From positions 434,001 through 498,000 of the forward strand of contig NZ_JPNB01000002.1 in the NCBI RefSeq assembly GCF_000732725.1: a DNA stretch of 64,000 bases, given 5' to 3'. The notes beneath the pieces are model-generated. The model made no database searches. It had not been told where the DNA came from and saw only the letters and a program-made list of their open reading frames with translations. How positions within the stretch are numbered: the stretch's first letter is position 1; each line of letters starts with the position of its first letter. The position numbers and the translations under genes were made by a program. Shown piece by piece: positions 1 to 64,000 of this stretch. Source of the stretch: Kineothrix alysoides (GTDB lineage: Bacteria > Bacillota > Clostridia > Lachnospirales > Lachnospiraceae).

Positions 1-155
1 AACTCAATAGTTAGTACTATATGTTGTGTTTTATATTTTCTTTTCTTACTATATTTTGTATTTTTATTCTGTATATTCCATCATTTCCAAGGATTTTTGA
101 AGAATTTTGCTGACAAAATGACGACATGATGTCTCAATTCTACTTCGCATTTATT

Positions 156-172
156 TCGCACCAAAAGTGCGA
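156..172 (-). terminator. Small hairpin after graspetide precursor gene
   Basis: TCGCAC and GTGCGA form a 6-bp inverted repeat with a 5-base loop just downstream of the precursor stop codon. There is no clear T tract on the minus strand, so it is a weak terminator candidate. Bases 1-155 show no gene that I can support. Confidence 0.3.
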
Positions 173-182
173 CGTATTATAT

Positions 183-596
183 TTATACAAGTAATATTTC
201 ATCAAAATCACCTGATAAATTAACATTTAAACTATACGACAAAAATTCATCTTCATCTGTATTTTCTTGTGTAAATGTTTGTTTTGTCGGTCCTTCTAAT
301 AAAAACTCATCTGCATCTGAATTCTCAACAGTTTCCGTTACTCCTGTCGGTCCGGAACATATAAATTCATCTGCATCTGTTGTTTCTATAGTTTTTGTAA
401 TATTAGTAGGTTCTAGCAAAAACTCGTCTGGATCCGAATTCTCCTGACTTCTGGTTTCTTGCGTAACACCAATCATCGAAAATTCATCTGCGTCAGTTGT
501 TTCTACTGTACTTGTTTCATATGTAGTTTTGCCCAAATCAACTATTGTATTCATTTTGCATAACTCTCCATATGTACTCAATATGTGCTTTTTCAT
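183..596 (-). CDS. Multi-core graspetide precursor peptide (thuringinin-type motif)
   Basis: A 137-residue acidic, repetitive protein. After a leader of about 24 residues it carries five copies of TxxTxxxExxDxD, each extended by an invariant Glu-Phe: residues 25-39, 45-59, 64-78, 84-98 and 104-118, spaced 19-20 residues apart. Thr/Ser also recur at motif positions 6 and 10. The motif matches what is known for thuringinin-type (group 3) graspetides, where Thr side chains are esterified to Glu/Asp carboxylates by an ATP-grasp ligase. Such a ligase lies two genes upstream. The ATG overlaps the stop of the membrane protein gene (ATGA) and has a GAGGT ribosome site, so it is translationally coupled. 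A shorter start at Met15 is possible. The ester topology and the mature product are inferred. Confidence 0.85.
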   Translation of the reverse strand: MKKHILSTYGELCKMNTIVDLGKTTYETSTVETTDADEFSMIGVTQETRSQENSDPDEFLLEPTNITKTIETTDADEFICSGPTGVTETVENSDADEFLLEGPTKQTFTQENTDEDEFLSYSLNVNLSGDFDEILLV

Positions 597-1648
597 CTTA
601 CCTCAACCACCTTCATCATCGATTTATCTATCTCTTTATCAGTTAAAACTTCAATGTCCAAATCCTTATATTTATCAAGTTCTTCTATCTCTGTAGGTAC
701 TTCATCATCATTTAATAAAACAATGATATGTGTACACTCTTTTTTCTCTATCTCATAAACCATACTTTGCCAATCGATAGCACTATCGCTATATGGTACA
801 GAAATTTCGTTTTTGTTTACTGTAATAACAATGCTTTCTGATTCAGATAAAACTTTGTTTGACTCATCATTAATTTGTATTGTAGCTCCAAAAGAAATAC
901 CAATTGTCAGTATCAGGAGCAATATTACCCACTCCTGTAAATTTAATACAATGCTCACAAATAATTGCGCCTTATATTTCACTTGTTGCCAATCATATTG
1001 ATACTGAACAACAATTTCCGAACTTCTTTTTTCACTACTTCTCAAATCAGCAAAACTACTCTTATTGATACCACGTACTTTTATTGTTCTGAAAATGAAT
1101 ATGCATACATTAAGTAATGCATATATAGCGATACAAACCATGATTTGTAAAATTACAGATATCTCTTTTAAAGTTGCAAAATCTATTATTGCCAACACAA
1201 TCGGTATAACTGTTAATATTATTGTAGCATAAATGTTTATTTTATCAACACTTGAACTTATTCGCTGCTCTTCATGTTCAATATGATAAAGTAGTTTTTC
1301 TTTTTCGATTTCCAAATCTTCATCTGTTATTTCTGCTATATGGTTCCTAAACCGTTCTTGTATTTCGGCAATTTTTTCATTTTTCAAAAGATTCCCTTCA
1401 ATATCAGTTAAATGCAACAGCTTTATCACAGAAAATCTTTCTTCTTTTATATCATACGATAAAATATATACTATCCTATCTCCCAGCATAATATTTAGAA
1501 CACTAATTCGCAGATGGGCTTGTCTCATTTCTTCTATTTCTAATGTTGCAAAATTATCATCATTACTTAAACTCATAATAGGACAATGCGACCAAATCCA
1601 TAGAATAAAATTTAATGCTATCTTCATCAAGCTTTTCACTATTTCCAT
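593..1648 (-). CDS. Unknown membrane protein of the graspetide operon
   Basis: A 351-residue protein I do not recognise. It has a short hydrophobic N-terminal stretch (about residues 6-19), a charged soluble region with a probable helix (90-135), a membrane pair (about 138-157 and 163-187), another membrane segment (about 228-257), and an acidic C-terminal soluble domain of about 90 residues. It lies between the ATP-grasp ligase and the precursor, with a GGAGAG ribosome site and an ATGA overlap with the precursor, so it is almost certainly co-expressed with them. It has no ABC ATPase, peptidase or known transporter motif. Export helper, immunity protein, or membrane target of the peptide are all possible, and none is shown. 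Confidence 0.7.
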   Translation of the reverse strand: MEIVKSLMKIALNFILWIWSHCPIMSLSNDDNFATLEIEEMRQAHLRISVLNIMLGDRIVYILSYDIKEERFSVIKLLHLTDIEGNLLKNEKIAEIQERFRNHIAEITDEDLEIEKEKLLYHIEHEEQRISSSVDKINIYATIILTVIPIVLAIIDFATLKEISVILQIMVCIAIYALLNVCIFIFRTIKVRGINKSSFADLRSSEKRSSEIVVQYQYDWQQVKYKAQLFVSIVLNLQEWVILLLILTIGISFGATIQINDESNKVLSESESIVITVNKNEISVPYSDSAIDWQSMVYEIEKKECTHIIVLLNDDEVPTEIEELDKYKDLDIEVLTDKEIDKSMMKVVEVR

Positions 1649-1669
1649 TTATACTCTCCTATTTATTTG

Positions 1670-2575
1670 CTAGTCAATTAAATATTTAAATATACATTCA
1701 GAAATTGGAATATCTAATATTTTCTCCAACCATAACCATTGACCATTTGGATTAACTTCCAAAAATATCCATTCATCGCTTTTATTAACTATAAAATCAA
1801 AGGCTCCAAATTTCAATTCGAAATCCTTCATTAATTTTTTGCACCAAATGATTACATTTTCTGGGCACTTTACAATCGAATACTTCAATCCACTGTAATT
1901 TTTTCTCCAGTCCAGCTTGTCTTCTGAATCAAGTCTCACCGCAAATATATTACCATTAATATAAGTCAATCTGATCTCATACTGTTTTTCCTCATAGTTT
2001 TGAATATACAACGGTGTCAATCTAATATCTTCTGATAAATCATCAAAATAATTTGTTTGATACATTTCTATCCCATCACGAACTTTTAATTTTCCCGTTG
2101 TTAATGGTTTGATAATTGACTTTCCTTCTATGTATTTTAAAGTATCTTCTCCGCTGTTTCCAATATACGATTCAGGAATTGAAATACCATTTCGGATCGT
2201 ATATAGTAACTGGAATGTCTTATTTTCTGTTTTTCTTAGTATTGCTGGGCTTGTCAGCACTTTCCCCTCAAAATCATCTGCGATTCCATTAATTAATGAA
2301 ATAATATCTTTTGCTATCATTCCATGATACTCTTTTTCATATTCCGACAAATCTGGTAAAATGGGTTTTCTATAGTATATGCTATATAAACCTGTCTTTT
2401 CAATTTTCCAATCTCCACAGGCTATTGTCCACTGTTTTTTTCCACCAATATTTATTTTATATTTAAATAGCTCATCCACATTCAGTCTATAAAATAATGC
2501 ATCATTATGGTATTTCTTTATCACATAATCAACCGTAACATCCATTGAGCTAGTTATAACCAAAATTGCTCTCAT
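1670..2575 (-). CDS. ATP-grasp peptide ester ligase (MvdC/MvdD-like graspetide synthetase)
   Basis: A 301-residue ligase predicted to use ATP to join Thr/Ser hydroxyls to Asp/Glu carboxylates in the downstream repeat peptide. Visible family marks are the YYRKP motif (residues 67-71), NKTFQL (118-123), the ATP-binding IIKP with Lys156, GAFDF with Asp260, and the metal-site block FLEVNPNGQWLWLE (271-284). Length is normal for microviridin-type ligases. It is the first gene of a three-gene minus-strand operon, with a GGGGG ribosome site just before the ATG and 21 bases before the next gene. I could not pick out a convincing promoter. A general ATP-grasp role is less likely given the repeat precursor beside it. 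Confidence 0.9.
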   Translation of the reverse strand: MRAILVITSSMDVTVDYVIKKYHNDALFYRLNVDELFKYKINIGGKKQWTIACGDWKIEKTGLYSIYYRKPILPDLSEYEKEYHGMIAKDIISLINGIADDFEGKVLTSPAILRKTENKTFQLLYTIRNGISIPESYIGNSGEDTLKYIEGKSIIKPLTTGKLKVRDGIEMYQTNYFDDLSEDIRLTPLYIQNYEEKQYEIRLTYINGNIFAVRLDSEDKLDWRKNYSGLKYSIVKCPENVIIWCKKLMKDFELKFGAFDFIVNKSDEWIFLEVNPNGQWLWLEKILDIPISECIFKYLID

Positions 2576-2687
2576 ATTCCCCCTATCTATTCCACTACAC
2601 TTATAAGAAAGAGAATTATTTTTCTATTTTTTGTCATACAATATGCTCTCTTTCGTTATAAACCAAAAGCAAGATTCAATTGGTTGA

Positions 2688-2714
2688 ATTATTGGTTGAA
2701 TTTCAACCAATAAT
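2688..2714. promoter_or_regulatory. Perfect 13-bp inverted repeat
   Basis: ATTATTGGTTGAA, one base, TTCAACCAATAAT: a perfect dyad immediately after the stop of the AlbA_2 gene and about 110 bases upstream of the ligase gene. A further TTGGTTGAAT half-site lies at 2680-2689. There is no T tract on the minus strand, so an operator is as likely as a terminator. The C-terminal HTH of the neighbouring AlbA_2 protein would be the natural binder, but that is a guess. Confidence 0.45.
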
Positions 2715-2716
2715 TT

Positions 2717-4126
2717 TTATAAAATCAACCAATATCCATCTCTGTTTGAACCTTCTCGCTTAATCTTTTTTTCATCTTTCAATTTTTTTATACAATACTT
2801 AACTTGGTTTGGTGTCCAATGCAAAGTTTCAGATATCTCTTTTGTCTTAATATCAGGTTTTTTATAAATCAAAGACAAAAGAATATCTTCAGGACTTTTG
2901 CCAAAAGTATTTGAATCATTCTTACCTTTAGATTCTACTGTATCAAAAGAATATTCCTCATCCAACGGAACAATTATTCTGAAAACATCGCCTTCAATAA
3001 ACTCCGGTTCTTGTCCTGAATAATATTTCGAATACTTATACAGATTTCTGACTCCTGATCCGAGTCTATCTGACCAGCCAATATTTCTAAAAAATGAAGC
3101 TATAATTGGATTTTTAGGATTAGGTTCCATATTCTCAGGTGTAATCACTCCATCTCCTACTGAACGGCTCGCATTTTCTGTATACATTCTTTTCTTCTCG
3201 ATAACAAATTTAGCGGTATACGAACTTGTAAATTCTCTATGAATTAAAGTGTTCCCAATCATTTCTCGTGTAATAATATTACGTAGATTCTTACGTTCAG
3301 TTCCTTCCAAGAAAAATTTATCTGGCAAATGCTTTCTAGCAAAATCCATTAACTGATCGTAGCTTTCAATCAAATTAGTTCTTACAGTTTCTCTGTCATC
3401 ATATCTATCTACATTAATCTTTCTTACAAGCGCATCTGTTTCATATGCTGGGCAAATATCTCTAATCACATCATCTTTTCCAAGAAGCATAACTGCAGCA
3501 AGATTATATCCCTTTTCTCCAGTGGCTCGGTCTGTCCCGTAAAGCCCTGCACTTCTTAAAAGCTCTTCATTTGTCATTGATTCCCAACCATGCGTACCTT
3601 CAATATTGTTTGTAGCCATTTTTCTAACGCGTGGCAATAAATCTAACCTCAAATCATCTATTGATACATATGGGAAAATCCTTTTTTCAGTAAAAATACT
3701 TTGTTTACGAATGTACATAGATGCAAGCTGTGATGTCGCAGTTACTTTTACATCAGAATCATCTACTCTATCATAGATTTCCTTTTTAAAACTGTGAACT
3801 TCTGCGCTTACAGGAACATGCACATGTATAATTGTTTTTCCATCATACTTAATAATTTCAGGAACAAGATAAATCGTCGGTGATAACAGTATTGGATTAC
3901 TGATAACTTTAATAAAATTCTTAATCATATCTCCAGCTGCTTTTTCTGGAACACCTATTACTGTACCATCATTTAAGACACCCATGAAAATATCACCGCC
4001 AAATCTATTCAGAAAAGAGCAGACACTTTCATAGACATCATTTTCTATGCCATTTCCACAACGCTTAAATTCTACAGCAATTGTTTCTCCAATTTGTAAT
4101 ATAGATTCAAGTTTATGTTGGTCCAT
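2717..4126 (-). CDS. AlbA_2 / HATPase_c_4 / HTH protein (Schlafen-AlbA type regulator)
   Basis: A 469-residue protein of the family often named ATP-binding or 'divergent AAA-4' protein. The N-terminal region (about residues 10-130, with EFKRCGNG and a GGDIFMGV turn) is an AlbA_2 putative nucleic-acid-binding domain. The middle to C-terminal part (about 280-400, NTLIHREF ... GVRNLYKY) is the associated ATPase-like domain. The last 60 residues look like a winged HTH. Such proteins are common in mobile islands, and their targets are mostly unknown. The start has a good AGGAGG-like site. It lies alone between the graspetide operon and the CBASS pair, with about 200 bases of AT-rich sequence upstream. 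Confidence 0.8.
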   Translation of the reverse strand: MDQHKLESILQIGETIAVEFKRCGNGIENDVYESVCSFLNRFGGDIFMGVLNDGTVIGVPEKAAGDMIKNFIKVISNPILLSPTIYLVPEIIKYDGKTIIHVHVPVSAEVHSFKKEIYDRVDDSDVKVTATSQLASMYIRKQSIFTEKRIFPYVSIDDLRLDLLPRVRKMATNNIEGTHGWESMTNEELLRSAGLYGTDRATGEKGYNLAAVMLLGKDDVIRDICPAYETDALVRKINVDRYDDRETVRTNLIESYDQLMDFARKHLPDKFFLEGTERKNLRNIITREMIGNTLIHREFTSSYTAKFVIEKKRMYTENASRSVGDGVITPENMEPNPKNPIIASFFRNIGWSDRLGSGVRNLYKYSKYYSGQEPEFIEGDVFRIIVPLDEEYSFDTVESKGKNDSNTFGKSPEDILLSLIYKKPDIKTKEISETLHWTPNQVKYCIKKLKDEKKIKREGSNRDGYWLIL

Positions 4127-4333
4127 GAATTTACCTCCTAATGGATCTCCTAAATTAATAATTTAATAATTGGATTCTTAAAATTTCAATTACTTCATAC
4201 CAATAACCAAGTTAGCCGATTTTGTAACTCGTCTTCGCTCCACACAACATTATTTAATACTTTTTACATAATTATAATATCTGATTCACAAAATATCAGC
4301 CCTTCATTATTAATCATAACGAGATTGTTTTAA

Positions 4334-5152
4334 TTATATGGCAATATAATTCATTACTTTCTTCAAACATTCTAGACTACTCTCTGTTAAAACTTTTTGC
4401 CCACTACCTGGAGCATATAATAAAAGAATTCCCCATGCTGAATTTGAAGTAAGATAATCAATTAGTACTTTTTCATAACTTCCACTTGCTGCAGATGAGC
4501 TATCTCCCGGTGGTGTCCATCTCCAATCCCCAATTGCTTGATAAACAAAACTATCAATCACAATCCCAGAAAGATGATAACTACTAAAATGATTATCACG
4601 TATAAATCGCAAATGTTTACATGTATCGCAAAATAGTCCATTACTACTTTGATTTTTTATTTTAATAGCTTCTTGCTCAGCTTTAGGGTTCGTAGAACGC
4701 CAATTCCCTCCCATATTTGAATCCGGATATTTATATGAACCATCCCAATTACCAAACCAGTCTAAATTTTTAAATGCAGGTAATATTTCAAATTTCATCC
4801 CATCAAAAAATGTTATTTTCACTACTTGTCCATCCGCTCTAACATCGCTTCTTGGATATGATGTTAAAATAGCTTGCTTAACTGTCTGCAAAAGTCTTGA
4901 TTGTCCATTTCCTTTAAGAGCATCATGGCGCTCATATTCTTTCTCTGGTAAAAGAACCAATATGTCTAAATCACTTGTGTCAATTGCGGTTCCTCTTCCA
5001 TAAGATCCTACATACAAACTGTTCTGTGAGTCACTTGACACATTCCAAAATTCTCTATTTATAGCAGATGTAACTGTATGATAACGCAAAGAAATTTTGC
5101 TTCTTATATCCATAGATATTATTTCTCCACGTTTCTGCACTAAATCACTCAT
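4334..5152 (-). CDS. CD-NTase family nucleotidyltransferase (CBASS cyclase)
   Basis: A 272-residue SMODS-type nucleotidyltransferase predicted to make a cyclic oligonucleotide alarm signal on phage infection. The active site is clear: G49-S50 of GSYGRGT, the Asp pair D61-x-D63 in SDLDILV, and a third acidic residue (Glu122 in KFEILPAF). Its ATG overlaps the stop of the SLATT gene by four bases. A synthase plus membrane effector pair fits a minimal type I CBASS operon. No Cap2/Cap3 or HORMA/TRIP13 helper genes are nearby. The signal nucleotide cannot be told from sequence alone. Confidence 0.85.
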   Translation of the reverse strand: MSDLVQKRGEIISMDIRSKISLRYHTVTSAINREFWNVSSDSQNSLYVGSYGRGTAIDTSDLDILVLLPEKEYERHDALKGNGQSRLLQTVKQAILTSYPRSDVRADGQVVKITFFDGMKFEILPAFKNLDWFGNWDGSYKYPDSNMGGNWRSTNPKAEQEAIKIKNQSSNGLFCDTCKHLRFIRDNHFSSYHLSGIVIDSFVYQAIGDWRWTPPGDSSSAASGSYEKVLIDYLTSNSAWGILLLYAPGSGQKVLTESSLECLKKVMNYIAI

Positions 5153-5712
5153 TCTCTTCCTTCCCTTCTTAATTTTTCTGGAAGACTATCATCAATTTCC
5201 AGTTCAGAAAACCTATTATCTTGTTTTATATTCAATGCAATTCTTGCCTGCTTTACTGCCTTGTCTGTTGTTCTTGGCGCATCGCTATAGATTTCATCAA
5301 CTTGTTTTACTAATTCATTATACTGCTCCATTAACACAGCCACCGTATCTTGCTCCAACCGAATTCTTAATATTAGCAGTTTCAACTCATCTCTTTTATT
5401 CAACAGTTTATGTGCTACAGACGTATGTGACGATATCATATTCTGCAAATCAAATGACCTAAAAAATGCACTTACAAAAACCGAAACAAATGATATTAAA
5501 GCTGATAAAATTTTAACCCATATTTGGTCAGTAAATATCAGCGAAACAATTCCTACCGAAGTTAAAGATGCAGCTAAAATTTTAGCAGTTTCCATGCTTT
5601 TATATTGTTTAGCATATAAATCTGATTGCTTTTCATGTATCTTATGCGACCACATAACGCCGCCAAATGTATTACGAACAGAATCTTCAAATATTTCATA
5701 ATCATTCTGCAT
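5149..5712 (-). CDS. SLATT-domain two-helix membrane effector (CBASS)
   Basis: A 187-residue protein with two adjacent membrane helices (about residues 40-60 and 66-86) flanked by charged helices. This is the SLATT layout, known as a pore-like effector linked to SMODS nucleotidyltransferases. It sits first in the operon and overlaps the cyclase gene by four bases. The predicted role is to bind the cyclase product and breach the inner membrane, killing the infected cell (established for the class, inferred here). Upstream is 140 bases of noncoding sequence after the Mrr-like gene, so the pair has its own transcription unit. Confidence 0.8.
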   Translation of the reverse strand: MQNDYEIFEDSVRNTFGGVMWSHKIHEKQSDLYAKQYKSMETAKILAASLTSVGIVSLIFTDQIWVKILSALISFVSVFVSAFFRSFDLQNMISSHTSVAHKLLNKRDELKLLILRIRLEQDTVAVLMEQYNELVKQVDEIYSDAPRTTDKAVKQARIALNIKQDNRFSELEIDDSLPEKLRREGRE

Positions 5713-5853
5713 AGTTTTTCCCCCATATTAATATTTTTCGGAATTTCTGTAATTCCAAAATACTCTTCAATGTTCTCTGCATGTTTTAAATAATATTAAA
5801 AATCAATCCATCTAGCTTAAAACAACAATGGAAGTTTCCTTGTTTTAACACAT

Positions 5854-6468
5854 TTATGTGCCATCAAACATTGTGTTCTTTATAGTATCAATAACATTTT
5901 TATACATTTCTTTTGTCGGATATATTTCATTATATGGATAATCGGAATCCAAATCCCACTGTAACGCAAAATACTTAGGCATTTGCCTTCTAACAAACAT
6001 TTGTATCTTCAAAAAATCTAAATTTGGTTGAATAGAATTTTGTATATGCTTTACAAACTCATCTACAATCTGAATCAATGTAATGCCATGAGATTTTGCA
6101 AACATAACTGCACCACTTTGATAACCAGATGTTGACATAAAGATGCTCTTATTTGCTCCAAGACTTTGTTGTTTTTGATATAATGAACAAATTTTTTCAC
6201 GTTCAATCGCTCTTGAATATTTTTTACATTCTACAATCATCTTAACCTTTGTTCCCATTATAGTAAATTCTCCAAGAACATCTATCTGATAAGTACCATC
6301 ATTAGACTCAACTTTTTGATTATGTGAAACTGAAAAATCCTTTAAGTTTTCTTGAATAGCATATGCTTGAAGTGTATTCATGCAAAATATTTCAAAATCC
6401 GTAGGCGAAATATCAGCTGATAAACTTCTATATGGATTAATATCACCATTCATATCATCACCCCTCAT
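5854..6468 (-). CDS. Mrr-like restriction endonuclease (PD-(D/E)XK)
   Basis: A 204-residue protein with a PD-(D/E)XK nuclease core of Mrr_cat type: the QIDVLGEF strand with the catalytic Asp, the VECKK motif with Glu and Lys, and the following Gln/Ser-rich helix. Mrr-type enzymes cut foreign or methylated DNA. It begins inside the stop region of the truncated hsdS gene (11-base overlap) and follows the hsdM operon, so it is probably translated with it. A second ATG (6453) five codons in could also be the start. It may be a cassette that replaced the missing part of hsdS and hsdR, or the nuclease partner of a reworked system. Confidence 0.75.
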   Translation of the reverse strand: MRGDDMNGDINPYRSLSADISPTDFEIFCMNTLQAYAIQENLKDFSVSHNQKVESNDGTYQIDVLGEFTIMGTKVKMIVECKKYSRAIEREKICSLYQKQQSLGANKSIFMSTSGYQSGAVMFAKSHGITLIQIVDEFVKHIQNSIQPNLDFLKIQMFVRRQMPKYFALQWDLDSDYPYNEIYPTKEMYKNVIDTIKNTMFDGT

Positions 6469-6694
6469 CTACATTCTCAGCTTTTTCATCAGAAATAAAA
6501 CTTATTGTTTTATCCAAAAAGAGGTTATACTGTGTGTATATTTGACCATAATGAATACACGGTGTCCCATTTTCTACATAATCCTTCTTCTGAAAGTTAC
6601 CGCCTCTGAAAACAGAAGCAACCTCACTGAGCTTTTTATATTCAATGCCATTTGGACATAATTCATGAATCATTTTTTCAAGTTTCATCATCAA
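6458..6694 (-). pseudogene. hsdS: Truncated type I specificity subunit HsdS
   Basis: Only 78 residues, against roughly 380-420 for a normal HsdS. The sequence is a clear start of the first target-recognition domain: CPNGIEYKKLSEVASVFRGG followed by the GxPCIHYGQIYT block. It then stops after VDEG. The second recognition domain and both conserved spacer helices are missing, so it cannot work alone as a normal S subunit. It overlaps the gene upstream by 17 bases and the Mrr-like gene downstream by 11. A deletion junction at the stop is the simplest reading. Confidence 0.85.
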
Positions 6695-7505
6695 ACAATC
6701 CCTCCTTTCGTATAATTTCTAAAAATTTATTGAACTCGATTTTATCTTTAGGGATAATTGGTCTATCAAACAAATCATATAACCCAATCTCTCGTAAATG
6801 CAGTTGCTTTTTTATATTTTCCTTCGATATTGAAACCCACATTTTTTCTCCATATAAGAGATTCGTTTTTATACATCCATCCTGCAGTTTTTGTAAACTT
6901 TCTTCCGTATTAATTCCCATTTCGAATAATGTACCATATTCATTTCTATTATTTTCTGGTATTTTCCTCAAATCTTCAGTATCATTAAAAATAGCAATTG
7001 TCCTCGTTGATACTGACTCTGGTAGTTTTTCATTTCTTCCCGGATGCTTATCAAGCATAATCTGCTCTTCAATTTCTTTTCTTATACCGTTTGCAATACG
7101 AAATAAATCACTATCAAAAGCAACATAATCAAGTGTTATCTGCTCTGGCAAATAATCAGAACAAATATTTTTGACTGATTGAATTTGTTGTTTCATATCA
7201 CTTGTCATATCAGTTAAAGATTCATACTCTTTACTAATGTAGTCGTCATCTTTATGTGCACCGTTTTTATCACGCTCATAATATATTGAGCTTATTACAT
7301 TATCTTCACAAATACGTTTTTTGTCTTTTGGAAAACATTTATCAAGAACTACACAACAGTTGATATAGAACTTTCTTCGTATGTCATTTGTCTTTTCTCG
7401 TAAATTAATATTAGAAATCTGCTTCCCGTGCTCAGAAATATATAAAATTGAGTCAATTGACTTCTTTGCATCGATAAAGTATCGTGCAAGTTCCCATCCT
7501 TTCAT
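6678..7505 (-). CDS. Unknown protein within the type I R-M operon
   Basis: A 275-residue soluble, charged protein with no motif I recognise. It lies between hsdM and the hsdS remnant, starting two bases after the hsdM stop and overlapping hsdS by 17 bases, so it is part of the operon. Extra genes between M and S are often accessory or anti-phage modules carried by type I systems. That is context only. No nuclease, ATPase or HTH motif is evident, and no function is proposed. Confidence 0.65.
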   Translation of the reverse strand: MKGWELARYFIDAKKSIDSILYISEHGKQISNINLREKTNDIRRKFYINCCVVLDKCFPKDKKRICEDNVISSIYYERDKNGAHKDDDYISKEYESLTDMTSDMKQQIQSVKNICSDYLPEQITLDYVAFDSDLFRIANGIRKEIEEQIMLDKHPGRNEKLPESVSTRTIAIFNDTEDLRKIPENNRNEYGTLFEMGINTEESLQKLQDGCIKTNLLYGEKMWVSISKENIKKQLHLREIGLYDLFDRPIIPKDKIEFNKFLEIIRKEGLFDDET

Positions 7506-7507
7506 AA

Positions 7508-9070
7508 CTACACCTCGATTTCTTCGATGATGTTTCGAATGGCCTCTCTCAATTCATCCTCACGCATAACGATTTCTTCAATCTCTGCATTCAGTTTTAC
7601 AATATCAATCTTTTCACGAGTATCCTCTGCCTCTACATAAGTAGATACAGAAAGATTATACTCATTTTCAACAACCTCTTCATAACTTGCCAAATGAGAA
7701 AAGTGTTTCACTTCCTCACGATTTGCAAAGATATCTACGATTCGTTCAATATTCTTAGGTGTGAGCTTATTGTTATTGGTAACCTTAATACACTCATTTG
7801 AGGCATCTACAAATAAGGTCTGATTATCATTCTTATTCTTCTTCATGACCATAATGCAAGTTGCAATACTTGTACCAAAGAACAAATTACTAGGCAACTG
7901 AATAATACAGTCAACAAAGTTATTATCCACTAAGTATTTACGGATTTTCTGTTCTGCACCGCCACGATACATAATACCAGGAAAGCATACAATAGTAGCT
8001 GTTCCATTGGATGCAAGCCATGACAGACTATGCATAATAAACGCAAGATCCGCTTTACTCTTTGGTGCCAGCACTCCAGCTGGTGCAAAACGAGGATCAT
8101 TGATCAGTAATGGATTTTCATCTCCTGCCCACTTGATAGAATATGGTGGATTGGATACTATCAGTTCAAACGGCTCATCATCCCAATGCTGAGGTGCTAT
8201 CAATGTATCTTCGCATGCAACATTGAATTTATCAAAACCAATGTCATGCAAGAACATATTGATTCGGCAAAGGTTGTATGTGGTAATATTAATTTCCTGC
8301 CCATAATAGCCATTACGAACAGCTTCTTTTCCTAAAACGGTTTCCACTTTTAATAAAAGAGAACCTGAACCACAAGCTGGATCGTAAACTTTATTGATTT
8401 CTGTTTTTCCAACGGTTCCTAATCTTGTTAATAATTCTGATACATCCGCTGGCGTGTAAAACTCTCCACCAGACTTTCCAGCATTGGATGCATACATGGA
8501 CATCAGGTATTCGTAAGCATCACCAAAAGCATCGATGGAATGGTCTTTCACATCACCTAAGTTCATCTGTGCAACACCATTTAATAGCTTCACAAGCTTT
8601 TCATTTCTTTTTGCTACAGTAGAACCAAGCTTATTGCTATTTACATCAAAATCATCAAACAAACCTGCAAAATCATTCTTTGCATCACTTCCCTTTGCAG
8701 ATTCTTCTATATTGCGAAATACACTTTCCAGTGTTTCATTTAAATTTTCATCATTTGCAGCTTTTGCCCTAACATTACAGAACAATTCACTTGGAAGAAT
8801 AAAGAAACCTTTTTCTTCTACAAGACCATCTCTTGCTTCTTCTGCATCTTCATCGGACATTTTGGCAAAAGCGAACTCTATATTTCCTGCTTTGATTTCC
8901 CCTTCATTAATATAGCTACAAAGATTTTCTGAAATATATCGATAAAACATCATACCGAGGACATAATTCTTAAAATCCCATCCATCTACTGCTCCTCTTA
9001 ATTCGTCAGCAATTGCCCATATCGCACGATGTAACTCATCACGTTCCTGTTCTTTTTTTGTATCTATCAT
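7508..9070 (-). CDS. hsdM: Type I restriction-modification system adenine methyltransferase
   Basis: A 520-residue N6-adenine methyltransferase, normal length for HsdM. The N-terminal HsdM_N helical domain (about residues 5-150) is followed by the SAM-binding motif I (DPACGSGSLLL) and the catalytic NPPY motif IV (SNPPYS). It normally acts as M2S with HsdS, but here HsdS is a 78-residue remnant and no HsdR gene is in the window. Its start shares one base with the stop of the upstream HTH gene (TAATG coupling). The methylase is intact, but its specificity would need an S subunit from elsewhere. Confidence 0.93.
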   Translation of the reverse strand: MIDTKKEQERDELHRAIWAIADELRGAVDGWDFKNYVLGMMFYRYISENLCSYINEGEIKAGNIEFAFAKMSDEDAEEARDGLVEEKGFFILPSELFCNVRAKAANDENLNETLESVFRNIEESAKGSDAKNDFAGLFDDFDVNSNKLGSTVAKRNEKLVKLLNGVAQMNLGDVKDHSIDAFGDAYEYLMSMYASNAGKSGGEFYTPADVSELLTRLGTVGKTEINKVYDPACGSGSLLLKVETVLGKEAVRNGYYGQEINITTYNLCRINMFLHDIGFDKFNVACEDTLIAPQHWDDEPFELIVSNPPYSIKWAGDENPLLINDPRFAPAGVLAPKSKADLAFIMHSLSWLASNGTATIVCFPGIMYRGGAEQKIRKYLVDNNFVDCIIQLPSNLFFGTSIATCIMVMKKNKNDNQTLFVDASNECIKVTNNNKLTPKNIERIVDIFANREEVKHFSHLASYEEVVENEYNLSVSTYVEAEDTREKIDIVKLNAEIEEIVMREDELREAIRNIIEEIEV

Positions 9071-9273
9071 TACTGCTTATCCTCCTCAGGTTTTTTCTTA
9101 TATCTAGCATCTTCCGGTTTCACTGCATCTGATGGAATTAGCCATGTTTTTCCCTTTTTTATCGCTCCATCAATTCGTCCTTCTGAACACAATACCCCAA
9201 TCCGTCTTGATGTAATATTCCATTTTTCAGACATTTCAATTGTTGTTAAATATTCCATATTAGAAACCTCCAA
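9070..9273 (-). CDS. Small HTH DNA-binding protein heading the hsdM operon
   Basis: A 67-residue protein with an excisionase/MerR-like winged helix (YLTTIEMSEKWNITSRRIG) followed by the basic wing GAIKKGKTWLIP. Proteins of this kind often precede hsdM in Firmicutes and may regulate the operon. A shorter start at Met6 (9258) is possible. It is coupled to hsdM by a TAATG overlap. Confidence 0.7.
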   Translation of the reverse strand: MEVSNMEYLTTIEMSEKWNITSRRIGVLCSEGRIDGAIKKGKTWLIPSDAVKPEDARYKKKPEEDKQ

Positions 9274-9443
9274 TCTGTATTATATTATATTCTTTTATCG
9301 GAATAATAACAAGCAAAAAAAATAAGCTAATTTTATTCGTAAAGCATAAAGTCGTAAAGTAAATTTTTAAAATTCTAGTCCGACCTTTTCTCAACTCTGG
9401 AATTTCTCATGCACAAGGTATTTGATATGATATTCAATATTAA

Positions 9444-9659
9444 TTACCAAACATCCAAACTATCTTCTGCATCTACCCACATCTGCATCTCTCCATCCAA
9501 GGCTAGTCTTGGAGCTATGATTACCCCAGCAAGAGCATTGATAATAAATGATTGTTGTGTCTGTCCTGAAGCAATTACATTTTCCTGCAATCGCTCATAC
9601 TCTTCTTTGTTCATTCGAAACTTCACTTGGTATTCTCTTTTTCGCACTTTGTATGACAC
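9444..9659 (-). CDS. MobC-like ribbon-helix-helix relaxosome protein
   Basis: A 71-residue protein whose first 45 residues (basic strand, then NKEEYERLQENVIASGQTQQ and SFIINAL) resemble the N-terminus of plasmid MobC relaxosome proteins. The usual C-terminal half is absent, and no relaxase gene follows, so this is a shortened or remnant mobilization gene. It sits beside the heavily folded region at 9691-10149, as expected next to an origin of transfer. Bases 9274-9443 show no gene. Confidence 0.55.
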   Translation of the reverse strand: MSYKVRKREYQVKFRMNKEEYERLQENVIASGQTQQSFIINALAGVIIAPRLALDGEMQMWVDAEDSLDVW

Positions 9660-9690
9660 TCCTTTCGTGGTTTTTGTCTTTTGGGGTGCA

Positions 9691-10149
9691 GGGACAGGCT
9701 CGTCAATATTGTCTATATTGAATAGCCTGCCCCTAGCTGATGGATGGGATTAGATGGAGAGACATCCAGTGGATGTCTTGTAATTTCATCACACGCATCA
9801 GCGGCTCCAGATGCAAGAGTGAAACTTTTGCTGGGGATCCAAGGGGGCAAAGCCCCTCTGGCAAGTTTAGGAACAGCCCAAAGGCTGCTTCCGGTGCGAA
9901 TGTGGGTACCACATTTGCGAAACTTGCCCATCATCCTCCACTACATAACAGAAGATTATTGAGATCGGTGATAGCACTAATGGAAAGTTTCCGGTGGAGA
10001 GTTTCTATTAGCAGCTGGCACGTTCGAAATAATCTTTCGTAACTTACATGGGATGATAGTGGTCTTGTGATTTTTCGTAGGGATTGGATGCAACGAAAAG
10101 TACGCATTCATGTACTGCCTCATTGCATCCGATTCTGGAGAAAAACCAC
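9691..10149. other. Highly structured noncoding region, candidate origin of transfer
   Basis: A gene-free stretch packed with nested inverted repeats. 9691-9700 pairs with 9724-9733 around an inner CAATAT/ATATTG dyad; GACATCC at 9761-9767 pairs with 9771-9777; GGGGC at 9844-9848 pairs with 9852-9856. Three branched units follow. In the first, GGCAAGTTT (9860) pairs with AAACTTGCC (9920-9928), enclosing two smaller hairpins. In the second, GATTATT (9954) pairs with AATAATC (10028), with an inner stem. In the third, GTGGT (10059) pairs with ACCAC (10145), enclosing GGATGCAA/TTGCATCC and AGTAC/GTACT. The position beside a MobC-like gene suggests oriT. A structured RNA is the alternative. Confidence 0.5.
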
Positions 10150-10202
10150 TCGGCTACAGCGTAGACGAAACGCCCCATGATAAACCTTCACTCACAATAG
10201 CC

Positions 10203-10284
10203 TGTCTAACATTTCTTATATTTGTCTAACAATATGCAACACATCTTATTTCACCGAAACATGTGTCTTGCAATATGTAAGACA
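10203..10284. repeat. Iteron- or centromere-like repeats
   Basis: TGTCTAAC at 10203 and 10223 and TGTCTTGCAATATG at 10264, with AATATG also following the second copy, and a reverse copy GTAAGACA at 10277-10284. Start spacings of 20 and 41 bases keep the repeats on about the same helix face. They lie next to the segregation genes, so a parC-like centromere or replication iterons are plausible. Confidence 0.4.
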
Positions 10285-10359
10285 ATAGATACAAGCTGTA
10301 ACACCCACATTGTGAACTTATAAATTCTGCAAATAAGAAAAGGCTTCTTCTGGCATAGT

Positions 10360-10806
10360 TTAATCTATCGTATCCTGTAAGATTATTTCTACCCTTTTCC
10401 CCTGTACCTTCTCCAGGGAAGAAGTGTTATTTTCTTCCCTATGCGGTTTTACAGAAGGATGAATTTCCATCCTTGCCAAAGTACTTGCTACCGATTCTAC
10501 AATCATAGCTACCATCTTTTGATCATGGACTTCTAATGCCTTTAAGAATAACTCTCTCTGCTCATTTGCCTGCATCTGTAAATACTCCTGCATCTCCAAT
10601 TTGAAATGCTCTTGCTGCTCCATTTGCATTTCATTTCCGTGATAACATTTCAATGCTGCTTTGATATAAGCCCCACTACTACCATATGGATCATTTGCGT
10701 TATCACGGTTATGTCCCATAATTGCTTCATACAATTCTCTTTCATCCTCTTTCGATAGATTTAATCGAAAGGACAAAGATTTCTGCAACTCACTTTTTCC
10801 TGCCAT
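10360..10806 (-). CDS. Small RHH-type partner of the ParM-like segregation protein
   Basis: A 148-residue protein (start at 10806 chosen for its GAGGTGAGG ribosome site; an upstream ATG at 10836 lacks one). The N-terminus (LQKSLSFRLNLSKEDERELYEAI) looks like a ribbon-helix-helix DNA-binding fold. A Gln/Glu-rich probable coiled coil follows (about residues 55-95) and a basic tail. It lies directly downstream of the actin-like gene, where the ParR centromere-binding adaptor sits in type II plasmid partition systems. The ParR role is inferred from position and size, not from clear homology. Confidence 0.55.
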   Translation of the reverse strand: MAGKSELQKSLSFRLNLSKEDERELYEAIMGHNRDNANDPYGSSGAYIKAALKCYHGNEMQMEQQEHFKLEMQEYLQMQANEQRELFLKALEVHDQKMVAMIVESVASTLARMEIHPSVKPHREENNTSSLEKVQGKRVEIILQDTID

Positions 10807-10852
10807 CGCCTCACCTCTAACTCCTGAAAATATCATCTTTGTCTTGCTTCAC

Positions 10853-11767
10853 CTAGAATTTACCTTTTTGCTTTGCCAAGAATTCATATCCCTTTGCATT
10901 TGCCCTAATATCTTCTAGGTAGTGAATATTTGCACCTTTCAAGGTTCCATAATTCTTCATCAACATAGCACCGCCACCTGCATAGATGACTGTTAACATT
11001 TCCAGATCAAATCCCAGTTCTGCTAACTTTGCTTCAATACCTTTTGCAAAGTCTGCAAGTCCTGCTCTAATAATCACCTTACAATCTGTTGGAATATTTA
11101 CGTCCTTTTCAAGAATCATCTGCTGAATCATATCTTCACTGACTCTGCGATTACAATTCTGATATACATTGCTTTTAATGCCTTCCATACACTGAATCAA
11201 TGCTGCTGGAATCGAAGTACTTTCACTTTCTACTGGTACATAATTTCTTGTATGAATCACATCAATTGTTTTCGATCCAATATCTATAATCAGATTTTCT
11301 CTTCCATATTCCCGAAGCTTGTCTGCTATTGCTGCGTAGCACTGTGGAAATACATAAACATCTAAAATCTGAATCTCATAATCCCTACCACAATAGTTAA
11401 ACTGAATCGAATCTTCTCGTAACAGATAATAATAAAAATCTTCTTTTTCCTTTCCAAATCTGCTAAATGGTAAACCAACTGCTAAAATCACATCTGCACT
11501 GTGTTGCTGATAAATATCCATTTCCTTTGCAACTGCAGCTAATGTTAGTAAAAAATAATTCTCATCCTCTGTCTTTGTCTGCATAAGTGGAAGTCTTCCT
11601 TCTCCGACTTTATAATAATTTCCTTGATAAATTAAAGTGTTGTTGGTAAGGGTGGCTTCTCCACCCAATTTTTCAACACCATTTTCAAATGTTGCATGCG
11701 GAGTCTTCATCATGGAAAAACCATGATCAATCCCCACCACCAGTAGTCTTCTATCACTAATATACAT
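10853..11767 (-). CDS. ParM/StbA-like actin-type plasmid segregation ATPase
   Basis: A 304-residue actin-like protein. Phosphate-binding loop 1 is GIDHGFSMMKT near the N-terminus. Loop 2 is IIDIGSKTIDVI in the middle, and the adenosine motif is VIYAGGGAMLM near residue 265. Length and order of motifs match ParM/Alp-type filament ATPases, which push plasmid copies apart. Together with the small gene 47 bases downstream it forms a segregation pair, evidence that this island derives from a plasmid or an integrative element with a plasmid-like phase. Confidence 0.8.
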   Translation of the reverse strand: MYISDRRLLVVGIDHGFSMMKTPHATFENGVEKLGGEATLTNNTLIYQGNYYKVGEGRLPLMQTKTEDENYFLLTLAAVAKEMDIYQQHSADVILAVGLPFSRFGKEKEDFYYYLLREDSIQFNYCGRDYEIQILDVYVFPQCYAAIADKLREYGRENLIIDIGSKTIDVIHTRNYVPVESESTSIPAALIQCMEGIKSNVYQNCNRRVSEDMIQQMILEKDVNIPTDCKVIIRAGLADFAKGIEAKLAELGFDLEMLTVIYAGGGAMLMKNYGTLKGANIHYLEDIRANAKGYEFLAKQKGKF

Positions 11768-11787
11768 AATTGCCTCTCTTTCTGTAG

Positions 11788-11910
11788 CTACTCATTGCTA
11801 CCATACAAATGATCTAATAATTCCAATACTGTCCGAAGAGATTCCAAAATCTCCAAATCCAGTTCCTCTGACATACTAATGTTACATAAATGTTTGTCAA
11901 TCAGTTCCAT
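11788..11910 (-). CDS. 40-residue acidic small protein
   Basis: A 40-codon frame (ATG at 11910, TAG at 11788), overlapping the end of the upstream HTH gene by ten bases and ending 20 bases before the ParM-like gene. The product is acidic and Leu-rich, likely one amphipathic helix. The tight packing in a run of same-strand genes supports it. No function is recognised. Confidence 0.45.
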   Translation of the reverse strand: MELIDKHLCNISMSEELDLEILESLRTVLELLDHLYGSNE

Positions 11911-12311
11911 ACGCTTTGTGTTGGATGTTCCGTATGCGGTGTGCCCGTAATCGAAGGAACCGTTTTCGATTTCTCCGTGAACGGATTTACCGTAATCGGA
12001 TTTTCCAATTGCGGTGGAACTGGTACCTGATGCACTTCAATCACATTTTTACCAAAGCGCCCTCTCCCAGTTCTTTCCTGTCCACCAGTCAAATATCCTC
12101 TTTTCATTAATTCATTCACACTAGACCGGATGCAATCTACTCCGTCTGGTAGAATTTTTGAAAAGCCTTTCAAATTAAAATCCCAATTGTCTGATAGGGA
12201 CAATATTGTTACCAACATTCCTCGATCTCTCAAACTAAGCTTTTGATCAAGTAAAATATCTTTGCTTACATTCACATATAGTCCCTGGGTTTTGTTCTTT
12301 AAAACTGCCAA
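11901..12311 (-). CDS. Short replication-type winged-HTH protein
   Basis: A 136-residue protein starting with TTG (AAAGGAG ribosome site). Residues 15-95 form a helix-turn-helix like those in replication initiators of Firmicute plasmids and integrative elements (SLRDRGMLVTILSL ... DCIRSSVNELMKRGYL). The C-terminus is short and Pro/Thr-rich, so a catalytic or DnaD-like half is missing compared with the 250-300 residues usual for such proteins. Its leader is crossed by a candidate antisense RNA (12364-12426), which would fit copy control. Confidence 0.55.
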   Translation of the reverse strand: MAVLKNKTQGLYVNVSKDILLDQKLSLRDRGMLVTILSLSDNWDFNLKGFSKILPDGVDCIRSSVNELMKRGYLTGGQERTGRGRFGKNVIEVHQVPVPPQLENPITVNPFTEKSKTVPSITGTPHTEHPTQSVWN

Positions 12312-12328
12312 AAGATCACTCCTTTCAT

Positions 12329-12426
12329 TTGAAAAAGGGCGGCAACTATGCTAGAATACATTTATATGTAACGTATATGCATAGTCATGTGCCCAAGCTC
12401 CTGCGCCAACAGGGGCTTTTTCTTTT
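12329..12426 (+). ncRNA. Candidate antisense (countertranscript) RNA
   Basis: On the plus strand TTGAAA (12329-12334), exactly 17 bases, then TAGAAT (12352-12357) make a good sigma-A promoter. About 40 bases after the expected start, AAGCTCCTG (12395-12403) pairs with CAGGGGCTT (12410-12418), followed by TTTTTCTTTTC: a complete intrinsic terminator. The resulting RNA of about 60 bases lies antisense to the gap before the replication-type gene. This is the arrangement of plasmid copy-control RNAs. No plus-strand protein gene fits here. Confidence 0.5.
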
Positions 12427-12445
12427 CTCTAAACTTCATCATCAG

Positions 12446-12637
12446 TTACCTCTTCATACATGCTTCCTCGTAGTAGATACGGTTGATTTTTCCACTCATT
12501 ACAAGCAACTTCGGATTTTCTTTTTTCATTCGCTCCGATAAATCCTTAATAATGGCGTATCCTTTGCTTCGACAAATTCCCCAATCAGCACATACCTCGT
12601 TTACATCTACATAAACTGGTTTCTTCATCTCTTCCAT
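12446..12637 (-). CDS. Small HTH protein of the mobile element
   Basis: A 63-residue protein with a predicted helix-turn-helix (VNEVCADWGICRSKGYAIIKDLSERMKKE), of the short DNA-binding type common next to replication genes of integrative elements. It has a strong GAGGAGAG ribosome site. It is divergent from the XRE regulator gene across a 186-base gap. Confidence 0.6.
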   Translation of the reverse strand: MEEMKKPVYVDVNEVCADWGICRSKGYAIIKDLSERMKKENPKLLVMSGKINRIYYEEACMKR

Positions 12638-12710
12638 ACGTTTCTCTCCTCTCGTGTAATATGTGGAATGGAAATAAATTTATTACTATTCAATTTTCAT
12701 TATACAGAAG

Positions 12711-12783
12711 TATATTTATTTCTGTCAAGTGCAAATTAGAAATATTTTTATTTCTGTTCTTTCTATTTTTTCTATTCTATGAT
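12711..12783 (+). promoter_or_regulatory. Promoter and operator-like repeats before the XRE gene
   Basis: Two direct repeats, ATATTTATTTCTGT (12712-12725) and ATATTTTTATTTCTGT (12742-12757), with an inverted relative GAAATAAAT at 12671, lie between the divergent HTH genes. A TATGAT -10 box is at 12778-12783 with a weak -35. The repeats are likely operators, perhaps for the XRE protein itself. Confidence 0.4.
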
Positions 12784-12823
12784 AAAATGGGTTCATCATT
12801 AAGAAAATGAGGTGATTTTTAAG

Positions 12824-13765
12824 ATGTCAGTTGGACATAAAATAAGAGCCATACGCGATCTACGAGGTATGACTCAAAAAGAACTTGGTATCAAAGCTGG
12901 ATTTTCAGCCGCTACTGCCGATGTTCGAATACGACAGTATGAAAGCCATAAAATGATTCCAAAAGAAGATAAGTTAAAAGAGATTGCAGCTGCTTTAGAT
13001 GTAGATGTATCTGCACTAAAGGATCACGATATTTATTCTGATCTAGATCTGATGCAGATCTTATTTGAATTAGAGGAAAATCACGGACTGGTAATAGAAA
13101 AAGAATCAGATCGGTATGTGTTGTCATTTGACGAGTCACACCCATTGTTTCGATATACCAACTATAAGCTCGACAGCTGGTACCGAGCAAAATCACAACT
13201 TCTATCCCATTCAGAAGATTCTGGATATGATGATAAAGAATATTTACTTTGGAAATACAGATTCCCACTAGATACTATGGAAATAGAAAAAATGAATGCG
13301 GCTAAGGTACAGGAAAAATACAAGCCATTTGTAAATTCATCCTTTTCTATCAAAAAAGTAAATGAATTCATTCTTATGTTTGAGAAATTAATCAGAAATG
13401 GATTTGATATACAGATAGCATCAGCTCCTGAAAGATCCGGTATCGGAACCTTTGTTTGCTGTGCCATATTTAAACATTCAGAATTGTTAGAAGCTACTGG
13501 CGAATCGGCCAATGCTTATACAGAGTATCTTTCTATGGTAAGCTATCTAGAGAAATCGGGAATAGAGATTGAGAGAGAGACAAACTCTTTTGATGGGGAA
13601 ACTCTGTTAGGGATTTATTTTTATAATTCTGTTTTATCCACTGCGCTGAACCATACAGTTCGGGAAATAATTGCAGCTTATAAAGCTGGAACGTTAGATG
13701 ATAAAATACTACAGATGCAATATAAGGATTCGCTGCAGACTTTTAATGTGCCGATTGAGAAGTGA
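12824..13765 (+). CDS. XRE-family transcriptional regulator
   Basis: A 313-residue regulator. The N-terminal 65 residues form an XRE helix-turn-helix (IRAIRDLRGMTQKELGIKAG ... KEIAAALDVDVSAL). The remaining 250 residues are a helical domain I cannot name. The ATG at 12824 is chosen because GAGGTGA stands seven bases before it; a GTG at 12812 is in frame but lacks a site. It is the first plus-strand gene of the island, facing away from the replication cluster. Repeats upstream suggest autoregulation. Confidence 0.8.
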   Translation: MSVGHKIRAIRDLRGMTQKELGIKAGFSAATADVRIRQYESHKMIPKEDKLKEIAAALDVDVSALKDHDIYSDLDLMQILFELEENHGLVIEKESDRYVLSFDESHPLFRYTNYKLDSWYRAKSQLLSHSEDSGYDDKEYLLWKYRFPLDTMEIEKMNAAKVQEKYKPFVNSSFSIKKVNEFILMFEKLIRNGFDIQIASAPERSGIGTFVCCAIFKHSELLEATGESANAYTEYLSMVSYLEKSGIEIERETNSFDGETLLGIYFYNSVLSTALNHTVREIIAAYKAGTLDDKILQMQYKDSLQTFNVPIEK

Positions 13766-14024
13766 TTCTTAGGAAAAGAACCCCCATCTAATTATAGTTT
13801 CTTTGAGATAGGAGGGGTGTTTTCAAACTATGTTTATAATACTGTATAATTTTAGCGTTCGAAAGTACTTCGTGGTTTACTCATAATCTCAATAAAAATT
13901 GAGATCCACCAATAGTTTATAGTAAAAAATGAAAAACTTAACTCTGTTCAAACACTCTGCATAAATGTCATTAGTTAACATATTTGTTATTTTATTTATA
14001 AATAAAAAGAAAGAAGGTTTTTAT

Positions 14025-15131
14025 ATGACAAGCAATAGTACTTTATACTATCCAACAATAGAATTTGCAAATCCACATTGGCTATGGACTGCTTCAATTT
14101 TATGGGATCATATTTATCGTATTGTTCCTGAAAACTATAGTCCTGCTGACAGCAATAATATTAAAGAGTTACTTAGTTCAAGTGACATTATTCATGATAT
14201 TAATCCTACAAATTATGCAAGCAACGCCTTCACGGAATTCAAACAGTTTATGAAAGATAACAAAAAAGCATGGGCTGCTGCTCTAGAAAGTGCAAATCTT
14301 CACGATGAACAGTATGTTAAAATGCACAAAGATAAAGTTGATGTAAGATTAAAACAAATACTATTAGCGCAAAATGGAAGTGTAAGTGATTTTCTTGATG
14401 TTCCAAGTGATATTGCGAATTTTTATATGATGTTTCTTGCTGAAAACATTGCCAAACAGAATAATTTGCATTTAAGTACAGATAAATCTGAAGCATGGTG
14501 TGCAAGGAATTTCTTTGATTTTGACGGAAATATTGATTCGCGAAATTACGAAGAGGATGAAACATATTTATGCGCAATAACCTTTAATCATATGGTACCT
14601 AATGAAATAATTAATTTAACCCCAAATGAGCTAGTAAATTTTCGTAATACATCACGTAATGAACGTCATATATTCTTTGAAGATATAACAAACTTAAAGA
14701 CATCTTTAGAAACCTGCAATGATCCAATTATAATATCAGATATCATCAATGATCATATATTAGATCTCACAGATTCAAGAAAATTATACAAACAAAGATG
14801 TAACGATATTTTCGTTTCACATTTTTTTGGATTAAAAACTATGGTAGTTCCAATTGCAATTCCAGTTTTGAATGCATTCTCAACACTTCCTGATTCACTG
14901 AAAAGTGCATTGGATATATTAGGTGTAGGTATCGGTGTAATTGGCAGCACATTCAATATAAGTAAAGAAATTAAAGCTGCAAGATCCAGTTACCCTGTAA
15001 ACTACTTATTTGAACTAAATCAAAGATGTATGAATCCTCATATGGGATGCTTAGAAGTTGATTGTCATAATATTTTCAGTTCACATCAGGCATTTTTACA
15101 TGAAGACTTAAATCACTTCATATACGATTAA
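14025..15131 (+). CDS. DUF6236 family protein
   Basis: A 368-residue protein (start at 14025 preferred for its AGAAGG site; an earlier ATG at 13965 lacks one). The N-terminal pattern LYYPTIEFANPHWLWTASILWDHIYRIVP matches the DUF6236 family as I know it, shown here only as the pattern of aromatic residues and IVP. A hydrophobic segment (about residues 268-305) may be a membrane or buried helix pair. Function is unknown; the family is seen in accessory islands. Bases 13766-14024 hold a C/G-rich hairpin (about 13788-13822) likely ending the XRE transcript, and nothing else. Confidence 0.65.
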   Translation: MTSNSTLYYPTIEFANPHWLWTASILWDHIYRIVPENYSPADSNNIKELLSSSDIIHDINPTNYASNAFTEFKQFMKDNKKAWAAALESANLHDEQYVKMHKDKVDVRLKQILLAQNGSVSDFLDVPSDIANFYMMFLAENIAKQNNLHLSTDKSEAWCARNFFDFDGNIDSRNYEEDETYLCAITFNHMVPNEIINLTPNELVNFRNTSRNERHIFFEDITNLKTSLETCNDPIIISDIINDHILDLTDSRKLYKQRCNDIFVSHFFGLKTMVVPIAIPVLNAFSTLPDSLKSALDILGVGIGVIGSTFNISKEIKAARSSYPVNYLFELNQRCMNPHMGCLEVDCHNIFSSHQAFLHEDLNHFIYD

Positions 15132-15137
15132 TATCAA

Positions 15138-15185
15138 CATAAAAGGACCGCTATCGCACCTCCCATTCGAGATACGATAACGGTC
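15138..15185 (+). terminator. Hairpin after the DUF6236 gene
   Basis: GACCGCTATCG and CGATAACGGTC pair with one internal mismatch just past the stop codon of the DUF6236 gene. No T tract follows directly, so it is a moderate terminator candidate. Confidence 0.4.
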
Positions 15186-15192
15186 TACCCAT

Positions 15193-15357
15193 TTAAAATA
15201 CTGGTTCTTTAAAATCATCTACCGATTCTACCTGGCACTTTGTATATTCACCATTCGGCTTTTGTTTTAACTTCTCTAGGAGCTGTTCTGTCAGCTCTGT
15301 AAGTTCTGTTTCCTTGATGTAAGACTGAATATGTTCTATATCAATTACTAAGTTACT
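15193..15357 (-). pseudogene. C-terminal remnant of an unknown mobile-element gene
   Basis: An open frame of 54 codons with no start codon, bounded upstream by an in-frame TAG and ending in TAA. Its protein is Glu/Lys/Leu-rich and helical, like the end of a larger protein. Only a remnant reading is supportable. The rest of the gap up to guaA (15358-15540) shows no gene. Confidence 0.35.
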
Positions 15358-15547
15358 CTACTCTGCTTTCTATTGTTATTGTATATATATACTCCCCTAA
15401 TCCACAACCAAATTCATTCTATAGATTAAGGACTATTTTCTAGATAAATAATTATACTATTCTTAAAATCCGTATTTCTTTTCTAAACACTTAAAAACTC
15501 ATCCCGAATCAATAATATCCTACTCCGATTCTAAATTCTGCTGACAT

Positions 15548-15592
15548 TTAGCTGACGCAGAAACTGGGAAGTCGCTTATTTAGCGGCTTCCC
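15548..15592 (-). terminator. Terminator of guaA
   Basis: GGGAAGTCGCT and AGCGGCTTCCC form a strong hairpin, extended by AAAC/GTTT arms, right after the guaA stop codon. It also marks the junction between core chromosome and island. Confidence 0.6.
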
Positions 15593-15604
15593 AGCGTTTC
15601 TAGG

Positions 15605-17146
15605 TCACTCAAACTCAATCGTCGCCGGCGGCTTCCCCGTACAATCATACATCACCCGGTTAACCCCCTTCACCTCATTCACAATCCTGCTGGTAACGCA
15701 CCCCAGCACCTCCCAAGGTATCTGCGCTGCCTCCGCAGTCATAAAGTCCGAAGTATTTACCGCCCTAAGCGCAATCGCATAATCATAGGTCCGTTCATCG
15801 CCCATAACACCTACCGAACGCATATTGGTAAGAGCCGCGAAATACTGCCCAAGCTCCTTATCCACGCCCGCTTTAGCGATTTCTTCTCTATATATCGCAT
15901 CCGCTTCCTGAACAATTTTCACCTTCTCTTCCGTAACCTCGCCGATAATTCTAATACCGAGTCCCGGTCCGGGGAAAGGTTGTCTATATACGAGATGGTC
16001 CGGAATACCCAATTCCAGTCCCGCTTTTCTTACTTCATCTTTAAATAAAAGTCGAAGCGGCTCAATAATCTCCTTGAAGTCCACATAATCCGGGAGTCCC
16101 CCTACATTATGGTGAGACTTAATCACAGCGCTCTTACCCAGTCCGCTTTCAATAACGTCCGGATAAATCGTCCCCTGAACGAGGTAATCCACCGCGCCAA
16201 TCTTCTTCGCCTCTTCTTCAAATACACGAATGAATTCTTCGCCGATAATTTTTCTCTTCTGCTCCGGCTCCGTCACTCCTGCCAGCTTGCTATAAAAACG
16301 TTCCTGCGCATTCACACGAATGAAGTTCAAGTCATAATGACCGTTAGGGCCGAATACCTCCTCCACCTCGTCACCTTCGTTTTTACGGAGCAAACCGTGA
16401 TCCACAAATACACAGGTCAGCTGCTTGCCAATCGCTTTCGACAACAGAACAGCCGCTACAGAAGAATCCACGCCGCCGGAAAGAGCACAAAGAACCTTGC
16501 CGTTTCCAACTTTTTCACGAATTGCTTTAATATTTTCTTCTACGAAGGAGCCCATCTGCCAATCGCCCTTACAGCCGCAGATGTCTGTTACGAAGTTGCG
16601 AAGCATCTTCACACCTTCTTTTGTATGAACTACCTCAGGATGAAATTGCACTGCATATAAACCTTTTTGAGCATCTTCCATGCCCGCTGCGGGGCATACC
16701 GGGGTGTGCGCCGTTATCGTAAAGCCTTCAGGTACCTTTTCAATATAATCGGTATGGCTCATCCAACAAATCGTCTTTGGAGACACATCCTTGAAAATTG
16801 TCTTACTATTATCTACGTCCACTTCTGTTTTGCCGTATTCGCTTACCGGTGCGGTCGTCACCTTGCCGCCCAGGAGATAGGACATCAATTGGGAGCCATA
16901 GCAGATGCCCAGTACGGGAATGCCGAGTTCAAACACCTCTTTATCACAAACCGGTGAATCCGCAGCATATGCGCTGTTCGGGCCGCCGGTAAGTATGATG
17001 CCCTTGGGTTTCATTTCCTTCAGCTTATCTAAACTCATATCATAAGGATGCACCTCACAATAAACGTTACATTCTCTTACCCTTCTGGCAATCAACTGAT
17101 TATACTGTCCGCCAAAATCCAGTACGATAATCATTTCTCTTTCCAT
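15605..17146 (-). CDS. guaA: GMP synthase (glutamine-hydrolysing)
   Basis: A 513-residue complete GuaA that converts XMP, ATP and glutamine to GMP in the cytoplasm. The N-terminal glutamine amidotransferase domain (about 1-190) has the nucleophile motif GICYGSQ, and the His/Glu partners in FHPEV. The ATP-pyrophosphatase domain has the P-loop [10 protein letters not shown]. The C-terminal dimer domain ends in PPATIEFE. The 3' end of guaA is a well-known integration site for genomic islands, and the AT-rich island here begins right behind it. A consensus promoter lies upstream. Confidence 0.98.
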
Positions 17147-17192
17147 CTCTATGTCGTCCTTTCGCTTCGCTCAAATCTAATCGTGCGTTTCT

Positions 17193-17236
17193 ATTATATA
17201 GGAAACAAGAAAGCCTTGTCAAACTTTCTTGTTTCC
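17193..17236 (-). promoter_or_regulatory. guaA promoter within a 13-bp hairpin
   Basis: On the minus strand TTGACA (17222-17217), an 18-base spacer and TATAAT (17198-17193) form a near-consensus sigma-A promoter. It overlaps a perfect inverted repeat, GGAAACAAGAAAG (17201-17213) with CTTTCTTGTTTCC (17224-17236). The dyad may end the MATE transcript or be an operator covering the promoter. Confidence 0.6.
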
Positions 17237-17263
17237 CGTTTTATTTCAAATCCTTTATCTTTT

Positions 17264-18604
17264 TTATGGTTTGCCTTTTTCTATCATACAGCGTTCCCAC
17301 TTATTCCCTCGGTACCGATGCCCATAGCAAATCGTGCGGAATGCCCAGTCTATTGTCATGGCAATCCACACTCCCATAAGGCCCAACCCGAAATATTCGC
17401 TGAAAACATATGACGTAATAATACGGAACGTCCACATGGAGCCAATTGCTATTGCCATCGTCCATACCACATCTCCGGCTGCCCTAAGGGTATTGGGAAG
17501 AGTAAAGGATGGCATCCAAAGGATTACAGCCATGGCTGCGTGATACCGTATAACCCGGATGGCCAGAATTTCCGTTTCCGGGCTTAGATTATATATTTTC
17601 ATAATCCATGGTGCAAATATAATCAACAGCAGGGAGGTTACGCCGGTGCTGGCAATAGCCAGCCAAATCAGCTTTTTCGTGTAATATCTCGCCTGCTTAT
17701 AGTCCCCTGCCCCCACACATACTGCTGCTACTGAAAGAAGTGCAAGGTTAATCGCTTGTCCGGGGAGGATATTAAAGCCTGCCAGCGTATTGCATACTGC
17801 ATTTGCCGCTATCGCAAATGTTCCGAAGGTGGAAATAAGGCTGAGCAGCATTATTTTCCCCAACTGAAATAAGCTGTTCTCCATTCCGTTGGGGATGCCG
17901 ATATAAAGTATTTTCTTAATGAGTCCTACGTCGGGCTTCCACGTGACCTTACCTTTAATGTTAATAATTTTATTGGGGTTAAACATCAGGTATAAAATAA
18001 CTGACGCCGCAAGAGTTTTGGATATGGTGGTAGAAATAGCTGCGCCCGCAACACCCAATTTTACTCCATATATCAGGATAGAATTGATGGTCACGTGCAC
18101 GATATTCATAAGTATGGATATCCACATGGTTGTCTTCGCGCTGTTCATGGCGCGGAACAGAGCTGCACAGGAATTATAAATTACAAGAGGCGTTATGGAA
18201 AGTGCTGTAATAGTAAAATAGGTGATAGCACTGGACATGACATCCGCTTCCACTTGTCCGAATACAACGCGAAGCAGCGGCTCATGCCACACTAAGACGC
18301 AGACCGAAGTAACAACGGCTATAATTGCAGAAAAAAAGATTAACTGCCACGCCGCTCTTCCTGCACTGTCAGAATCCTTTTGTCCTAAAAAATGCCCTGC
18401 AACCACAGCCCCGCCGGTAGCCATGGCTGCGGATATATTGATGATGAGCACATTGATATTGTCAACCAGCGATACGCCGGATACCGCCGCCTCACCTACG
18501 CCGGACACCATTATCATATCAATCATACCGACAAGAATTGCCAGAAATTGTTCCATTACGAGCGGGAGAATTAACTTTTTGAGGTCTTGATTAGAATACA
18601 ACAT
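17264..18604 (-). CDS. MATE family multidrug/metabolite efflux transporter
   Basis: A 446-residue integral membrane protein with about twelve hydrophobic helices in two MATE repeats (starts LKKLILPLVMEQFLAILVG; second repeat from about residue 235). It belongs to the NorM/DinF-type Na+- or H+-coupled exporters. The substrate is not predictable. It lies upstream of guaA on the same strand but is separated by the guaA promoter. Confidence 0.92.
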   Translation of the reverse strand: MLYSNQDLKKLILPLVMEQFLAILVGMIDMIMVSGVGEAAVSGVSLVDNINVLIINISAAMATGGAVVAGHFLGQKDSDSAGRAAWQLIFFSAIIAVVTSVCVLVWHEPLLRVVFGQVEADVMSSAITYFTITALSITPLVIYNSCAALFRAMNSAKTTMWISILMNIVHVTINSILIYGVKLGVAGAAISTTISKTLAASVILYLMFNPNKIINIKGKVTWKPDVGLIKKILYIGIPNGMENSLFQLGKIMLLSLISTFGTFAIAANAVCNTLAGFNILPGQAINLALLSVAAVCVGAGDYKQARYYTKKLIWLAIASTGVTSLLLIIFAPWIMKIYNLSPETEILAIRVIRYHAAMAVILWMPSFTLPNTLRAAGDVVWTMAIAIGSMWTFRIITSYVFSEYFGLGLMGVWIAMTIDWAFRTICYGHRYRGNKWERCMIEKGKP

Positions 18605-18655
18605 TTTATCTTTTGTCCTTTATTATTTTACGTCGACTTTACAAATCCCCATATG

Positions 18656-18922
18656 TCATTGTATTCCCAATTCGTGCTGGTGTAAATATTTTTCTCTTGT
18701 AGCAAGCCCACCTCTGATGTGGCGCTCGGATTTATTGACGTCTAGAACCTTCCTTGCTTCTTTTGCGAGCAACGGATTAATCTGTCGCAGCCTATCTGTG
18801 ACATCTTTATGTACCGTAGATTTGCTAATTCCAAATTGCTTCGCCGTCTGTCTTACGGTGGCATTGTTATCAATAATATAATTAGCAATATCAATTGCCC
18901 TTTCCTCGATATAATCCTTCAA
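18656..18922 (-). CDS. spoIIID: Sporulation transcriptional regulator SpoIIID
   Basis: An 88-residue DNA-binding protein with the typical SpoIIID layout: an N-terminal helical region, the HTH ATVRQTAKQFGISKSTVHKDVTDRL, and a basic C-terminus (HIRGGLATREKYL). In sporulating Firmicutes it acts in the mother cell, turning sigma-E genes on or off. Length is normal. It is direct evidence that the organism is from a spore-forming lineage. Confidence 0.96.
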   Translation of the reverse strand: MKDYIEERAIDIANYIIDNNATVRQTAKQFGISKSTVHKDVTDRLRQINPLLAKEARKVLDVNKSERHIRGGLATREKYLHQHELGIQ

Positions 18923-18930
18923 AAGAAATC

Positions 18931-18973
18931 CCCTCAGAATACTTTTTTACATTGTATGAAGGATTCTGAAGGG
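18931..18973 (-). terminator. Hairpin between the zinc-ribbon membrane gene and spoIIID
   Basis: CCCTCAGAAT (18931) pairs with ATTCTGAAGGG (18963-18973, one bulge). It lies after the stop at 19001 and just before the spoIIID start. It is likely the terminator of the upstream gene. Confidence 0.45.
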
Positions 18974-19000
18974 TTATGACTGTCTTTTATTTGCCACTTA

Positions 19001-19456
19001 TTATTTTAAAATCTGAATTCCGCCAATTATCGGCAGCGGCTTCTTTTCTCCTTTGGCTGCCGCTATAATTCCAAGGATAGAAAATACAAAGAACGTCATA
19101 CTTATAACAAAATATACGAGGTTAAGCAGTATACTTCCTCCTATTATGAGCTTGAATACCCCGAATAATATATTTGTCAGCAGCAAGACCAATCCTTGAT
19201 TCGCATGAAATCTGGCAAACTCGGACTTGGGTGACACGAAAAGGGGAATCAGTACCAAAATACCCAAATATGCTAATACAGCATATACTTTGTTCGTATT
19301 TATATCTGCTTCCTCCTCCGGCTGCTGATATACAACTTCTCCCTGAACTCTTTCCGGCGATTCCTCTGCATTTTCGAACGATGTTCTGCAATATCTGCAT
19401 GCAACTGCATTTTCTTCAATAGGTGCTCCGCACTGCGGACAAACTTTTTCTTCCAT
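19001..19456 (-). CDS. Zinc-ribbon, DUF4870-like membrane protein
   Basis: A 151-residue protein (start at 19456 with GGGAG upstream). The N-terminus is a zinc ribbon with two Cys pairs (CPQCGAPIEENAVACRYC). An acidic linker of about 30 residues leads to a C-terminal part with two or three membrane helices (VYAVLAYLGILVLIPL; GLVLLLTNILFGVFKLII; ISMTFFVFSILGIIAA), resembling DUF4870. Function is unknown. Its gene is unlinked to the sporulation gene downstream by the hairpin. Confidence 0.75.
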   Translation of the reverse strand: MEEKVCPQCGAPIEENAVACRYCRTSFENAEESPERVQGEVVYQQPEEEADINTNKVYAVLAYLGILVLIPLFVSPKSEFARFHANQGLVLLLTNILFGVFKLIIGGSILLNLVYFVISMTFFVFSILGIIAAAKGEKKPLPIIGGIQILK

Positions 19457-19576
19457 GTTTTTGTTCTCCCTCATTCTTATTATTAGTTTCTTAATAGTTT
19501 CATCCTTTTTCTTATTGAGTATGACAAGCTGAACTATAACGCATAAACCTCAGCATTTTCATCGGTTATTGATATT

Positions 19577-20320
19577 TCATCCACTTCTGCGCACATTCAT
19601 AGTAAACTTACACCCCGGATAATTTTCACACCCATAGAATTCACCAAACTTCCCCTTGCGCTTTATCAGGTTCCCGCCGCACACAGGGCATTCAGGCTCA
19701 GGGGCTGTTTCTTTCACAGTGCCCAATATTTTTCCAAGTTCTTCATAACACCTCTGATTCATAATACAGTCATTCAGTGCCCTATGAGCCCCCTTCGTTT
19801 CAATTTGAAAATGCTTTGAAACATCAGTAAGCTTATGGTGCGAAAGCTGAGGCAGACATTTCCTTGCCAGATACAAAGTATCCACATAGTCATTTTTCAT
19901 GTCAATGCCTAAATGAAGCTTCGCCGCATCATAAGCAAAATTCGTATCGAAAGTATGTATATTATGTCCAACCAGAATATCTGCTCCAATATAATGGGTG
20001 AAGCCTCCGATTGCTTCTTTAATATCAGGCTGGTTCCTTACCATATCGTCGGTAATTCCATTTACCGCAGTGGCTCCTGCCGGAATATGTCTTCCCGGAT
20101 TCACCAGCGTGGAATATTCCGAGATAATCTCTCCGCTCCTTACCTTAATTGCGGATATTTCAATAATCGCATCTCTTCCCTGATCGATTCCTGTCGTCTC
20201 CAAATCAAAAACGATGTAATCCTGTACATACTTATTTAAACGCTTGCCCTTATTTCTATTTTCTGAATTTGCAAATTTTTCCATTCTCGTCAATTCCATT
20301 TCCTCTTTCCGTACAGCCAC
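19577..20320 (-). CDS. DEDDh 3'-5' exonuclease with C-terminal zinc finger (PolC/DnaQ type)
   Basis: A 247-residue protein (GTG start; internal ATGs at codons 8 and 13 are alternatives). Residues about 30-200 are a DnaQ-like exonuclease: FDLETTG (Asp, Glu), the HNIHTFD block, and HRALND (His and Asp). A topoisomerase-type C4 zinc finger follows (CPVCGG ... CENYPGC). It is likely a stand-alone DNA repair or RNA-trimming nuclease, not the replicative polymerase. The long pyrimidine-rich repeat lies directly upstream and would form its leader. Confidence 0.9.
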   Translation of the reverse strand: MAVRKEEMELTRMEKFANSENRNKGKRLNKYVQDYIVFDLETTGIDQGRDAIIEISAIKVRSGEIISEYSTLVNPGRHIPAGATAVNGITDDMVRNQPDIKEAIGGFTHYIGADILVGHNIHTFDTNFAYDAAKLHLGIDMKNDYVDTLYLARKCLPQLSHHKLTDVSKHFQIETKGAHRALNDCIMNQRCYEELGKILGTVKETAPEPECPVCGGNLIKRKGKFGEFYGCENYPGCKFTMNVRRSG

Positions 20321-20348
20321 TATGTATCTTTTATCTCTCTTACTATTT

Positions 20349-20400
20349 TTGGTTCCCTTTACTCCTTTTGTTCCCTTTACTCCTTTTGTTCCCTTTTCTT
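20349..20400. repeat. 18-bp tandem repeat
   Basis: TTCCCTTTACTCCTTTTG is repeated about two and a half times, next to the 36-bp repeat array and of the same pyrimidine-rich composition. The two arrays together fill most of the 441-base gap between the exonuclease and HD-hydrolase genes. Confidence 0.8.
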
Positions 20401-20411
20401 CATCATATTCC

Positions 20412-20655
20412 CCTACTTTTTTTATTCCTCTTTACCTATCTTATTTCCTTACTCTTTTTATTCCTCTTTACTATCTTATTTCCTTACCCTTTTTATTCCT
20501 TTTTACCTATCTTATTTCCTTACTCTTTTTATTCCTTTTTACCTATCTTATTTCCTTACTCTTTTTATTCCTCTTTACCTATCTTATTTCCTTACCCTTT
20601 TTATTCCTCTTTACCTATCTTATTTCCTTACCCTTTTTATTCCTCTCTACTCTTT
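20412..20655. repeat. 36-bp polypyrimidine tandem repeat array
   Basis: About six and a half copies of a 36-base unit containing TTACCTATCTTATTT and CTTTTTATTCCT, with small variants and one copy a base short. The plus strand is almost pure pyrimidine with regular A interruptions. On the minus strand it reads as a purine-rich leader with many AAAGAGG-like motifs. There are no unique spacers, so it is not CRISPR. The period of 36 keeps a long plus-strand frame open by chance. Confidence 0.85.
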
Positions 20656-20761
20656 TTGTCCCCTTCTACTCCCTTATACCCTTTACTTTTTTATTCCCCT
20701 TACCCTACTCTTATCGCCTACTCTTTTCCTCCCCTCACCCGTTCCTCACTTCACCCTTAAC

Positions 20762-21556
20762 CTACTTCTCCTCAACCGCCTTATCCCCATTCTTCCCCGC
20801 AACATACTCCCTCATCTTCCCACGTATCCTCTCAAACTGCCTCTCCGTCACCGGATTATCCGAATCGAAGTTCATCAGCTTCTCCAAATACCCCTGCTTC
20901 TCCACCAACTCAAGGCTCACCGGATACACCAGCTCATATACGAGGGAAATATGCCCTACTACATTATCCACCGCAGTCGTCTTCAGCTTCCGATATACCG
21001 CTTTTTCCTCCTCGAAGCATTCCAGCACTTCTTCCGTAACTTGTCCGCTTCTTAGTTCTTCGCTCGTCACGTTATATATTTCCTCTAGGGGGAAGTCCAC
21101 ATTGACCTTCAAAATATCTATTTTATCCGCATCTCTGATAATATGGCAGAACATTTCCGTCCTCGCCTCCAGCTTATCCGGAATGCGGTAAGCGTTATGA
21201 CAATTTACTGCCGTAAATATCGTTTCATCCTCCAAAGTGTCCTCTATATAATCCCTTATTTTTCCCTGAGAAAAAAGAATTTCTGCGCCGTACTCCGCAT
21301 GGTTAATCGACAAATCGTCGATGAAGGTTCCATAGTTTTTCAGTTGTTCAAATCTTCCTACATCATGTAAAAGGCCTATCAGCCATGCCAAATCCACATC
21401 TTCTTCAGATAACCCCAAAGATTTCGCTATCTCATCACATAACGCGCTCACTCGGTAGGTATGCTCTATTTTAAGGCGCACCTTCTCATCTTGAACGTTA
21501 TAAGCCTCTACATAACTTTGAAAAGCCACTTCCGCCCTCTTTCTATCTATTTTCAT
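20762..21556 (-). CDS. HD-domain metal-dependent phosphohydrolase
   Basis: A 264-residue HD-superfamily protein. The first metal His is in HTYRVSAL near residue 28, and the HD pair is in LIGLLHDVGRFEQ near residue 68. Further conserved positions are AVNCHNAYR and IIRDADKIDIL. It is likely a cytoplasmic nucleotide or phosphate-ester hydrolase. The substrate is not predictable. It is followed on the same strand by dgt, another HD enzyme, about 70 bases upstream, so the two may be cotranscribed. Confidence 0.88.
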   Translation of the reverse strand: MKIDRKRAEVAFQSYVEAYNVQDEKVRLKIEHTYRVSALCDEIAKSLGLSEEDVDLAWLIGLLHDVGRFEQLKNYGTFIDDLSINHAEYGAEILFSQGKIRDYIEDTLEDETIFTAVNCHNAYRIPDKLEARTEMFCHIIRDADKIDILKVNVDFPLEEIYNVTSEELRSGQVTEEVLECFEEEKAVYRKLKTTAVDNVVGHISLVYELVYPVSLELVEKQGYLEKLMNFDSDNPVTERQFERIRGKMREYVAGKNGDKAVEEK

Positions 21557-21623
21557 TGTAACTTCCTTTTCATCGTAACTTCCTTTTCCTCACAATTATT
21601 CTGTCATAATTATTCTGTTAAAC

Positions 21624-23036
21624 CTACTCTATCAAACCATTCAGTTCCTGATACAGAAGTTTCGCATAGCTATCCGTCATTCCACAGATAAAATCCGTCA
21701 CCAGCAGCAATCTTAAATATAATCTTTCTCTTTCGTCCTTATCCTTGGAGTATATCTTGTAAATTGCCTTATAATTATCGGAAATGAGCGCAATCATTTT
21801 TTCTTGAACGTCGTTTAGCTTTCTGTCCGTATCATAATAAATTGCCGCATCCACAAACTTGTCGAGGAGGAAATTCATTATCGTTTCCGCTGCGATTTCC
21901 AGCTTTAATATCGGTTTGGACACGAAGGTATAGCGGTAGGCGATGTCACCCAGCATATCAGCCATATGCTCGATATAAGTGCCGGAAAACAAATCCTTTT
22001 TATATGTACCGCTCATGATTTCCTCATAGTTTTTTGTGAATCCATAAGTAGCGCAGGCAATCATCTTTCCCTGGATTCTCACTACCCAGTTCTGCACCGC
22101 GTAGGTCTCGGGCTGGGCGATTCCTCTGTCCAGCGCCTTTTGATATCTATCCTCTAACGCTGCGACCAGCCTGCAATACTCATCCTCTTCTTTTCCGGTT
22201 TCCCCCGCCTTCAGCTCCTGCACAAGCTGCCCATAGGTAATTCGGCCCTTTTTGAAGGAATCCTCAATATCTGCTGTTTTATAGGCGATGTCATCCGCCG
22301 CCTCCAACACATAGGTAAGCGGATGACGCTTCCCATTCGTGCCAAGCGTTTCCTGCAAATCCGCGAAAATATCCCTTTCCGCGTAATAATATCCCATTTT
22401 CTTATCCTTGATGTCTCCGCTTTTCTTGTTGATTCCGAGAGAGGATACGGGGTACTTAATAATGGTGCCCAAAAGTCCTTTGGTCAAGTTCATCCCATGC
22501 TCGTCCACCAGATAATGCAGCTTTGTCACGAGCCTCAGTGCCTGCGTATTTCCTTCGAAATGACACAAGTCCCCCTTCATCTGCGGCAGAAGCAACTCCT
22601 CCAAAGTCTTTTCACCGTAAGTAAGCCTTCCCAGATTTTTCAGAAACCACTCTCTGATAACCGTTTCACCGAAATGTCCAAAGGGAGGATTCCCTATATC
22701 GTGCAACAGCCCTGCACATTGCAGAATATCACACACATCCGCCTGATATGACTCCTTAAAAGCAGGATCCTTGATATCCAGAAGAATCTTTTTCGATATA
22801 TTCTGGCCTAACGACTTTGCAAAGGAGGACACCTCCAAGGAGTGAGTCAGCCTCGTCCGCACGAAATCGCTCTTATCCAAAGGGAAGACCTGTGTTTTAT
22901 CCTGCAGGCGCCGGAAGGAGGCGCTGCCGATAATACGATGGTAATCCTTCTCGAATTCTGTGCGCAAATCTCCCGAATTCCCGTTTCCCTTATACATTCT
23001 TATCCTATCGCTGCACAATAATTGCTGCCATTCCAT
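21624..23036 (-). CDS. dgt: Deoxyguanosinetriphosphate triphosphohydrolase
   Basis: A 470-residue HD enzyme (start at 23036 chosen for GAGGGAG upstream; an earlier in-frame start is weaker). Family marks are FRRLQDKTQVFPL and RTRLTHSLEV near the N-terminus, then the HD motif LLHDIGNPPFGHFGE. Dgt cuts dNTPs to nucleosides plus triphosphate and helps control dNTP pools. Length is normal. Confidence 0.95.
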   Translation of the reverse strand: MEWQQLLCSDRIRMYKGNGNSGDLRTEFEKDYHRIIGSASFRRLQDKTQVFPLDKSDFVRTRLTHSLEVSSFAKSLGQNISKKILLDIKDPAFKESYQADVCDILQCAGLLHDIGNPPFGHFGETVIREWFLKNLGRLTYGEKTLEELLLPQMKGDLCHFEGNTQALRLVTKLHYLVDEHGMNLTKGLLGTIIKYPVSSLGINKKSGDIKDKKMGYYYAERDIFADLQETLGTNGKRHPLTYVLEAADDIAYKTADIEDSFKKGRITYGQLVQELKAGETGKEEDEYCRLVAALEDRYQKALDRGIAQPETYAVQNWVVRIQGKMIACATYGFTKNYEEIMSGTYKKDLFSGTYIEHMADMLGDIAYRYTFVSKPILKLEIAAETIMNFLLDKFVDAAIYYDTDRKLNDVQEKMIALISDNYKAIYKIYSKDKDERERLYLRLLLVTDFICGMTDSYAKLLYQELNGLIE

Positions 23037-23251
23037 TCGTCTCCCTCTCTTTCCGCCCTTTTGCACTATAAAAGCAGTTTTTCGATTCTTTTTTAACTTT
23101 ACTATGTTTTATACTTAAATACAAGGATTTCAATCTCTTCCATGAATTGATATGTTACTATTCGCTACTGTTCAACCGTCCATATCGCGAAACTAAAATT
23201 GCATCTCTATGCAATTCTGCGAAGACTGCAAGCGCCAAAATGCAGTTTCAT

Positions 23252-23300
23252 CGCATTTTGTGTGCATACATGTTGCCTCTTAGCCGAAGGCTGGAGCTGT
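23252..23300 (+). repeat. Dispersed intergenic repeat, copy 1
   Basis: Contains CATTTTGTGTGCATACATG and TTAGCCGAAGGCT. An inverted and diverged copy lies at 28811-28860, roughly 80% alike over about 45 bases by eye. It sits in the 320-base gap (23067-23386) before the lipoprotein gene; the rest of that gap shows no gene. Confidence 0.5.
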
Positions 23301-23386
23301 AAGATTGACATTCCTTCCGCCCATAGTATATTATATATTAAGATGAATTTATTTTCTATCTTCTGATAAAGGAAGGATATACGACT

Positions 23387-24322
23387 ATGAGAAAAAGAAC
23401 GGGAAAGCTCCTTTCGCTCCTCCTCATCGGCGCACTTGCCATGAATGGGTGCGGAGCCGCAAATACACCGGCAAATACAGACGCACAGACACAAGACACT
23501 CAGGCTGACTCAGATCAAACAAACAGCTCTGAAGAAGACGGCAATGCACAGAGCGACGCTGCTGCTAACACAAACTCAGATGCAGCACAAAGCGATACCG
23601 CTTCCGGCACAAACTCTGCGGCTTCACAAGCAGATACCGCTTCCGGCACATCCCAGGCATCCGATGCCTCAGAGTCCGAAATTCCCAGAGCAAGAGGCAC
23701 ATCCTCGGGAACGGCTGCGGGTACCGGCACTGCTGCTCAGGAGGCGAACGGCGAAACCCATAACTTCGTAGGTATCATTACCGATGCGACCCGATATTCC
23801 GTTTCTGCCCAGTCAGCCTTGGGAAATACCTTTTCCCTGACGATTCCCGAATCCGGCGTTCAAGGCAACCTGCGTTATCTTACCGTTGGACAGATAGCAA
23901 CCATCACCTATACGGGCTCTTTGGATGAGAACCACGCAACTCTCGTGGGGCTTTCGGACAGCTCTCTGCTTACCGGAATCTATGTGGAGGAATATGCCTT
24001 TGCGATAAAGATTATCAATGCGGTAAAGACTATGAATGTAGACGCACTCGCCAGCCTGACCAACTTTCCCGTGTTTGTCGATAAAGGGAACGGTTCCAAG
24101 GGACCGGTAAACGATGCCGAAACCTTTAAGAAAATAGACAGCGATGTCTTGTTCACGGAGGCCTTAGTGGAAAGAATGGGCAACTACAATCTTTTTGATT
24201 TGGAATACACCGATTCCGGTTTTGTCATGGGAGACGGCGGTCCGAACATTACCTTCGATGTGGACGATGACGGAATCTTGGGAATTATAGGAATCAACTG
24301 TACGGCTGCCCCGAGCAAATAG
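23387..24322 (+). CDS. Secreted lipoprotein with Ser/Thr/Ala-rich linker, unknown
   Basis: A 311-residue protein with a lipoprotein signal (basic start, hydrophobic core, probable lipidated Cys22 in AMNGC). Residues 23-125 are a low-complexity linker rich in Ala, Ser, Thr, Asp and Gln with repeats such as DTASGTN. The last 180 residues form a compact domain I do not recognise. It is one of few plus-strand genes here and has an AAGGAAGG ribosome site. Export to the outer face of the membrane is inferred. Confidence 0.75.
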   Translation: MRKRTGKLLSLLLIGALAMNGCGAANTPANTDAQTQDTQADSDQTNSSEEDGNAQSDAAANTNSDAAQSDTASGTNSAASQADTASGTSQASDASESEIPRARGTSSGTAAGTGTAAQEANGETHNFVGIITDATRYSVSAQSALGNTFSLTIPESGVQGNLRYLTVGQIATITYTGSLDENHATLVGLSDSSLLTGIYVEEYAFAIKIINAVKTMNVDALASLTNFPVFVDKGNGSKGPVNDAETFKKIDSDVLFTEALVERMGNYNLFDLEYTDSGFVMGDGGPNITFDVDDDGILGIIGINCTAAPSK

Positions 24323-24356
24323 TAAATACCTCAACTTAAAAATAGGACGTAAAGAC

Positions 24357-24764
24357 ATGAAAATAGTTATAATAGACGGTCAGGGCGGCCGGATCGGCAG
24401 CCTGCTCATAGAAAAAATAAAAACCTCCGCCATTCATGCGGAGGTTATCGCTGTCGGTACCAATAGCACCGCCACAGCCGCCATGCTCCGTGCAGGAGCG
24501 GATGCGGGCGCTACCGGTGAAAATCCGGTTATCGTAAATTGCCGGGATGCGGATTACATAATGGGACCGATAGGCATTATCGCCGCGGATTCCCTTTTGG
24601 GTGAGGTCACTCCTGCAATGGCTTGTGCCATAGCCTCCTCTCCCTGTGAGAAAATATTGCTTCCCGTGAACAAGTGCAGCCTGCATATAGTAGGTTCTTC
24701 CGGATTGGCAGTTCCGGCACTTATCACAGAAGCGATCGCATATCTGCAATCGCTCCTTTCTTAA
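24357..24764 (+). CDS. DUF3842 family protein
   Basis: A 135-residue protein with a Rossmann-like start (MKIVIIDGQGGRIG) and the conserved blocks VGTNSTATAAMLRAGAD and the DYIMGPIGII segment that mark DUF3842, a family widespread in Clostridia. Function is unknown; nucleotide binding is suggested by the glycine-rich loop. The gene is downstream of the lipoprotein gene on the same strand and ends at a bidirectional terminator. Confidence 0.85.
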   Translation: MKIVIIDGQGGRIGSLLIEKIKTSAIHAEVIAVGTNSTATAAMLRAGADAGATGENPVIVNCRDADYIMGPIGIIAADSLLGEVTPAMACAIASSPCEKILLPVNKCSLHIVGSSGLAVPALITEAIAYLQSLLS

Positions 24765-24789
24765 ACTTTAACGTTATTTAATTCTTCCG

Positions 24790-24827
24790 AAATCAGAAAA
24801 AGTCCGCGATGCGAACCTTTCTGATTT
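24790..24827. terminator. Bidirectional terminator
   Basis: AAATCAGAAA (24790) pairs perfectly with TTTCTGATTT (24818-24827) between two convergent genes, with T-rich sequence following on the plus strand. Confidence 0.75.
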
Positions 24828-24830
24828 TAT

Positions 24831-26063
24831 TTATGCAATTCTTCTCACAGACAGGATCGATTTGTAAGTAGCTGATGTTATCTTGATTCCCGACCTCTCC
24901 GTGCTGGCATGCACGATGTTTCCGTTTCCTATGTAAATTCCTACATGTCCCGCATAGCAGATAACATCTCCCGGCTGTGCCTGAGAATAATCCACTCCGC
25001 TTCCCGCGTCTCGTATTTCCCATGAGGTACGGGGCACTGAATATCCCTTATCCTTGAACACACGCCATACGAATCCCGAGCAGTCAGCACCGTCCGTAAG
25101 GCTCGTTCCGCCCGCCACATAAGGATTGCCGATGAATTGGCAGGCATAGGATGCGATTGCCTGACCGGAACCGCTTCCTCCGGAAGGAATACTTACGGAA
25201 GAACCGGATGAAGAGCTTGAAGATGAAGAGCCGGACGACGATGAGCTTGATGAAGAATCGCCGCCATTTGCTGCCGCAGCGGCGGCCGCTGCTTCTTTTC
25301 TCTTCCGTTCCTCTTCCTCAGCCTTCTTTCTGGCCTCTTCCTCCAGCTTCTTGATCTGAGCCGTCTGCTGTTTAATTTTTGTCTTATAAGCTGCAGCCTC
25401 TTGCTTTGCTTTCGCTATCTGCACATTATAATTCTCATACTCCTGCTTCTTCTCCTCCAGCAGTTCCTCCATATATGCCTGTTCTTCTTCCAATTCGTGC
25501 CTGGAGGCTTCCAATTCCGATTTTTCATCCTCCAGCTGATTCCATACCTGCTGCACGTACTCCTTAGCCGCCTGATACTCCTCCAGCATTTTTCTATCAT
25601 ATTCATAAAGCTGCTCTATATAATCCGCCTTATTCACCATATCGCCGAGGCTGTCACTTGTCATAAGGAGCTGTACATAGGAAATATCTCCCTGCTCATA
25701 CATGAACTTGATACGAAGTTTCATAGCCGCATACTGCTCTTCCTCCTGCTGCTTCGCTGCCTCGTATTCCGCCTCCGTCTCGACGATCTGCTCTTCCTTT
25801 TCCACGATTTCATCCTTAATGATATCCACACTGGCAATAATTTCCACCACGTTGGTATCCAGCTCGTCTATCTCTCCGCTGACCTCGTTTTGCTGTCCCT
25901 GAAGGCCGGAGATTTGTCCCTGCACATTATTCAGTTTATTCTGGTCCTCTGCCTGTTGTTTTTTAATGTCATTAATCGTAGAGGCGTATACTGCTCCCGA
26001 GGGAAGGAACGCCATCGTGAATGCCATAGCCACACCGATTAATTTCACAGCTTTTTTCTTCAT
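24831..26063 (-). CDS. Secreted coiled-coil NlpC/P60 peptidoglycan hydrolase (PcsB-like)
   Basis: A 410-residue secreted protein: signal peptide (about 1-27, cut near AVYAS), a long coiled coil (about 30-260) rich in Glu, Lys and Gln, a Ser-only linker (about 270-295), and a C-terminal NlpC/P60 cysteine peptidase. The catalytic Cys is in GADCSGFVW (Cys328), His373 in AGHVGIY, and the third polar residue His385. The layout matches cell-separation hydrolases that cut peptide stems of peptidoglycan. In related PcsB the coiled coil is controlled by FtsEX; no ftsEX is in the window. Confidence 0.92.
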   Translation of the reverse strand: MKKKAVKLIGVAMAFTMAFLPSGAVYASTINDIKKQQAEDQNKLNNVQGQISGLQGQQNEVSGEIDELDTNVVEIIASVDIIKDEIVEKEEQIVETEAEYEAAKQQEEEQYAAMKLRIKFMYEQGDISYVQLLMTSDSLGDMVNKADYIEQLYEYDRKMLEEYQAAKEYVQQVWNQLEDEKSELEASRHELEEEQAYMEELLEEKKQEYENYNVQIAKAKQEAAAYKTKIKQQTAQIKKLEEEARKKAEEEERKRKEAAAAAAAANGGDSSSSSSSSGSSSSSSSSGSSVSIPSGGSGSGQAIASYACQFIGNPYVAGGTSLTDGADCSGFVWRVFKDKGYSVPRTSWEIRDAGSGVDYSQAQPGDVICYAGHVGIYIGNGNIVHASTERSGIKITSATYKSILSVRRIA

Positions 26064-26104
26064 AGATAACCCCTGTAAGTCTTATATGCCTGGACAACTT
26101 TTTC

Positions 26105-27496
26105 CTATAAATCGCAGTTTTTCACCGTTCTGGGGAAAGGAACAACGTCTCTGATATTTCCCATTCCCGTCAAATACATAACACAGCGTTCAAAGCCCAG
26201 CCCGAAGCCCGCATGTCGCACCGAACCGTATTTTCTAAGGTCGAGGTAAAAGTCGTAATCCTCTTTGTTCAGTTCCAGCTCCTCCATACGCTTTTCGAGA
26301 AGCTCCAGCTTATCTTCTCTCTGGCTGCCGCCGATAATCTCACCGATTCCCGGTACAAGGCAGTCCATAGCTGCAACCGTCTTGCCATCCTCGTTCAGTT
26401 TCATATAGAAGGCTTTGATTTCCTTCGGATAATCCGTTACGAATACAGGACGCTTAAATTCCTGCTCAGTTAAAAACCTCTCGTGCTCGGTCTGCAGATC
26501 GCAGCCCCAGAATACCTTATATTCGAATTCGTCATTATGCTGCTCCAGTATCTTAATCGCCTCCGTATAGGTAACACGTCCGAAATCGGAGTTACGCACA
26601 TGGGTAAGACGCTCAATCAGTCCCTTATCCACAAACTGGTTGAAGAAGTTCATTTCCTCCTTTGCATTTTCAAGCACATAACGAATAACATGCTTTAGCA
26701 TCGATTCCGCAAGAATCATATCATCCTTCAAATCAGCAAAGGCTATTTCCGGCTCAATCATCCAGAACTCCGCCGCATGCCTCGTGGTGTTGGAATTCTC
26801 TGCACGGAAGGTGGGGCCAAAGGTATAAACATTTTTAAAAGCAAATGCGTAGGACTCCACATTAAGCTGCCCGCTTACGGTAAGGTTAGTTGCCTTGCCG
26901 AAGAAATCCTTGCTGAAATCTATACTTCCATCCTCATTTTTCGGAATATTATCCAGATCCATGGTGGTTACCTGAAACATTTCTCCTGCTCCTTCGCAGT
27001 CGCTTCCCGTGATGAGGGGCGTATGCACATAGACGAATCCCCTCTCCATGAAAAATGTATGAATCGCGTAAGCAATCAGCGAACGCACCCTGAATACTGC
27101 CTGAAACGTATTGGTACGCGGGCGCAGATGGGAAACGGTTCTCAAATATTCGAAGCTGTGTCTCTTCTTTTGCAGCGGATAATCTGCCGTGGAAAGGCCT
27201 TCCACCTCTATTTCCTCCGCTTGCAGCTCGAAGGGCTGCTTCGCATCGGGAGTCTCCACTATCGTTCCTCTTACAATGATTGCCGAACCCACATTCAACT
27301 TGCTGATTTGTTCGAAATTATCCAGCTTATCGCTGTATACAATCTGTAACGGTTCGAAAAACGTACCATCGTTCACTACAATAAATCCGAAGGTCTTCGA
27401 ATCGCGGATGCTTCTGATCCATCCGCCTATCGTCACTTCTTTTCCTGCGAACTTACCGCGCTCACGGTATAAGTCTCTGATATCTGTCAAATCCAT
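26105..27496 (-). CDS. asnS: Asparaginyl-tRNA synthetase
   Basis: A 463-residue class IIb synthetase charging tRNA-Asn. The N-terminal OB-fold anticodon domain (about 1-115, [24 protein letters not shown]) precedes the catalytic core with motif 2 ([21 protein letters not shown]) and motif 3 ([15 protein letters not shown]). It is complete, with a good ribosome site. No T-box leader is visible in the 100 bases upstream. Confidence 0.97.
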
Positions 27497-27599
27497 CTTC
27501 TTTTCTCCCTCGTCTCGTACCTATTTATTCATTTTGCAGAGCTGCCCTCTCTATGCTGTCTGTGCCGCTCTGCGCTTTTTATATTCCGGCATTCTTCGC

Positions 27600-28670
27600 T
27601 TATTCGGCACTGATTACTGCGTTTTCACGCATCATTCCTAAGACCTTCTCACTCATCTTATATTCTCTGTAGCTTTCCTCGTCTACCGCTTCCTTGAACG
27701 CATCCACTGATTCATAGGAAGACTCTGCGACAGTGTTCTCTATATCTGCCTGAAGCTCCTCATCCGTCACATTCAAGCCTTCCGCATCCGCAATTGCCTG
27801 CAACAGTATATAGCGCTGTGCAGAATTCAAGGCTTCGCTTTTAATTTCCTCGGGATAGGTCGCCGCATCCATTCCGTAGTAAAGCTGCATGTACTGCTCC
27901 AGAGTCATTCCATATGCGGCAGCCGCAGAGGTAAGACTTGAAGTCAGCATCTCATTATAACGGTCTAACATCGCCTGCGGGGGGTCCTTTATGAACTCGC
28001 TCTTTTCTACCGCTGCGCCGGCGAGGGCATTTTCCACTTGAATATCATATGCGCTCAGCTGCTCCTCATACATCATATCGTAAACATACTGCTGATACTC
28101 TTCCACCGTACTGCATTCAATGCCAAGTCCCTTCACGTATTCATCTGTCAGTTCCTGCGGTGTGGCTGACATGATCGTGTTGATCGTCACCGTAAATACT
28201 ACATCCTTGCCCGCCAGTTCCGCAGCCTGATAACCCTCCGGAAATGTCAGATTAAGCTCTACCGTATCTCCGACCTTCGCTCCGATCAGTCCATCCTCAA
28301 ATCCATCGATAAACTGTCCCGAACCAATCGTAAGATTGGAGCCCGACGCGGTTCCGCCATCGAAAGCAACGCCGTCCAAGGTACCCACGTAGTCGATATT
28401 TACCGTATCTCCCTCTATAACGCCCCTATCCGGATTCATGCTAAGAAGATAGTTGATATAGGAATCCCGCGTTTCATCCGTAACCTCAGGATCCGCCTGC
28501 GTAATCTCCAAGCCTTTATATTCACCAAGCTTCACATAATCCTTCGCGTGAATTTCATTCAAATATACCTTTTGGCTGTCATCTGTACTTCCGCATCCTG
28601 TAAATGTAGCTGCTGCTGCCGTCATAACAGCAATACTTGCAATTTTTAACAATATCGCTTTATTTTTCAT
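27600..28670 (-). CDS. FKBP-type peptidyl-prolyl isomerase lipoprotein, trigger-factor-like
   Basis: A 356-residue lipoprotein (lipobox FTGC, Cys26). An FKBP domain lies at about residues 85-165 (GDTVNIDYVGTLDGVAFDGGTA ... LTFPEGYQ), followed by a helical region like the C-terminal chaperone arm of trigger factor (about 170-350). It probably helps fold exported proteins outside the membrane. Such trigger-factor-like lipoproteins are common in Lachnospiraceae. Confidence 0.88.
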   Translation of the reverse strand: MKNKAILLKIASIAVMTAAAATFTGCGSTDDSQKVYLNEIHAKDYVKLGEYKGLEITQADPEVTDETRDSYINYLLSMNPDRGVIEGDTVNIDYVGTLDGVAFDGGTASGSNLTIGSGQFIDGFEDGLIGAKVGDTVELNLTFPEGYQAAELAGKDVVFTVTINTIMSATPQELTDEYVKGLGIECSTVEEYQQYVYDMMYEEQLSAYDIQVENALAGAAVEKSEFIKDPPQAMLDRYNEMLTSSLTSAAAAYGMTLEQYMQLYYGMDAATYPEEIKSEALNSAQRYILLQAIADAEGLNVTDEELQADIENTVAESSYESVDAFKEAVDEESYREYKMSEKVLGMMRENAVISAE

Positions 28671-28810
28671 TCTTAAATCATTCTCCTTTTTCCGCCTTAC
28701 CTTATGTAAAATAAACGTACTTCACATAAAATAGGCAATACCTCAGTTATACCACAAATCTCCCCTTCTTAAAACCCTTTTCCTATTTTTTTCATAACTT
28801 ATTGTTACAG

Positions 28811-28860
28811 TTTAGACTTCGGCTAAATTGCAGCATATATGCACACAAAATACGATACCG
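28811..28860 (-). repeat. Dispersed intergenic repeat, copy 2
   Basis: An inverted, diverged copy of the element at 23252-23300 (shared TTTTGTGTGCATA and TTAGCCGAAG on the minus strand). It lies in the 333-base gap 28671-29003, which otherwise shows only the leader of the foldase gene and short hairpins. Confidence 0.5.
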
Positions 28861-29003
28861 CTGCATTTTAGCTCTTGCCGCCCTGGCCGAATTGCACAGC
28901 GAGGCAATTTAGCCTCCGTGGTATGGAAGGCTGGATAGTAACAACACATTGGCAAAAAACACCTTACGATAATGATGGAACAAACCGTAACACCCTATTC
29001 CAA

Positions 29004-30470
29004 TTATAATAAGGGAGAAAGAGGCCTGCTCACCTGCTCTAAGAATCTTACCCTCAAAGAACGGCTCACATATCCATTCTTCGTAATCTGTTTGCACTTT
29101 TTCATATCCTCATCGAAAATCTCCCTCATCCTTATCGCCTGTTCCTCATTATATATGACCGCATTCACCTCGAAATTAAGCAAAAAACTACGGATATCCA
29201 TATTTGCCGTACCGTAGCACAACACCTTATCATCCACCACCATTCCCTTTGCATGAAGAAATCCATCATTATAAGTGTAACATTTCGCACCTTCCATAAC
29301 CAGATCTCCGATATAGGAATAAGTCGCCCAATAGACAAATGGATGGTCCGGCTTGCAGGGAATCATTATGTTTACCTCGATTCCCGAATGAACAGCTATC
29401 ATCAATGCGGAAAACATTGCCTCGTCAGGTATAAAATAGGGCGTCTGTATATAAATGCTCTTTTTTGCTTTGCCAATCAGGCGCAGGTAGTTATCCCTTA
29501 TATTCTGGTATCTGGAATCGGGGCCGCTGGATACGATCTGTACCTCACAGTTCTGCTTCGATTCCACTGGCCCCTGATAGATATATTTACCTGTCAGGAA
29601 CAGATTTTCCTTCGCTGTAAAGTTCCAGTCCAGAGCAAAACGGATCTGCAAGGCGAACACCGCTGTTCCCGTTATCCTAAGATGGGTATCGCGCCAGTAA
29701 CCGAATCTCTTATCCAGCCCGATGTATTCCTTGCCGATGTTGAATCCGCCTACATATCCTATTTTTCCATCGATTACCACTATTTTTCTATGGTTTCGGT
29801 AATTGATACGAAGATGCAGACGCCTTAAAAAAGCCGGAAAAAACTCCGAGGTCTTTATTCCCTGACTGTTCAGCTTCCTCCAATAGTTCTTCCGAACAGA
29901 ACGGCAGCCCATGCCGTCGTAAAGAACGCGTACTTCCACGCCTTCTTTTACTTTTTCCACCAGCACATCCTTGATCCGGTTGAACAATACATCATTTTTT
30001 ATAATATAATACTCCACATGGATATACTTCTTCGCCTCCCGCATATCCGCTATGAGCGCCTCAAATTTTTCATTTCCATCCGTGAAAATGGTAATATCAT
30101 TATCATTCGTGAGCATGGCTCCGGAAGCTTCCAGATTGTACATGACTAAATCCGAATACTCCGCGATTTCCGGGTCCCTGTACTCCAGCTCCTTGTTTCG
30201 CAGGCTATATTCCTGTCTGCGGATCGCGTCGTTCAAATGGTCTTCTATCTCCTTGATCCGGAACATTTTCTGCTTGTGCATGTCCGTTCCGATGAGCAGG
30301 TAAAACACAAACCCGAGAATTGGAATAAAATACAAAAGCAGCATCCATGTCCATATGGCCTTCGGATCCTTCCTCTGGAAAAATACGATAATAACCGCAA
30401 ATATCAAATTAATAAAAATCAGATGGCTGAAAATAAATGAAAAGCCCGCTTGAGCATTTTCCCAAATCAT
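29004..30470 (-). CDS. cls: Cardiolipin synthase
   Basis: A 488-residue membrane enzyme joining phosphatidylglycerol molecules into cardiolipin. Start at 30470 (AAGGGTGAG before ATG) is preferred over one nine codons upstream. Two N-terminal helices precede two phospholipase-D HKD motifs: NYRNHRKIVVIDGKIGY near residue 225 and FLHAKGMVVDDKVLCYGTAN near residue 400. Length and order match bacterial Cls. Confidence 0.95.
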   Translation of the reverse strand: MIWENAQAGFSFIFSHLIFINLIFAVIIVFFQRKDPKAIWTWMLLLYFIPILGFVFYLLIGTDMHKQKMFRIKEIEDHLNDAIRRQEYSLRNKELEYRDPEIAEYSDLVMYNLEASGAMLTNDNDITIFTDGNEKFEALIADMREAKKYIHVEYYIIKNDVLFNRIKDVLVEKVKEGVEVRVLYDGMGCRSVRKNYWRKLNSQGIKTSEFFPAFLRRLHLRINYRNHRKIVVIDGKIGYVGGFNIGKEYIGLDKRFGYWRDTHLRITGTAVFALQIRFALDWNFTAKENLFLTGKYIYQGPVESKQNCEVQIVSSGPDSRYQNIRDNYLRLIGKAKKSIYIQTPYFIPDEAMFSALMIAVHSGIEVNIMIPCKPDHPFVYWATYSYIGDLVMEGAKCYTYNDGFLHAKGMVVDDKVLCYGTANMDIRSFLLNFEVNAVIYNEEQAIRMREIFDEDMKKCKQITKNGYVSRSLRVRFLEQVSRPLSPLL

Positions 30471-30585
30471 AAACTCACCCTTGTCTCTTTCCGGCATCCA
30501 AAGGCTGACACGCCGCCCTTGTCTACTCGCCCTTCCCGCTTATTATATAACATTCCTCCTGTTTCTTCAACGAAATTGCCAAGTC

Positions 30586-30712
30586 ACTGTTCACACAGCA
30601 GCTTAACACTTGCTGTTAAGCTGCGTAAGAATGTGATGCAAGAGATGATTTCTGCTTCGCGAAGCGAATTTAAATGCAGAAATCATACGTTACTGAGAAC
30701 GGAGTGAACAGT
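30586..30712. repeat. Branched inverted-repeat structure
   Basis: ACTGTTCAC (30586-30594) pairs with GTGAACAGT (30704-30712). It encloses two perfect hairpins: CAGCTTAAC/GTTAAGCTG (30599-30623) and GATTTCTGC/GCAGAAATC (30647-30684). It fills much of the 311-base gap between divergent genes. It could be a small mobile repeat or a structured leader. Confidence 0.55.
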
Positions 30713-30808
30713 AACATTGCTAAGCCTAAACGGTACAATTGCGCTTGATTATTTAAGGAAACAATGCTACAATAAATTTTGCACTAACCTAAAATAGGAG
30801 GAACTTTC

Positions 30809-31285
30809 GTGAATACTTTATCAATTGTATTATTAGTCATATTAGCCGTTTTAGCCATCGCTGTCGCCGTTTTGTATTTCCTCGGGAAAAAGGCACAGAA
30901 GAAACAGGAAGCGCAGCAGGAACAGATTGATGCGATGAAACAAACCGTTTCCATGCTTATCATCGATAAGAAACGGATGAAGATGAAAGATTCAGGACTT
31001 CCTCAAACCGTAATCCAGCAGACACCCAGATTGCTGCGTTTTTCCAAATTTCCAATTGTAAAAGCGAAGATTGGTCCGCAAATCATGACTCTCGTCTGCG
31101 ATGAGAAGATTTACGATATGGTTCCTGTAAAGAAAGAAGTAAAGGCAGTCGTAAGCGGTATATATATTACCGATGTAAAGGGACTTCACGGCAAGCAGGC
31201 AACCGCTCCCAAGAAGAAGCAAAGCGCATTTAGACGCACGGTGGAAAGACTTCAGGAAAAAGCCGGAGCAAAGCCCATAAAATAA
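30809..31285 (+). CDS. Unknown membrane-anchored protein
   Basis: A 158-residue protein starting with GTG behind a strong AGGAGG site. One N-terminal membrane helix (about residues 4-24), a Gln/Lys-rich probable coiled coil (25-50), a basic globular middle, and a Lys/Arg-rich tail (from about 125). It resembles small conserved Lachnospiraceae proteins of unknown role. It is monocistronic and ends at a long nested hairpin. Confidence 0.7.
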   Translation: MNTLSIVLLVILAVLAIAVAVLYFLGKKAQKKQEAQQEQIDAMKQTVSMLIIDKKRMKMKDSGLPQTVIQQTPRLLRFSKFPIVKAKIGPQIMTLVCDEKIYDMVPVKKEVKAVVSGIYITDVKGLHGKQATAPKKKQSAFRRTVERLQEKAGAKPIK

Positions 31286-31384
31286 AGCGAATAATAAGCA
31301 AAAACTTCTGTACTTTACTTAGTACTCAAATAAAGCAAGCTAAAATATAAAAATATTTAATACCGGAATATATAAAGAATATAG

Positions 31385-31476
31385 AAAAGACGGCCTTGTG
31401 AAATGAACCGGCCTCCTATAAGTTAAGTTTTCAGATCTAACTTATGGGGGCACCTCAAAACGCAGCGCCGTCTTTT
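31385..31476. terminator. Large nested bidirectional terminator
   Basis: AAAAGACGGC (31385-31394) pairs with GCCGTCTTTT (31467-31476), enclosing a second stem (GGCCTCC.. with GGGGGC) and an inner TAAGTTA/TAACTTA hairpin. It lies between convergent genes and has T runs on both outer sides. It is larger than a normal terminator and may be a conserved structured RNA. Confidence 0.6.
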
Positions 31477-31482
31477 TCATTC

Positions 31483-31938
31483 TCATTCTCCTTGAAGCGA
31501 AAAGCCTCCGCTTTCCTTGGAACGTATGTCCATTCTTATTTTACAATCCGCGAAATGCTCATAATTGATTTCCAGAGCATAATCCACATCTACCACGATT
31601 CTCTCCTCCTCTTCGCCCAGCCGGATGCTTCTGGCGTCGATTCCGATTAAGATTTCCCCATAAGGGGTCGCGTAGCTCGTCAGATTCTTTTTGTTCTTCT
31701 CGAAGCTCATATGGACGTTTACCAGTCCCTTTTTCGTCAAATCCAGAGAATTACGTTTGAACTTAATAATGTTCTTCGTGCTTTCGTCAAATCCTTCCGT
31801 CGCTTCTTCGTAAATGACATAATGGCTGTCATCCCGTTTATAATACTCTGCAGGAGTAATCGTCTCTATCTTATCTGCGTCCACAGAACCATTGTCGAAT
31901 TGTAGTCCTCTTAAAGACAGCAATACCTCTTTTGTCAT
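31483..31938 (-). CDS. DUF1934 domain protein
   Basis: A 151-residue protein (start at 31938; a longer frame exists but crosses an intergenic repeat). The fold is a lipocalin-like beta barrel: LSLRGLQFD, ITPAEYYKRDDSHYVIYEE, and VDVDYALEINYEHFADCKIRMDIR are typical of DUF1934. Function is unknown. It lies downstream of murI on the same strand. Confidence 0.85.
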   Translation of the reverse strand: MTKEVLLSLRGLQFDNGSVDADKIETITPAEYYKRDDSHYVIYEEATEGFDESTKNIIKFKRNSLDLTKKGLVNVHMSFEKNKKNLTSYATPYGEILIGIDARSIRLGEEEERIVVDVDYALEINYEHFADCKIRMDIRSKESGGFSLQGE

Positions 31939-31991
31939 AATTATACCCCATATTCTCTTTTTCGGTCTCAAAATGAATAGTTGAAAGCTCT

Positions 31992-32051
31992 TTTCTTTCA
32001 ACCTTGTAAACATGCCGCGCTGCGGCACAAACAATCCGTGAAGAAGACTCA
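31992..32051 (+). repeat. Dispersed 59-bp intergenic repeat, copy 1
   Basis: Begins TTTCTTTCAACCTTGTAAAC, contains the dyad TGCCGC/GCGGCA, and ends near AATCCGTGAAGAAG. It differs from the copy at 43074-43132 by one inserted and one changed base. Both lie in gaps upstream of minus-strand genes. Confidence 0.85.
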
Positions 32052-32085
32052 TATCCGCTCATGCGCGCCAATCGTCGAACTCTTT

Positions 32086-32928
32086 CTAATAGTTCTCTAT
32101 GTTAATAGTTTTTGCGGACAATATTCCGTATTCCAATATAGAATTCGCAAAGGTCTTGAATTTATCAGCCATATCGCTCACATAGAAGCGGTAGCGGTTA
32201 TCACCAAGGCCCGGGGCTTTCTCATTTAACAGTTTTTCTCTTTCTAACAGCTCCTTTAGCTCCCTCGCCGTCTCATAGGCAGGATTGACCAGAGTTACCT
32301 TTCCCCCCATGATTTTTCCTACGGTGGAACGAATCAGCGGATAATGGGTGCAGCCAAGAATCAGCGTGTCGATATCGCAGTCGATGAGTTCACTCAAATA
32401 TCTTGTCGCAATTTCGTCCGTTACCGGGTCCTGCCAAAGACCTTCCTCCACAAGGGGAACGAACAGTGGACATGCCTTGCCGATCACCTTGATGTCAGGA
32501 TTTATTTTATTGATATATGTAGAGTAGATGCGGCTTCCTACCGTACCCTCCGTTCCGATAACACCTATCCTGCCGTTTGCCGTAGCCTCTGCAGCCACCT
32601 TTGCTCCCGGCTTTACCACTCCGATAATAGGCATATCGATTTCCTTCTCGATTTCATCCAGAGCATAAGCGCTGGCCGTATTGCAGGCGATTACGATTGC
32701 CTTGACCTGCTGCTCCTGCAGAAAATGTACGATTTGTCTGGAGTATTTCGTAATCGTCTCTTTGGATTTGCTTCCGTAAGGCACTCTTGCCGTATCCCCG
32801 AAATATATTATTTTCTCGTTGGGAATCTGCCGCATGATTTCTCTTGCCACGGTCAGTCCTCCCACGCCCGAATCGAACACTCCTACGGGCAGCTCATTGA
32901 GAGCCCTTGTTTCCTTTATTGCTGCCAT
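32086..32928 (-). CDS. murI: Glutamate racemase
   Basis: A 280-residue racemase supplying D-glutamate for peptidoglycan. The N-terminal motif VGVFDSGVGGLTV, the first catalytic Cys in VIACNTASA, and the second in LILGCTHYPLI are all present. Its start overlaps the end of the gene upstream by 35 bases, so they are coupled. Length is normal. Confidence 0.97.
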   Translation of the reverse strand: MAAIKETRALNELPVGVFDSGVGGLTVAREIMRQIPNEKIIYFGDTARVPYGSKSKETITKYSRQIVHFLQEQQVKAIVIACNTASAYALDEIEKEIDMPIIGVVKPGAKVAAEATANGRIGVIGTEGTVGSRIYSTYINKINPDIKVIGKACPLFVPLVEEGLWQDPVTDEIATRYLSELIDCDIDTLILGCTHYPLIRSTVGKIMGGKVTLVNPAYETARELKELLEREKLLNEKAPGLGDNRYRFYVSDMADKFKTFANSILEYGILSAKTINIENY

Positions 32929-33352
32929 TGCTATTTCCTTTGCTTTCTGTTATACTCGCCGTTTCCTTCAAATGCTTCGGCGTATCGGTGCTTTGCCCGG
33001 AAGCGTCTTTCGATGCTTCTTTGCTGCTACCGAAAACGTAATCAAAAAATGCGCTTTTTACCCGAATTTGCCCCGGCTTAGCGTTGCTCAGCTGAGTATA
33101 CATATCCTGTCCGGACAAATCCTCTATACTTTCTACATTTTCTGTACTTTGTGCATCTCCCGTGCTTTGCGCATTTCCTATACCTTCTGCACTTTCTGCA
33201 TCTTCCAACTTCCCTATATCCTGCATATTGCCATATGTATCCACATAAACAACTCGGCATACGTCCTGTGTAAAACACAGGTCCGGATATATCATACCCC
33301 AAAATCCCATAGCTGCAAATAGAATCACACCGGTTTCCCATATTTTTTTCAT
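32894..33352 (-). CDS. Unknown secreted or membrane-anchored protein
   Basis: A 152-residue protein with an N-terminal signal anchor (about 4-23), two Cys residues (26 and 32), then an acidic low-complexity segment with short repeats (AQSTGDAQSTENVES, about 60-78), and a Ser/Lys/Asn-rich tail. The repeat is visible in the DNA. It overlaps the murI start by 35 bases. No family is recognised; a secreted envelope protein is possible. Confidence 0.55.
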   Translation of the reverse strand: MKKIWETGVILFAAMGFWGMIYPDLCFTQDVCRVVYVDTYGNMQDIGKLEDAESAEGIGNAQSTGDAQSTENVESIEDLSGQDMYTQLSNAKPGQIRVKSAFFDYVFGSSKEASKDASGQSTDTPKHLKETASITESKGNSNGSNKGNKGSQ

Positions 33353-33447
33353 CAGACTTCTCCTTACTCCATTCCGCTTCGTCCGTTTGCGAAATCTTAT
33401 TAAAAGAAGTCTGCCCTCATTTCTCCGGCCTTATTCCATATGTGCCT

Positions 33448-34131
33448 TTATTTCTGTTTGCTCTCCAAACGTATCTGCCTGATAATGGAGGCCTCCTGAT
33501 TGTCAATATGAAGCTTTGCCGCTCTCGCCGCAGCCTCGCAATTCTTATTCAAAATACTTTCGTATATTATTCTATGCTCCTCTATCAGTTTTTCATGCTG
33601 GCTTTTGTCCTTAATATACTCGAAGCGGTAACGATACATCTGCTCCGCCAGATTATTCACAAGCTGTACCAGCCTTCGATTGCCGGTTGCCGCCACGATA
33701 ATGTCATGGAGCGCTACGTCTGCCCTGGCTATCACCGTTACGTCATTTTGCTGAGTGGCCATCTCGAACTGCGCGCAGGCCTCCTTAAGATGCTCCATCT
33801 CCTCGCTTGTAATGCGCACACAAGCCAGCTCCGCGCAAAGCGCATCCAATGCACGGCGCACCTCTAAAACATCTTTTAAGCTCTTCTCTGTAATCTGTGC
33901 CACCTCTGCCCCTCTTCTCGGAATCATCGTGACCAGACCCTCCAGCTCCAGCTTGCGGATCGCCTCCCGTATCGGAGTCCTGCTGACTCCAAGCTTATTG
34001 GCGAGGTGAATCTCCATCAACCGCTCCCCCGGCTTCAGTTCGCCGGTAAGAATCGCCTTTCTGAGCGTGTTGAACACCACGTCTCTAAGCGGCAGGAATT
34101 CATCCATATTTACCTGAAAATTATCACCCAT
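33448..34131 (-). CDS. GntR/FadR-type transcriptional regulator (FCD domain)
   Basis: A 227-residue regulator. The N-terminal winged HTH (about 10-78, GERLMEIHLANKLGVSRTPIREAIRKLELEGLV) is followed by an all-helical FCD ligand domain (about 85-215) with conserved Asp/His positions (ADVALHDIIVAATGN; EEHRIIYESI) likely binding a metal and a carboxylate. The ligand is unknown. It lies 40 bases downstream of ispE on the same strand, so it is probably cotranscribed. Confidence 0.92.
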   Translation of the reverse strand: MGDNFQVNMDEFLPLRDVVFNTLRKAILTGELKPGERLMEIHLANKLGVSRTPIREAIRKLELEGLVTMIPRRGAEVAQITEKSLKDVLEVRRALDALCAELACVRITSEEMEHLKEACAQFEMATQQNDVTVIARADVALHDIIVAATGNRRLVQLVNNLAEQMYRYRFEYIKDKSQHEKLIEEHRIIYESILNKNCEAAARAAKLHIDNQEASIIRQIRLESKQK

Positions 34132-34171
34132 ATAATATTATACCTTTCATTCTCGTGTTCAAAAATACCTA

Positions 34172-35044
34172 TTACCTCTTTTCATTTACCGGATCAGTGA
34201 CAAATACCTGCTTTGCCAGCCCCGCCTGCTCCAGTGCCTCCTGTGTCTCATACGCCCGTTCTTTAGAATCATATATCCCAAATACCGTAGGTCCGCTGCC
34301 GCTCATCAAAGCGTTCAGCGCCCCCCGCGCTTTCATGAAAGCCTTGATTTCCTCCACTCGAGGATACTTTTTCGCCGTTACTGTTTCCAGAACGTTGCCA
34401 AGTCTTGCAGCCACACCCTCCAAATCCTTATTTCCAAGAGCGTCCATCATCCCGTCGATGTCAGGATGATATTCCAAACGGTCCGCATGCAGATTCTCAT
34501 AAACGAATTTGGTGGATACGTCGATATCAGGCTTAGCGATTACCAAAAAACAGCCGGGCATGCCGGGCAGATTCGAAAGTACTTCCCCGATTCCTTCTGC
34601 TAACGCCGTTCCGCCTTTAATGCAATATGGAACGTCCGCGCCTATTTTCACCGCCAGAACGCACATCTCTTCCATAGACAGTCCTAAGGAGAACATCTCG
34701 TTCATTCCATGGAAAACTGCCGCCGCATCGGTGCTGCCGCCAGCCATCCCCGCCGCCATGGGAATCCTCTTCTCAAGCGCAATGTGCACGCCCTGTCCGA
34801 TACCATATGTCTCCGTGAGAAGCTTTGCCGCCTTATAAATCAAATTGCTCTCGTCTCCGGGAAGCTCCTCTTTATCTGTAACGACCACTATTCCCGCTTC
34901 CTCGCGCCTCGTGAATGTCAGGGTATCGTACAGACCAACGGACTGCATGATCATCCTCACTTCATGATAGCCATCCTCTCGACGCCTTAGCACATCCAGT
35001 CCTAAATTGATCTTGGCATAAGCTTTTCTCGTTATCTTATCCAT
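34172..35044 (-). CDS. ispE: 4-diphosphocytidyl-2-C-methyl-D-erythritol kinase
   Basis: A 290-residue GHMP kinase of the MEP isoprenoid pathway. Start at 35044 has a GGGG ribosome site; a start six codons earlier lacks one. KAYAKINLGLDVLRRREDGYHEV (substrate Lys) at the N-terminus, the ATP loop PMAAGMAGGSTDAAA, and the GHMP C-terminal motif LMSGSGPTVFGIY are all present. Confidence 0.96.
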   Translation of the reverse strand: MDKITRKAYAKINLGLDVLRRREDGYHEVRMIMQSVGLYDTLTFTRREEAGIVVVTDKEELPGDESNLIYKAAKLLTETYGIGQGVHIALEKRIPMAAGMAGGSTDAAAVFHGMNEMFSLGLSMEEMCVLAVKIGADVPYCIKGGTALAEGIGEVLSNLPGMPGCFLVIAKPDIDVSTKFVYENLHADRLEYHPDIDGMMDALGNKDLEGVAARLGNVLETVTAKKYPRVEEIKAFMKARGALNALMSGSGPTVFGIYDSKERAYETQEALEQAGLAKQVFVTDPVNEKR

Positions 35045-35232
35045 ATTGTACCCCGCTTGCATTTTGTATACATTTAATGTACTTAATTATATACAATATA
35101 AGCGTAAAAATCAATGTAAGCTCTAATTAAATAACTATAAACTGACGATATACATTACAAAGCTAGGAAAATATTCCTAGCCTGATTATTCATCACTCAA
35201 TGATAACGCATAGGACCAAGGAGGGTTTAAAG

Positions 35233-35829
35233 ATGGGCGTAAATGGAGTTACAAACGGTGTGAACACCGCAGATGCTTATGGTACATATAGCACGGCAAA
35301 AAAGAGCAGCGATACAGAAGCTGTAAAAGAAGAAAATACAAGCGGAGTAATTTATGAATCCTCCGCATCTACCGAGACGGCATCTAAAAAGGTTTATAAA
35401 CAGGATACCGCACTTATCGCTAAATTAAAAGCGGATGCAGATGCCCGCGCCGCTCAGTTTAAAAGCCTTGTAGAGCAGATGATCGCTAATCAGGGCAAGA
35501 CCTTAGGAAAAGCGGACAGCATTTGGAGCTTCCTCTCAAGCGGAAATTTCACCGTAGACGCTGCAACGAAGGCGCAGGCACAGGCCGACATCGCCGAGGA
35601 CGGGTATTGGGGCGTGGAACAGACCTCCGGCCGTATCATAGATTTCGCAACGGCTTTGACCGGAGGCGACCCTGATAAAATAGAAGCTATGAGAGACGCC
35701 TTCAAAAAGGGCTTCGAGCAGGCCACAAAAACGTGGGGAGACAAACTTCCTGATATCAGCCAGAAAACTTATCAGGCTGTCATGGATAAATTCGATAAGC
35801 TCGCAGAGGCTGCAAATTCAAAAAACTAA
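35233..35829 (+). CDS. Unknown conserved protein
   Basis: A 198-residue protein; the ATG at 35233 is preceded by AAGGAGG, stronger than the upstream ATG at 35200. The N-terminal 60 residues are low-complexity (Thr, Ser, Ala, Glu), with no signal peptide. Residues about 65-190 are helical and acidic, with DIAEDGYWGVEQTSGRIIDFA and a final LPDISQKTYQAVMDKFDKL. Similar small proteins are frequent in Lachnospiraceae, but I know no function. Confidence 0.65.
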   Translation: MGVNGVTNGVNTADAYGTYSTAKKSSDTEAVKEENTSGVIYESSASTETASKKVYKQDTALIAKLKADADARAAQFKSLVEQMIANQGKTLGKADSIWSFLSSGNFTVDAATKAQAQADIAEDGYWGVEQTSGRIIDFATALTGGDPDKIEAMRDAFKKGFEQATKTWGDKLPDISQKTYQAVMDKFDKLAEAANSKN

Positions 35830-35840
35830 ATATATAACGA

Positions 35841-35876
35841 AAAAAGGGAAAGCATGCAAGACATTCTTTCCCTTTT
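35841..35876. terminator. Bidirectional terminator
   Basis: AAAAAGGGAAAG (35841) pairs with CTTTCCCTTTT (35866-35876) between two convergent genes, with T or A runs on both sides. Confidence 0.8.
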
Positions 35877-35889
35877 CCAATTTCATCCT

Positions 35890-37452
35890 CTATTTTGAAA
35901 TCCCCTTTACAATAAGCAGCTTATCGCCTGCCTTGATATCCTCCGTAGCCATTTCGTTGGTTTCCTTAATCTGGGAAATCGGAACATAATATTTCTTGCC
36001 TATATCCCAAAGGCTGTCACCCTCCTTCGCCACATAGATCACAATACTTGGAAGTTCATTCAGTTTATCCATGTTCAGCTCCGAAACGGCAACATCCGTC
36101 ACAATGTCTTCCGTCTTTCGGTCAAATGCAATTCCCTTAAACGAAACTACAGCCTTAACGTCCAACTCGTCGCTGTCTATCATGGCAACCGACAACTGTT
36201 CTATTCCCGCATTTACCTTATAAGCAGAACTTTCATTAATACCCGGCACCTCCAGCACATGACTGAAGGGGAATACTCCCTTTACAAAGCCGTAGGGTAT
36301 CTTGCTGTCACTGCTCAAATACAGCGTTTGTACATTTAAAACACCCTTGACATGAATACCGTTTTCTACGACTTCTTTATTATCTATTCTGGCCTGTGCA
36401 TCGCTGTGAAGAATCTGGAGCATATGCGTATCCGAGCTTTGCAGCTTCATTCTGTCGCTTACCTTGATCTTCCCGGCAGGCCTTCCCAGGAATCCTTTGA
36501 ACTGCGCCGGTCTGCTTATCGCCTCCACTTCCTTTACTACGCCGTAAACGCCGGAAAGAATATCCAGCCTGGTTTCTTCATAAATGTCGATGTCCAAATC
36601 CAGAACGACTTCCACACCAAATATTCTCTGCTCGCCATCGAAGTCTGGACGTATCTCTACCTCCACATGGCCTATGGAATATTCTATATCCCCAATCATG
36701 CCCTCTTCGCAACCGCTGCACTCTATCATACCACTGAAAGGCACCGTGGTAGCAAATGCCCTGACCGGACTCTCTTCTCCTTCTCCCTCATATAAGAAAA
36801 ATGCGTGAAGGTCCCCTTGTACCGAGAGCTTTCCTTCTCCTGCCCGGAATTCCACATTATCAACATTGATGCCCTGCCATATGATCTGGAAAATATTCGG
36901 GTAGTTCTGAGGCAGCTCCAGCTCCTCCTTGATACGGAAAATATCTCTTTTTTTCACGGTCATTTGCAGAATTTCCAGAGGTTTCTTCCTATACTCCACC
37001 GGCTCCTCGTGATACAGGTCCACCGCAGTCTCCTCATCGCACATCGCCTCCAAAAGAAACTTAAAGGAAACGAGTGCCTGAACACTTAACTTTCTGGAAT
37101 TGATAAGCCCAATGGTCATATCTTCCAAATCCCATTTCGCCTTCACATTGTCTCCGCCTTGAACACCCTCCATATATACCTGCTCTTCGAAAGGAATGCT
37201 GCCCTCCATACAACACGGTATTGTATTATCCCCTTCCGGCAGATACATTACCGCGAATTTCAGCTTTCCCTTTATCGTCACATGGTCCTCCGTCGCCTTT
37301 ACCTCTTCCAAAGCCACGCTTCCTCTATCATAAATGAGCTTGCTCACATCCGGTTTGGAATCTGAGATATTGACGTCATCTTCTAACGTAATCTGTGTGG
37401 TTGCCTGACCTTTGATGCGGTCCATATGTATATTTTTTCTTACTAATTCCAC
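35890..37452 (-). CDS. DUF3794 and LysM domain protein (SpoVID/spore-coat type)
   Basis: A 520-residue protein. The GTG at 37452, with GGAGG seven bases upstream, gives the start VELVRKNIHM typical of the family. Three DUF3794 repeats (about 20-140, 170-290 and 330-450) precede a C-terminal LysM domain (YVAKEGDSLWDIGKKYYV). Related proteins bind spore or cell-wall glycan and are linked to sporulation in Clostridia. Its exact role is not shown. Confidence 0.9.
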   Translation of the reverse strand: MELVRKNIHMDRIKGQATTQITLEDDVNISDSKPDVSKLIYDRGSVALEEVKATEDHVTIKGKLKFAVMYLPEGDNTIPCCMEGSIPFEEQVYMEGVQGGDNVKAKWDLEDMTIGLINSRKLSVQALVSFKFLLEAMCDEETAVDLYHEEPVEYRKKPLEILQMTVKKRDIFRIKEELELPQNYPNIFQIIWQGINVDNVEFRAGEGKLSVQGDLHAFFLYEGEGEESPVRAFATTVPFSGMIECSGCEEGMIGDIEYSIGHVEVEIRPDFDGEQRIFGVEVVLDLDIDIYEETRLDILSGVYGVVKEVEAISRPAQFKGFLGRPAGKIKVSDRMKLQSSDTHMLQILHSDAQARIDNKEVVENGIHVKGVLNVQTLYLSSDSKIPYGFVKGVFPFSHVLEVPGINESSAYKVNAGIEQLSVAMIDSDELDVKAVVSFKGIAFDRKTEDIVTDVAVSELNMDKLNELPSIVIYVAKEGDSLWDIGKKYYVPISQIKETNEMATEDIKAGDKLLIVKGISK

Positions 37453-37575
37453 AAAAATACCTCCGTATCGCCTCAATTACCATTATCAAACTTTGACAAA
37501 GTTTACTTATTAGTAATTGTATTACGCACGGAGGTTATTTATTCCGGTTATTTTTATTGCTTCAGCTGCGTTCTC

Positions 37576-39666
37576 CTAAACTTTAAACTGCCCCATCAAG
37601 CCGCTCATTTCCTCTGTTTTTCCTTGCAGTCGTTCTGTTCTTGCCGCCAATTGATCCAATACCTCTCTTTGATTTTTAATAGTTCCCGTAACTGCTTGAG
37701 TAGATGCTGCCACCTGTTCGGAAAATGCCGATATGTTTGTTATGGATTTCACCATCTGGTCTCTGCTGCCTCCCATGTTCCCCAAATCTCCCAATATAAT
37801 CTGAAATCCGCTCAGCAGCTCTCCGATACATCCCTCCATCCGGGTAAATATCTGATTCGTCTCTTCTAAAGACACCTTCTGTACATTTACGATCCCTTCT
37901 GCCTTTTCCGCCGATCTGGTAGCCTCAGCCGTCATCCTGTTCGTTTGATCTATAATATTCTTTATTTCATTTCCTGCCGCCATAGATTGATCTGCCAGCT
38001 TCCGTATTTCCTCCGCGACCACGGCAAAGCCTCTTCCCTGCATACCGGCACGGGCTGCTTCTATGGAAGCGTTCAGCGATAACAGGTTCGTCTGTTCGGC
38101 TATTTCATTTATGGCATTCACTATACCGCTTATATTTTCCGATTGCTTTCGTACCCTCAGTATATTTTCCACCAATTCTCTTGTTACATCTATCGTGTCG
38201 CCTGATTTTTCATTTAGTCTGTTTATTTTCTGCCTTCCCTCGGTCAGCGCTCCCATAACCTCATCTGCATTTCCATTCATATGCTCGGTATTCTCACACA
38301 TATTTTGAATCTGTTCTGTAAATTCGGACATCTGCACCATGCAATGCTCCGTATCCTCTGCTTGGGAAGAGGCTCCTTCCGATACCTCATCCATAGTTGC
38401 CGCTATATCCTGGATAGCTGTCACCACAATATCCGAAGTCTCATTGACCTTTCTTACCGATACCGCTACTTCCTCTTCAAAGCCGGTCAGTTTTCCAATC
38501 AGTTCACGGACACATCCTCCCATATGATTTATAGAGTCCGCAAGTGTATGAAATTCATCCTTTCTTTTGGTTGAAACGGACTGGGTAAAATCTCCTCCTG
38601 ACATTTTCTCAAGGAATTGCCTGATATTCTTAATTTCCTTTCCGATACCCATGGATATACCGATGCCCAAAGCCAGAGCTATCACAACGGCAATAGCGAC
38701 AAAGGCAACCGTAACAGTACGGATATGGGACACTTCACTAATAATACGTTCCATAGGGATCAAAGCGCATACCTTCATTCCCGTCCCGCCGATATCGGAA
38801 TATGTAAACAGATGCTTTTTCCCGTTATACTCTACAAAGCCGCTTCCCTGCCCTTCTCCTCCGGCAGCTATGTAATCTGCAAATATTCTCTCGCTGTCGG
38901 AAAGTGCTTCCGAATTCATCTGCCCCTCCGCACTCGCCTCCCTCACCAGTATTTCCCTGCCGTCAGGCGTCACGATTCCTTTTATGCTGCCTTCCCCGAA
39001 ATTCATAGTACCCAGCGCTTCTTCCATAAAACTCCTGCTGATATCCGCTACAATTACACCTGTCTTATCCGCAAATCTGGTCACATAAGAACACGCATAC
39101 TTTTCCCTTGCATATCCAAGCTGCTCGTCAATATAATCATGATAACCAATCCACGCATTCACCGTCTTGTCATCCGCAAAAACACTTACCGGCTCCGTCT
39201 TCATGAATTCCTCATAGGCATTATCCGGCAAAAGTTTAGATTGTGTAGTGCTGATCACGCACTTTCCCTTTTCTGCAAAAATAAAATAGTCACCCATATG
39301 TTTCAAAGTAACCTGAGAAACACTCATACTCAGCATTAAATTATTATATGCCTGCATACCTTCTGAGGTATTATGCTCATAATACTTGGAATAATAATCC
39401 TGAAGGTCTTTATCCATTAGCATTTCCGTCATCTTTGATTTCGTGGTATCACATACCAGACTAAGGTAGAGATCCATAGCAGCCATCGTCGCCTGCGCAG
39501 ACTCCTCATACTTTTTTGTTACAACATTGGAAGCCGTGCGGTATGATACTGCTCCCAATAAAATAATGAGAATGATAGGTATGCAGAAAGCCTTCATAAG
39601 AGATGCTGCAATTCCTTTTTTCTTCCCTGCGTTCTTTGCTATCCACTTTTTCTTCATAACTCCCAT
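37576..39666 (-). CDS. Methyl-accepting chemotaxis protein
   Basis: A 696-residue chemoreceptor. One membrane helix near residues 25-45, an extracellular sensor region of about 270 residues (Cache-like), a second helix near residue 320, a HAMP linker ([18 protein letters not shown]), and a long cytoplasmic signalling coil with the hairpin tip motif [21 protein letters not shown]. It should signal to CheA/CheW; no other chemotaxis genes are in the window. The ligand is unknown. Confidence 0.95.
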
Positions 39667-39847
39667 CCTTTCCCCTCGTCAGAGATCCCTAGATTCAATA
39701 TAACATTCCAAAAATCGCCATTCTATGCAAAAATTGCCCGGATTCACTCAAAAATTGCTAATAAAAATCAGGAGGAATCCATATTTTCAATAGATTCCTC
39801 CTGATTATTATTCCTTTTCCATACCTGCACTTCCGGCCTTCTTCCGG

Positions 39848-40750
39848 CTATTCCACGCAGCCAATCAGCGAATTGATATCCTCAATCCCATATTTTCTCA
39901 TATATTCTTCGATGCCTTTTACCGTCTCCTCCGTAGCATAAGGATTCACGAAATTCATCGCTCCCACGGCCACCGCCGTCGCTCCTGCCATGAGAAATTC
40001 GATGGCATCCTCTGCATCTGAGATTCCACCCATACCGATAACGGGAATCTTCACCGCGTGAGAGGCTTGATAGACCATGCGCACAGCCACCGGCTTAATA
40101 GCGGGGCCGGAAAGTCCACCGGTTTTATTAGCCAGCACAAAGGCTCTTTTATGGATGTCGATTTTCATTCCGGTAATCGTATTGATCATGGAAAGGGCAT
40201 CGGCTCCTGCCGCCTCCGCTGCTTTCGCCATCTCTGTTATATCCGTCACGTTGGGACTGAGCTTCATAATCACCGGCTGCTTTGCCTTTTTCTTAATCTG
40301 GGATGTAATGTCATAGAGGCAGTCCGCCTTCTGGCCGAAGGCGATTGCACCCTCTTTCACGTTGGGGCAGGATACGTTGATTTCCAGCATGTCCACTCCG
40401 GAATCTCCAAGACGTTCCACCACCTCCAAATAGTCCTCTACCGTTTTTCCGCAGACATTGACGATGACTTTCGTATCATATTTTTTTAAAAAGGGAAGGT
40501 CCCTTTGCAGGAATACTTCAACTCCCGGATTCTGCAGGCCAATGGCATTGAGCATCCCTCCGTAGGTCTCCGCTATCCGGGGAGTGGGATTGCCCTCCCA
40601 TGGAACGTTGGCCACTCCCTTGGTCACCACCGCACCCAGACGGTTCAGATCCACGAACTGTGCATATTCCATGCCCGACCCGAAGGTTCCTGACGCCGTC
40701 ATTACCGGATTCTTGAACTCCACGCCCGCTATCGTTACTTTTGTATTCAT
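39848..40750 (-). CDS. pyrD: Dihydroorotate dehydrogenase, NAD-dependent catalytic subunit (class 1B)
   Basis: A 300-residue FMN enzyme oxidising dihydroorotate to orotate. The start MNTKVTIAGVEFKNPV at 40750 fits the family length. Visible marks: TASGTFG near the N-terminus, the active Cys region INVSCPNVKEG, and the FMN phosphate loop MGGISDAEDAIEFLMAGA. It partners the PyrK subunit encoded just upstream; both belong to a pyrC-pyrK-pyrD cluster. Confidence 0.95.
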   Translation of the reverse strand: MNTKVTIAGVEFKNPVMTASGTFGSGMEYAQFVDLNRLGAVVTKGVANVPWEGNPTPRIAETYGGMLNAIGLQNPGVEVFLQRDLPFLKKYDTKVIVNVCGKTVEDYLEVVERLGDSGVDMLEINVSCPNVKEGAIAFGQKADCLYDITSQIKKKAKQPVIMKLSPNVTDITEMAKAAEAAGADALSMINTITGMKIDIHKRAFVLANKTGGLSGPAIKPVAVRMVYQASHAVKIPVIGMGGISDAEDAIEFLMAGATAVAVGAMNFVNPYATEETVKGIEEYMRKYGIEDINSLIGCVE

Positions 40751-40815
40751 TCTAAATAACCATACCTTTCTCATAGCCTGCAAACTTTGGGCCGCAGGCA
40801 CAAATTTGCGTGTGA

Positions 40816-40839
40816 AAAATTTATTTTTCACACTGCCCT
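40816..40839. other. Hairpin between pyrK and pyrD
   Basis: GTGTGAAAAAT and ATTTTTCACAC form a perfect stem in the 103-base gap. A second stem, GCCTGC with GCAGGC, lies beside it. Together they probably affect mRNA stability within the operon. Confidence 0.4.
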
Positions 40840-40853
40840 CCTTCGCTTTCCTG

Positions 40854-41645
40854 TCAGATTTCCACATCCCGCGCATCGAATACGGGGCCATCCGTACAGA
40901 TTCTCGCATTATTGACATGGGAATGTTCGTCCTTTTCCTTCGTTTTGCAGACACAGCCTAAACACGCGCCCACCCCGCAGGCCATCCGCTCCTCCAGGGA
41001 AATGTAGGCCTCAATTCCTTCCGCTTCCGCATACTTTTTTATCGCCCGAAGCATCGGCATCGGACCGCATGCCATGATGACCTGGGGACGAATGCTTAGA
41101 GCCGACATGGCATCCAGTACGTTTCCCTTGGTTCCGGCACTACCGTCCTCCGTCGCCGCATGTACCGGCGCATATTTTTCCATATCCTCTTTCAGAAACA
41201 GCTGTCCGTTTCTATAGCCCGAAATTACGGTTATCTCTTCGGCTTTTCCTTCGCGCTTCAGCTCCTTGGCAAGCTGCAGCATGGGAGGAATTCCGATACC
41301 TCCGCCCATGAGAACCACCCGTTTTCCTGCCGCCTTCGAAAGAGGAAAGCCGTTTCCCAGGTTTCCCAATATTTTAATATTTCTGCCCGTGTGATAAAGA
41401 GATAATTCTTCCGTTCCTTTTCCTGCAACGCGATAGACGATTCTAAGCCGATTCCCTTCACCATCCGCGTCGCATATGCTTATCGGTCTGGGAAGAAGGG
41501 TGCTTTCTCTATGCGGATATACACAAATAAACTGCCCGGCCTTTGCCGAAGCTGCCAGATCGCTCTCTATCCACATATCGTAAATGTCATCGGCTATTTT
41601 TGTCTGTGACAGAACTTTTGCTTTTACTTTTTTCATCTGTTCCAT
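40854..41645 (-). CDS. pyrK: Dihydroorotate dehydrogenase electron transfer subunit
   Basis: A 263-residue FAD and [2Fe-2S] protein that passes electrons from PyrD to NAD+. The FAD motif RPISICDAD is near residue 55, the NAD-binding loop GGGIGIPPMLQLAKEL near 115, and the cluster Cys residues in CGVGACLGCVCKTK with a later RICTDGPVF. All four Cys are present. It is downstream of pyrC and upstream of pyrD. Confidence 0.96.
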   Translation of the reverse strand: MEQMKKVKAKVLSQTKIADDIYDMWIESDLAASAKAGQFICVYPHRESTLLPRPISICDADGEGNRLRIVYRVAGKGTEELSLYHTGRNIKILGNLGNGFPLSKAAGKRVVLMGGGIGIPPMLQLAKELKREGKAEEITVISGYRNGQLFLKEDMEKYAPVHAATEDGSAGTKGNVLDAMSALSIRPQVIMACGPMPMLRAIKKYAEAEGIEAYISLEERMACGVGACLGCVCKTKEKDEHSHVNNARICTDGPVFDARDVEI

Positions 41646-41700
41646 TACCCTTTATCCTTTCAAAACTTAATGTACCATCATCTTATATCGAGTCAAATAC

Positions 41701-41723
41701 CCCGCAGTAAGTTGCGGGGCATT
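41701..41723 (-). other. Hairpin between pyrC and pyrK
   Basis: CCCCGCA and TGCGGGG form a GC-rich stem; a second GCAGGC/GCCTGC hairpin follows at about 41747-41762. Without a T tract, these are processing or attenuation sites at most. Confidence 0.35.
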
Positions 41724-41768
41724 TGACCCTCGCGGCATTCGCAAAATGCAGGCAAGCCTGCGCCCGGC

Positions 41769-43040
41769 TCATTGCTCGCGGGAATAAACAATTTTTCCCC
41801 CGCAAATGGTATAGTGAATCCGGCATGGCAGACTCTCTCCGGTAAAAGGAGTGTTCGATGACTTGGAAAGGTAGTCTGTGGGTGTCCATGTCTCATTTTT
41901 ATCAAATATAATCAAGTCTCCGGGACCGCCTTCCTCCAGATAGCCGGCATCTAAATGATAGAGCATAGCCGGCTGGTAGGACATGCGGCTCAGCAGCTCG
42001 TTCATGGAGAGATATCCCTTCTCCACCAGTTCTCTTACTCCTAATGAAAGGGAGGTTTCAAGACCGATAATACCACTGGGTGCTTCCGTAAGAGACTTTC
42101 CCTTCTCCTCCGGGCTGTGGGGAGCGTGATCTGTAGCGATAATTCCTATCGTTCCATCCTGAAGTCCTTTTATAATTGCCATCCTATCTTCCTCCTCTCT
42201 CAGGGGAGGGTTCATCTTTGCCAGAGAACCATGAGAAATCACAGCCTCCTCTGTCAAGGTAAAATGATGGGGAGTCGCCTCTGCATATATGTGCCGGTTC
42301 GTCTTCCTCGCCTGACGAACCAGGTCAACTGCCTCTTTTGTACTGATATGCTGAATGGATATATCGGCGTTGCAGCCCTTCGCAAGGGCTATATCACGCC
42401 TTACCATATCGATTTCGGCCATTCGGTCCGAACCTTTGATTCCATAATACTCAGAAGCCTTTCCTGCATTCACGCCGTTATTGGTAATATACGCCGGATT
42501 CTCCTCGTGAAAGCTAAGGGGTTTACCCAGCTTCTCCGCCTGATCCATGGCCTGCTTCACAACATCTTCTTTCAAAAGGGGAATCCCATCATCGGTAAAA
42601 CCCACCGCTCCCATTTCCGCCAAACGTTCCATGTCCGTAAGTGCTTGTCCCTTCATTCCTATGGTAATATTGGCGCAGGTTTCCACGTGAATCCCCGTCT
42701 CTTTTCCTCGTTGAAGCACATAGGCCAGAGTTTCCTCGTTGTCCACGGGAGGTCTGGTATTCGCCATTAGAACCACAGTCGTAAATCCGCCCTTCGCCGC
42801 CGCCTTCGAGCCTGTAGCTATATCTTCTTTATGTGTAAAGCCGGGGTCCCTGAAATGCACATGCACATCCACCAAGCCCGGAGCAACCATTTTCCCCGCC
42901 GCATCGATGACCTGTACATCCTCTTTAAGTTCAATTCCGGGACCCAGCCTGACAATTCTCTCATCCTTTACTAAAATATCCGCCGTGCCTTCCTTTCCGC
43001 TTTTCGGATCCAGCACATATCCGTTTTTTATCAATAGCAT
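41769..43040 (-). CDS. pyrC: Dihydroorotase
   Basis: A 423-residue amidohydrolase of pyrimidine synthesis (class I type). The first metal site DVHVHFRDPG near residue 60, further metal His in SFHEENP, ISIQHIST, and the final Asp in IATDHAPHSPEEK are all present. It is first in the pyrC-pyrK-pyrD order. A promoter-like TTGATT-18-TATACT lies on the minus strand near 43215-43250. Confidence 0.96.
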   Translation of the reverse strand: MLLIKNGYVLDPKSGKEGTADILVKDERIVRLGPGIELKEDVQVIDAAGKMVAPGLVDVHVHFRDPGFTHKEDIATGSKAAAKGGFTTVVLMANTRPPVDNEETLAYVLQRGKETGIHVETCANITIGMKGQALTDMERLAEMGAVGFTDDGIPLLKEDVVKQAMDQAEKLGKPLSFHEENPAYITNNGVNAGKASEYYGIKGSDRMAEIDMVRRDIALAKGCNADISIQHISTKEAVDLVRQARKTNRHIYAEATPHHFTLTEEAVISHGSLAKMNPPLREEEDRMAIIKGLQDGTIGIIATDHAPHSPEEKGKSLTEAPSGIIGLETSLSLGVRELVEKGYLSMNELLSRMSYQPAMLYHLDAGYLEEGGPGDLIIFDKNETWTPTDYLSKSSNTPFTGESLPCRIHYTICGGKIVYSREQ

Positions 43041-43073
43041 CCTCGTTCTCCATGTTCCGATTTTACATTCCTG

Positions 43074-43132
43074 TTTCTTTCAACCTTGTAAACTGCCGCG
43101 CTGCGGCACAAACAATCCGTGAAGAAGGCTCA
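43074..43132 (+). repeat. Dispersed 59-bp intergenic repeat, copy 2
   Basis: Near-identical to 31992-32051. It sits in the leader of pyrC. Just beyond it, GTGTGAA (about 43149) and TTCACAC (about 43200) enclose AGAAATTCT/AGAATTTCT arms, a second long hairpin in the same leader. Confidence 0.85.
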
Positions 43133-43247
43133 GGGAGGCTTCTTCTGTGTGAAACTATAGAAATTCTTAGGCGATGTACTTTATCAGCTTAGAATTTCTT
43201 TTCACACTTATCCTCGAAACAAGTATAGCCTATTCCACCTGTAACAA

Positions 43248-43682
43248 TCAATCAAAAACTACCGACTTATCAAAATATTCCGTTTTCAGTACGATATAAG
43301 GATAGGACGCACTTTCCTTCTCCTGGGCCTTATAAAGTTCTCTGCTTTCTGCCTCCGGCCCAATCAGGTTCGTATCTACGTATACCGCATTTCCCGTCAT
43401 GTACAGCCCGTTTACCGTTATGCTGTAGCCCCCTGTCTCCTGTTTTCCATAGCCGATACAAATATAGATATAATCGTTATCCTGATAGGTAATTTTAAAT
43501 TCCTTTTCTTTTTTTTCTTCTATAATCTGTTTTAACTCCTCCGGTAAGTTATCTTCTCCCAGCACGGTGAATTCTATATCTTTAATCTTTTCATTCATGT
43601 CCTTCGCTTTACCCCCGCACCCTGGCAGGCACGAAAGCAGCATTATAACTGCTATTACGAGTAAGATCCCCTTTTTTTTCAT
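43248..43682 (-). CDS. PrcB_C-like lipoprotein
   Basis: A 144-residue lipoprotein (lipobox LPGC, Cys22). The mature part has the pattern TGGYSITVNGLYMTGNAVYVDT ... SYPYIVLK typical of the PrcB C-terminal domain, known from a treponemal protease complex and common in secreted Firmicute proteins. Its role here is unknown. Confidence 0.75.
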   Translation of the reverse strand: MKKKGILLVIAVIMLLSCLPGCGGKAKDMNEKIKDIEFTVLGEDNLPEELKQIIEEKKEKEFKITYQDNDYIYICIGYGKQETGGYSITVNGLYMTGNAVYVDTNLIGPEAESRELYKAQEKESASYPYIVLKTEYFDKSVVFD

Positions 43683-43821
43683 CTTCGCAGCATCCTTTCC
43701 TCTTTCTATGAGTGTTCTGTACTCATTTCATTCTATTTAAAAAGCAAAACGACTATTCCTCTCCTGCACTTTTTTTCTATTGCCTAATACAAAAGCGTCC
43801 GTTATAATAAATACGACAACC

Positions 43822-44170
43822 AGAACAAAAGTGTGCTTCATGCACTCTCGTGACCAAGTACTTTGGCAGCACAGCTTTTGTTCCGCGCGCGTAGCTGCGC
43901 ATCTATCTTTCTTTAATAGGAGCACTTTCCTATTAAAGAACAAAAGTGTGCTTCATGCACTCTCGCGACCGAGTACTTTGGCAGCACAGCTTTTGTTCCG
44001 CGCGCGTAGCTGCGCATCTATCTTTCTTTAATAGGAGCACTTTCCTATTAAAGAACAAAAGTGTGCTTCATGCACTCTCGCGGCCAACTATTTTGGCAGC
44101 ACAGCTTTTGTTCCGCGCGTAGCTGCGCATCCATTTTTATGTAATAGGGGCGCTTTCCTATTGCATAAAA
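43822..44170. repeat. 115-bp tandem repeat, three copies
   Basis: Units start at 43822, 43937 and 44052, exactly 115 bases apart; the first two are almost identical and the third diverges at its end. Each unit has two hairpins: ACAAAAGTGTGCT with AGCACAGCTTTTGT, and CTTTAATAGGA with TCCTATTAAAG. The sequence GCGCGC..GGCTGCGCATCC with TTATGTAATAGG recurs at about 52877-52915. The array fills the 516-base gap 43683-44198. Confidence 0.9.
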
Positions 44171-44198
44171 AAATTACCTTCAGGGAGGATGAAACACC

Positions 44199-44933
44199 AT
44201 GATTCGTATTATCGGCGTTGCCACTTTTATTATTTTATTTCTTATATTCAGTATTCCTCTTCTGATTGCCGAATGGATTCTTGGCAAATTTAACATGACA
44301 AAAAAGAACACTTCTTCTCTGGTCATAGTAAACTTTGCATTCCGCTGCTGCTTAAAGATCGCGGGCACCACTGTAACTGTAATCGGAGAAGAAAATGTTC
44401 CCTTGGATGCTCCCGTATTGTATGTAGGTAACCACAGGAGCTATTTCGATATCCTTCTCACTTATACGAGAGTCCCCAGACCTACCGGTTACATTGCCAA
44501 AAAAGAAATGCTTAAATATCCTTTATTAGTGAACTGGATGAAAAACCTTCACTGCCTTTTCCTCGACCGCAAGGACATAAAACAGGGTCTGCAGACTATT
44601 TTAGAGGGAATCGAAAAGGTGAAATCGGGAATCTCTATCTGTATCTTCCCCGAAGGAACGAGAAACAAGGTAAACGATACTTTTCTTCCTTTCCACGAAG
44701 GAAGCTTTAAGATAGCTGAAAAATCGGGCTGCGCCATTGTACCTATGTCCATTAACAATTCAGCGGCCATCTTCGAAGACCACCTGCCCAAGATCAAAAA
44801 AGCACATGTAGTAATCGAATACGGCAAACCTATATATATTAAAGACATGCCTAAAGAAGAGCGGAAGTTCGTGGGCGTATATGTACAGAATATCGTGAAA
44901 GAAGCGTATTTTAAGAATAAGGAACTTGTATAA
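44199..44933 (+). CDS. plsC: 1-acyl-sn-glycerol-3-phosphate acyltransferase
   Basis: A 244-residue membrane-bound acyltransferase making phosphatidic acid. A hydrophobic N-terminal helix (about 3-25) precedes the HX4D motif NHRSYFD and the FPEGTRNK motif. The ribosome site is GGGAGG. It follows the 115-bp repeat array and ends at a terminator shared with murF. Confidence 0.94.
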   Translation: MIRIIGVATFIILFLIFSIPLLIAEWILGKFNMTKKNTSSLVIVNFAFRCCLKIAGTTVTVIGEENVPLDAPVLYVGNHRSYFDILLTYTRVPRPTGYIAKKEMLKYPLLVNWMKNLHCLFLDRKDIKQGLQTILEGIEKVKSGISICIFPEGTRNKVNDTFLPFHEGSFKIAEKSGCAIVPMSINNSAAIFEDHLPKIKKAHVVIEYGKPIYIKDMPKEERKFVGVYVQNIVKEAYFKNKELV

Positions 44934-44941
44934 GAACAACA

Positions 44942-45015
44942 AAATAAAAAATGACCCGAAAAATCAGCAGGAACAATAATCCTCGTTGACTCTTCGGGTC
45001 ATTATTTTATTTTTC
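44942..45015. terminator. Bidirectional terminator between plsC and murF
   Basis: ATGACCCGAA (44951) pairs perfectly with TTCGGGTCAT (44993-45002), flanked by A-rich and T-rich runs. It overlaps the murF stop region. Confidence 0.8.
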
Positions 45016-46407
45016 TTCCAATGCTTTCACAACCTCTTCAAAAGCCATTCCATGGGATGCTTTCACCAGCACAGTATCTCCCTTTCGCAAAATACCGGAC
45101 ATCTTCTCCAAAAATTCCTTTTTCCCGGGAAAATAGTAAAGCTCTGTACTTTCACTTCCTGCTTCCCGTGCCCCTTTTTTGGCACTGTCGTACATATTTA
45201 GGGACAATTCTCCGATACAGACAATTACCTCGATACCCTTTTCTACTGCATAGGCTCCTACCCTTCCATGCATCTGCTCCTTATTTTCTCCAAGCTCGAA
45301 CATATCCCCCATGACCGCCACCCTTCTGGTGAGCGCTGCTTCTAACAAATCAAGGGCTGCGCACATGGAAACCGGATTGGCGTTGTAGCAGTCGTCAATG
45401 ATTACACGATCTGGAAGATGAATGATATTGCTCCTTCCTCCCAAGGGTTTTACCTTGGCGATTCCTTCCTGAATCTGTGCTCCGTCAAGTCCCAGAAGGC
45501 TTCCTACACAAGCCGCCGCCAACGCATTGTAAACCATATGTACGCCGGGCAAAGGAATCTTTACCTTAAACTCGCCGTTCTTCATATGGATTTTCGCACT
45601 GCTGCCAAAAAGCCCCCTATTTTCTATCTCGTCCGCATATACAGGATTAGATTCATCCAGCCCGAAATAAATTGGCTTTCTTCCCTTAAGCGTTCCTTCA
45701 TTTATCTCTTCTATCCTGCGAAGCATATCGTCATCGCCGTTAGCGCATACCGCGCCATCTTCCTGCATGAAATCGAAAATCTCTGTTTTTGCCCGCAATA
45801 TCCCTTCTCTGGATTTTAAGTTTTCCAAATGGCATTCTCCGATGTTGGTGAGCACACAAATGTCCGGTCTTGCTATCTTGCTCAGCCTGTGCATCTCGCC
45901 GAAATCGCTGATTCCCATCTCAAGCACTGCCGCCTGGTGATGTTCCTGTATCTTAAGCACCGTCAGCGGAAGTCCTACCTCATTATTGTAATTACCCTCC
46001 GTCTTGAGCACCTGATATTTTTCAGCAAGCACCGAGGCGATGAATTCCTTCGTGCTCGTTTTACCTACGCTGCCCGTTATGCCTACCACTTTAATGTCCA
46101 ATTGCTTCCGGTAGAACTCCGCAATATCTTTCAGCGCCTGAAAGGAATCCTCCACGAGAATATAAGGTCCTGATACTATCTCAGGCGCTCTTTCGCACAC
46201 AACGCCTGCCGCTGCATGTTCCATGACCTGAGGGATGAAATCATGACCGTCCACCCGCTCTCCCTTCGCCGCTACAAATAAAAAATTCTCTTTTATGAGC
46301 CGGGAATCCAATACTACGCCCGATACTTCTTTATCCATTCCCTCGTCGCAGCCAAATAATTTCCCGCCGCAGGCCTTCGCTATCTTATGCAAAGTAAGGT
46401 TTTTCAT
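45007..46407 (-). CDS. murF: UDP-N-acetylmuramoyl-tripeptide--D-alanyl-D-alanine ligase
   Basis: A 466-residue Mur ligase that adds D-Ala-D-Ala to the peptidoglycan precursor. The ATP loop GITGSVGKTSTKEF, the central metal/ATP site (VLEMGISDFGEM), and VIIDDCYNANP are all present. Upstream on the same strand is ddl, which makes its dipeptide substrate, so the two form a functional pair. Confidence 0.96.
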   Translation of the reverse strand: MKNLTLHKIAKACGGKLFGCDEGMDKEVSGVVLDSRLIKENFLFVAAKGERVDGHDFIPQVMEHAAAGVVCERAPEIVSGPYILVEDSFQALKDIAEFYRKQLDIKVVGITGSVGKTSTKEFIASVLAEKYQVLKTEGNYNNEVGLPLTVLKIQEHHQAAVLEMGISDFGEMHRLSKIARPDICVLTNIGECHLENLKSREGILRAKTEIFDFMQEDGAVCANGDDDMLRRIEEINEGTLKGRKPIYFGLDESNPVYADEIENRGLFGSSAKIHMKNGEFKVKIPLPGVHMVYNALAAACVGSLLGLDGAQIQEGIAKVKPLGGRSNIIHLPDRVIIDDCYNANPVSMCAALDLLEAALTRRVAVMGDMFELGENKEQMHGRVGAYAVEKGIEVIVCIGELSLNMYDSAKKGAREAGSESTELYYFPGKKEFLEKMSGILRKGDTVLVKASHGMAFEEVVKALEEK

Positions 46408-46512
46408 TCTCTTCTCCCAGTCCCTTCCATTTATCGCAATTGCATATATATTTCATTATAAATAATCACGAAACTCATAACCTTTGATAATTTAATGTAC
46501 GATTTCACAGCC

Positions 46513-46624
46513 TAGTATATCGTCCATCAAATAACCGGACGGAATACGCAGGATAAACTTTCACATATTGCAGCTGGAAGTTTAGACAAATGAGCGGTCC
46601 AGTTAATTTGTGGATGATATACTA
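46513..46624. mobile_element. MITE-like element with terminal inverted repeats, copy 1
   Basis: 112 bases bounded by TAGTATATCGTCCA and TGGATGATATACTA, matching 13 of 14 as an inverted repeat. It shares CATCAAATAACCG and TACGCAGGATAAACTTTCA with the element at 49450. It lies between ddl and murF. No transposase is inside, so it is non-autonomous if mobile; a structured RNA is the alternative. Confidence 0.55.
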
Positions 46625-46640
46625 GCAGTTTCGCAAACGC

Positions 46641-47675
46641 CTATACCGCTTGCTTAAGCGCGGATTCTATGATTTTCTCGCACAGCTGACCGAAGCTTAT
46701 TCCCTGCGCCTGCGCCTCCTGGGGCAGGAGAGAAGTAGGCGTCATGCCCGGCAGAGTATTCGCTTCCAGACAGAAAACTTCTTCCTCATCATTCATCATA
46801 AAATCCATGCGCGCATAATTCTTAAGGCGCAGCACCCGAAATGCCTTCTCCGCCAAAAACTGCATCTCCTTCGTCTTCCTCTCCGAAAGAAGGGCAGGAC
46901 AGGTCTCCACGGCACTTCCCGCCTGATATTTATTCTTATAGTCATAAAAGCCTTGAAGCGGCGCAATTTCAATTACCGGCAAGGCCTTTCCGTCCATGAC
47001 CCCTACGGAAAATTCCCTTCCGTTTATATATTGCTCTATAATGACCTCTTCATCATAGCGAAAGCCCTCTGCTAACGCTGCCTCATACTCTCTCTCGTCC
47101 TTCGCGATACATACCCCTACGCTGGAGCCTCCGCTACAGGCCTTAACGATACAGGGAAATGGTACGGATTTTCGGTCCTCTTCTCCCCGCTTCAGGCTGA
47201 TGCCCCGGGGCACAGGAACGCCGTGGTAATCCAGCAGCTCCTTGGTAAGTCCTTTATCCATGCAGAGCGCAGAGCTCACATAATCAGCTCCGGTATAACG
47301 GATTCCCATCAAATCGAAGCAAGCCTGTATCTTGCCGTTCTCGCCGTTTTGTCCATGCAGAGCCATAAATACCACGTCTGCCGCCTGACAAATGGAAATG
47401 ACATTGGGGCCGAAAAAGTTCTTGTCTCCGTCGCTTCGAAGAGCCTTCACCGCTTCGATATCGGGATTCTCCTCTCCCACTGCTCCGATTTCCTCCGCCC
47501 AGTCGTCGTGCCTTTCGAAAATCGCTTCCGCATCCTCTTTTTCATAGCCTAAGTATACGTCCAGCAGCACTGCCTTGTGTCCGTTATTTTTAAGCGCCTG
47601 ATATATCATTCTTCCGGAACTTAAGGATACATCCCTCTCCGTACTGATTCCTCCTGCCAATACAACTATTTTCAT
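46641..47675 (-). CDS. ddl: D-alanine--D-alanine ligase
   Basis: A 344-residue ATP-grasp ligase. The start MKIVVLAGGISTERDVSL at 47675 (AAGGG site) is chosen over a longer frame with no site. HGQNGENGKIQ, the ATP-binding PCIVKACSGGSSVGV and the metal site FCLEANTLPGMTPTSL are present. It supplies the dipeptide for MurF encoded downstream. Confidence 0.95.
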   Translation of the reverse strand: MKIVVLAGGISTERDVSLSSGRMIYQALKNNGHKAVLLDVYLGYEKEDAEAIFERHDDWAEEIGAVGEENPDIEAVKALRSDGDKNFFGPNVISICQAADVVFMALHGQNGENGKIQACFDLMGIRYTGADYVSSALCMDKGLTKELLDYHGVPVPRGISLKRGEEDRKSVPFPCIVKACSGGSSVGVCIAKDEREYEAALAEGFRYDEEVIIEQYINGREFSVGVMDGKALPVIEIAPLQGFYDYKNKYQAGSAVETCPALLSERKTKEMQFLAEKAFRVLRLKNYARMDFMMNDEEEVFCLEANTLPGMTPTSLLPQEAQAQGISFGQLCEKIIESALKQAV

Positions 47676-47813
47676 ACGAATCCCTTCCGCCTTTCCATCC
47701 TGCGAGCTGCTATCTCCTGCTTCATTCCTTACAGCATAGCACTCATTTCTTTCATAATAAAACATATAAATTGCCCATATCTATGCAAAAGATGCTTTTT
47801 ACCCATCCCTCTT

Positions 47814-49397
47814 TTATCCTTCAACGTTGTTATACCAGCTTATCACCTCGCTCATCATGAAGATAAGCTCGGCATTCAAATCGAACCGGTTCATAATTCC
47901 CAGCTTAGCATCGATGGCTGCATAGTTACTGGTTCCGGCACCGTCTATGTAGCTGATTGCCTTTCCGTTACGCCCCATAAAATAATGGATATGATTCTCT
48001 ATAATCGTTTCATATTCGTGGTTGGCAATGATATGGTCGGCTACCGTAAGCCGCATCATCTGGTGAAGAAGCTCGTCATTGTTATCCTGCTCCTTATTTC
48101 CGAATGCCAGATAACCTGCCCCTCTCGCCCTCTCCGAAATATTCTCCGCATCGTTCATCAGCGCCTTCATCACATCGCTGCATATATTCATATCTACGCT
48201 CTGTTTCGTGGATATATACGTGGTACAGCCCCAGAAGAAATAATCGTTCTCCATATTATAAGAGCCCTCAGCCAAATAACTTTCTGCGGCTCTTCTATAG
48301 GAGCTGTAGCCGGTGGCACGATAAAGCTCAGTAGCCGCAAAGAAACGCTGTTCTATCTCTTTTTCGCTGCGGCTGTTCTCCATAAAGCGCCATGCCCTGT
48401 CCGCCGCCCTCAAGCATTCTGTGGCATAAGCCGTATCGTATGCCTGATAAATATAGCTGAACTTCGCCATCACCGCCGCAAAGGAAGCCGTCGCCTCTAA
48501 CGTCACCGGCTCCACATAGTATTCCTGCCTGGTAGCATAAGGTGTCATATGCTTTTCCTTCACTTCAATCTCGGAATACACTCCTCCCGTGGCGGAATCC
48601 TGCATCTTAAGCATCCAGTCGGCTTCATATTTTACCTCATCTAAAATGTCAGGAATCTCGTTTCCGCTCTCCGGGATACCCATCTCGTCAGGAAACACTC
48701 CCGGATGCAGCTCGTATGCCAATAGAAGATTCGCCATGACCTGACTTCCCTTCACCACGCTTTTGGAATAATTTTCATCCATATGCCAGCCGCCGCTCAC
48801 ATCCACCGATATTCTGTTATCTTCATCCAAAAGGGCTGCCTGTGTATGACAGGCGGTGTGTGCCGCATCTCCCGCCAGCGCCTCTACAAGTGTAATACCG
48901 CAGCGGCTGAAGTAATACTTTTTACATGCCAGATAAAATACGTCGTCGTATATGCTCTTTTCTATGCGGAAGGAATAGGAACGACCCAGAATCGGCGCTT
49001 GTATGTAATAACTTCCGGGCTTTTCCAAATCGTCGAATACACCGTAGCCGTTATATTCTTTCAATGTATCGTTATATCTCTCGTCCTCCACCTTACCCTC
49101 AAAAACAACCTCCCCGGTTTCTTCGTCTATTACCTCGAAGCTATCCGGCATCCTGCTGCCTCGAAATACCGCAACCTTTTTCCCTTCCGGAACATATCCG
49201 GTCTGGTTCACCAAAATACCGGGACGGCTTATTGGAACATCATAATCGAAAACAGGTTCCAGCCCCAGACTCTCCTGCTCTTTATTTCCTTCCTGGTTTC
49301 CCGGCGATACGGCATCTTCCTCCGCCGGATATGTATAGGCACAGCCCGCCAGGAGCAGGGCGCTTGCCAGAGCACACAGCCATAAATATTTTTTCAT
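47814..49397 (-). CDS. Glycoside hydrolase family 9-like lipoprotein, catalytic residues apparently lost
   Basis: A 527-residue lipoprotein (LLAGC, Cys19). An N-terminal CelD_N Ig-like domain (about 55-145) precedes a GH9 (alpha/alpha)6 domain. The fold is recognisable (GNEIPDILDEVKYEADWMLKMQD; MGRNGKAISYIDGAG). But the usual base motif GGWHDAGDY reads GGWHMDENY, the HxR of the active site is absent, and the position of the acid Glu before DYNA is Met in GIMNRFDLNAE. So it is either inactive, perhaps sugar-binding, or a divergent enzyme. It is not placed with other glycan genes. Confidence 0.8.
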   Translation of the reverse strand: MKKYLWLCALASALLLAGCAYTYPAEEDAVSPGNQEGNKEQESLGLEPVFDYDVPISRPGILVNQTGYVPEGKKVAVFRGSRMPDSFEVIDEETGEVVFEGKVEDERYNDTLKEYNGYGVFDDLEKPGSYYIQAPILGRSYSFRIEKSIYDDVFYLACKKYYFSRCGITLVEALAGDAAHTACHTQAALLDEDNRISVDVSGGWHMDENYSKSVVKGSQVMANLLLAYELHPGVFPDEMGIPESGNEIPDILDEVKYEADWMLKMQDSATGGVYSEIEVKEKHMTPYATRQEYYVEPVTLEATASFAAVMAKFSYIYQAYDTAYATECLRAADRAWRFMENSRSEKEIEQRFFAATELYRATGYSSYRRAAESYLAEGSYNMENDYFFWGCTTYISTKQSVDMNICSDVMKALMNDAENISERARGAGYLAFGNKEQDNNDELLHQMMRLTVADHIIANHEYETIIENHIHYFMGRNGKAISYIDGAGTSNYAAIDAKLGIMNRFDLNAELIFMMSEVISWYNNVEG

Positions 49398-49449
49398 AAA
49401 ATCTCTTTCTTTCTAAATCTGTCATCTATTTTCCGTCTTTCGCTGCCGT

Positions 49450-49545
49450 TAGTATATCATGCATCAAATAACCGTATTGAGTACGCAGGATAAACTTTCA
49501 GATGTGATATGGGGAAAACGCAGACGCAGCGGGGATGATATACCC
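49450..49545. mobile_element. MITE-like element, copy 2
   Basis: About 96 bases bounded by AGTATATCATG and GGGATGATATAC, with the same internal CATCAAATAACCG (49462) and TACGCAGGATAAACTTTCA (49482) as the copy at 46513. The right half diverges. Confidence 0.5.
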
Positions 49546-49699
49546 GTCCCGCAGTCTTATAGAAATTATAACCCGAACCCTTCGTAAGGTAAAGAGTAAT
49601 CCACGTCATAGCGGAGGTAATCTTCCTGGGCTGCATTTGAAGATGCAGCACCGATTACCTCCGCTTAAATAGCATCATTATGATTTTCACATCCTGTTG

Positions 49700-50596
49700 T
49701 TAACTTAGTTTCGTCATGGGATTTACGGGAACTCCATTCTTTGTCAGCTTGAAGTAAACATTACATCCTTCTACCACAAAGTATTTCGTAGGAGCCGCCA
49801 CACTGCCGATGATATCTCCCTTATTCACATAGCCGCCCTCCGATACCGTAATATCCTTAAGCTGTCCGTATGTGACCTCATAACCTCCGCCCAGTTCCAC
49901 AACTACTGCATTGCCGATTTCAGGATCGGTAAATACGCTGGTGACCTTCCCGGCTGCTGCTGCCGTAATCGTCTCCCCTTCTACCGCGGAAATAATGATG
50001 GCAGGATTATATTTATACTGCTCCAGGGTGGGAAAGTATACGGTCTTGTCCATACTGTAATTAATGAGTATGTTGCCTACGATAGGCCATGCCAGACTGT
50101 CGCCGTCGTTGAAGGTAAGCGCAGGCTGGATGGAGGTGGCGATTGCCATAGTATCTTCCATCTGCTCTAAGCGTGCCGTATCGATGGTCTCGTCGAACAT
50201 TCCTTCTTCGTTCTTATCATTTTTTTGCTTGTCCTTATTGTCTTTATCGTCCGTATTCTTCTTTGTTCCCTTCTGAAGGGCGTCGTTCGCTGCCTGAGTA
50301 GCCTGCGCATTCTCTACGTTTGCTGAATTGGTCTCCTGATAATAGGGATCATAGTCCAAATCGTCGGATGTCACTACGCTTCCCGCATTTTCTGTTCCCT
50401 GAACAGTCTTGTTATTCGCCAATTCACTTTTCTCATTTTCTATCGAACTGAAATCGACTACATAGCCGTCGCTTTTTTCTTCGCTTCTGCCCCTTACAAA
50501 CAGCCCTGTCACTGTAAGTGCCGTAAGCACAAATACCGATGAGAACAGCATGATGGCTTTTTCCCTTTTCGCACTGGATCTATTTCTTCTTCTCAT
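49700..50596 (-). CDS. spoIIQ: SpoIIQ-like degenerate M23 (LytM) sporulation protein
   Basis: A 298-residue protein; start at 50596 (AGGAGG site) beats one ten codons upstream. One N-terminal membrane helix (about 18-38), an acidic low-complexity region, and a C-terminal LytM domain. The metal ligands are gone: the HxH site is replaced by VTYGQL, and the first His/Asp pair is not found near SAVEGETITAAA. This fits SpoIIQ, which is a channel component between forespore and mother cell, not a hydrolase. SpoIID is encoded just upstream. Confidence 0.9.
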   Translation of the reverse strand: MRRRNRSSAKREKAIMLFSSVFVLTALTVTGLFVRGRSEEKSDGYVVDFSSIENEKSELANNKTVQGTENAGSVVTSDDLDYDPYYQETNSANVENAQATQAANDALQKGTKKNTDDKDNKDKQKNDKNEEGMFDETIDTARLEQMEDTMAIATSIQPALTFNDGDSLAWPIVGNILINYSMDKTVYFPTLEQYKYNPAIIISAVEGETITAAAAGKVTSVFTDPEIGNAVVVELGGGYEVTYGQLKDITVSEGGYVNKGDIIGSVAAPTKYFVVEGCNVYFKLTKNGVPVNPMTKLS

Positions 50597-50652
50597 ATTG
50601 ATTCCTCCTAAAGATTTTATCCTCATCGATAGTTTTGCCGATTTCGCATTCT

Positions 50653-51672
50653 TTATTCAGTTTTTTCTATCACAATATCTGTAAAATAATAGTTTAGTAT
50701 ATCTATAAAATCGCTTCCTTTTTTTGCCGCCTCGTTGGCCGCATATTGACAGAAGCCAAGCCCATGTCCCACACCCTTTACTTTTATGACGACTGTGTCA
50801 TCAATAATCGCATTATTTTCAAGCTCTACTGTAAAACAAGAGGAATTCAAGGAAAATATCGAACGAAACGTCTCTCCCGACATGGCAGAACCGCCCATCT
50901 CTATCTTCGTCACATAATTTGCCCTGTCTCTGTCTATCCGCAGCATATCCGTAAGCTCTTTTCCCTCTTCCCATACTATCCCGGGATACACCTCCTGCAT
51001 CCTTATGAGAAATGCGGTTTTCTTTATTCTGACGGTCTGCACATATTCTTTCGCCGTGAAATCCCTTTCACACATTACTGATTTCAAATAGGGGTATTCC
51101 ATGCTTTTTAATACTTCGTTCCCATTCCTCGTCATTCCGGCACTGAGGGCGAAATAGGGGGCCTTTATGGGTTTTTCCTTATAGGTCATGTACATCCCCC
51201 TCGTGCTGTTTACGGCTTCCCTGCATTTTTCATATTCCTCTCCATCCGTCATGGCAACAATGCTTTCCACGTAAATATATTTTTTACCATCCTGCTCCTT
51301 ACTATTCGCCGGATTCTCTCCTTCCTGCTCCAAACTGTCGCGGTATGCCTTCATAAGCTCCGTCCGCAAGATTACCGCCTGGGCTTTTAAGGTTTCCGGT
51401 TCGTAGCTTGTGTCTATCGTTGCCGGAAGGCGACAGGCCAGATAGGTTTCTAAAGGCATTTTCTCCGTTCCTGCCAAAGTAGTATTGCACACGATGAAGC
51501 TTGTGCTCTCCTGTGCCTCTTCATACCCCGCACTAACATTTCCAAAGAAAAAGGTGACGATATAGGGAAACAGAAAAATAAACAAAAGAACCGCACCCAT
51601 ATCCCGGTAATCCGGTGTGGATACGATTCTTTTATTTTCTATTATTCGCTCAGCAATTCTATATTTTTTCAT
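50653..51672 (-). CDS. spoIID: Stage II sporulation protein D
   Basis: A 339-residue peptidoglycan lytic transglycosylase used in engulfment. One N-terminal membrane helix (about 24-45), then the SpoIID domain: MPLETYLACRLPATIDTSYEPETLKAQAVILRT, AVNSTRGMYMTY, and GVGHGLGFCQYAANEAAKKG. It is directly followed by spoIIQ, the usual pairing in Clostridia. Confidence 0.96.
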   Translation of the reverse strand: MKKYRIAERIIENKRIVSTPDYRDMGAVLLFIFLFPYIVTFFFGNVSAGYEEAQESTSFIVCNTTLAGTEKMPLETYLACRLPATIDTSYEPETLKAQAVILRTELMKAYRDSLEQEGENPANSKEQDGKKYIYVESIVAMTDGEEYEKCREAVNSTRGMYMTYKEKPIKAPYFALSAGMTRNGNEVLKSMEYPYLKSVMCERDFTAKEYVQTVRIKKTAFLIRMQEVYPGIVWEEGKELTDMLRIDRDRANYVTKIEMGGSAMSGETFRSIFSLNSSCFTVELENNAIIDDTVVIKVKGVGHGLGFCQYAANEAAKKGSDFIDILNYYFTDIVIEKTE

Positions 51673-51728
51673 GGGACACCTCTACCCTAATTGTATGTGA
51701 GGATATCCGCTTTCTATACTTATATTTT

Positions 51729-52832
51729 TCAGCTCATCACATCCAGATGTGCCTTATCGTCTCCATGGCACGTTACATCCAAATGCTGTATGCTTCCGGC
51801 TCCCCCATTTTCATACAAAAAAAGACCGGTCCGCCTTATCATTCCGTTAGCGGCGTTGCTTGCGGCGGTAAGGGAAAAATCGGTGGAAACGTTTGTAAGG
51901 CAGATTGCTCCTACTTTTTTCTCCGATAATTTATAACATTTGTCGCCGTTTTCATCCTTTACCCAAATGCAGAGCTTGTTCCAAATCTCGTCGGCTTCGT
52001 CGATCCAACCGTTACCATCGGAATCATAAGCTGCCAGATCCGAAAAACCGTTTCCTGACTTCGCACCAAAAAGCTCGCTTCCATCGTTAATGACTCCGTC
52101 CCCATTCTTATCCAGAGCCAGATAGCCGCTGCCCTTGCCCAGCTTGGAAATCTTGTCCTTCACACCGTCCGCGTCGATGTCGAAAAAGAAGGTCTGATCA
52201 GTAAGCTCCGCGATGTTCCCTTCCAAATTGATGACGAGAGGGTCACACATCCGCGATTGTATCTGCATATAATTCTCTTCGTAGTAGGAGGAAAAGCTTC
52301 TGCTCATCTGTACATCGAGGCTGAACTTAATTTCTCTGCCGTCTGCGCATTTTACAGTACCCTCAGCGGAAAAGGAGGTATTCTCTTCTTCCCTATAGTA
52401 AATTTCCTGATTGTAATAAAGAACTTCCGTGACCGGCTGCGACGCAGCCTTCCGGAGGCCGCTCACTTCGCTCAGCATCTTGGTATAATCCCACTTCTTC
52501 GTCTCTCCGAAAAATATCTTTATCAAATATTGCATGCAATTTTGCCTGATCGTACTCAGCCCATCTCTTTTATTCAGCAAGTAGGACGGGCGGTTCACTC
52601 TGGAATAAGAACTCATTTCCCGCAGCTTCTCCTGCAAGGCTTTCTTCTTCTCTTCCTCCGTCTGTTCCTGTGTTTCACCTTTAGTTCCCGTACCGAAAAT
52701 ATCTTTGGACTGCCCGCTGTCTCCCAAGGGGCCGACCATACCGACAAGGAGTAATGCACTTGTCTTTCTTGACATAAATGAACTGTAACTTCTTTCGGAT
52801 TCCATTCCTATGCTCGAGGAATTAATGATCAA
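51729..52832 (-). CDS. Unknown protein with EF-hand-like calcium loops
   Basis: A 367-residue protein. An N-terminal Glu/Lys-rich part (about 55-80), a mixed middle domain, and a C-terminal stretch (about 220-300) with three Asp-rich calcium-loop motifs: DIDADGVKDKI, DKNGDGVINDGSELFG and DSDGNGWIDEADEIW. No clear signal peptide. Such dockerin-like loop proteins with ELFG occur in Lachnospiraceae; function is unknown. Confidence 0.7.
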   Translation of the reverse strand: MIINSSSIGMESERSYSSFMSRKTSALLLVGMVGPLGDSGQSKDIFGTGTKGETQEQTEEEKKKALQEKLREMSSYSRVNRPSYLLNKRDGLSTIRQNCMQYLIKIFFGETKKWDYTKMLSEVSGLRKAASQPVTEVLYYNQEIYYREEENTSFSAEGTVKCADGREIKFSLDVQMSRSFSSYYEENYMQIQSRMCDPLVINLEGNIAELTDQTFFFDIDADGVKDKISKLGKGSGYLALDKNGDGVINDGSELFGAKSGNGFSDLAAYDSDGNGWIDEADEIWNKLCIWVKDENGDKCYKLSEKKVGAICLTNVSTDFSLTAASNAANGMIRRTGLFLYENGGAGSIQHLDVTCHGDDKAHLDVMS

Positions 52833-52934
52833 TTTCTGCTCCTTTCTTCATTCGCTTTTCAGCTCCCACACTTTGCGCGCGCCGGCTGCGCATCCGCCTT
52901 TTATGTAATAGGAACACTTCCCTGATTACAAAAA

Positions 52935-52980
52935 GATGGTATCTATCAACGTAACGAAGTTACGTTTCATAAATACCATC
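52935..52980 (-). other. Long hairpin between genes
   Basis: GATGGTAT (52935) pairs with ATACCATC (52973-52980), enclosing ACGTAAC/GTTACGT (52949-52965). It is one of two strong stems in the gap between the calcium-loop gene and the hydratase gene. Confidence 0.5.
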
Positions 52981-53001
52981 CGTGGCTTAACGATGTTATA
53001 T

Positions 53002-53039
53002 TGCAGGGCAGGTCCTCGGCCGAAGTACTTTGCCCTGCA
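53002..53039 (-). terminator. Hairpin after the hydratase gene
   Basis: TGCAGGGCA (53002-53010) pairs perfectly with TGCCCTGCA (53031-53039), 34 bases past the hydratase stop codon. It is a probable terminator, though without a long T run. Confidence 0.5.
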
Positions 53040-53072
53040 CATAATATATCGGATATTCACAGAAATACTTTA

Positions 53073-55367
53073 CTAAACTCTGTTATAATTGATCAGACAA
53101 CCCTTCAGGATAATCTGGCGCTCTTCATCGGTAAGTTCTCCTAACGACAGCTCGAACTGCACCATATCGCTTTCGCCTACTACAAAGGCTGCTATACTGT
53201 CTGCTTTTTCCTCTACCGCCTTCTTAATATCAGGTATGAAAATATAATCCAGATTCTTAAAAGGAAGCTTCTTATCGTCCTCATTGATGATAAAAGGAAG
53301 CATACCCCAGTTGATCAGATTGGAACGATATCTCTTCGTGGCATATTCGTTAGCGATGTTAGCCCAGCCTCCCAGCACCTTCTGGCAGGATGCTGCCTGT
53401 TCTCTGGCAGATCCGTCGCCCGGCTTTACCGCGAAAATGGTAGAGCCAAAGCCGATATTTCCTTCTCCTGCTTCAGGATAAGTCTTTTGAATTACCGCCA
53501 TTACAGGCTTTAATTCCGGCTTTACTCCAAGCGGACACTTACCTTCCATAACTGCGGTCTGCGCCGTCTGAATATCCTTGGCACGGCCCACGTAAGCAGG
53601 ATCCTTTCTGGACAGCGTAAATTCCGCAAGCCCTAAAGGATTAGAACGATAGGAAGATGTCTCCCCGGAAGGAATCAGCTCGTCCGTAGTGGTAACCGTA
53701 TCGTGTATCTCAGAAACTACGCGGAGTACCAAATTCTCAGGAAGTTCTCCCATCATCGGCCAGTCCTTGATGTTAGGGCCGAATTGAATCTCCATATCGG
53801 GATCCGCCTCTCCCTTGGAATCGAATACACGGTTCGCATAGATGTTGGAATCAAAATGGTATTTATACTTGCCGATAGTTCCGTCAAAGTCTGTAGCTGC
53901 CGTAAGAATTCCCTTATTCGCGCTTGTTGCTGCGATAGAGCGGGCATCCATCAGCGCTACGGAGGAAATCTGTCCATTTTGCAGCTTGGAGCCTTCTCTG
54001 TTAGGGAAGTTTCTTGTGGAATGGCGGATGCTGAAAGCGTTGTTCGCCGGCGTATCGCCCGCACCGAAGCAAGGGCCGCAGAAAGCTGTCTTAAGTACCG
54101 CACCCGTTTCCATAAGCAATGCCGCACAGCCGTTCCTGATAAGCTCCATATAAATCGGCGTAGAAGCGGGATATACGCTTAAGGTAAATCCATCTGAACC
54201 GATATAAGCTCCCTTCAGAATGTCCGCTGCCGCGCAGATGTTCTCAAATCCTCCGCCTGCACAGCCTGCAATGATACCCTGGTCCACATAAAATTTACCG
54301 TTTTTCACTTTATTCTTCAATGTAAAGTTAACCGCTCCATCCAAGCTGACTATTGCCTTTTTCTCTACATCGTCGAGAATATCGTCTAAATTGGCGTTCA
54401 ACTCTTCAATCGTATAAGTGTTGCTGGGATGGAAGGGCATTGCAATCATCGGCCTGACCGCACTCAAGTCTACTGCAATCATACCGTCATAATATACCAC
54501 CTCGCCCGGAGCGAGCTCTTTATACTCTTCTTTCCTGCCGTGTATCTCGTAGAACTCCTCGATTTCCTTATCCGTTTTCCAAATAGAGGAAAGGCAGGTG
54601 GTCTCCGTCGTCATTACATCGATACCGATCCTAAAATCTGCGCTTAAGGAATCTACGCCCGGTCCGACGAATTCCATTACTTTATTTTTCACATAGCCAT
54701 TGGCAAATACCTTGCCGATAATGGCAAGCGCCACGTCCTGAGGTCCTACGCCCTTTACCGGCTCGCCGGACAGATAGACGCCGATTACCTCCGGCATGTT
54801 AATGTCGTAGGTCTGGTCTAAAAGCTGCTTCACCAGCTCCGGTCCGCCTTCTCCCATCGCCATGGTTCCCAGAGCGCCGTAACGGGTGTGTGAATCCGAG
54901 CCAAGAATCATGCGTCCGCCGCCTGCGAGCATCTCTCTCGCATACTGATGAATAACAGCCTGATGAGGGGGCACATACACGCCGCCGTATTTCTTCGCGC
55001 AGGAAAGGCCGAACATGTGATCATCTTCATTGATGGTGCCGCCTACCGCACAAAGAGAATTATGGCAGTTGGTCAGCACATAAGGCACCGGGAACTTCTC
55101 CAGTCCGGACGCGCGCGCCGTCTGTATAATGCCTACAAATGTAATATCGTGGGAAGTCAATTTATCGAATTTTATTTTCAGCTTGTTCATGTTGCCTGAA
55201 GTATTGTGCTCTTCCAAAATACCATAGGCAATCGTTTCCTTCGCCGCATCTTCTTTATTTATGTTTTTACCTGTCTTGCTCTTGATTGCTGCCTGCGCAT
55301 TGCCGTCATCAGGAATCAGTTCCGTTCCATTCACCAGATATGCGCCGGTTTCATATAATTGTATCAT
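53073..55367 (-). CDS. Aconitase-family hydratase (YbhJ-like)
   Basis: A 764-residue protein (start at 55367 with AGGAGG upstream). It has the aconitase layout: an N-terminal core with [17 protein letters not shown] and [21 protein letters not shown], [4Fe-4S] ligands in [12 protein letters not shown] and [15 protein letters not shown], and a C-terminal swivel domain. It is shorter than AcnA and nearer the YbhJ-type hydratases of unknown substrate. It is oxygen-sensitive in principle. It lies 104 bases downstream of the exporter gene of the glycan operon on the same strand; a link is possible but unproved. Confidence 0.88.
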
Positions 55368-55471
55368 GCGTATCCTCCTGTCACTCTTTAGATTATCATT
55401 TCCAATTATAATGTAAAAACCGGATACATGCAATTGGTAAAAATATGCCCTTATAATACACTTTCTCTTTT

Positions 55472-56254
55472 TTATAAGAACATGTGAATATTGTAAATAT
55501 TAATTCCCATTATAACGGCCATCAGAACCATAAACAGTTTGTTCACATGTCTGTCAAGAATCCTCTCATTAATTCTGCCTCCTGCAAGAGCCCCCAAAAC
55601 CCCGCCCATAATCATAAATCCCAAAATACTTACGGGAAATTCAGGGACTGTATTCGTTGCCAGCGTATGGATCAAGCTGGTAAACTGCGAAAATAGTATG
55701 ATGTACAAAGAATTGGCGGCCGCCTGTTTCGTTGTCATGGAAAAGCAGAAAGAAAGCACCATCAAATTAATAGGTCCACCTCCAATACCCAAAAATGCCG
55801 ACATAAGGCCAAGAGCTAATCCGGTAACAGCACACAGAAACAAGCTTCTTATATGGTAGGTTCTCACTCTATGCTTATTCAAAGTGTAAATGAAAGTGAG
55901 CGCTGTCACAAGCAAAAGAACTCCTGACTGAACGGCTCCAACCTGGCTGCTGTCCGCAAAATGGCTATAAGCATATTGAAAAACTTCTTTCCCCCCGGCT
56001 CCCCCTATCGCCGCCCCCGCCGCAAGCGCTGTTCCGCATCTCCACTCGATCACTTTATCTCTGGTTCCCAAAGAACGTACCACGGAAACGAAAGACATGG
56101 ATAATACGGTGCATCCTGACAAAAAACTGACTGCCCCCACTTCCATTAATCCGGCCGCATCCAAAACGGGTTTTATGATCACACCGCCTCCGATTCCGCA
56201 AACAGCACCGATTACCGATGCCGAAAAGCTAATGACAAAAAATAAGAAATACAT
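55472..56254 (-). CDS. TauE/SafE family sulfite/anion exporter
   Basis: A 260-residue membrane protein with about eight helices and the family's repeated glycine motifs: [16 protein letters not shown] near residue 20 and [16 protein letters not shown] near residue 155. TauE/SafE proteins export sulfite, sulfoacetate or similar organosulfur anions. It starts three bases after the maturase stop, in an operon with a sulfatase. Export of sulfate or sulfite freed in the cytoplasm is the natural inference. Confidence 0.88.
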
Positions 56255-56257
56255 ACT

Positions 56258-57382
56258 TTATCTGCCTCTTTCCTTAATCTTCCGTGCTATATCATTCAGC
56301 CTGTCCATGCTGTGCGCAAAAAACATCTTATATGACTGACAGAAATAATTTCTCCTCCCGCTCCCATCCTGAAGTTCCAGCCGGTGCCTTGCACATCCTC
56401 CGCGGCACAGTGGAAAATAGGAACATTTTTCACACTCGTCCTCATGGTCTGCCGATGATTGTATAAAGCCGATTTCCTTTCTTTTTTCGGCAATTTCAAG
56501 GAAGCTGCAGTCATTTAAGTTACCAAGCTTGTAATCATCCAAAACATAAAAATCACACGGATATACTTCACCGTCCGCTTCTATTGCGTGCTGAATACCG
56601 CATATCCCCCTCTGCTCACAGCTTTCCGGCTGATACCCCAGAAGAATTGCCACATAATTTTCAAATTGCCTGATATAAGGCTGACGCCCCCACTGCAGAT
56701 CAATATACCACAAGTCAAATAATTCTTTCAGAAAATCCCCATATATTTCGGGAGTAAGAGAGTATTCTTCTGTTCCCTGTTTTTCAAACACAGGGTCCAG
56801 ACATGCAATATATTGCTGATATTTAAATCCCCTTTTTTTATAAAATTCATATATCCTGCGTATCTTAACAGCCGTGCTTTTATGTACCACTGTCAAAACA
56901 TTGTATTCTACTCCCACCCGATCAAACATGGAGGCTGTATTTATTATTTCTGAAAATGTATCTTCGCCGCCCTTTGTTCTTCTGTAAATATCATGAGTCG
57001 CCTTTATTCCATCTATAGAAAGTCCTACAAGAAATTGATTCTCTTTAAAAAAATGACACCATTTTTCATCCATCACATAGCCATTCGTTTGAATGGAATT
57101 CTGTATGTTTACTTTTTTATGATTATATTGTCTCTGCAGTTCAACTACTTTTTTAAAGAAATCCAGTCCTGCAAGAGTGGGTTCACCCCCTTGAAAAATA
57201 AATCCGCATGTGTGTTCTGCATAATCCAATGCTTTTTCTATTACTTTCTCTAAAGTATCTATTCTCATAATACCATAGGATGCTATCTCCCTCTTACTTG
57301 CAATATCGCAATAAAAGCAATAGCTGCATTTCATATTGCATAACCCCGAAACCGGTTTAATCAACAATTGCAGCGCCGGCAT
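56258..57382 (-). CDS. Anaerobic sulfatase-maturating enzyme (radical SAM, SPASM)
   Basis: A 374-residue radical-SAM enzyme that turns the active-site Cys of a sulfatase to formylglycine without oxygen. The radical-SAM Cys15-x3-Cys19-x2-Cys22 sits in LCNMKCSYCFY, QGGEPTLAG follows, and the SPASM-domain Cys residues lie in CEQRGICGIQHAIEADG and CEKCSYFPLCRGGCARH. The sulfatase it would mature is next upstream. Confidence 0.93.
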   Translation of the reverse strand: MPALQLLIKPVSGLCNMKCSYCFYCDIASKREIASYGIMRIDTLEKVIEKALDYAEHTCGFIFQGGEPTLAGLDFFKKVVELQRQYNHKKVNIQNSIQTNGYVMDEKWCHFFKENQFLVGLSIDGIKATHDIYRRTKGGEDTFSEIINTASMFDRVGVEYNVLTVVHKSTAVKIRRIYEFYKKRGFKYQQYIACLDPVFEKQGTEEYSLTPEIYGDFLKELFDLWYIDLQWGRQPYIRQFENYVAILLGYQPESCEQRGICGIQHAIEADGEVYPCDFYVLDDYKLGNLNDCSFLEIAEKRKEIGFIQSSADHEDECEKCSYFPLCRGGCARHRLELQDGSGRRNYFCQSYKMFFAHSMDRLNDIARKIKERGR

Positions 57383-57414
57383 ACCCTTCTCCTTTCCTTC
57401 CCCTTTTCACTGTG

Positions 57415-57453
57415 CAGTAAGCCATACCGTATTGTAACCGGTATGGCTTACTG
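57415..57453 (-). other. 15-bp perfect hairpin between sulfatase and maturase
   Basis: CAGTAAGCCATACCG (57415-57429) pairs perfectly with CGGTATGGCTTACTG (57439-57453). With no T tract on the minus strand it is more likely an mRNA processing or stability element than a terminator. Confidence 0.6.
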
Positions 57454-57471
57454 GCGATGATATCAGATATG

Positions 57472-58836
57472 CTATTGAATAACAGGTTCTCTTTCTCCCG
57501 CTTTTTTCATCTCTCTGATAAGCAGCTTTTTCATGTCCTCTTTTATTTCTTTATAAGCTTCATCATTTACAACATTATAAAGCTCATAAGGGTCCTTTTT
57601 TAAATCATACAGAAAATCCGGTGCATACAGATCGCTGTCCGCATATTCAAACCCGTTTTTATCCGGAGCATATACGCTGAAAAGATAGTCCTGCGTTCGG
57701 ATACATCTCCCTACACGGCTCTCGCTGATCTGAGCAAAAACTGCGTTTTCTTTTCCCTGCGCACTCCCTTCCAATACCTCCTGCATATTTTCTCCCGCCA
57801 TGGCATCTTTCACATGAATTCCCGCCATAGCAAGAAATGTCTTGGGTAGACTTATCGTACTTACCAGCTCTCCGATACGCCTGCCTCCCCGGAAACCCGG
57901 TCCCGAAATAATGAGAGGTACATGAAGAGCCGAGGAGTGACAGGATCGCTTATAATCGTCCCCTCCGTTTAAATGGCTGTCTTTATTCCTTGTCTGGAAA
58001 TGAGAACCGTGGTCCGACGAATATACAATGATCGTATTCTCATATAAGCCCTTTTGCTTAAGTTTTTCCACCACTCTTCCGAGATTATCATCTAGGCTTT
58101 TGCAGCAGCCAAGATAATCAGGGTATTCTTCCCTCGCATTGCCTCCTAATGCCTCCAAATCACCCGGCAGCACAAAATCCTTAAATACTTCTTTCGATCC
58201 GTCCGGGCCTTCGTAGTGTTTACGATCATTTTGATGATGAGGTTCAATGTGAGAAATCGTCATAAAAAACGGCTGCTTTCCATCGCAATTTTCCAGATAT
58301 TCCAAAGCATAATCCGTAATCTTGTCTACACGGTATCCATTAAATTCGCATTTATTCATATTCTCGTCATATACGTACCCGTCATATCCGTGAGAAGTAA
58401 ACTCAAGAATGTCTGATGCACGCCAAAAACCTTTGTAACCACCTCGTTTTTCCGGCGGAATGGCTGATGTCGCATAATCCGCCTCCGGTTTTGTACTTTC
58501 GGCATCATCGCTCGCCAAATGCCACTTCCCAATATACGCGCAGTCATAACCCGCATCGTACATGTAATCGGCAACTGTCTTCACATCATCCGGCAGAGAA
58601 ATTCCATTTTTAAAACATCCCGTTTGTGTCGGATACAGCCCTGTCTGAAAAATAGCACGGCAAGGTCCGCAGACAGGCTGCGGCGTATAGGCTTCTTCAA
58701 AAACTACTCCCTTTCCCGCCAGCTTGTCCAAATTGGGAGTAGTGGGAAGGGGCTGCCCATAACAGCCTATGGTATCCCATCTTTGCTGATCGGAAAAATA
58801 AAACAGAATATTGGGTTTATCCATAATAATAACCAT
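57472..58836 (-). CDS. Cys-type sulfatase without signal peptide
   Basis: A 454-residue family S1 sulfatase (an alternative start at 58824 gives the same fold). The active Cys56 lies in CGPCR (C-x-P-x-R), the metal-binding N-terminus is NILFYFSDQQR, and the later metal site is YSSDHGSHF. There is no signal peptide, so it should act in the cytoplasm, matured by the radical-SAM enzyme encoded next. Placed 19 bases after the phosphorylase, it probably removes sulfate from an imported sugar. Which hydroxyl carries the sulfate cannot be told. Confidence 0.92.
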   Translation of the reverse strand: MVIIMDKPNILFYFSDQQRWDTIGCYGQPLPTTPNLDKLAGKGVVFEEAYTPQPVCGPCRAIFQTGLYPTQTGCFKNGISLPDDVKTVADYMYDAGYDCAYIGKWHLASDDAESTKPEADYATSAIPPEKRGGYKGFWRASDILEFTSHGYDGYVYDENMNKCEFNGYRVDKITDYALEYLENCDGKQPFFMTISHIEPHHQNDRKHYEGPDGSKEVFKDFVLPGDLEALGGNAREEYPDYLGCCKSLDDNLGRVVEKLKQKGLYENTIIVYSSDHGSHFQTRNKDSHLNGGDDYKRSCHSSALHVPLIISGPGFRGGRRIGELVSTISLPKTFLAMAGIHVKDAMAGENMQEVLEGSAQGKENAVFAQISESRVGRCIRTQDYLFSVYAPDKNGFEYADSDLYAPDFLYDLKKDPYELYNVVNDEAYKEIKEDMKKLLIREMKKAGEREPVIQ

Positions 58837-58855
58837 GCCTTTCTCGTATTATCCG

Positions 58856-61015
58856 CTATTTGCGGCAGTCCACCCATCTCATTTCCATAGGGTTCAAGTC
58901 CAGACTATATGCCAGCCTGCCGTCAATATAAAGTTCTGTATGTTTTGCTTCTTTTGCATTATTAATTACCGCAGCTTTTCCGGTCTTTTCAAACACCGTT
59001 ACTTCGGTATCTACATTCGTTACATAGAATTTCTTCATTTCACTTTCCATGCCTGCCGCATAATAAATCGCACGAAGCAGGATACGGCAGTTCTGGGGGG
59101 AATACGGAAGTCCCGCAAAATAAACGCTGTGCCCTTTTCCGTAATCATTTACAACAAGCCGGCTATATTCTCCGTCCTTGTTTAAAATCTGGTAATTCTC
59201 TCCCTGCGCATAAATGCGGCTCATACCTTCACCGAAATCCACATTTCCTTCAATATCTTCCAGAATAAAATGATCGGCATCCAGTTCATTATATTTATCG
59301 GTGCTGAGAGAAAAGCACATTTCCCTATCCACACCAAGTACGTCGCTCATCTGAAAATAGCGCCCTTCAAACTGATACGCCGTAGGTTCTCCCACGCCGA
59401 TAAAACCGCCGCCGTTATCCACAAATTCCCGTAAAGAGGTCACGACTTCCGGATCGATCCAGTTTTCTGCTCCGCTGAAGGATGTATAAGCATCTCCCGC
59501 ATTGATGATTACCTTGATATCTTCCGCTATCCCGTTTCTGATATCATCAAATGTAATAAACTCCACATCAAAAGGCATACCGCTCAAGCATTCGATCACT
59601 CCTACATAAGAATAAATTTCTCTATGCCATATGGCATGATGAACCTGATTTGCCATCCATCTTCTCAGATTTCCCCAGCAATTTAAAACCGCGACCTTAA
59701 ACGGTGCCACATAAGCTTTGGTGCCCTGCATATTTTCATGAATGAGACGGAACTCATTTACCACATACTTAATCTCATCAATAAATCCCGGCCATTTGGA
59801 AGCGAGTTTCAAATATCCGCCGTATCCGATACGATCAAGCGGCGAACGCAAAATTGCACGTCTTGCCTTCAGCCAGTTATCCTGCGCTTCGCCGATAGGA
59901 TCTCCCCCCTCACAGAATACATCCGGGAAGAAATAAGGAAGAAGTCTTCCTTCCGTATATTTTACTCCTTTAATATCAGAAATCATACGGAGTGTCACTC
60001 CATCACCTACAGAACCTACGACAGCATCCAGTCCGATATCCTGAAAATATTTTCCGAAGGGTTCTGTTCCGATCCAGTGATCGCCAAGAAACATCATAGC
60101 TTCTTTGCCGTATTCATGTACAATATCTACCATTTCTTTCGCCAGCTTACTGACTTCTATCTGCTGGAATTCAATGAAATCCCTGAATTCTTTGCTCGGT
60201 ACCCGAAACAGCGAATTATGATAGCCTTGATCCACGATGAACTCCGGGCGGAATTTGTAACCGGCCCACCTTTCAAACTGTTCCAGAATGTAAGGGCTTA
60301 CGCTTGCGCTGTATCCGAACCATTCCACATATTTTTCACGCTTATTTTCGTCAAAAGTCAAAGTAAATTGGTGAAAAAATGTAGTAAACCTCACTACATC
60401 GATGTGAGGGTTTTCTTCACACCATCTTTTCAGTTTTTCTTTCACATGTATCTGCGTCTTGGGCTGCCTTACGTCAAAGGTCAGCTGGTGGGGCGCATCT
60501 TTCCAGTCATTTGTAATGAAATTATACATGTGCACCGGATCCCAGACAAGAAATGCCAGAAAGCTGACCGTATATTGATGGTATTTCACAGACTCGATCA
60601 CTACCTCTTCCGTTTCGCCGTCAAATTCCCATTTATACACGGGAACTACCTCTCCGGTCGTCCTGTCTACAACCTCCCACCATCGTTTCGGATCGTCAAT
60701 TATATTTACCTTTAACTGTTCGGTATGAAACCCTTTCATCAGTTTGATCCTAAGCTTTGTATCTCTTGCCGTCACACGGTCACTGATCAAATATTCCTGC
60801 TGGATTTCCTCGGGATTTTCGTTTGCCCAATCGTTATCTTTTCTTGTCGTATAATATGTTGCATATTTTTTAGCACTCTGAGTTAAAAGTTCCTCCGGCA
60901 TCGCCGTTCCGTCACAATCTCGCAGCGCATCCGCTCCAAGAAGATTTTTCAGTCTTATTGTCTCGTCTACCATATCTATGTCGGTAGGTAATGTCAGCCT
61001 GCCAGTCATCAGCAT
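58856..61015 (-). CDS. GH112 galactosyl-N-acetylhexosamine phosphorylase
   Basis: A 719-residue cytoplasmic phosphorylase of GH112, which splits galacto-N-biose (mucin core) or lacto-N-biose (milk sugar) with phosphate to Gal-1-P and GalNAc or GlcNAc. Family marks: LTLPTDIDM at the start, RFTTFFHQFTLTFDENKREKY, the catalytic-acid region FLGDHWIGTEPFGKYF, and RWMANQVHHAIWHREI. A close alternative in the same family is galactosyl-rhamnose phosphorylase; transporter and sulfatase context favours the HexNAc type. It has a GGAGAGG site and follows the transport genes. Confidence 0.92.
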   Translation of the reverse strand: MLMTGRLTLPTDIDMVDETIRLKNLLGADALRDCDGTAMPEELLTQSAKKYATYYTTRKDNDWANENPEEIQQEYLISDRVTARDTKLRIKLMKGFHTEQLKVNIIDDPKRWWEVVDRTTGEVVPVYKWEFDGETEEVVIESVKYHQYTVSFLAFLVWDPVHMYNFITNDWKDAPHQLTFDVRQPKTQIHVKEKLKRWCEENPHIDVVRFTTFFHQFTLTFDENKREKYVEWFGYSASVSPYILEQFERWAGYKFRPEFIVDQGYHNSLFRVPSKEFRDFIEFQQIEVSKLAKEMVDIVHEYGKEAMMFLGDHWIGTEPFGKYFQDIGLDAVVGSVGDGVTLRMISDIKGVKYTEGRLLPYFFPDVFCEGGDPIGEAQDNWLKARRAILRSPLDRIGYGGYLKLASKWPGFIDEIKYVVNEFRLIHENMQGTKAYVAPFKVAVLNCWGNLRRWMANQVHHAIWHREIYSYVGVIECLSGMPFDVEFITFDDIRNGIAEDIKVIINAGDAYTSFSGAENWIDPEVVTSLREFVDNGGGFIGVGEPTAYQFEGRYFQMSDVLGVDREMCFSLSTDKYNELDADHFILEDIEGNVDFGEGMSRIYAQGENYQILNKDGEYSRLVVNDYGKGHSVYFAGLPYSPQNCRILLRAIYYAAGMESEMKKFYVTNVDTEVTVFEKTGKAAVINNAKEAKHTELYIDGRLAYSLDLNPMEMRWVDCRK

Positions 61016-61039
61016 AATCCTCTCCTCTATTCTTTTTTT

Positions 61040-61216
61040 CTATCGGTACTTTTTATTGTAAGAGTACAAAAGCATAAGCAGTCCACCAAGACCAGCCAGT
61101 ATAACGCCAAGGTTTACATAACCAACCTGCTTCTGTCCCCATATGATCATCATTAAAAAAACTACAAATAAAATTATCTTCACTATCTTTACTGCCAGCA
61201 ATATTTTCCCTTCCAT
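61040..61216 (-). CDS. 58-residue membrane protein of the glycan operon
   Basis: A small gene with a strong AGGAGG site, ten bases after the permease stop. The product has two predicted membrane helices (about 4-25 and 31-50) around a short polar loop (GQKQVGYVN), and a basic C-terminus. It lies between the second permease and the phosphorylase. It may be a transporter accessory; function is unknown. Confidence 0.65.
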   Translation of the reverse strand: MEGKILLAVKIVKIILFVVFLMMIIWGQKQVGYVNLGVILAGLGGLLMLLYSYNKKYR

Positions 61217-61226
61217 AACTATCCTC

Positions 61227-62111
61227 CTATCCTTTCAGGCCGCCCAGGCTCATGCCCTGCGTCAAACGCCTTTGTACCAGCATGTATAGTATCAATGTAG
61301 GAAGCATGACAATGACGAGCCCCGCATACAACTGTCCATAATTTGTTGACGCCTTTTGCGCGCTCACCAAATTCATTAAGCCTACCGGAAGTGTCTTAAA
61401 CTTATCTTTTGTCATCAAAGTCATAGAAATAATATATTCATTCCAAAATGCAAGGAAATTAAATAAAATAATGGTAATAACAGCCGGTCTGGCCATAGGA
61501 ATCATAATCGTCGCCATCGTCCGCACATAACCGCTTCCGTCTACAAATGCCGCTTCTTCATAGTCCTTCGGAATAGATGCAAAAAATCCGGATAAAAGAT
61601 ATACGGTAAACGGCAGATGGGTAGAAGCATAAATAAGAGCCAGCATAATAAGATTATTCAGCAGCATCGGGGGCATACCATGTCCCCGCAGGAAGGTATC
61701 GCCATCCACCAGCATGAGGAAAATGGGCACAACGATATAATTTACATTTACAAACAAACCTGCCATAAATACTACATTGAGGATCTTACTGCCTTTAAAG
61801 CGGTATCTCGCCAATACATAAGCCGCCGGAATGGCAATCAGCAGCAAAAAACCGAGCGCCAATATTGTTACGATGATCGAATTCACCATATAGGTTCCCA
61901 TATTGGCCTTCTCAAAGGCATCTATAAAATTCTGAAAATTGAGTCCTTCAGGAAGTGCCCACGGACTCCTCCCGTAAAATTCAGCATTCCCTTTCAAAGA
62001 GGCCATAAATACCCATGCAACCGGGACAACGATAGTCACGGCAAAGATGATCAAAGCCAGATACACCAAAAACTGCGTCATAACTTTAGAATAATTATGC
62101 TTTTTATTCAT
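61227..62111 (-). CDS. Carbohydrate ABC transporter permease (MalG-type)
   Basis: A 294-residue permease with six helices and the coupling loop EEAAFVDGSGYVRTMATIMIPMARPA (EAAxxDGA type, here DGSG), ending in RRLTQGMSLGGLKG, a typical MalG-family tail. It pairs with the permease encoded 15 bases upstream. No ATPase gene is in the operon, so a shared MsmK-type ATPase encoded elsewhere is likely. Confidence 0.93.
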   Translation of the reverse strand: MNKKHNYSKVMTQFLVYLALIIFAVTIVVPVAWVFMASLKGNAEFYGRSPWALPEGLNFQNFIDAFEKANMGTYMVNSIIVTILALGFLLLIAIPAAYVLARYRFKGSKILNVVFMAGLFVNVNYIVVPIFLMLVDGDTFLRGHGMPPMLLNNLIMLALIYASTHLPFTVYLLSGFFASIPKDYEEAAFVDGSGYVRTMATIMIPMARPAVITIILFNFLAFWNEYIISMTLMTKDKFKTLPVGLMNLVSAQKASTNYGQLYAGLVIVMLPTLILYMLVQRRLTQGMSLGGLKG

Positions 62112-62126
62112 TGCAGGGCCTCCTTT

Positions 62127-63041
62127 CTAAAATTCCAGCGTTTCGCGTTTTGTCACTGCATTTACAATACCCGAAAGCGCAAATGAGAAAATAAATACCA
62201 CAACACCGATAGCCATACCGTATCCATAAGAAGAATTCGTGTAAGCCTGGCTGTACATATAATTCAAAAATACATCGGAGGCTCCGTCAGGTCCGCCGCC
62301 GGTCATTGCCTTTACCAGCATAAAGCTTAAATTAATGGTACTGATGATAAAAAAGGTAAGTGTCGTTCTTATATTGCTCCATATAAGAGGTAATGTCATC
62401 GTAAAAAACTGCGTGATGCCTCCCGCTCCTTCAATGGACGCGGATTCATAGATACTTTCCGGGACACTTGCCATACTTGCCATATACATAACCATATAGT
62501 AGCCGATTGCCTGCCAGATCAATGCGATAACGATTGCCCATATGACCAGTTTCTGATTACCGAGCCATGCGATCAGCCCTTCTCCGTTTTCTCCTACCGG
62601 ACGGAACAAATAAATAAAAGTATTTAACAGACCGTCGCGCTGATCATAAATTGCAGAAAAGATTGCGGAAATTACAACTATGGATAGAATATTCGGAATA
62701 TAAAATACAACCCGGAAAAATCCCTGACCTTTTAGCTTCTGTCTGGATAAAACGGCCGCAAAAACAATTGCCAGCGCCATAGTTATAACGGTTACAACTA
62801 CAATAATGAGAATGGAGTTCTGCATGGAACGAAGGAACTTCTCATCCGCCGCCAGCTTTTTAAAATTCTCAATACCTACAAAGGTTTTTTCAGCCGAAAA
62901 TCCGCCCCATTTATAGAGTGACATTTTAAATACGTTAAACGTCGGCATAATCATAAATAGAAACATAAGGATTGTTGCCGGTGCAACACAGCAGAAAATA
63001 AATGCTCCTCTCCTCTTTTTTCTACCTTTCCTTTTTTCCAT
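62127..63041 (-). CDS. Sugar ABC transporter permease (MalF-type)
   Basis: A 304-residue permease with a basic N-terminus, about six helices, and the coupling loop ESIYESASIEGAGGITQFFTMTLPL. It is the first permease after the binding-protein gene and precedes its MalG-type partner. A terminator-like hairpin stands between it and the binding-protein gene. Confidence 0.93.
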   Translation of the reverse strand: MEKRKGRKKRRGAFIFCCVAPATILMFLFMIMPTFNVFKMSLYKWGGFSAEKTFVGIENFKKLAADEKFLRSMQNSILIIVVVTVITMALAIVFAAVLSRQKLKGQGFFRVVFYIPNILSIVVISAIFSAIYDQRDGLLNTFIYLFRPVGENGEGLIAWLGNQKLVIWAIVIALIWQAIGYYMVMYMASMASVPESIYESASIEGAGGITQFFTMTLPLIWSNIRTTLTFFIISTINLSFMLVKAMTGGGPDGASDVFLNYMYSQAYTNSSYGYGMAIGVVVFIFSFALSGIVNAVTKRETLEF

Positions 63042-63069
63042 CTGTCTACCTCCTAATTACACTTCTCTC

Positions 63070-63104
63070 AAAAAGCGGCGGGTAGCCTTGATTACCCACC
63101 GCTT
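63070..63104 (-). terminator. Partial terminator inside the glycan transport operon
   Basis: On the minus strand AAGCGGTGGGTA and TACCCGCCGCTT form a strong stem followed by TTTTTGAG, just past the binding-protein stop codon. Such an element lets the binding protein be made in excess over the permeases. Confidence 0.75.
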
Positions 63105-63150
63105 GCTTCAGTCAGAAAGTTCACTTCGTGTATTTATTAAAGCGAGTCTT

Positions 63151-64000
63151 TTACTTCAAAGCGCCTCTTAATTGATCACTTACGCCTTCAACTGCTGCCT
63201 GCCATTCTTCCACTGTCTTATCACCTGTTACAATACTGTCGATGGTAAAGAACAATGTGTCTTTCATGCTTACGCCTTCTACCGCTTCTGTTGCAGCAAA
63301 TCCGCCCATGGAAGCGATAGCACCCGTATCATAAACGGAATATATTGTTTTTGTATCTTCATCGGTAATAAAATTGCTTACACCTTTAATCGGCTGAATT
63401 GCTCCGCCTGTTTTCGCAAAGATTTCTGCCGCTTCATCGGAATAAAGATAAGCCATAAATGCTTTTGCAAGTTCCGGGTTTTCTGCCTGTGCAGGAATCC
63501 ATGCCTGTTCGAAGAAAGTAAACGCGCACTGTTCGCCGCCTGCTTTTATTGCCGGAAGAGGTGCGAATCCCCATTTAAAGCCTTCCGCTCTGGGAGCATC
63601 TGCCATTTCTCCGATAATCCAGTTCCCGTTGGGCATAAAAATTGCCTTGTCATCCAATACCAACTGCTGATTCTTCTTAAAGTTATCTTTATTTGCATTA
63701 CCAACTGTGGTAGGCTCCATATATTCCGCAAGCTTTCCTACAATTTCAAATACTTCTTTTGCTTCCTGTGTTTCCCATATACCATCTTCATAGCTCATAG
63801 CCCTGTTATAGAAATCAGTTCCTCCGGCTTCTGTCAGCATTCCAAATATAAATGCATCGAAGTATCCTGCTACCGGATAAGTAAATAAGGAAATTCCTTC
63901 TGCTTTTGCCTTATCTCCGAGCTCCCACATTTCATCCCATGTCTGAGGCACTTCCCAGCCTTTTGTTTCTAAAAGGTTGGCATCGTACCAAAGTCCGCAA
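63151..64000 (-). CDS. Extracellular sugar-binding protein of an ABC transporter, C-terminal part
   Basis: The frame stays open to the window edge (codons before position 63951 read WYDANLLETKGWEVPQTWDEM), so the N-terminus and signal peptide lie outside. The visible 280 or so residues have the family 1 solute-binding pattern: PQTWDEMWELGDKAKAEG, FMPNGNWIIGEM, and KAFMAYLYSDEAAEIFAKTGGAIQPI. It should catch the disaccharide outside the cell for the two permeases downstream. Confidence 0.92.
   Translation of the reverse strand, partial: CGLWYDANLLETKGWEVPQTWDEMWELGDKAKAEGISLFTYPVAGYFDAFIFGMLTEAGGTDFYNRAMSYEDGIWETQEAKEVFEIVGKLAEYMEPTTVGNANKDNFKKNQQLVLDDKAIFMPNGNWIIGEMADAPRAEGFKWGFAPLPAIKAGGEQCAFTFFEQAWIPAQAENPELAKAFMAYLYSDEAAEIFAKTGGAIQPIKGVSNFITDEDTKTIYSVYDTGAIASMGGFAATEAVEGVSMKDTLFFTIDSIVTGDKTVEEWQAAVEGVSDQLRGALK

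Follow-up and report, generated by a model that had tools for sequence, protein, structure and literature searches.

A probable thuringinin-like graspetide operon and its three-helix membrane partner in an apparent mobile island of Kineothrix alysoides

Introduction

Here, we describe an operon of three genes on the minus strand of a 64 kb stretch of Kineothrix alysoides DNA, the whole of which is referred to below as the window, and which, taken as a whole, is very probably a graspetide operon of the thuringinin kind situated in an apparent mobile island. This explanation follows from the profile scores of the ligase, the repeated cores of the precursor and the conservation of gene content and gene order in a clade of related loci. 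The third component, a membrane protein, is likely, though not certainly, a remote homologue of three-helix proteins found at 23 other ligase loci.

A three-gene operon with a five-core precursor

The operon, as read from its open reading frames, runs from ligase through membrane protein to precursor. It comprises a predicted ATP-grasp graspetide synthetase of 301 aa (1670..2575, minus strand, as are all operon coordinates given here), assigned from profile scores and solved relatives, a three-helix membrane partner of 351 aa (593..1648), predicted from hydropathy and charge and having homologues in five other operons as well as a wider-family profile match, and a precursor peptide of 137 aa with five cores (183..596), with homologous precursors at five other loci. 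All three genes are open, and since the stop codon of the membrane gene and the ATG of the precursor share four bases (ATGA, 596–593), translation of these two is probably coupled. Among the nine window proteins scanned (183–9070) no transporter or protease family was recognised, the genes on the operon's other side (L094) being known as open reading frames only. The first-pass annotation had likewise reported neither family beside the operon, and its placing of a five-core precursor and a ligase in one operon agrees with the reading frames and motif counts. Scanning the window for promoters and terminators gave nothing above chance, a tRNA search of the window returned none, and direct repeats with more than three copies were confined, in a repeat search, to the core-encoding region.

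Strict matches to T..T...E..D.D begin at precursor residues 25, 45, 64, 84 and 104, giving core-to-core spacings of 20, 19, 20 and 20 residues, and the motif, TxxTxxxExxDxD in full, is one that we take to be that of thuringinin-type (group 3) graspetide cores. The five cores, each placed by its strict motif match, are core 1 TYETSTVETTDADEF (480..524), core 2 TQETRSQENSDPDEF (420..464), core 3 TNITKTIETTDADEF (363..407), core 4 TGVTETVENSDADEF (303..347) and core 5 TKQTFTQENTDEDEF (243..287), with Glu-Phe directly after the motif in every case and Thr or Ser at core positions 6 and 10. A six-frame search of the 64 kb window found zero strict matches outside the precursor, while in 20,000 shuffles of the precursor residues a single match arose in 82 and more than one in 0. 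The exact motif claimed at first pass is therefore present in five out of five cores, the sole strict matches in the window, and the assignment to the thuringinin type is borne out to the extent that this motif describes that type. Between the leader and the first core of the precursor there is no GG-like doublet, and at the opposite end the alignment of precursors picks out a C-terminal tail, DFDEILLV (186..209), conserved as DFD[ES]ILL[VI] in three of the six precursors (window, L012 and L014).

The ligase

By its profile scores the ligase appears to be of the peptide-modifying, graspetide type, reaching 168.7 bits with TIGR04187, 140.8 with MvdC, 101.2 with MvdD and 70.3 with the grasp-with-spasm model compared with 40 for the RimK family, so that the best maturase models exceed RimK by more than 100 bits, with every score below the curated NCBIfam cut-off. 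The best solved relatives are AMdnB (7m4s, E 9.4e-28), the 'ATP grasp ligase' 5ig8 (1.4e-25) and CdnC (7mgv, 9.6e-24), of which AMdnB and CdnC are ATP-grasp ligases with a graspetide role. The MvdC/MvdD-like character first proposed fits these scores, which give no reason to place the enzyme outside the peptide-modifying group.

The ligase is sparsely distributed. In its own genome the query matches one protein at E 0.01, namely the ligase. In samples that overlap one another, and with its own genome counted, matches at E 1e-10 turn up in three family genomes out of 299 (the other two being 55% and 27% identical); the order gives 2 of 295, the phylum 8 of 398 and the genus, among 16 genomes, its own alone. 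In the family of genome G794, 6 of 14 genomes match the ligase, five of them weakly and over model positions about 105–303. A second protein with the RimK domain (22.7 bits, next to 22.9 for the ligase in the same scan) is encoded 44 kb from the operon, at G000:C2:480740-481258 (about 46740–47258 of the window).

A clade of related operons

The same three genes occur in the same order at five other loci, which are L012 from an uncultured Clostridiaceae (ligase 73% identical to that of the window), L014 from Bacterium D16-51 (59%), L013 from Lachnospiraceae SIG292 (55%), L005 from a genome of the same phylum (45%) and L100, a virus-collection contig (43%), with L012, L014 and L013 taken from the best 80 of 208 genome loci. 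The order ligase–membrane–precursor, singled out at first pass, is hence a trait of the clade, holding at all six loci where the three genes are visible, and the Lachnospiraceae setting also fits, as a genome of the same family carries the operon (L013). At the five relatives the distance from membrane stop to precursor start ranges from a four-base overlap to a gap of about two bases. The ligase of L014 is split over two frames, and its membrane frame is open from 5917 with no ATG, GTG or TTG start before 6055. A further clade ligase, L101, lies at a contig end with no partner genes visible and is assigned to the clade by its ligase alone.

The seven ligases, from six operons and L101, form one group with support of 100/100 in a tree of 94 rows, which has no outgroup, RimK included, whose deep forks are weak, in which L101 sits on a long branch, and where L014 is represented by only the stretch covered by its match. 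Same-locus copies (L002, L003, L006, L007, L008, L010, L011, L092, L094, L104 and L105) were dropped before counts were made; the tree additionally dropped the copies L111 and L112, and L106–L110 yielded no row.

Strict cores number five in the window precursor, five in L012, six in L013, three in L014, three in L005 and two in L100. Under a looser anchor, E..D.[DY]E., there are 28 in total, with 5, 5, 6, 3, 4 and 5 in the same precursors, an anchor which itself fixes positions 8, 11 and 14 in these counts. Position 1 of these 28 cores holds Thr 26 times and Ser and Asn once each, at position 4 there are 27 Thr and one Ser, and Asp occupies position 13 in 27, with L100 having one core that lacks the first Thr and another that lacks the Asp at 13. 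The spacing of Thr and acidic residues is fixed among cores, and the spacers between them vary. Two further features had been offered as distinguishing the window precursor. Glu-Phe does follow all five of its cores, yet is no novelty, being common to the clade (Phe at position 15 in 23 of 28), and the Thr or Ser at positions 6 and 10, likewise present throughout the window precursor, varies at position 6, where 19 of the 28 have it, and is frequent at position 10, with 24 of the 28.

The leader

The window precursor begins with MKKHILSTYGEL, in which the alignment and a leader scan identify KHILSTY at residues 3–9 (570..590). Its aligned counterparts in the five relatives are KHLLSMY, KHVLSNY, KRILSKY, KPYIANY and KHILSNY, so that the place of the leader Pro is held by His in four of the six clade members, Arg in one and Pro in one (KPYIANY). 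A graspetide leader motif of the form Phhx(1,2)h has been described in about half of precursors (PMC8939145), from which the window and four of the five relatives depart by having His or Arg where the motif has Pro. Judged from the alignment, the window leader appears to be the counterpart of this usual motif with His replacing Pro. The short leader, previously put forward as a distinguishing trait, is therefore probably the usual one, with the N-terminal motif in the form KHILSTY.

Scanning for such leaders near ligases recovered a likely precursor at all six loci of the clade and, of the 23 wider loci that carry a three-helix protein, at 13, with leaders such as KPLIFEF, RPFIGNF and KPFIYNF; the scan missed ten of the wider loci and returned four open reading frames that are not precursors (L001, L016, L019 and L099).

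The three-helix membrane partner

Hydropathy predicts three transmembrane helices in the membrane protein, at residues 137–155, 165–183 and 241–259, with an E..R......K motif at residues 126–136 ahead of the first. The 57-residue loop after the second helix is basic (9 K/R, 5 D/E) and the C-terminal 92 residues are acidic (10 K/R, 24 D/E), which places the loop inside and the C-terminus outside. This predicted topology is one for which the charge rule is not unanimous, as the N-terminal 136 residues, also acidic (16 K/R, 26 D/E), would be inside too.

When two close helices, a loop of 35–85 residues and a third helix were required, 44 of 105 ligase loci had a candidate, with copies and false picks counted. 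Once candidates had been selected by hand and a profile search added, the three-helix family comprised 29 of the 94 loci that remain without duplicates, being the six of the clade and 23 others. Five of these 23 were found by a profile from whose building they were absent; among the five, the match is in two parts for L023 and for L097, and for L009, at a contig start, it is weak (E 1e-7). The partner is present at 29 of 43 non-actinobacterial ligase loci versus 0 of 51 actinobacterial ones (E 1), in a sample drawn by similarity to the window ligase rather than as a census, with organism labels taken from the tree. The two phage records among its carriers are L102 (Leptospira phage LalZ_80412) and L103 (a faecal phage, unannotated).

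Whether the clade proteins belong with this wider family was assessed by profile comparison. With trimmed profiles, the clade and 18 wider members align with a score of 44.7 (probability 91%, E 1.1e-6), above all of 100 block-shuffled controls (highest 35.3, mean 24.2), both sides of the comparison having been chosen by the same helix layout. Whole-protein profiles gave 9.3% probability (E 0.0035) for a first wider set and 0.5% (E 0.11) for a second, and single-profile searches at E 1 did not connect the clade proteins with those of the wider family. The E..R......K motif ahead of the first helix is shared by both. As the trimmed comparison is strong, the full-length ones are weak and the single profiles do not cross, remote homology between the membrane partner of the clade and the proteins at the 23 other loci is likely rather than certain.

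Because the island holds a SLATT effector, SLATT or PycTM identity was also sought for the membrane protein, with no confident match found, and is retained as a lead. PADLOC returned no defence model for the window protein at E 0.01, the Pfam matches of the six clade proteins included no SLATT and no PycTM, and hhalign of the window membrane protein with the window SLATT_4 protein scored 14.2 (E 0.33). Structure prediction for the whole protein was poor (pLDDT 66, pTM 0.44), and fold matches to its helical part were discarded as common helix bundles.

The C-terminal domain, residues 270–351 (593..841), gave a good AlphaFold2 model when predicted alone (mean pLDDT 92.5, pTM 0.79), with a beta-alpha-beta-alpha-beta-beta order. 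A structure search with this model put CagT first (8yo6, Z 8.3, rmsd 2.2 over 74 of 82 residues), then many OmpA/MotB-like entries at Z 5–6, a range shared by DegV/FakB entries, and the best Foldseek E was 0.0027 (RusA), with nothing at 0.001; the RusA, FtsZ and chorismate-mutase matches, with query-length TM-scores below 0.6, were set aside. The domain is predicted to be OmpA/CagT-like and probably lies outside the membrane. Given the similar Z range of DegV/FakB and the weak Foldseek matches, contact of the modelled domain with the cell wall or envelope is a reasonable guess, and not a result.

Genomic setting

An AlbA-type regulator (2717–4126) is encoded beside the operon, followed by a CBASS cyclase (4334–5152) with its two-transmembrane (2TM) SLATT_4 effector (5149–5712), an Mrr-like nuclease (5854–6468), a type I methylase (7508–9070), a ParM-like actin gene (10853–11767) and guaA (15605–17146), a common landing site of islands. 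Near L012 lie genes for a relaxase of the MobA type and a retron/DRT-like reverse transcriptase, near L013 those for ParA and ParB, and near L100 those for a large serine recombinase recognised by Pfam and a second recognised by eye; in the regions scanned around L014 and L005, no mobile-element gene had Pfam support. As mobile-element genes lie near four of the six clade loci, the ParM-like gene of the window included, the cassette is probably mobile cargo, here in an apparent island.

Searches against plasmids yielded only chance-level matches for the window membrane protein (best E 4), no match for a relative's membrane protein and none for the window precursor with the low-complexity filter on. 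The operon DNA gave one 6% match, lying in the ligase gene of a Nostoc plasmid.

Proposed pathway and alternatives

In the pathway that we propose, the ligase would bind the N-terminal KHILSTY leader of the precursor and phosphorylate acidic side chains in each core, and the conserved core threonines would then attack the activated acids to form esters. Each core would become a small double ring with two esters, giving up to ten per precursor. In place of an ABC transporter, the three-helix protein would most likely accept, anchor or export the product, with its outer domain possibly tethering it to the cell wall. The mature peptide would most likely be a multivalent protease inhibitor.

An alternative that we consider unlikely is that the crosslinked peptide remains in or at the cell instead of being secreted, and that there it would control the three-helix protein as the effector of a membrane-acting conflict or anti-phage module. 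The lack of a clear cleavage site and of any recognised transporter or protease gives some grounds for this, as do the CBASS cyclase, 2TM SLATT effector, Mrr-like nuclease and type I methylase nearby, the retron/DRT-like reverse transcriptase and MobA relaxase near L012, the ParA/ParB pair by L013, the serine recombinase by L100, and the two phage records with a related ligase and three-helix protein. Islands, however, gather unrelated cargo, PADLOC at E 0.01 matches none of the three window genes, and even at E 10 only three of ten relatives of the membrane protein match any model (L016 a 2TM effector at E 0.01, L022 PycTM at E 0.046 and L032 a CorA-like model at E 0.008). In its fullest form, where ring-tied peptide and three-helix protein would make up a distinct, mobile, two-part membrane-acting module for defence or competition, carried by ICE-like islands and phages, the proposal is likewise doubtful.

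The same genes could in principle encode a RimK-like system in which glutamate, or some other residue, is ligated to acidic repeats without ester rings being formed, and it is true that the ligase also matches the RimK domain PF08443 (21.8 bits, cut-off 21) and that D and E make up 23% of the precursor. The far higher scores of the maturase models, the fixed Thr/acid spacing set against variable spacers and the graspetide-like leader make such chemistry very improbable. We give hardly any credence to the operon being a dead or drifting remnant, for which the two-frame ligase of L014 might speak, be it through decay or assembly error, given that the three window genes are open and apparently coupled and that the motifs are kept across relatives whose ligases are 45–73% identical. 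A graspetide operon of the thuringinin kind thus remains our preferred reading.

Relation to known graspetides

More than 20,000 graspetides have been predicted, and cases that depend on partners of other types are described (PMC13097080); all graspetides characterised by the time of PMC8939145 were protease inhibitors. Thuringinin is described as trivalent, each of its three repeats having two ester bonds (PMC12291112), and a single ligase is said to suffice (PMC8939145). Thuringinin loci are also reported to have a specific membrane protein, with 198 occurrences (cluster 18), that was guessed to be a transporter, the loci that carry it being mostly without known transporters, and a further cluster (13) comprises 250 precursors that have a similar leader and whose repeats belong to group 3, 5 or 6 (PMC8939145). 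The main text of that paper uses none of the words defense, mobile, phage, plasmid or immunity. Ocean co-expression data tie RiPPs to phage defence in general terms (PMC11118758).

The thuringinin type of Bacillus thuringiensis resembles the window operon in having a repeated core, one ligase, an uncharacterised membrane protein and mostly no known transporter, and differs in having three cores rather than five (PMC12291112). Glu-Phe after each core, His in the leader and the last-placed precursor may be further differences of the window operon. Its locus is absent from the best 80 of 208 genome loci, and there is no Bacillus among the plasmid matches listed for three ligase queries (40 of 83, 60 of 78 and 12 of 88). 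Clusters 13 and 18 of Makarova et al. (2022; PMC8939145) likewise share with the window multi-core precursors with a common leader and a membrane protein mostly without a transporter, the likeness of the window membrane protein to cluster 18 and of the precursor to cluster 13 being one of description only.

Ten operons of the sample (L016, L018, L021, L031, L032, L063, L034, L095, L096 and L102) share the ATP-grasp ligase and the three-helix membrane protein with the window, but have cores like TxTxT...DSD or TKTxVxREDDDD. By the leader scan, nine of the ten have a leader of the form [KR]P..hydrophobic..aromatic, L034 reading RPIILDN. They differ from the window in core spacing, in the C-termini of their membrane proteins and in gene order, which is precursor–ligase–membrane, or membrane–precursor–ligase in L095 and L096. 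Rosaritide and corallotide resemble the window operon in having an extra conserved gene, and corallotide also in its five repeats, whereas in place of a membrane protein of this kind they rely on a SurA/PpiC-like protein and on an oxygenase together with its helper (PMC13097080).

A literature search, with most subscription papers beyond its reach, found no title on this clade among those listed. The suggestion made at first pass that the multi-core layout may be undescribed is weakened, as PMC8939145 already describes a membrane gene at thuringinin loci and multi-core precursors; the gene order is a trait of the clade. The clade has its own gene order and leader variant within a known kind of graspetide, and what appears to be new here is the remote homology of its membrane partner to the wider three-helix family.

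Implications

These loci add to the thuringinin kind a clade from Clostridia whose precursors each contain three to six cores, strict or nearly so, and the window precursor would offer a five-ring scaffold ready for engineering. The apparent homology of its partner suggests that the three-helix protein is an old and widespread companion of these ligases, and it is the role of this partner that decides whether the peptides would leave the cell as inhibitors or would work at the producer's own membrane.

Genomic setting of the operon in the window

Beyond the ligase side of the graspetide operon in the window lies a CBASS pair (4334-5712), in which the genes for a SMODS oligonucleotide cyclase and a SLATT_4 2TM effector overlap, and beyond it a segment (6458-9070) that includes the type I methylase gene hsdM. 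Adjoining hsdM in this segment are a 78-aa frame (6458-6694) that resembles, by eye, the start of HsdS, and the gene for an uncharacterised 275-aa protein (6678-7505). Further on, in the stretch 10360-17146, a gene for a ParM-like actin lies fairly near guaA, and this arrangement suggests a plasmid-like or ICE-like island, with the operon at its far end. The genes on the operon's other side are visible in L094, a duplicate of the same locus, where two similar tandem paralogues of 375 and 376 aa (6694-7821 and 7895-9025) are found directly downstream, each having, by eye, a zinc-ribbon-like start and membrane helices.

Related operons and phage records

Near the operon of genome G794 (L092), a small RelE/HigB-like gene is followed by a helix-turn-helix gene (2563-3187, by eye), the two probably forming a toxin-antitoxin pair. 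In the same-clade copy from Bacterium D16-51 (L014, 5001-6060), the ligase is split between two frames, and ATG, GTG and TTG are all absent ahead of 6055 from the frame that is open for the membrane protein; the operon here is either decaying or wrongly assembled.

Another same-clade operon (L100), on a contig classed as viral, is directly preceded by a gene pair (904-4148), namely a Pfam-supported serine recombinase (904-2529) and a second gene similar to it by eye (2532-4148). Within the wider family, both Leptospira phage LalZ_80412 (L102, record 59111-60699) and the faecal phage record MT835913 (L103) encode a three-helix membrane protein after a ligase of the graspetide type, the former also carrying a multi-core precursor with the leader KPLIFDY directly 5' of the ligase. 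These two records point to graspetide operons being carried as phage cargo.
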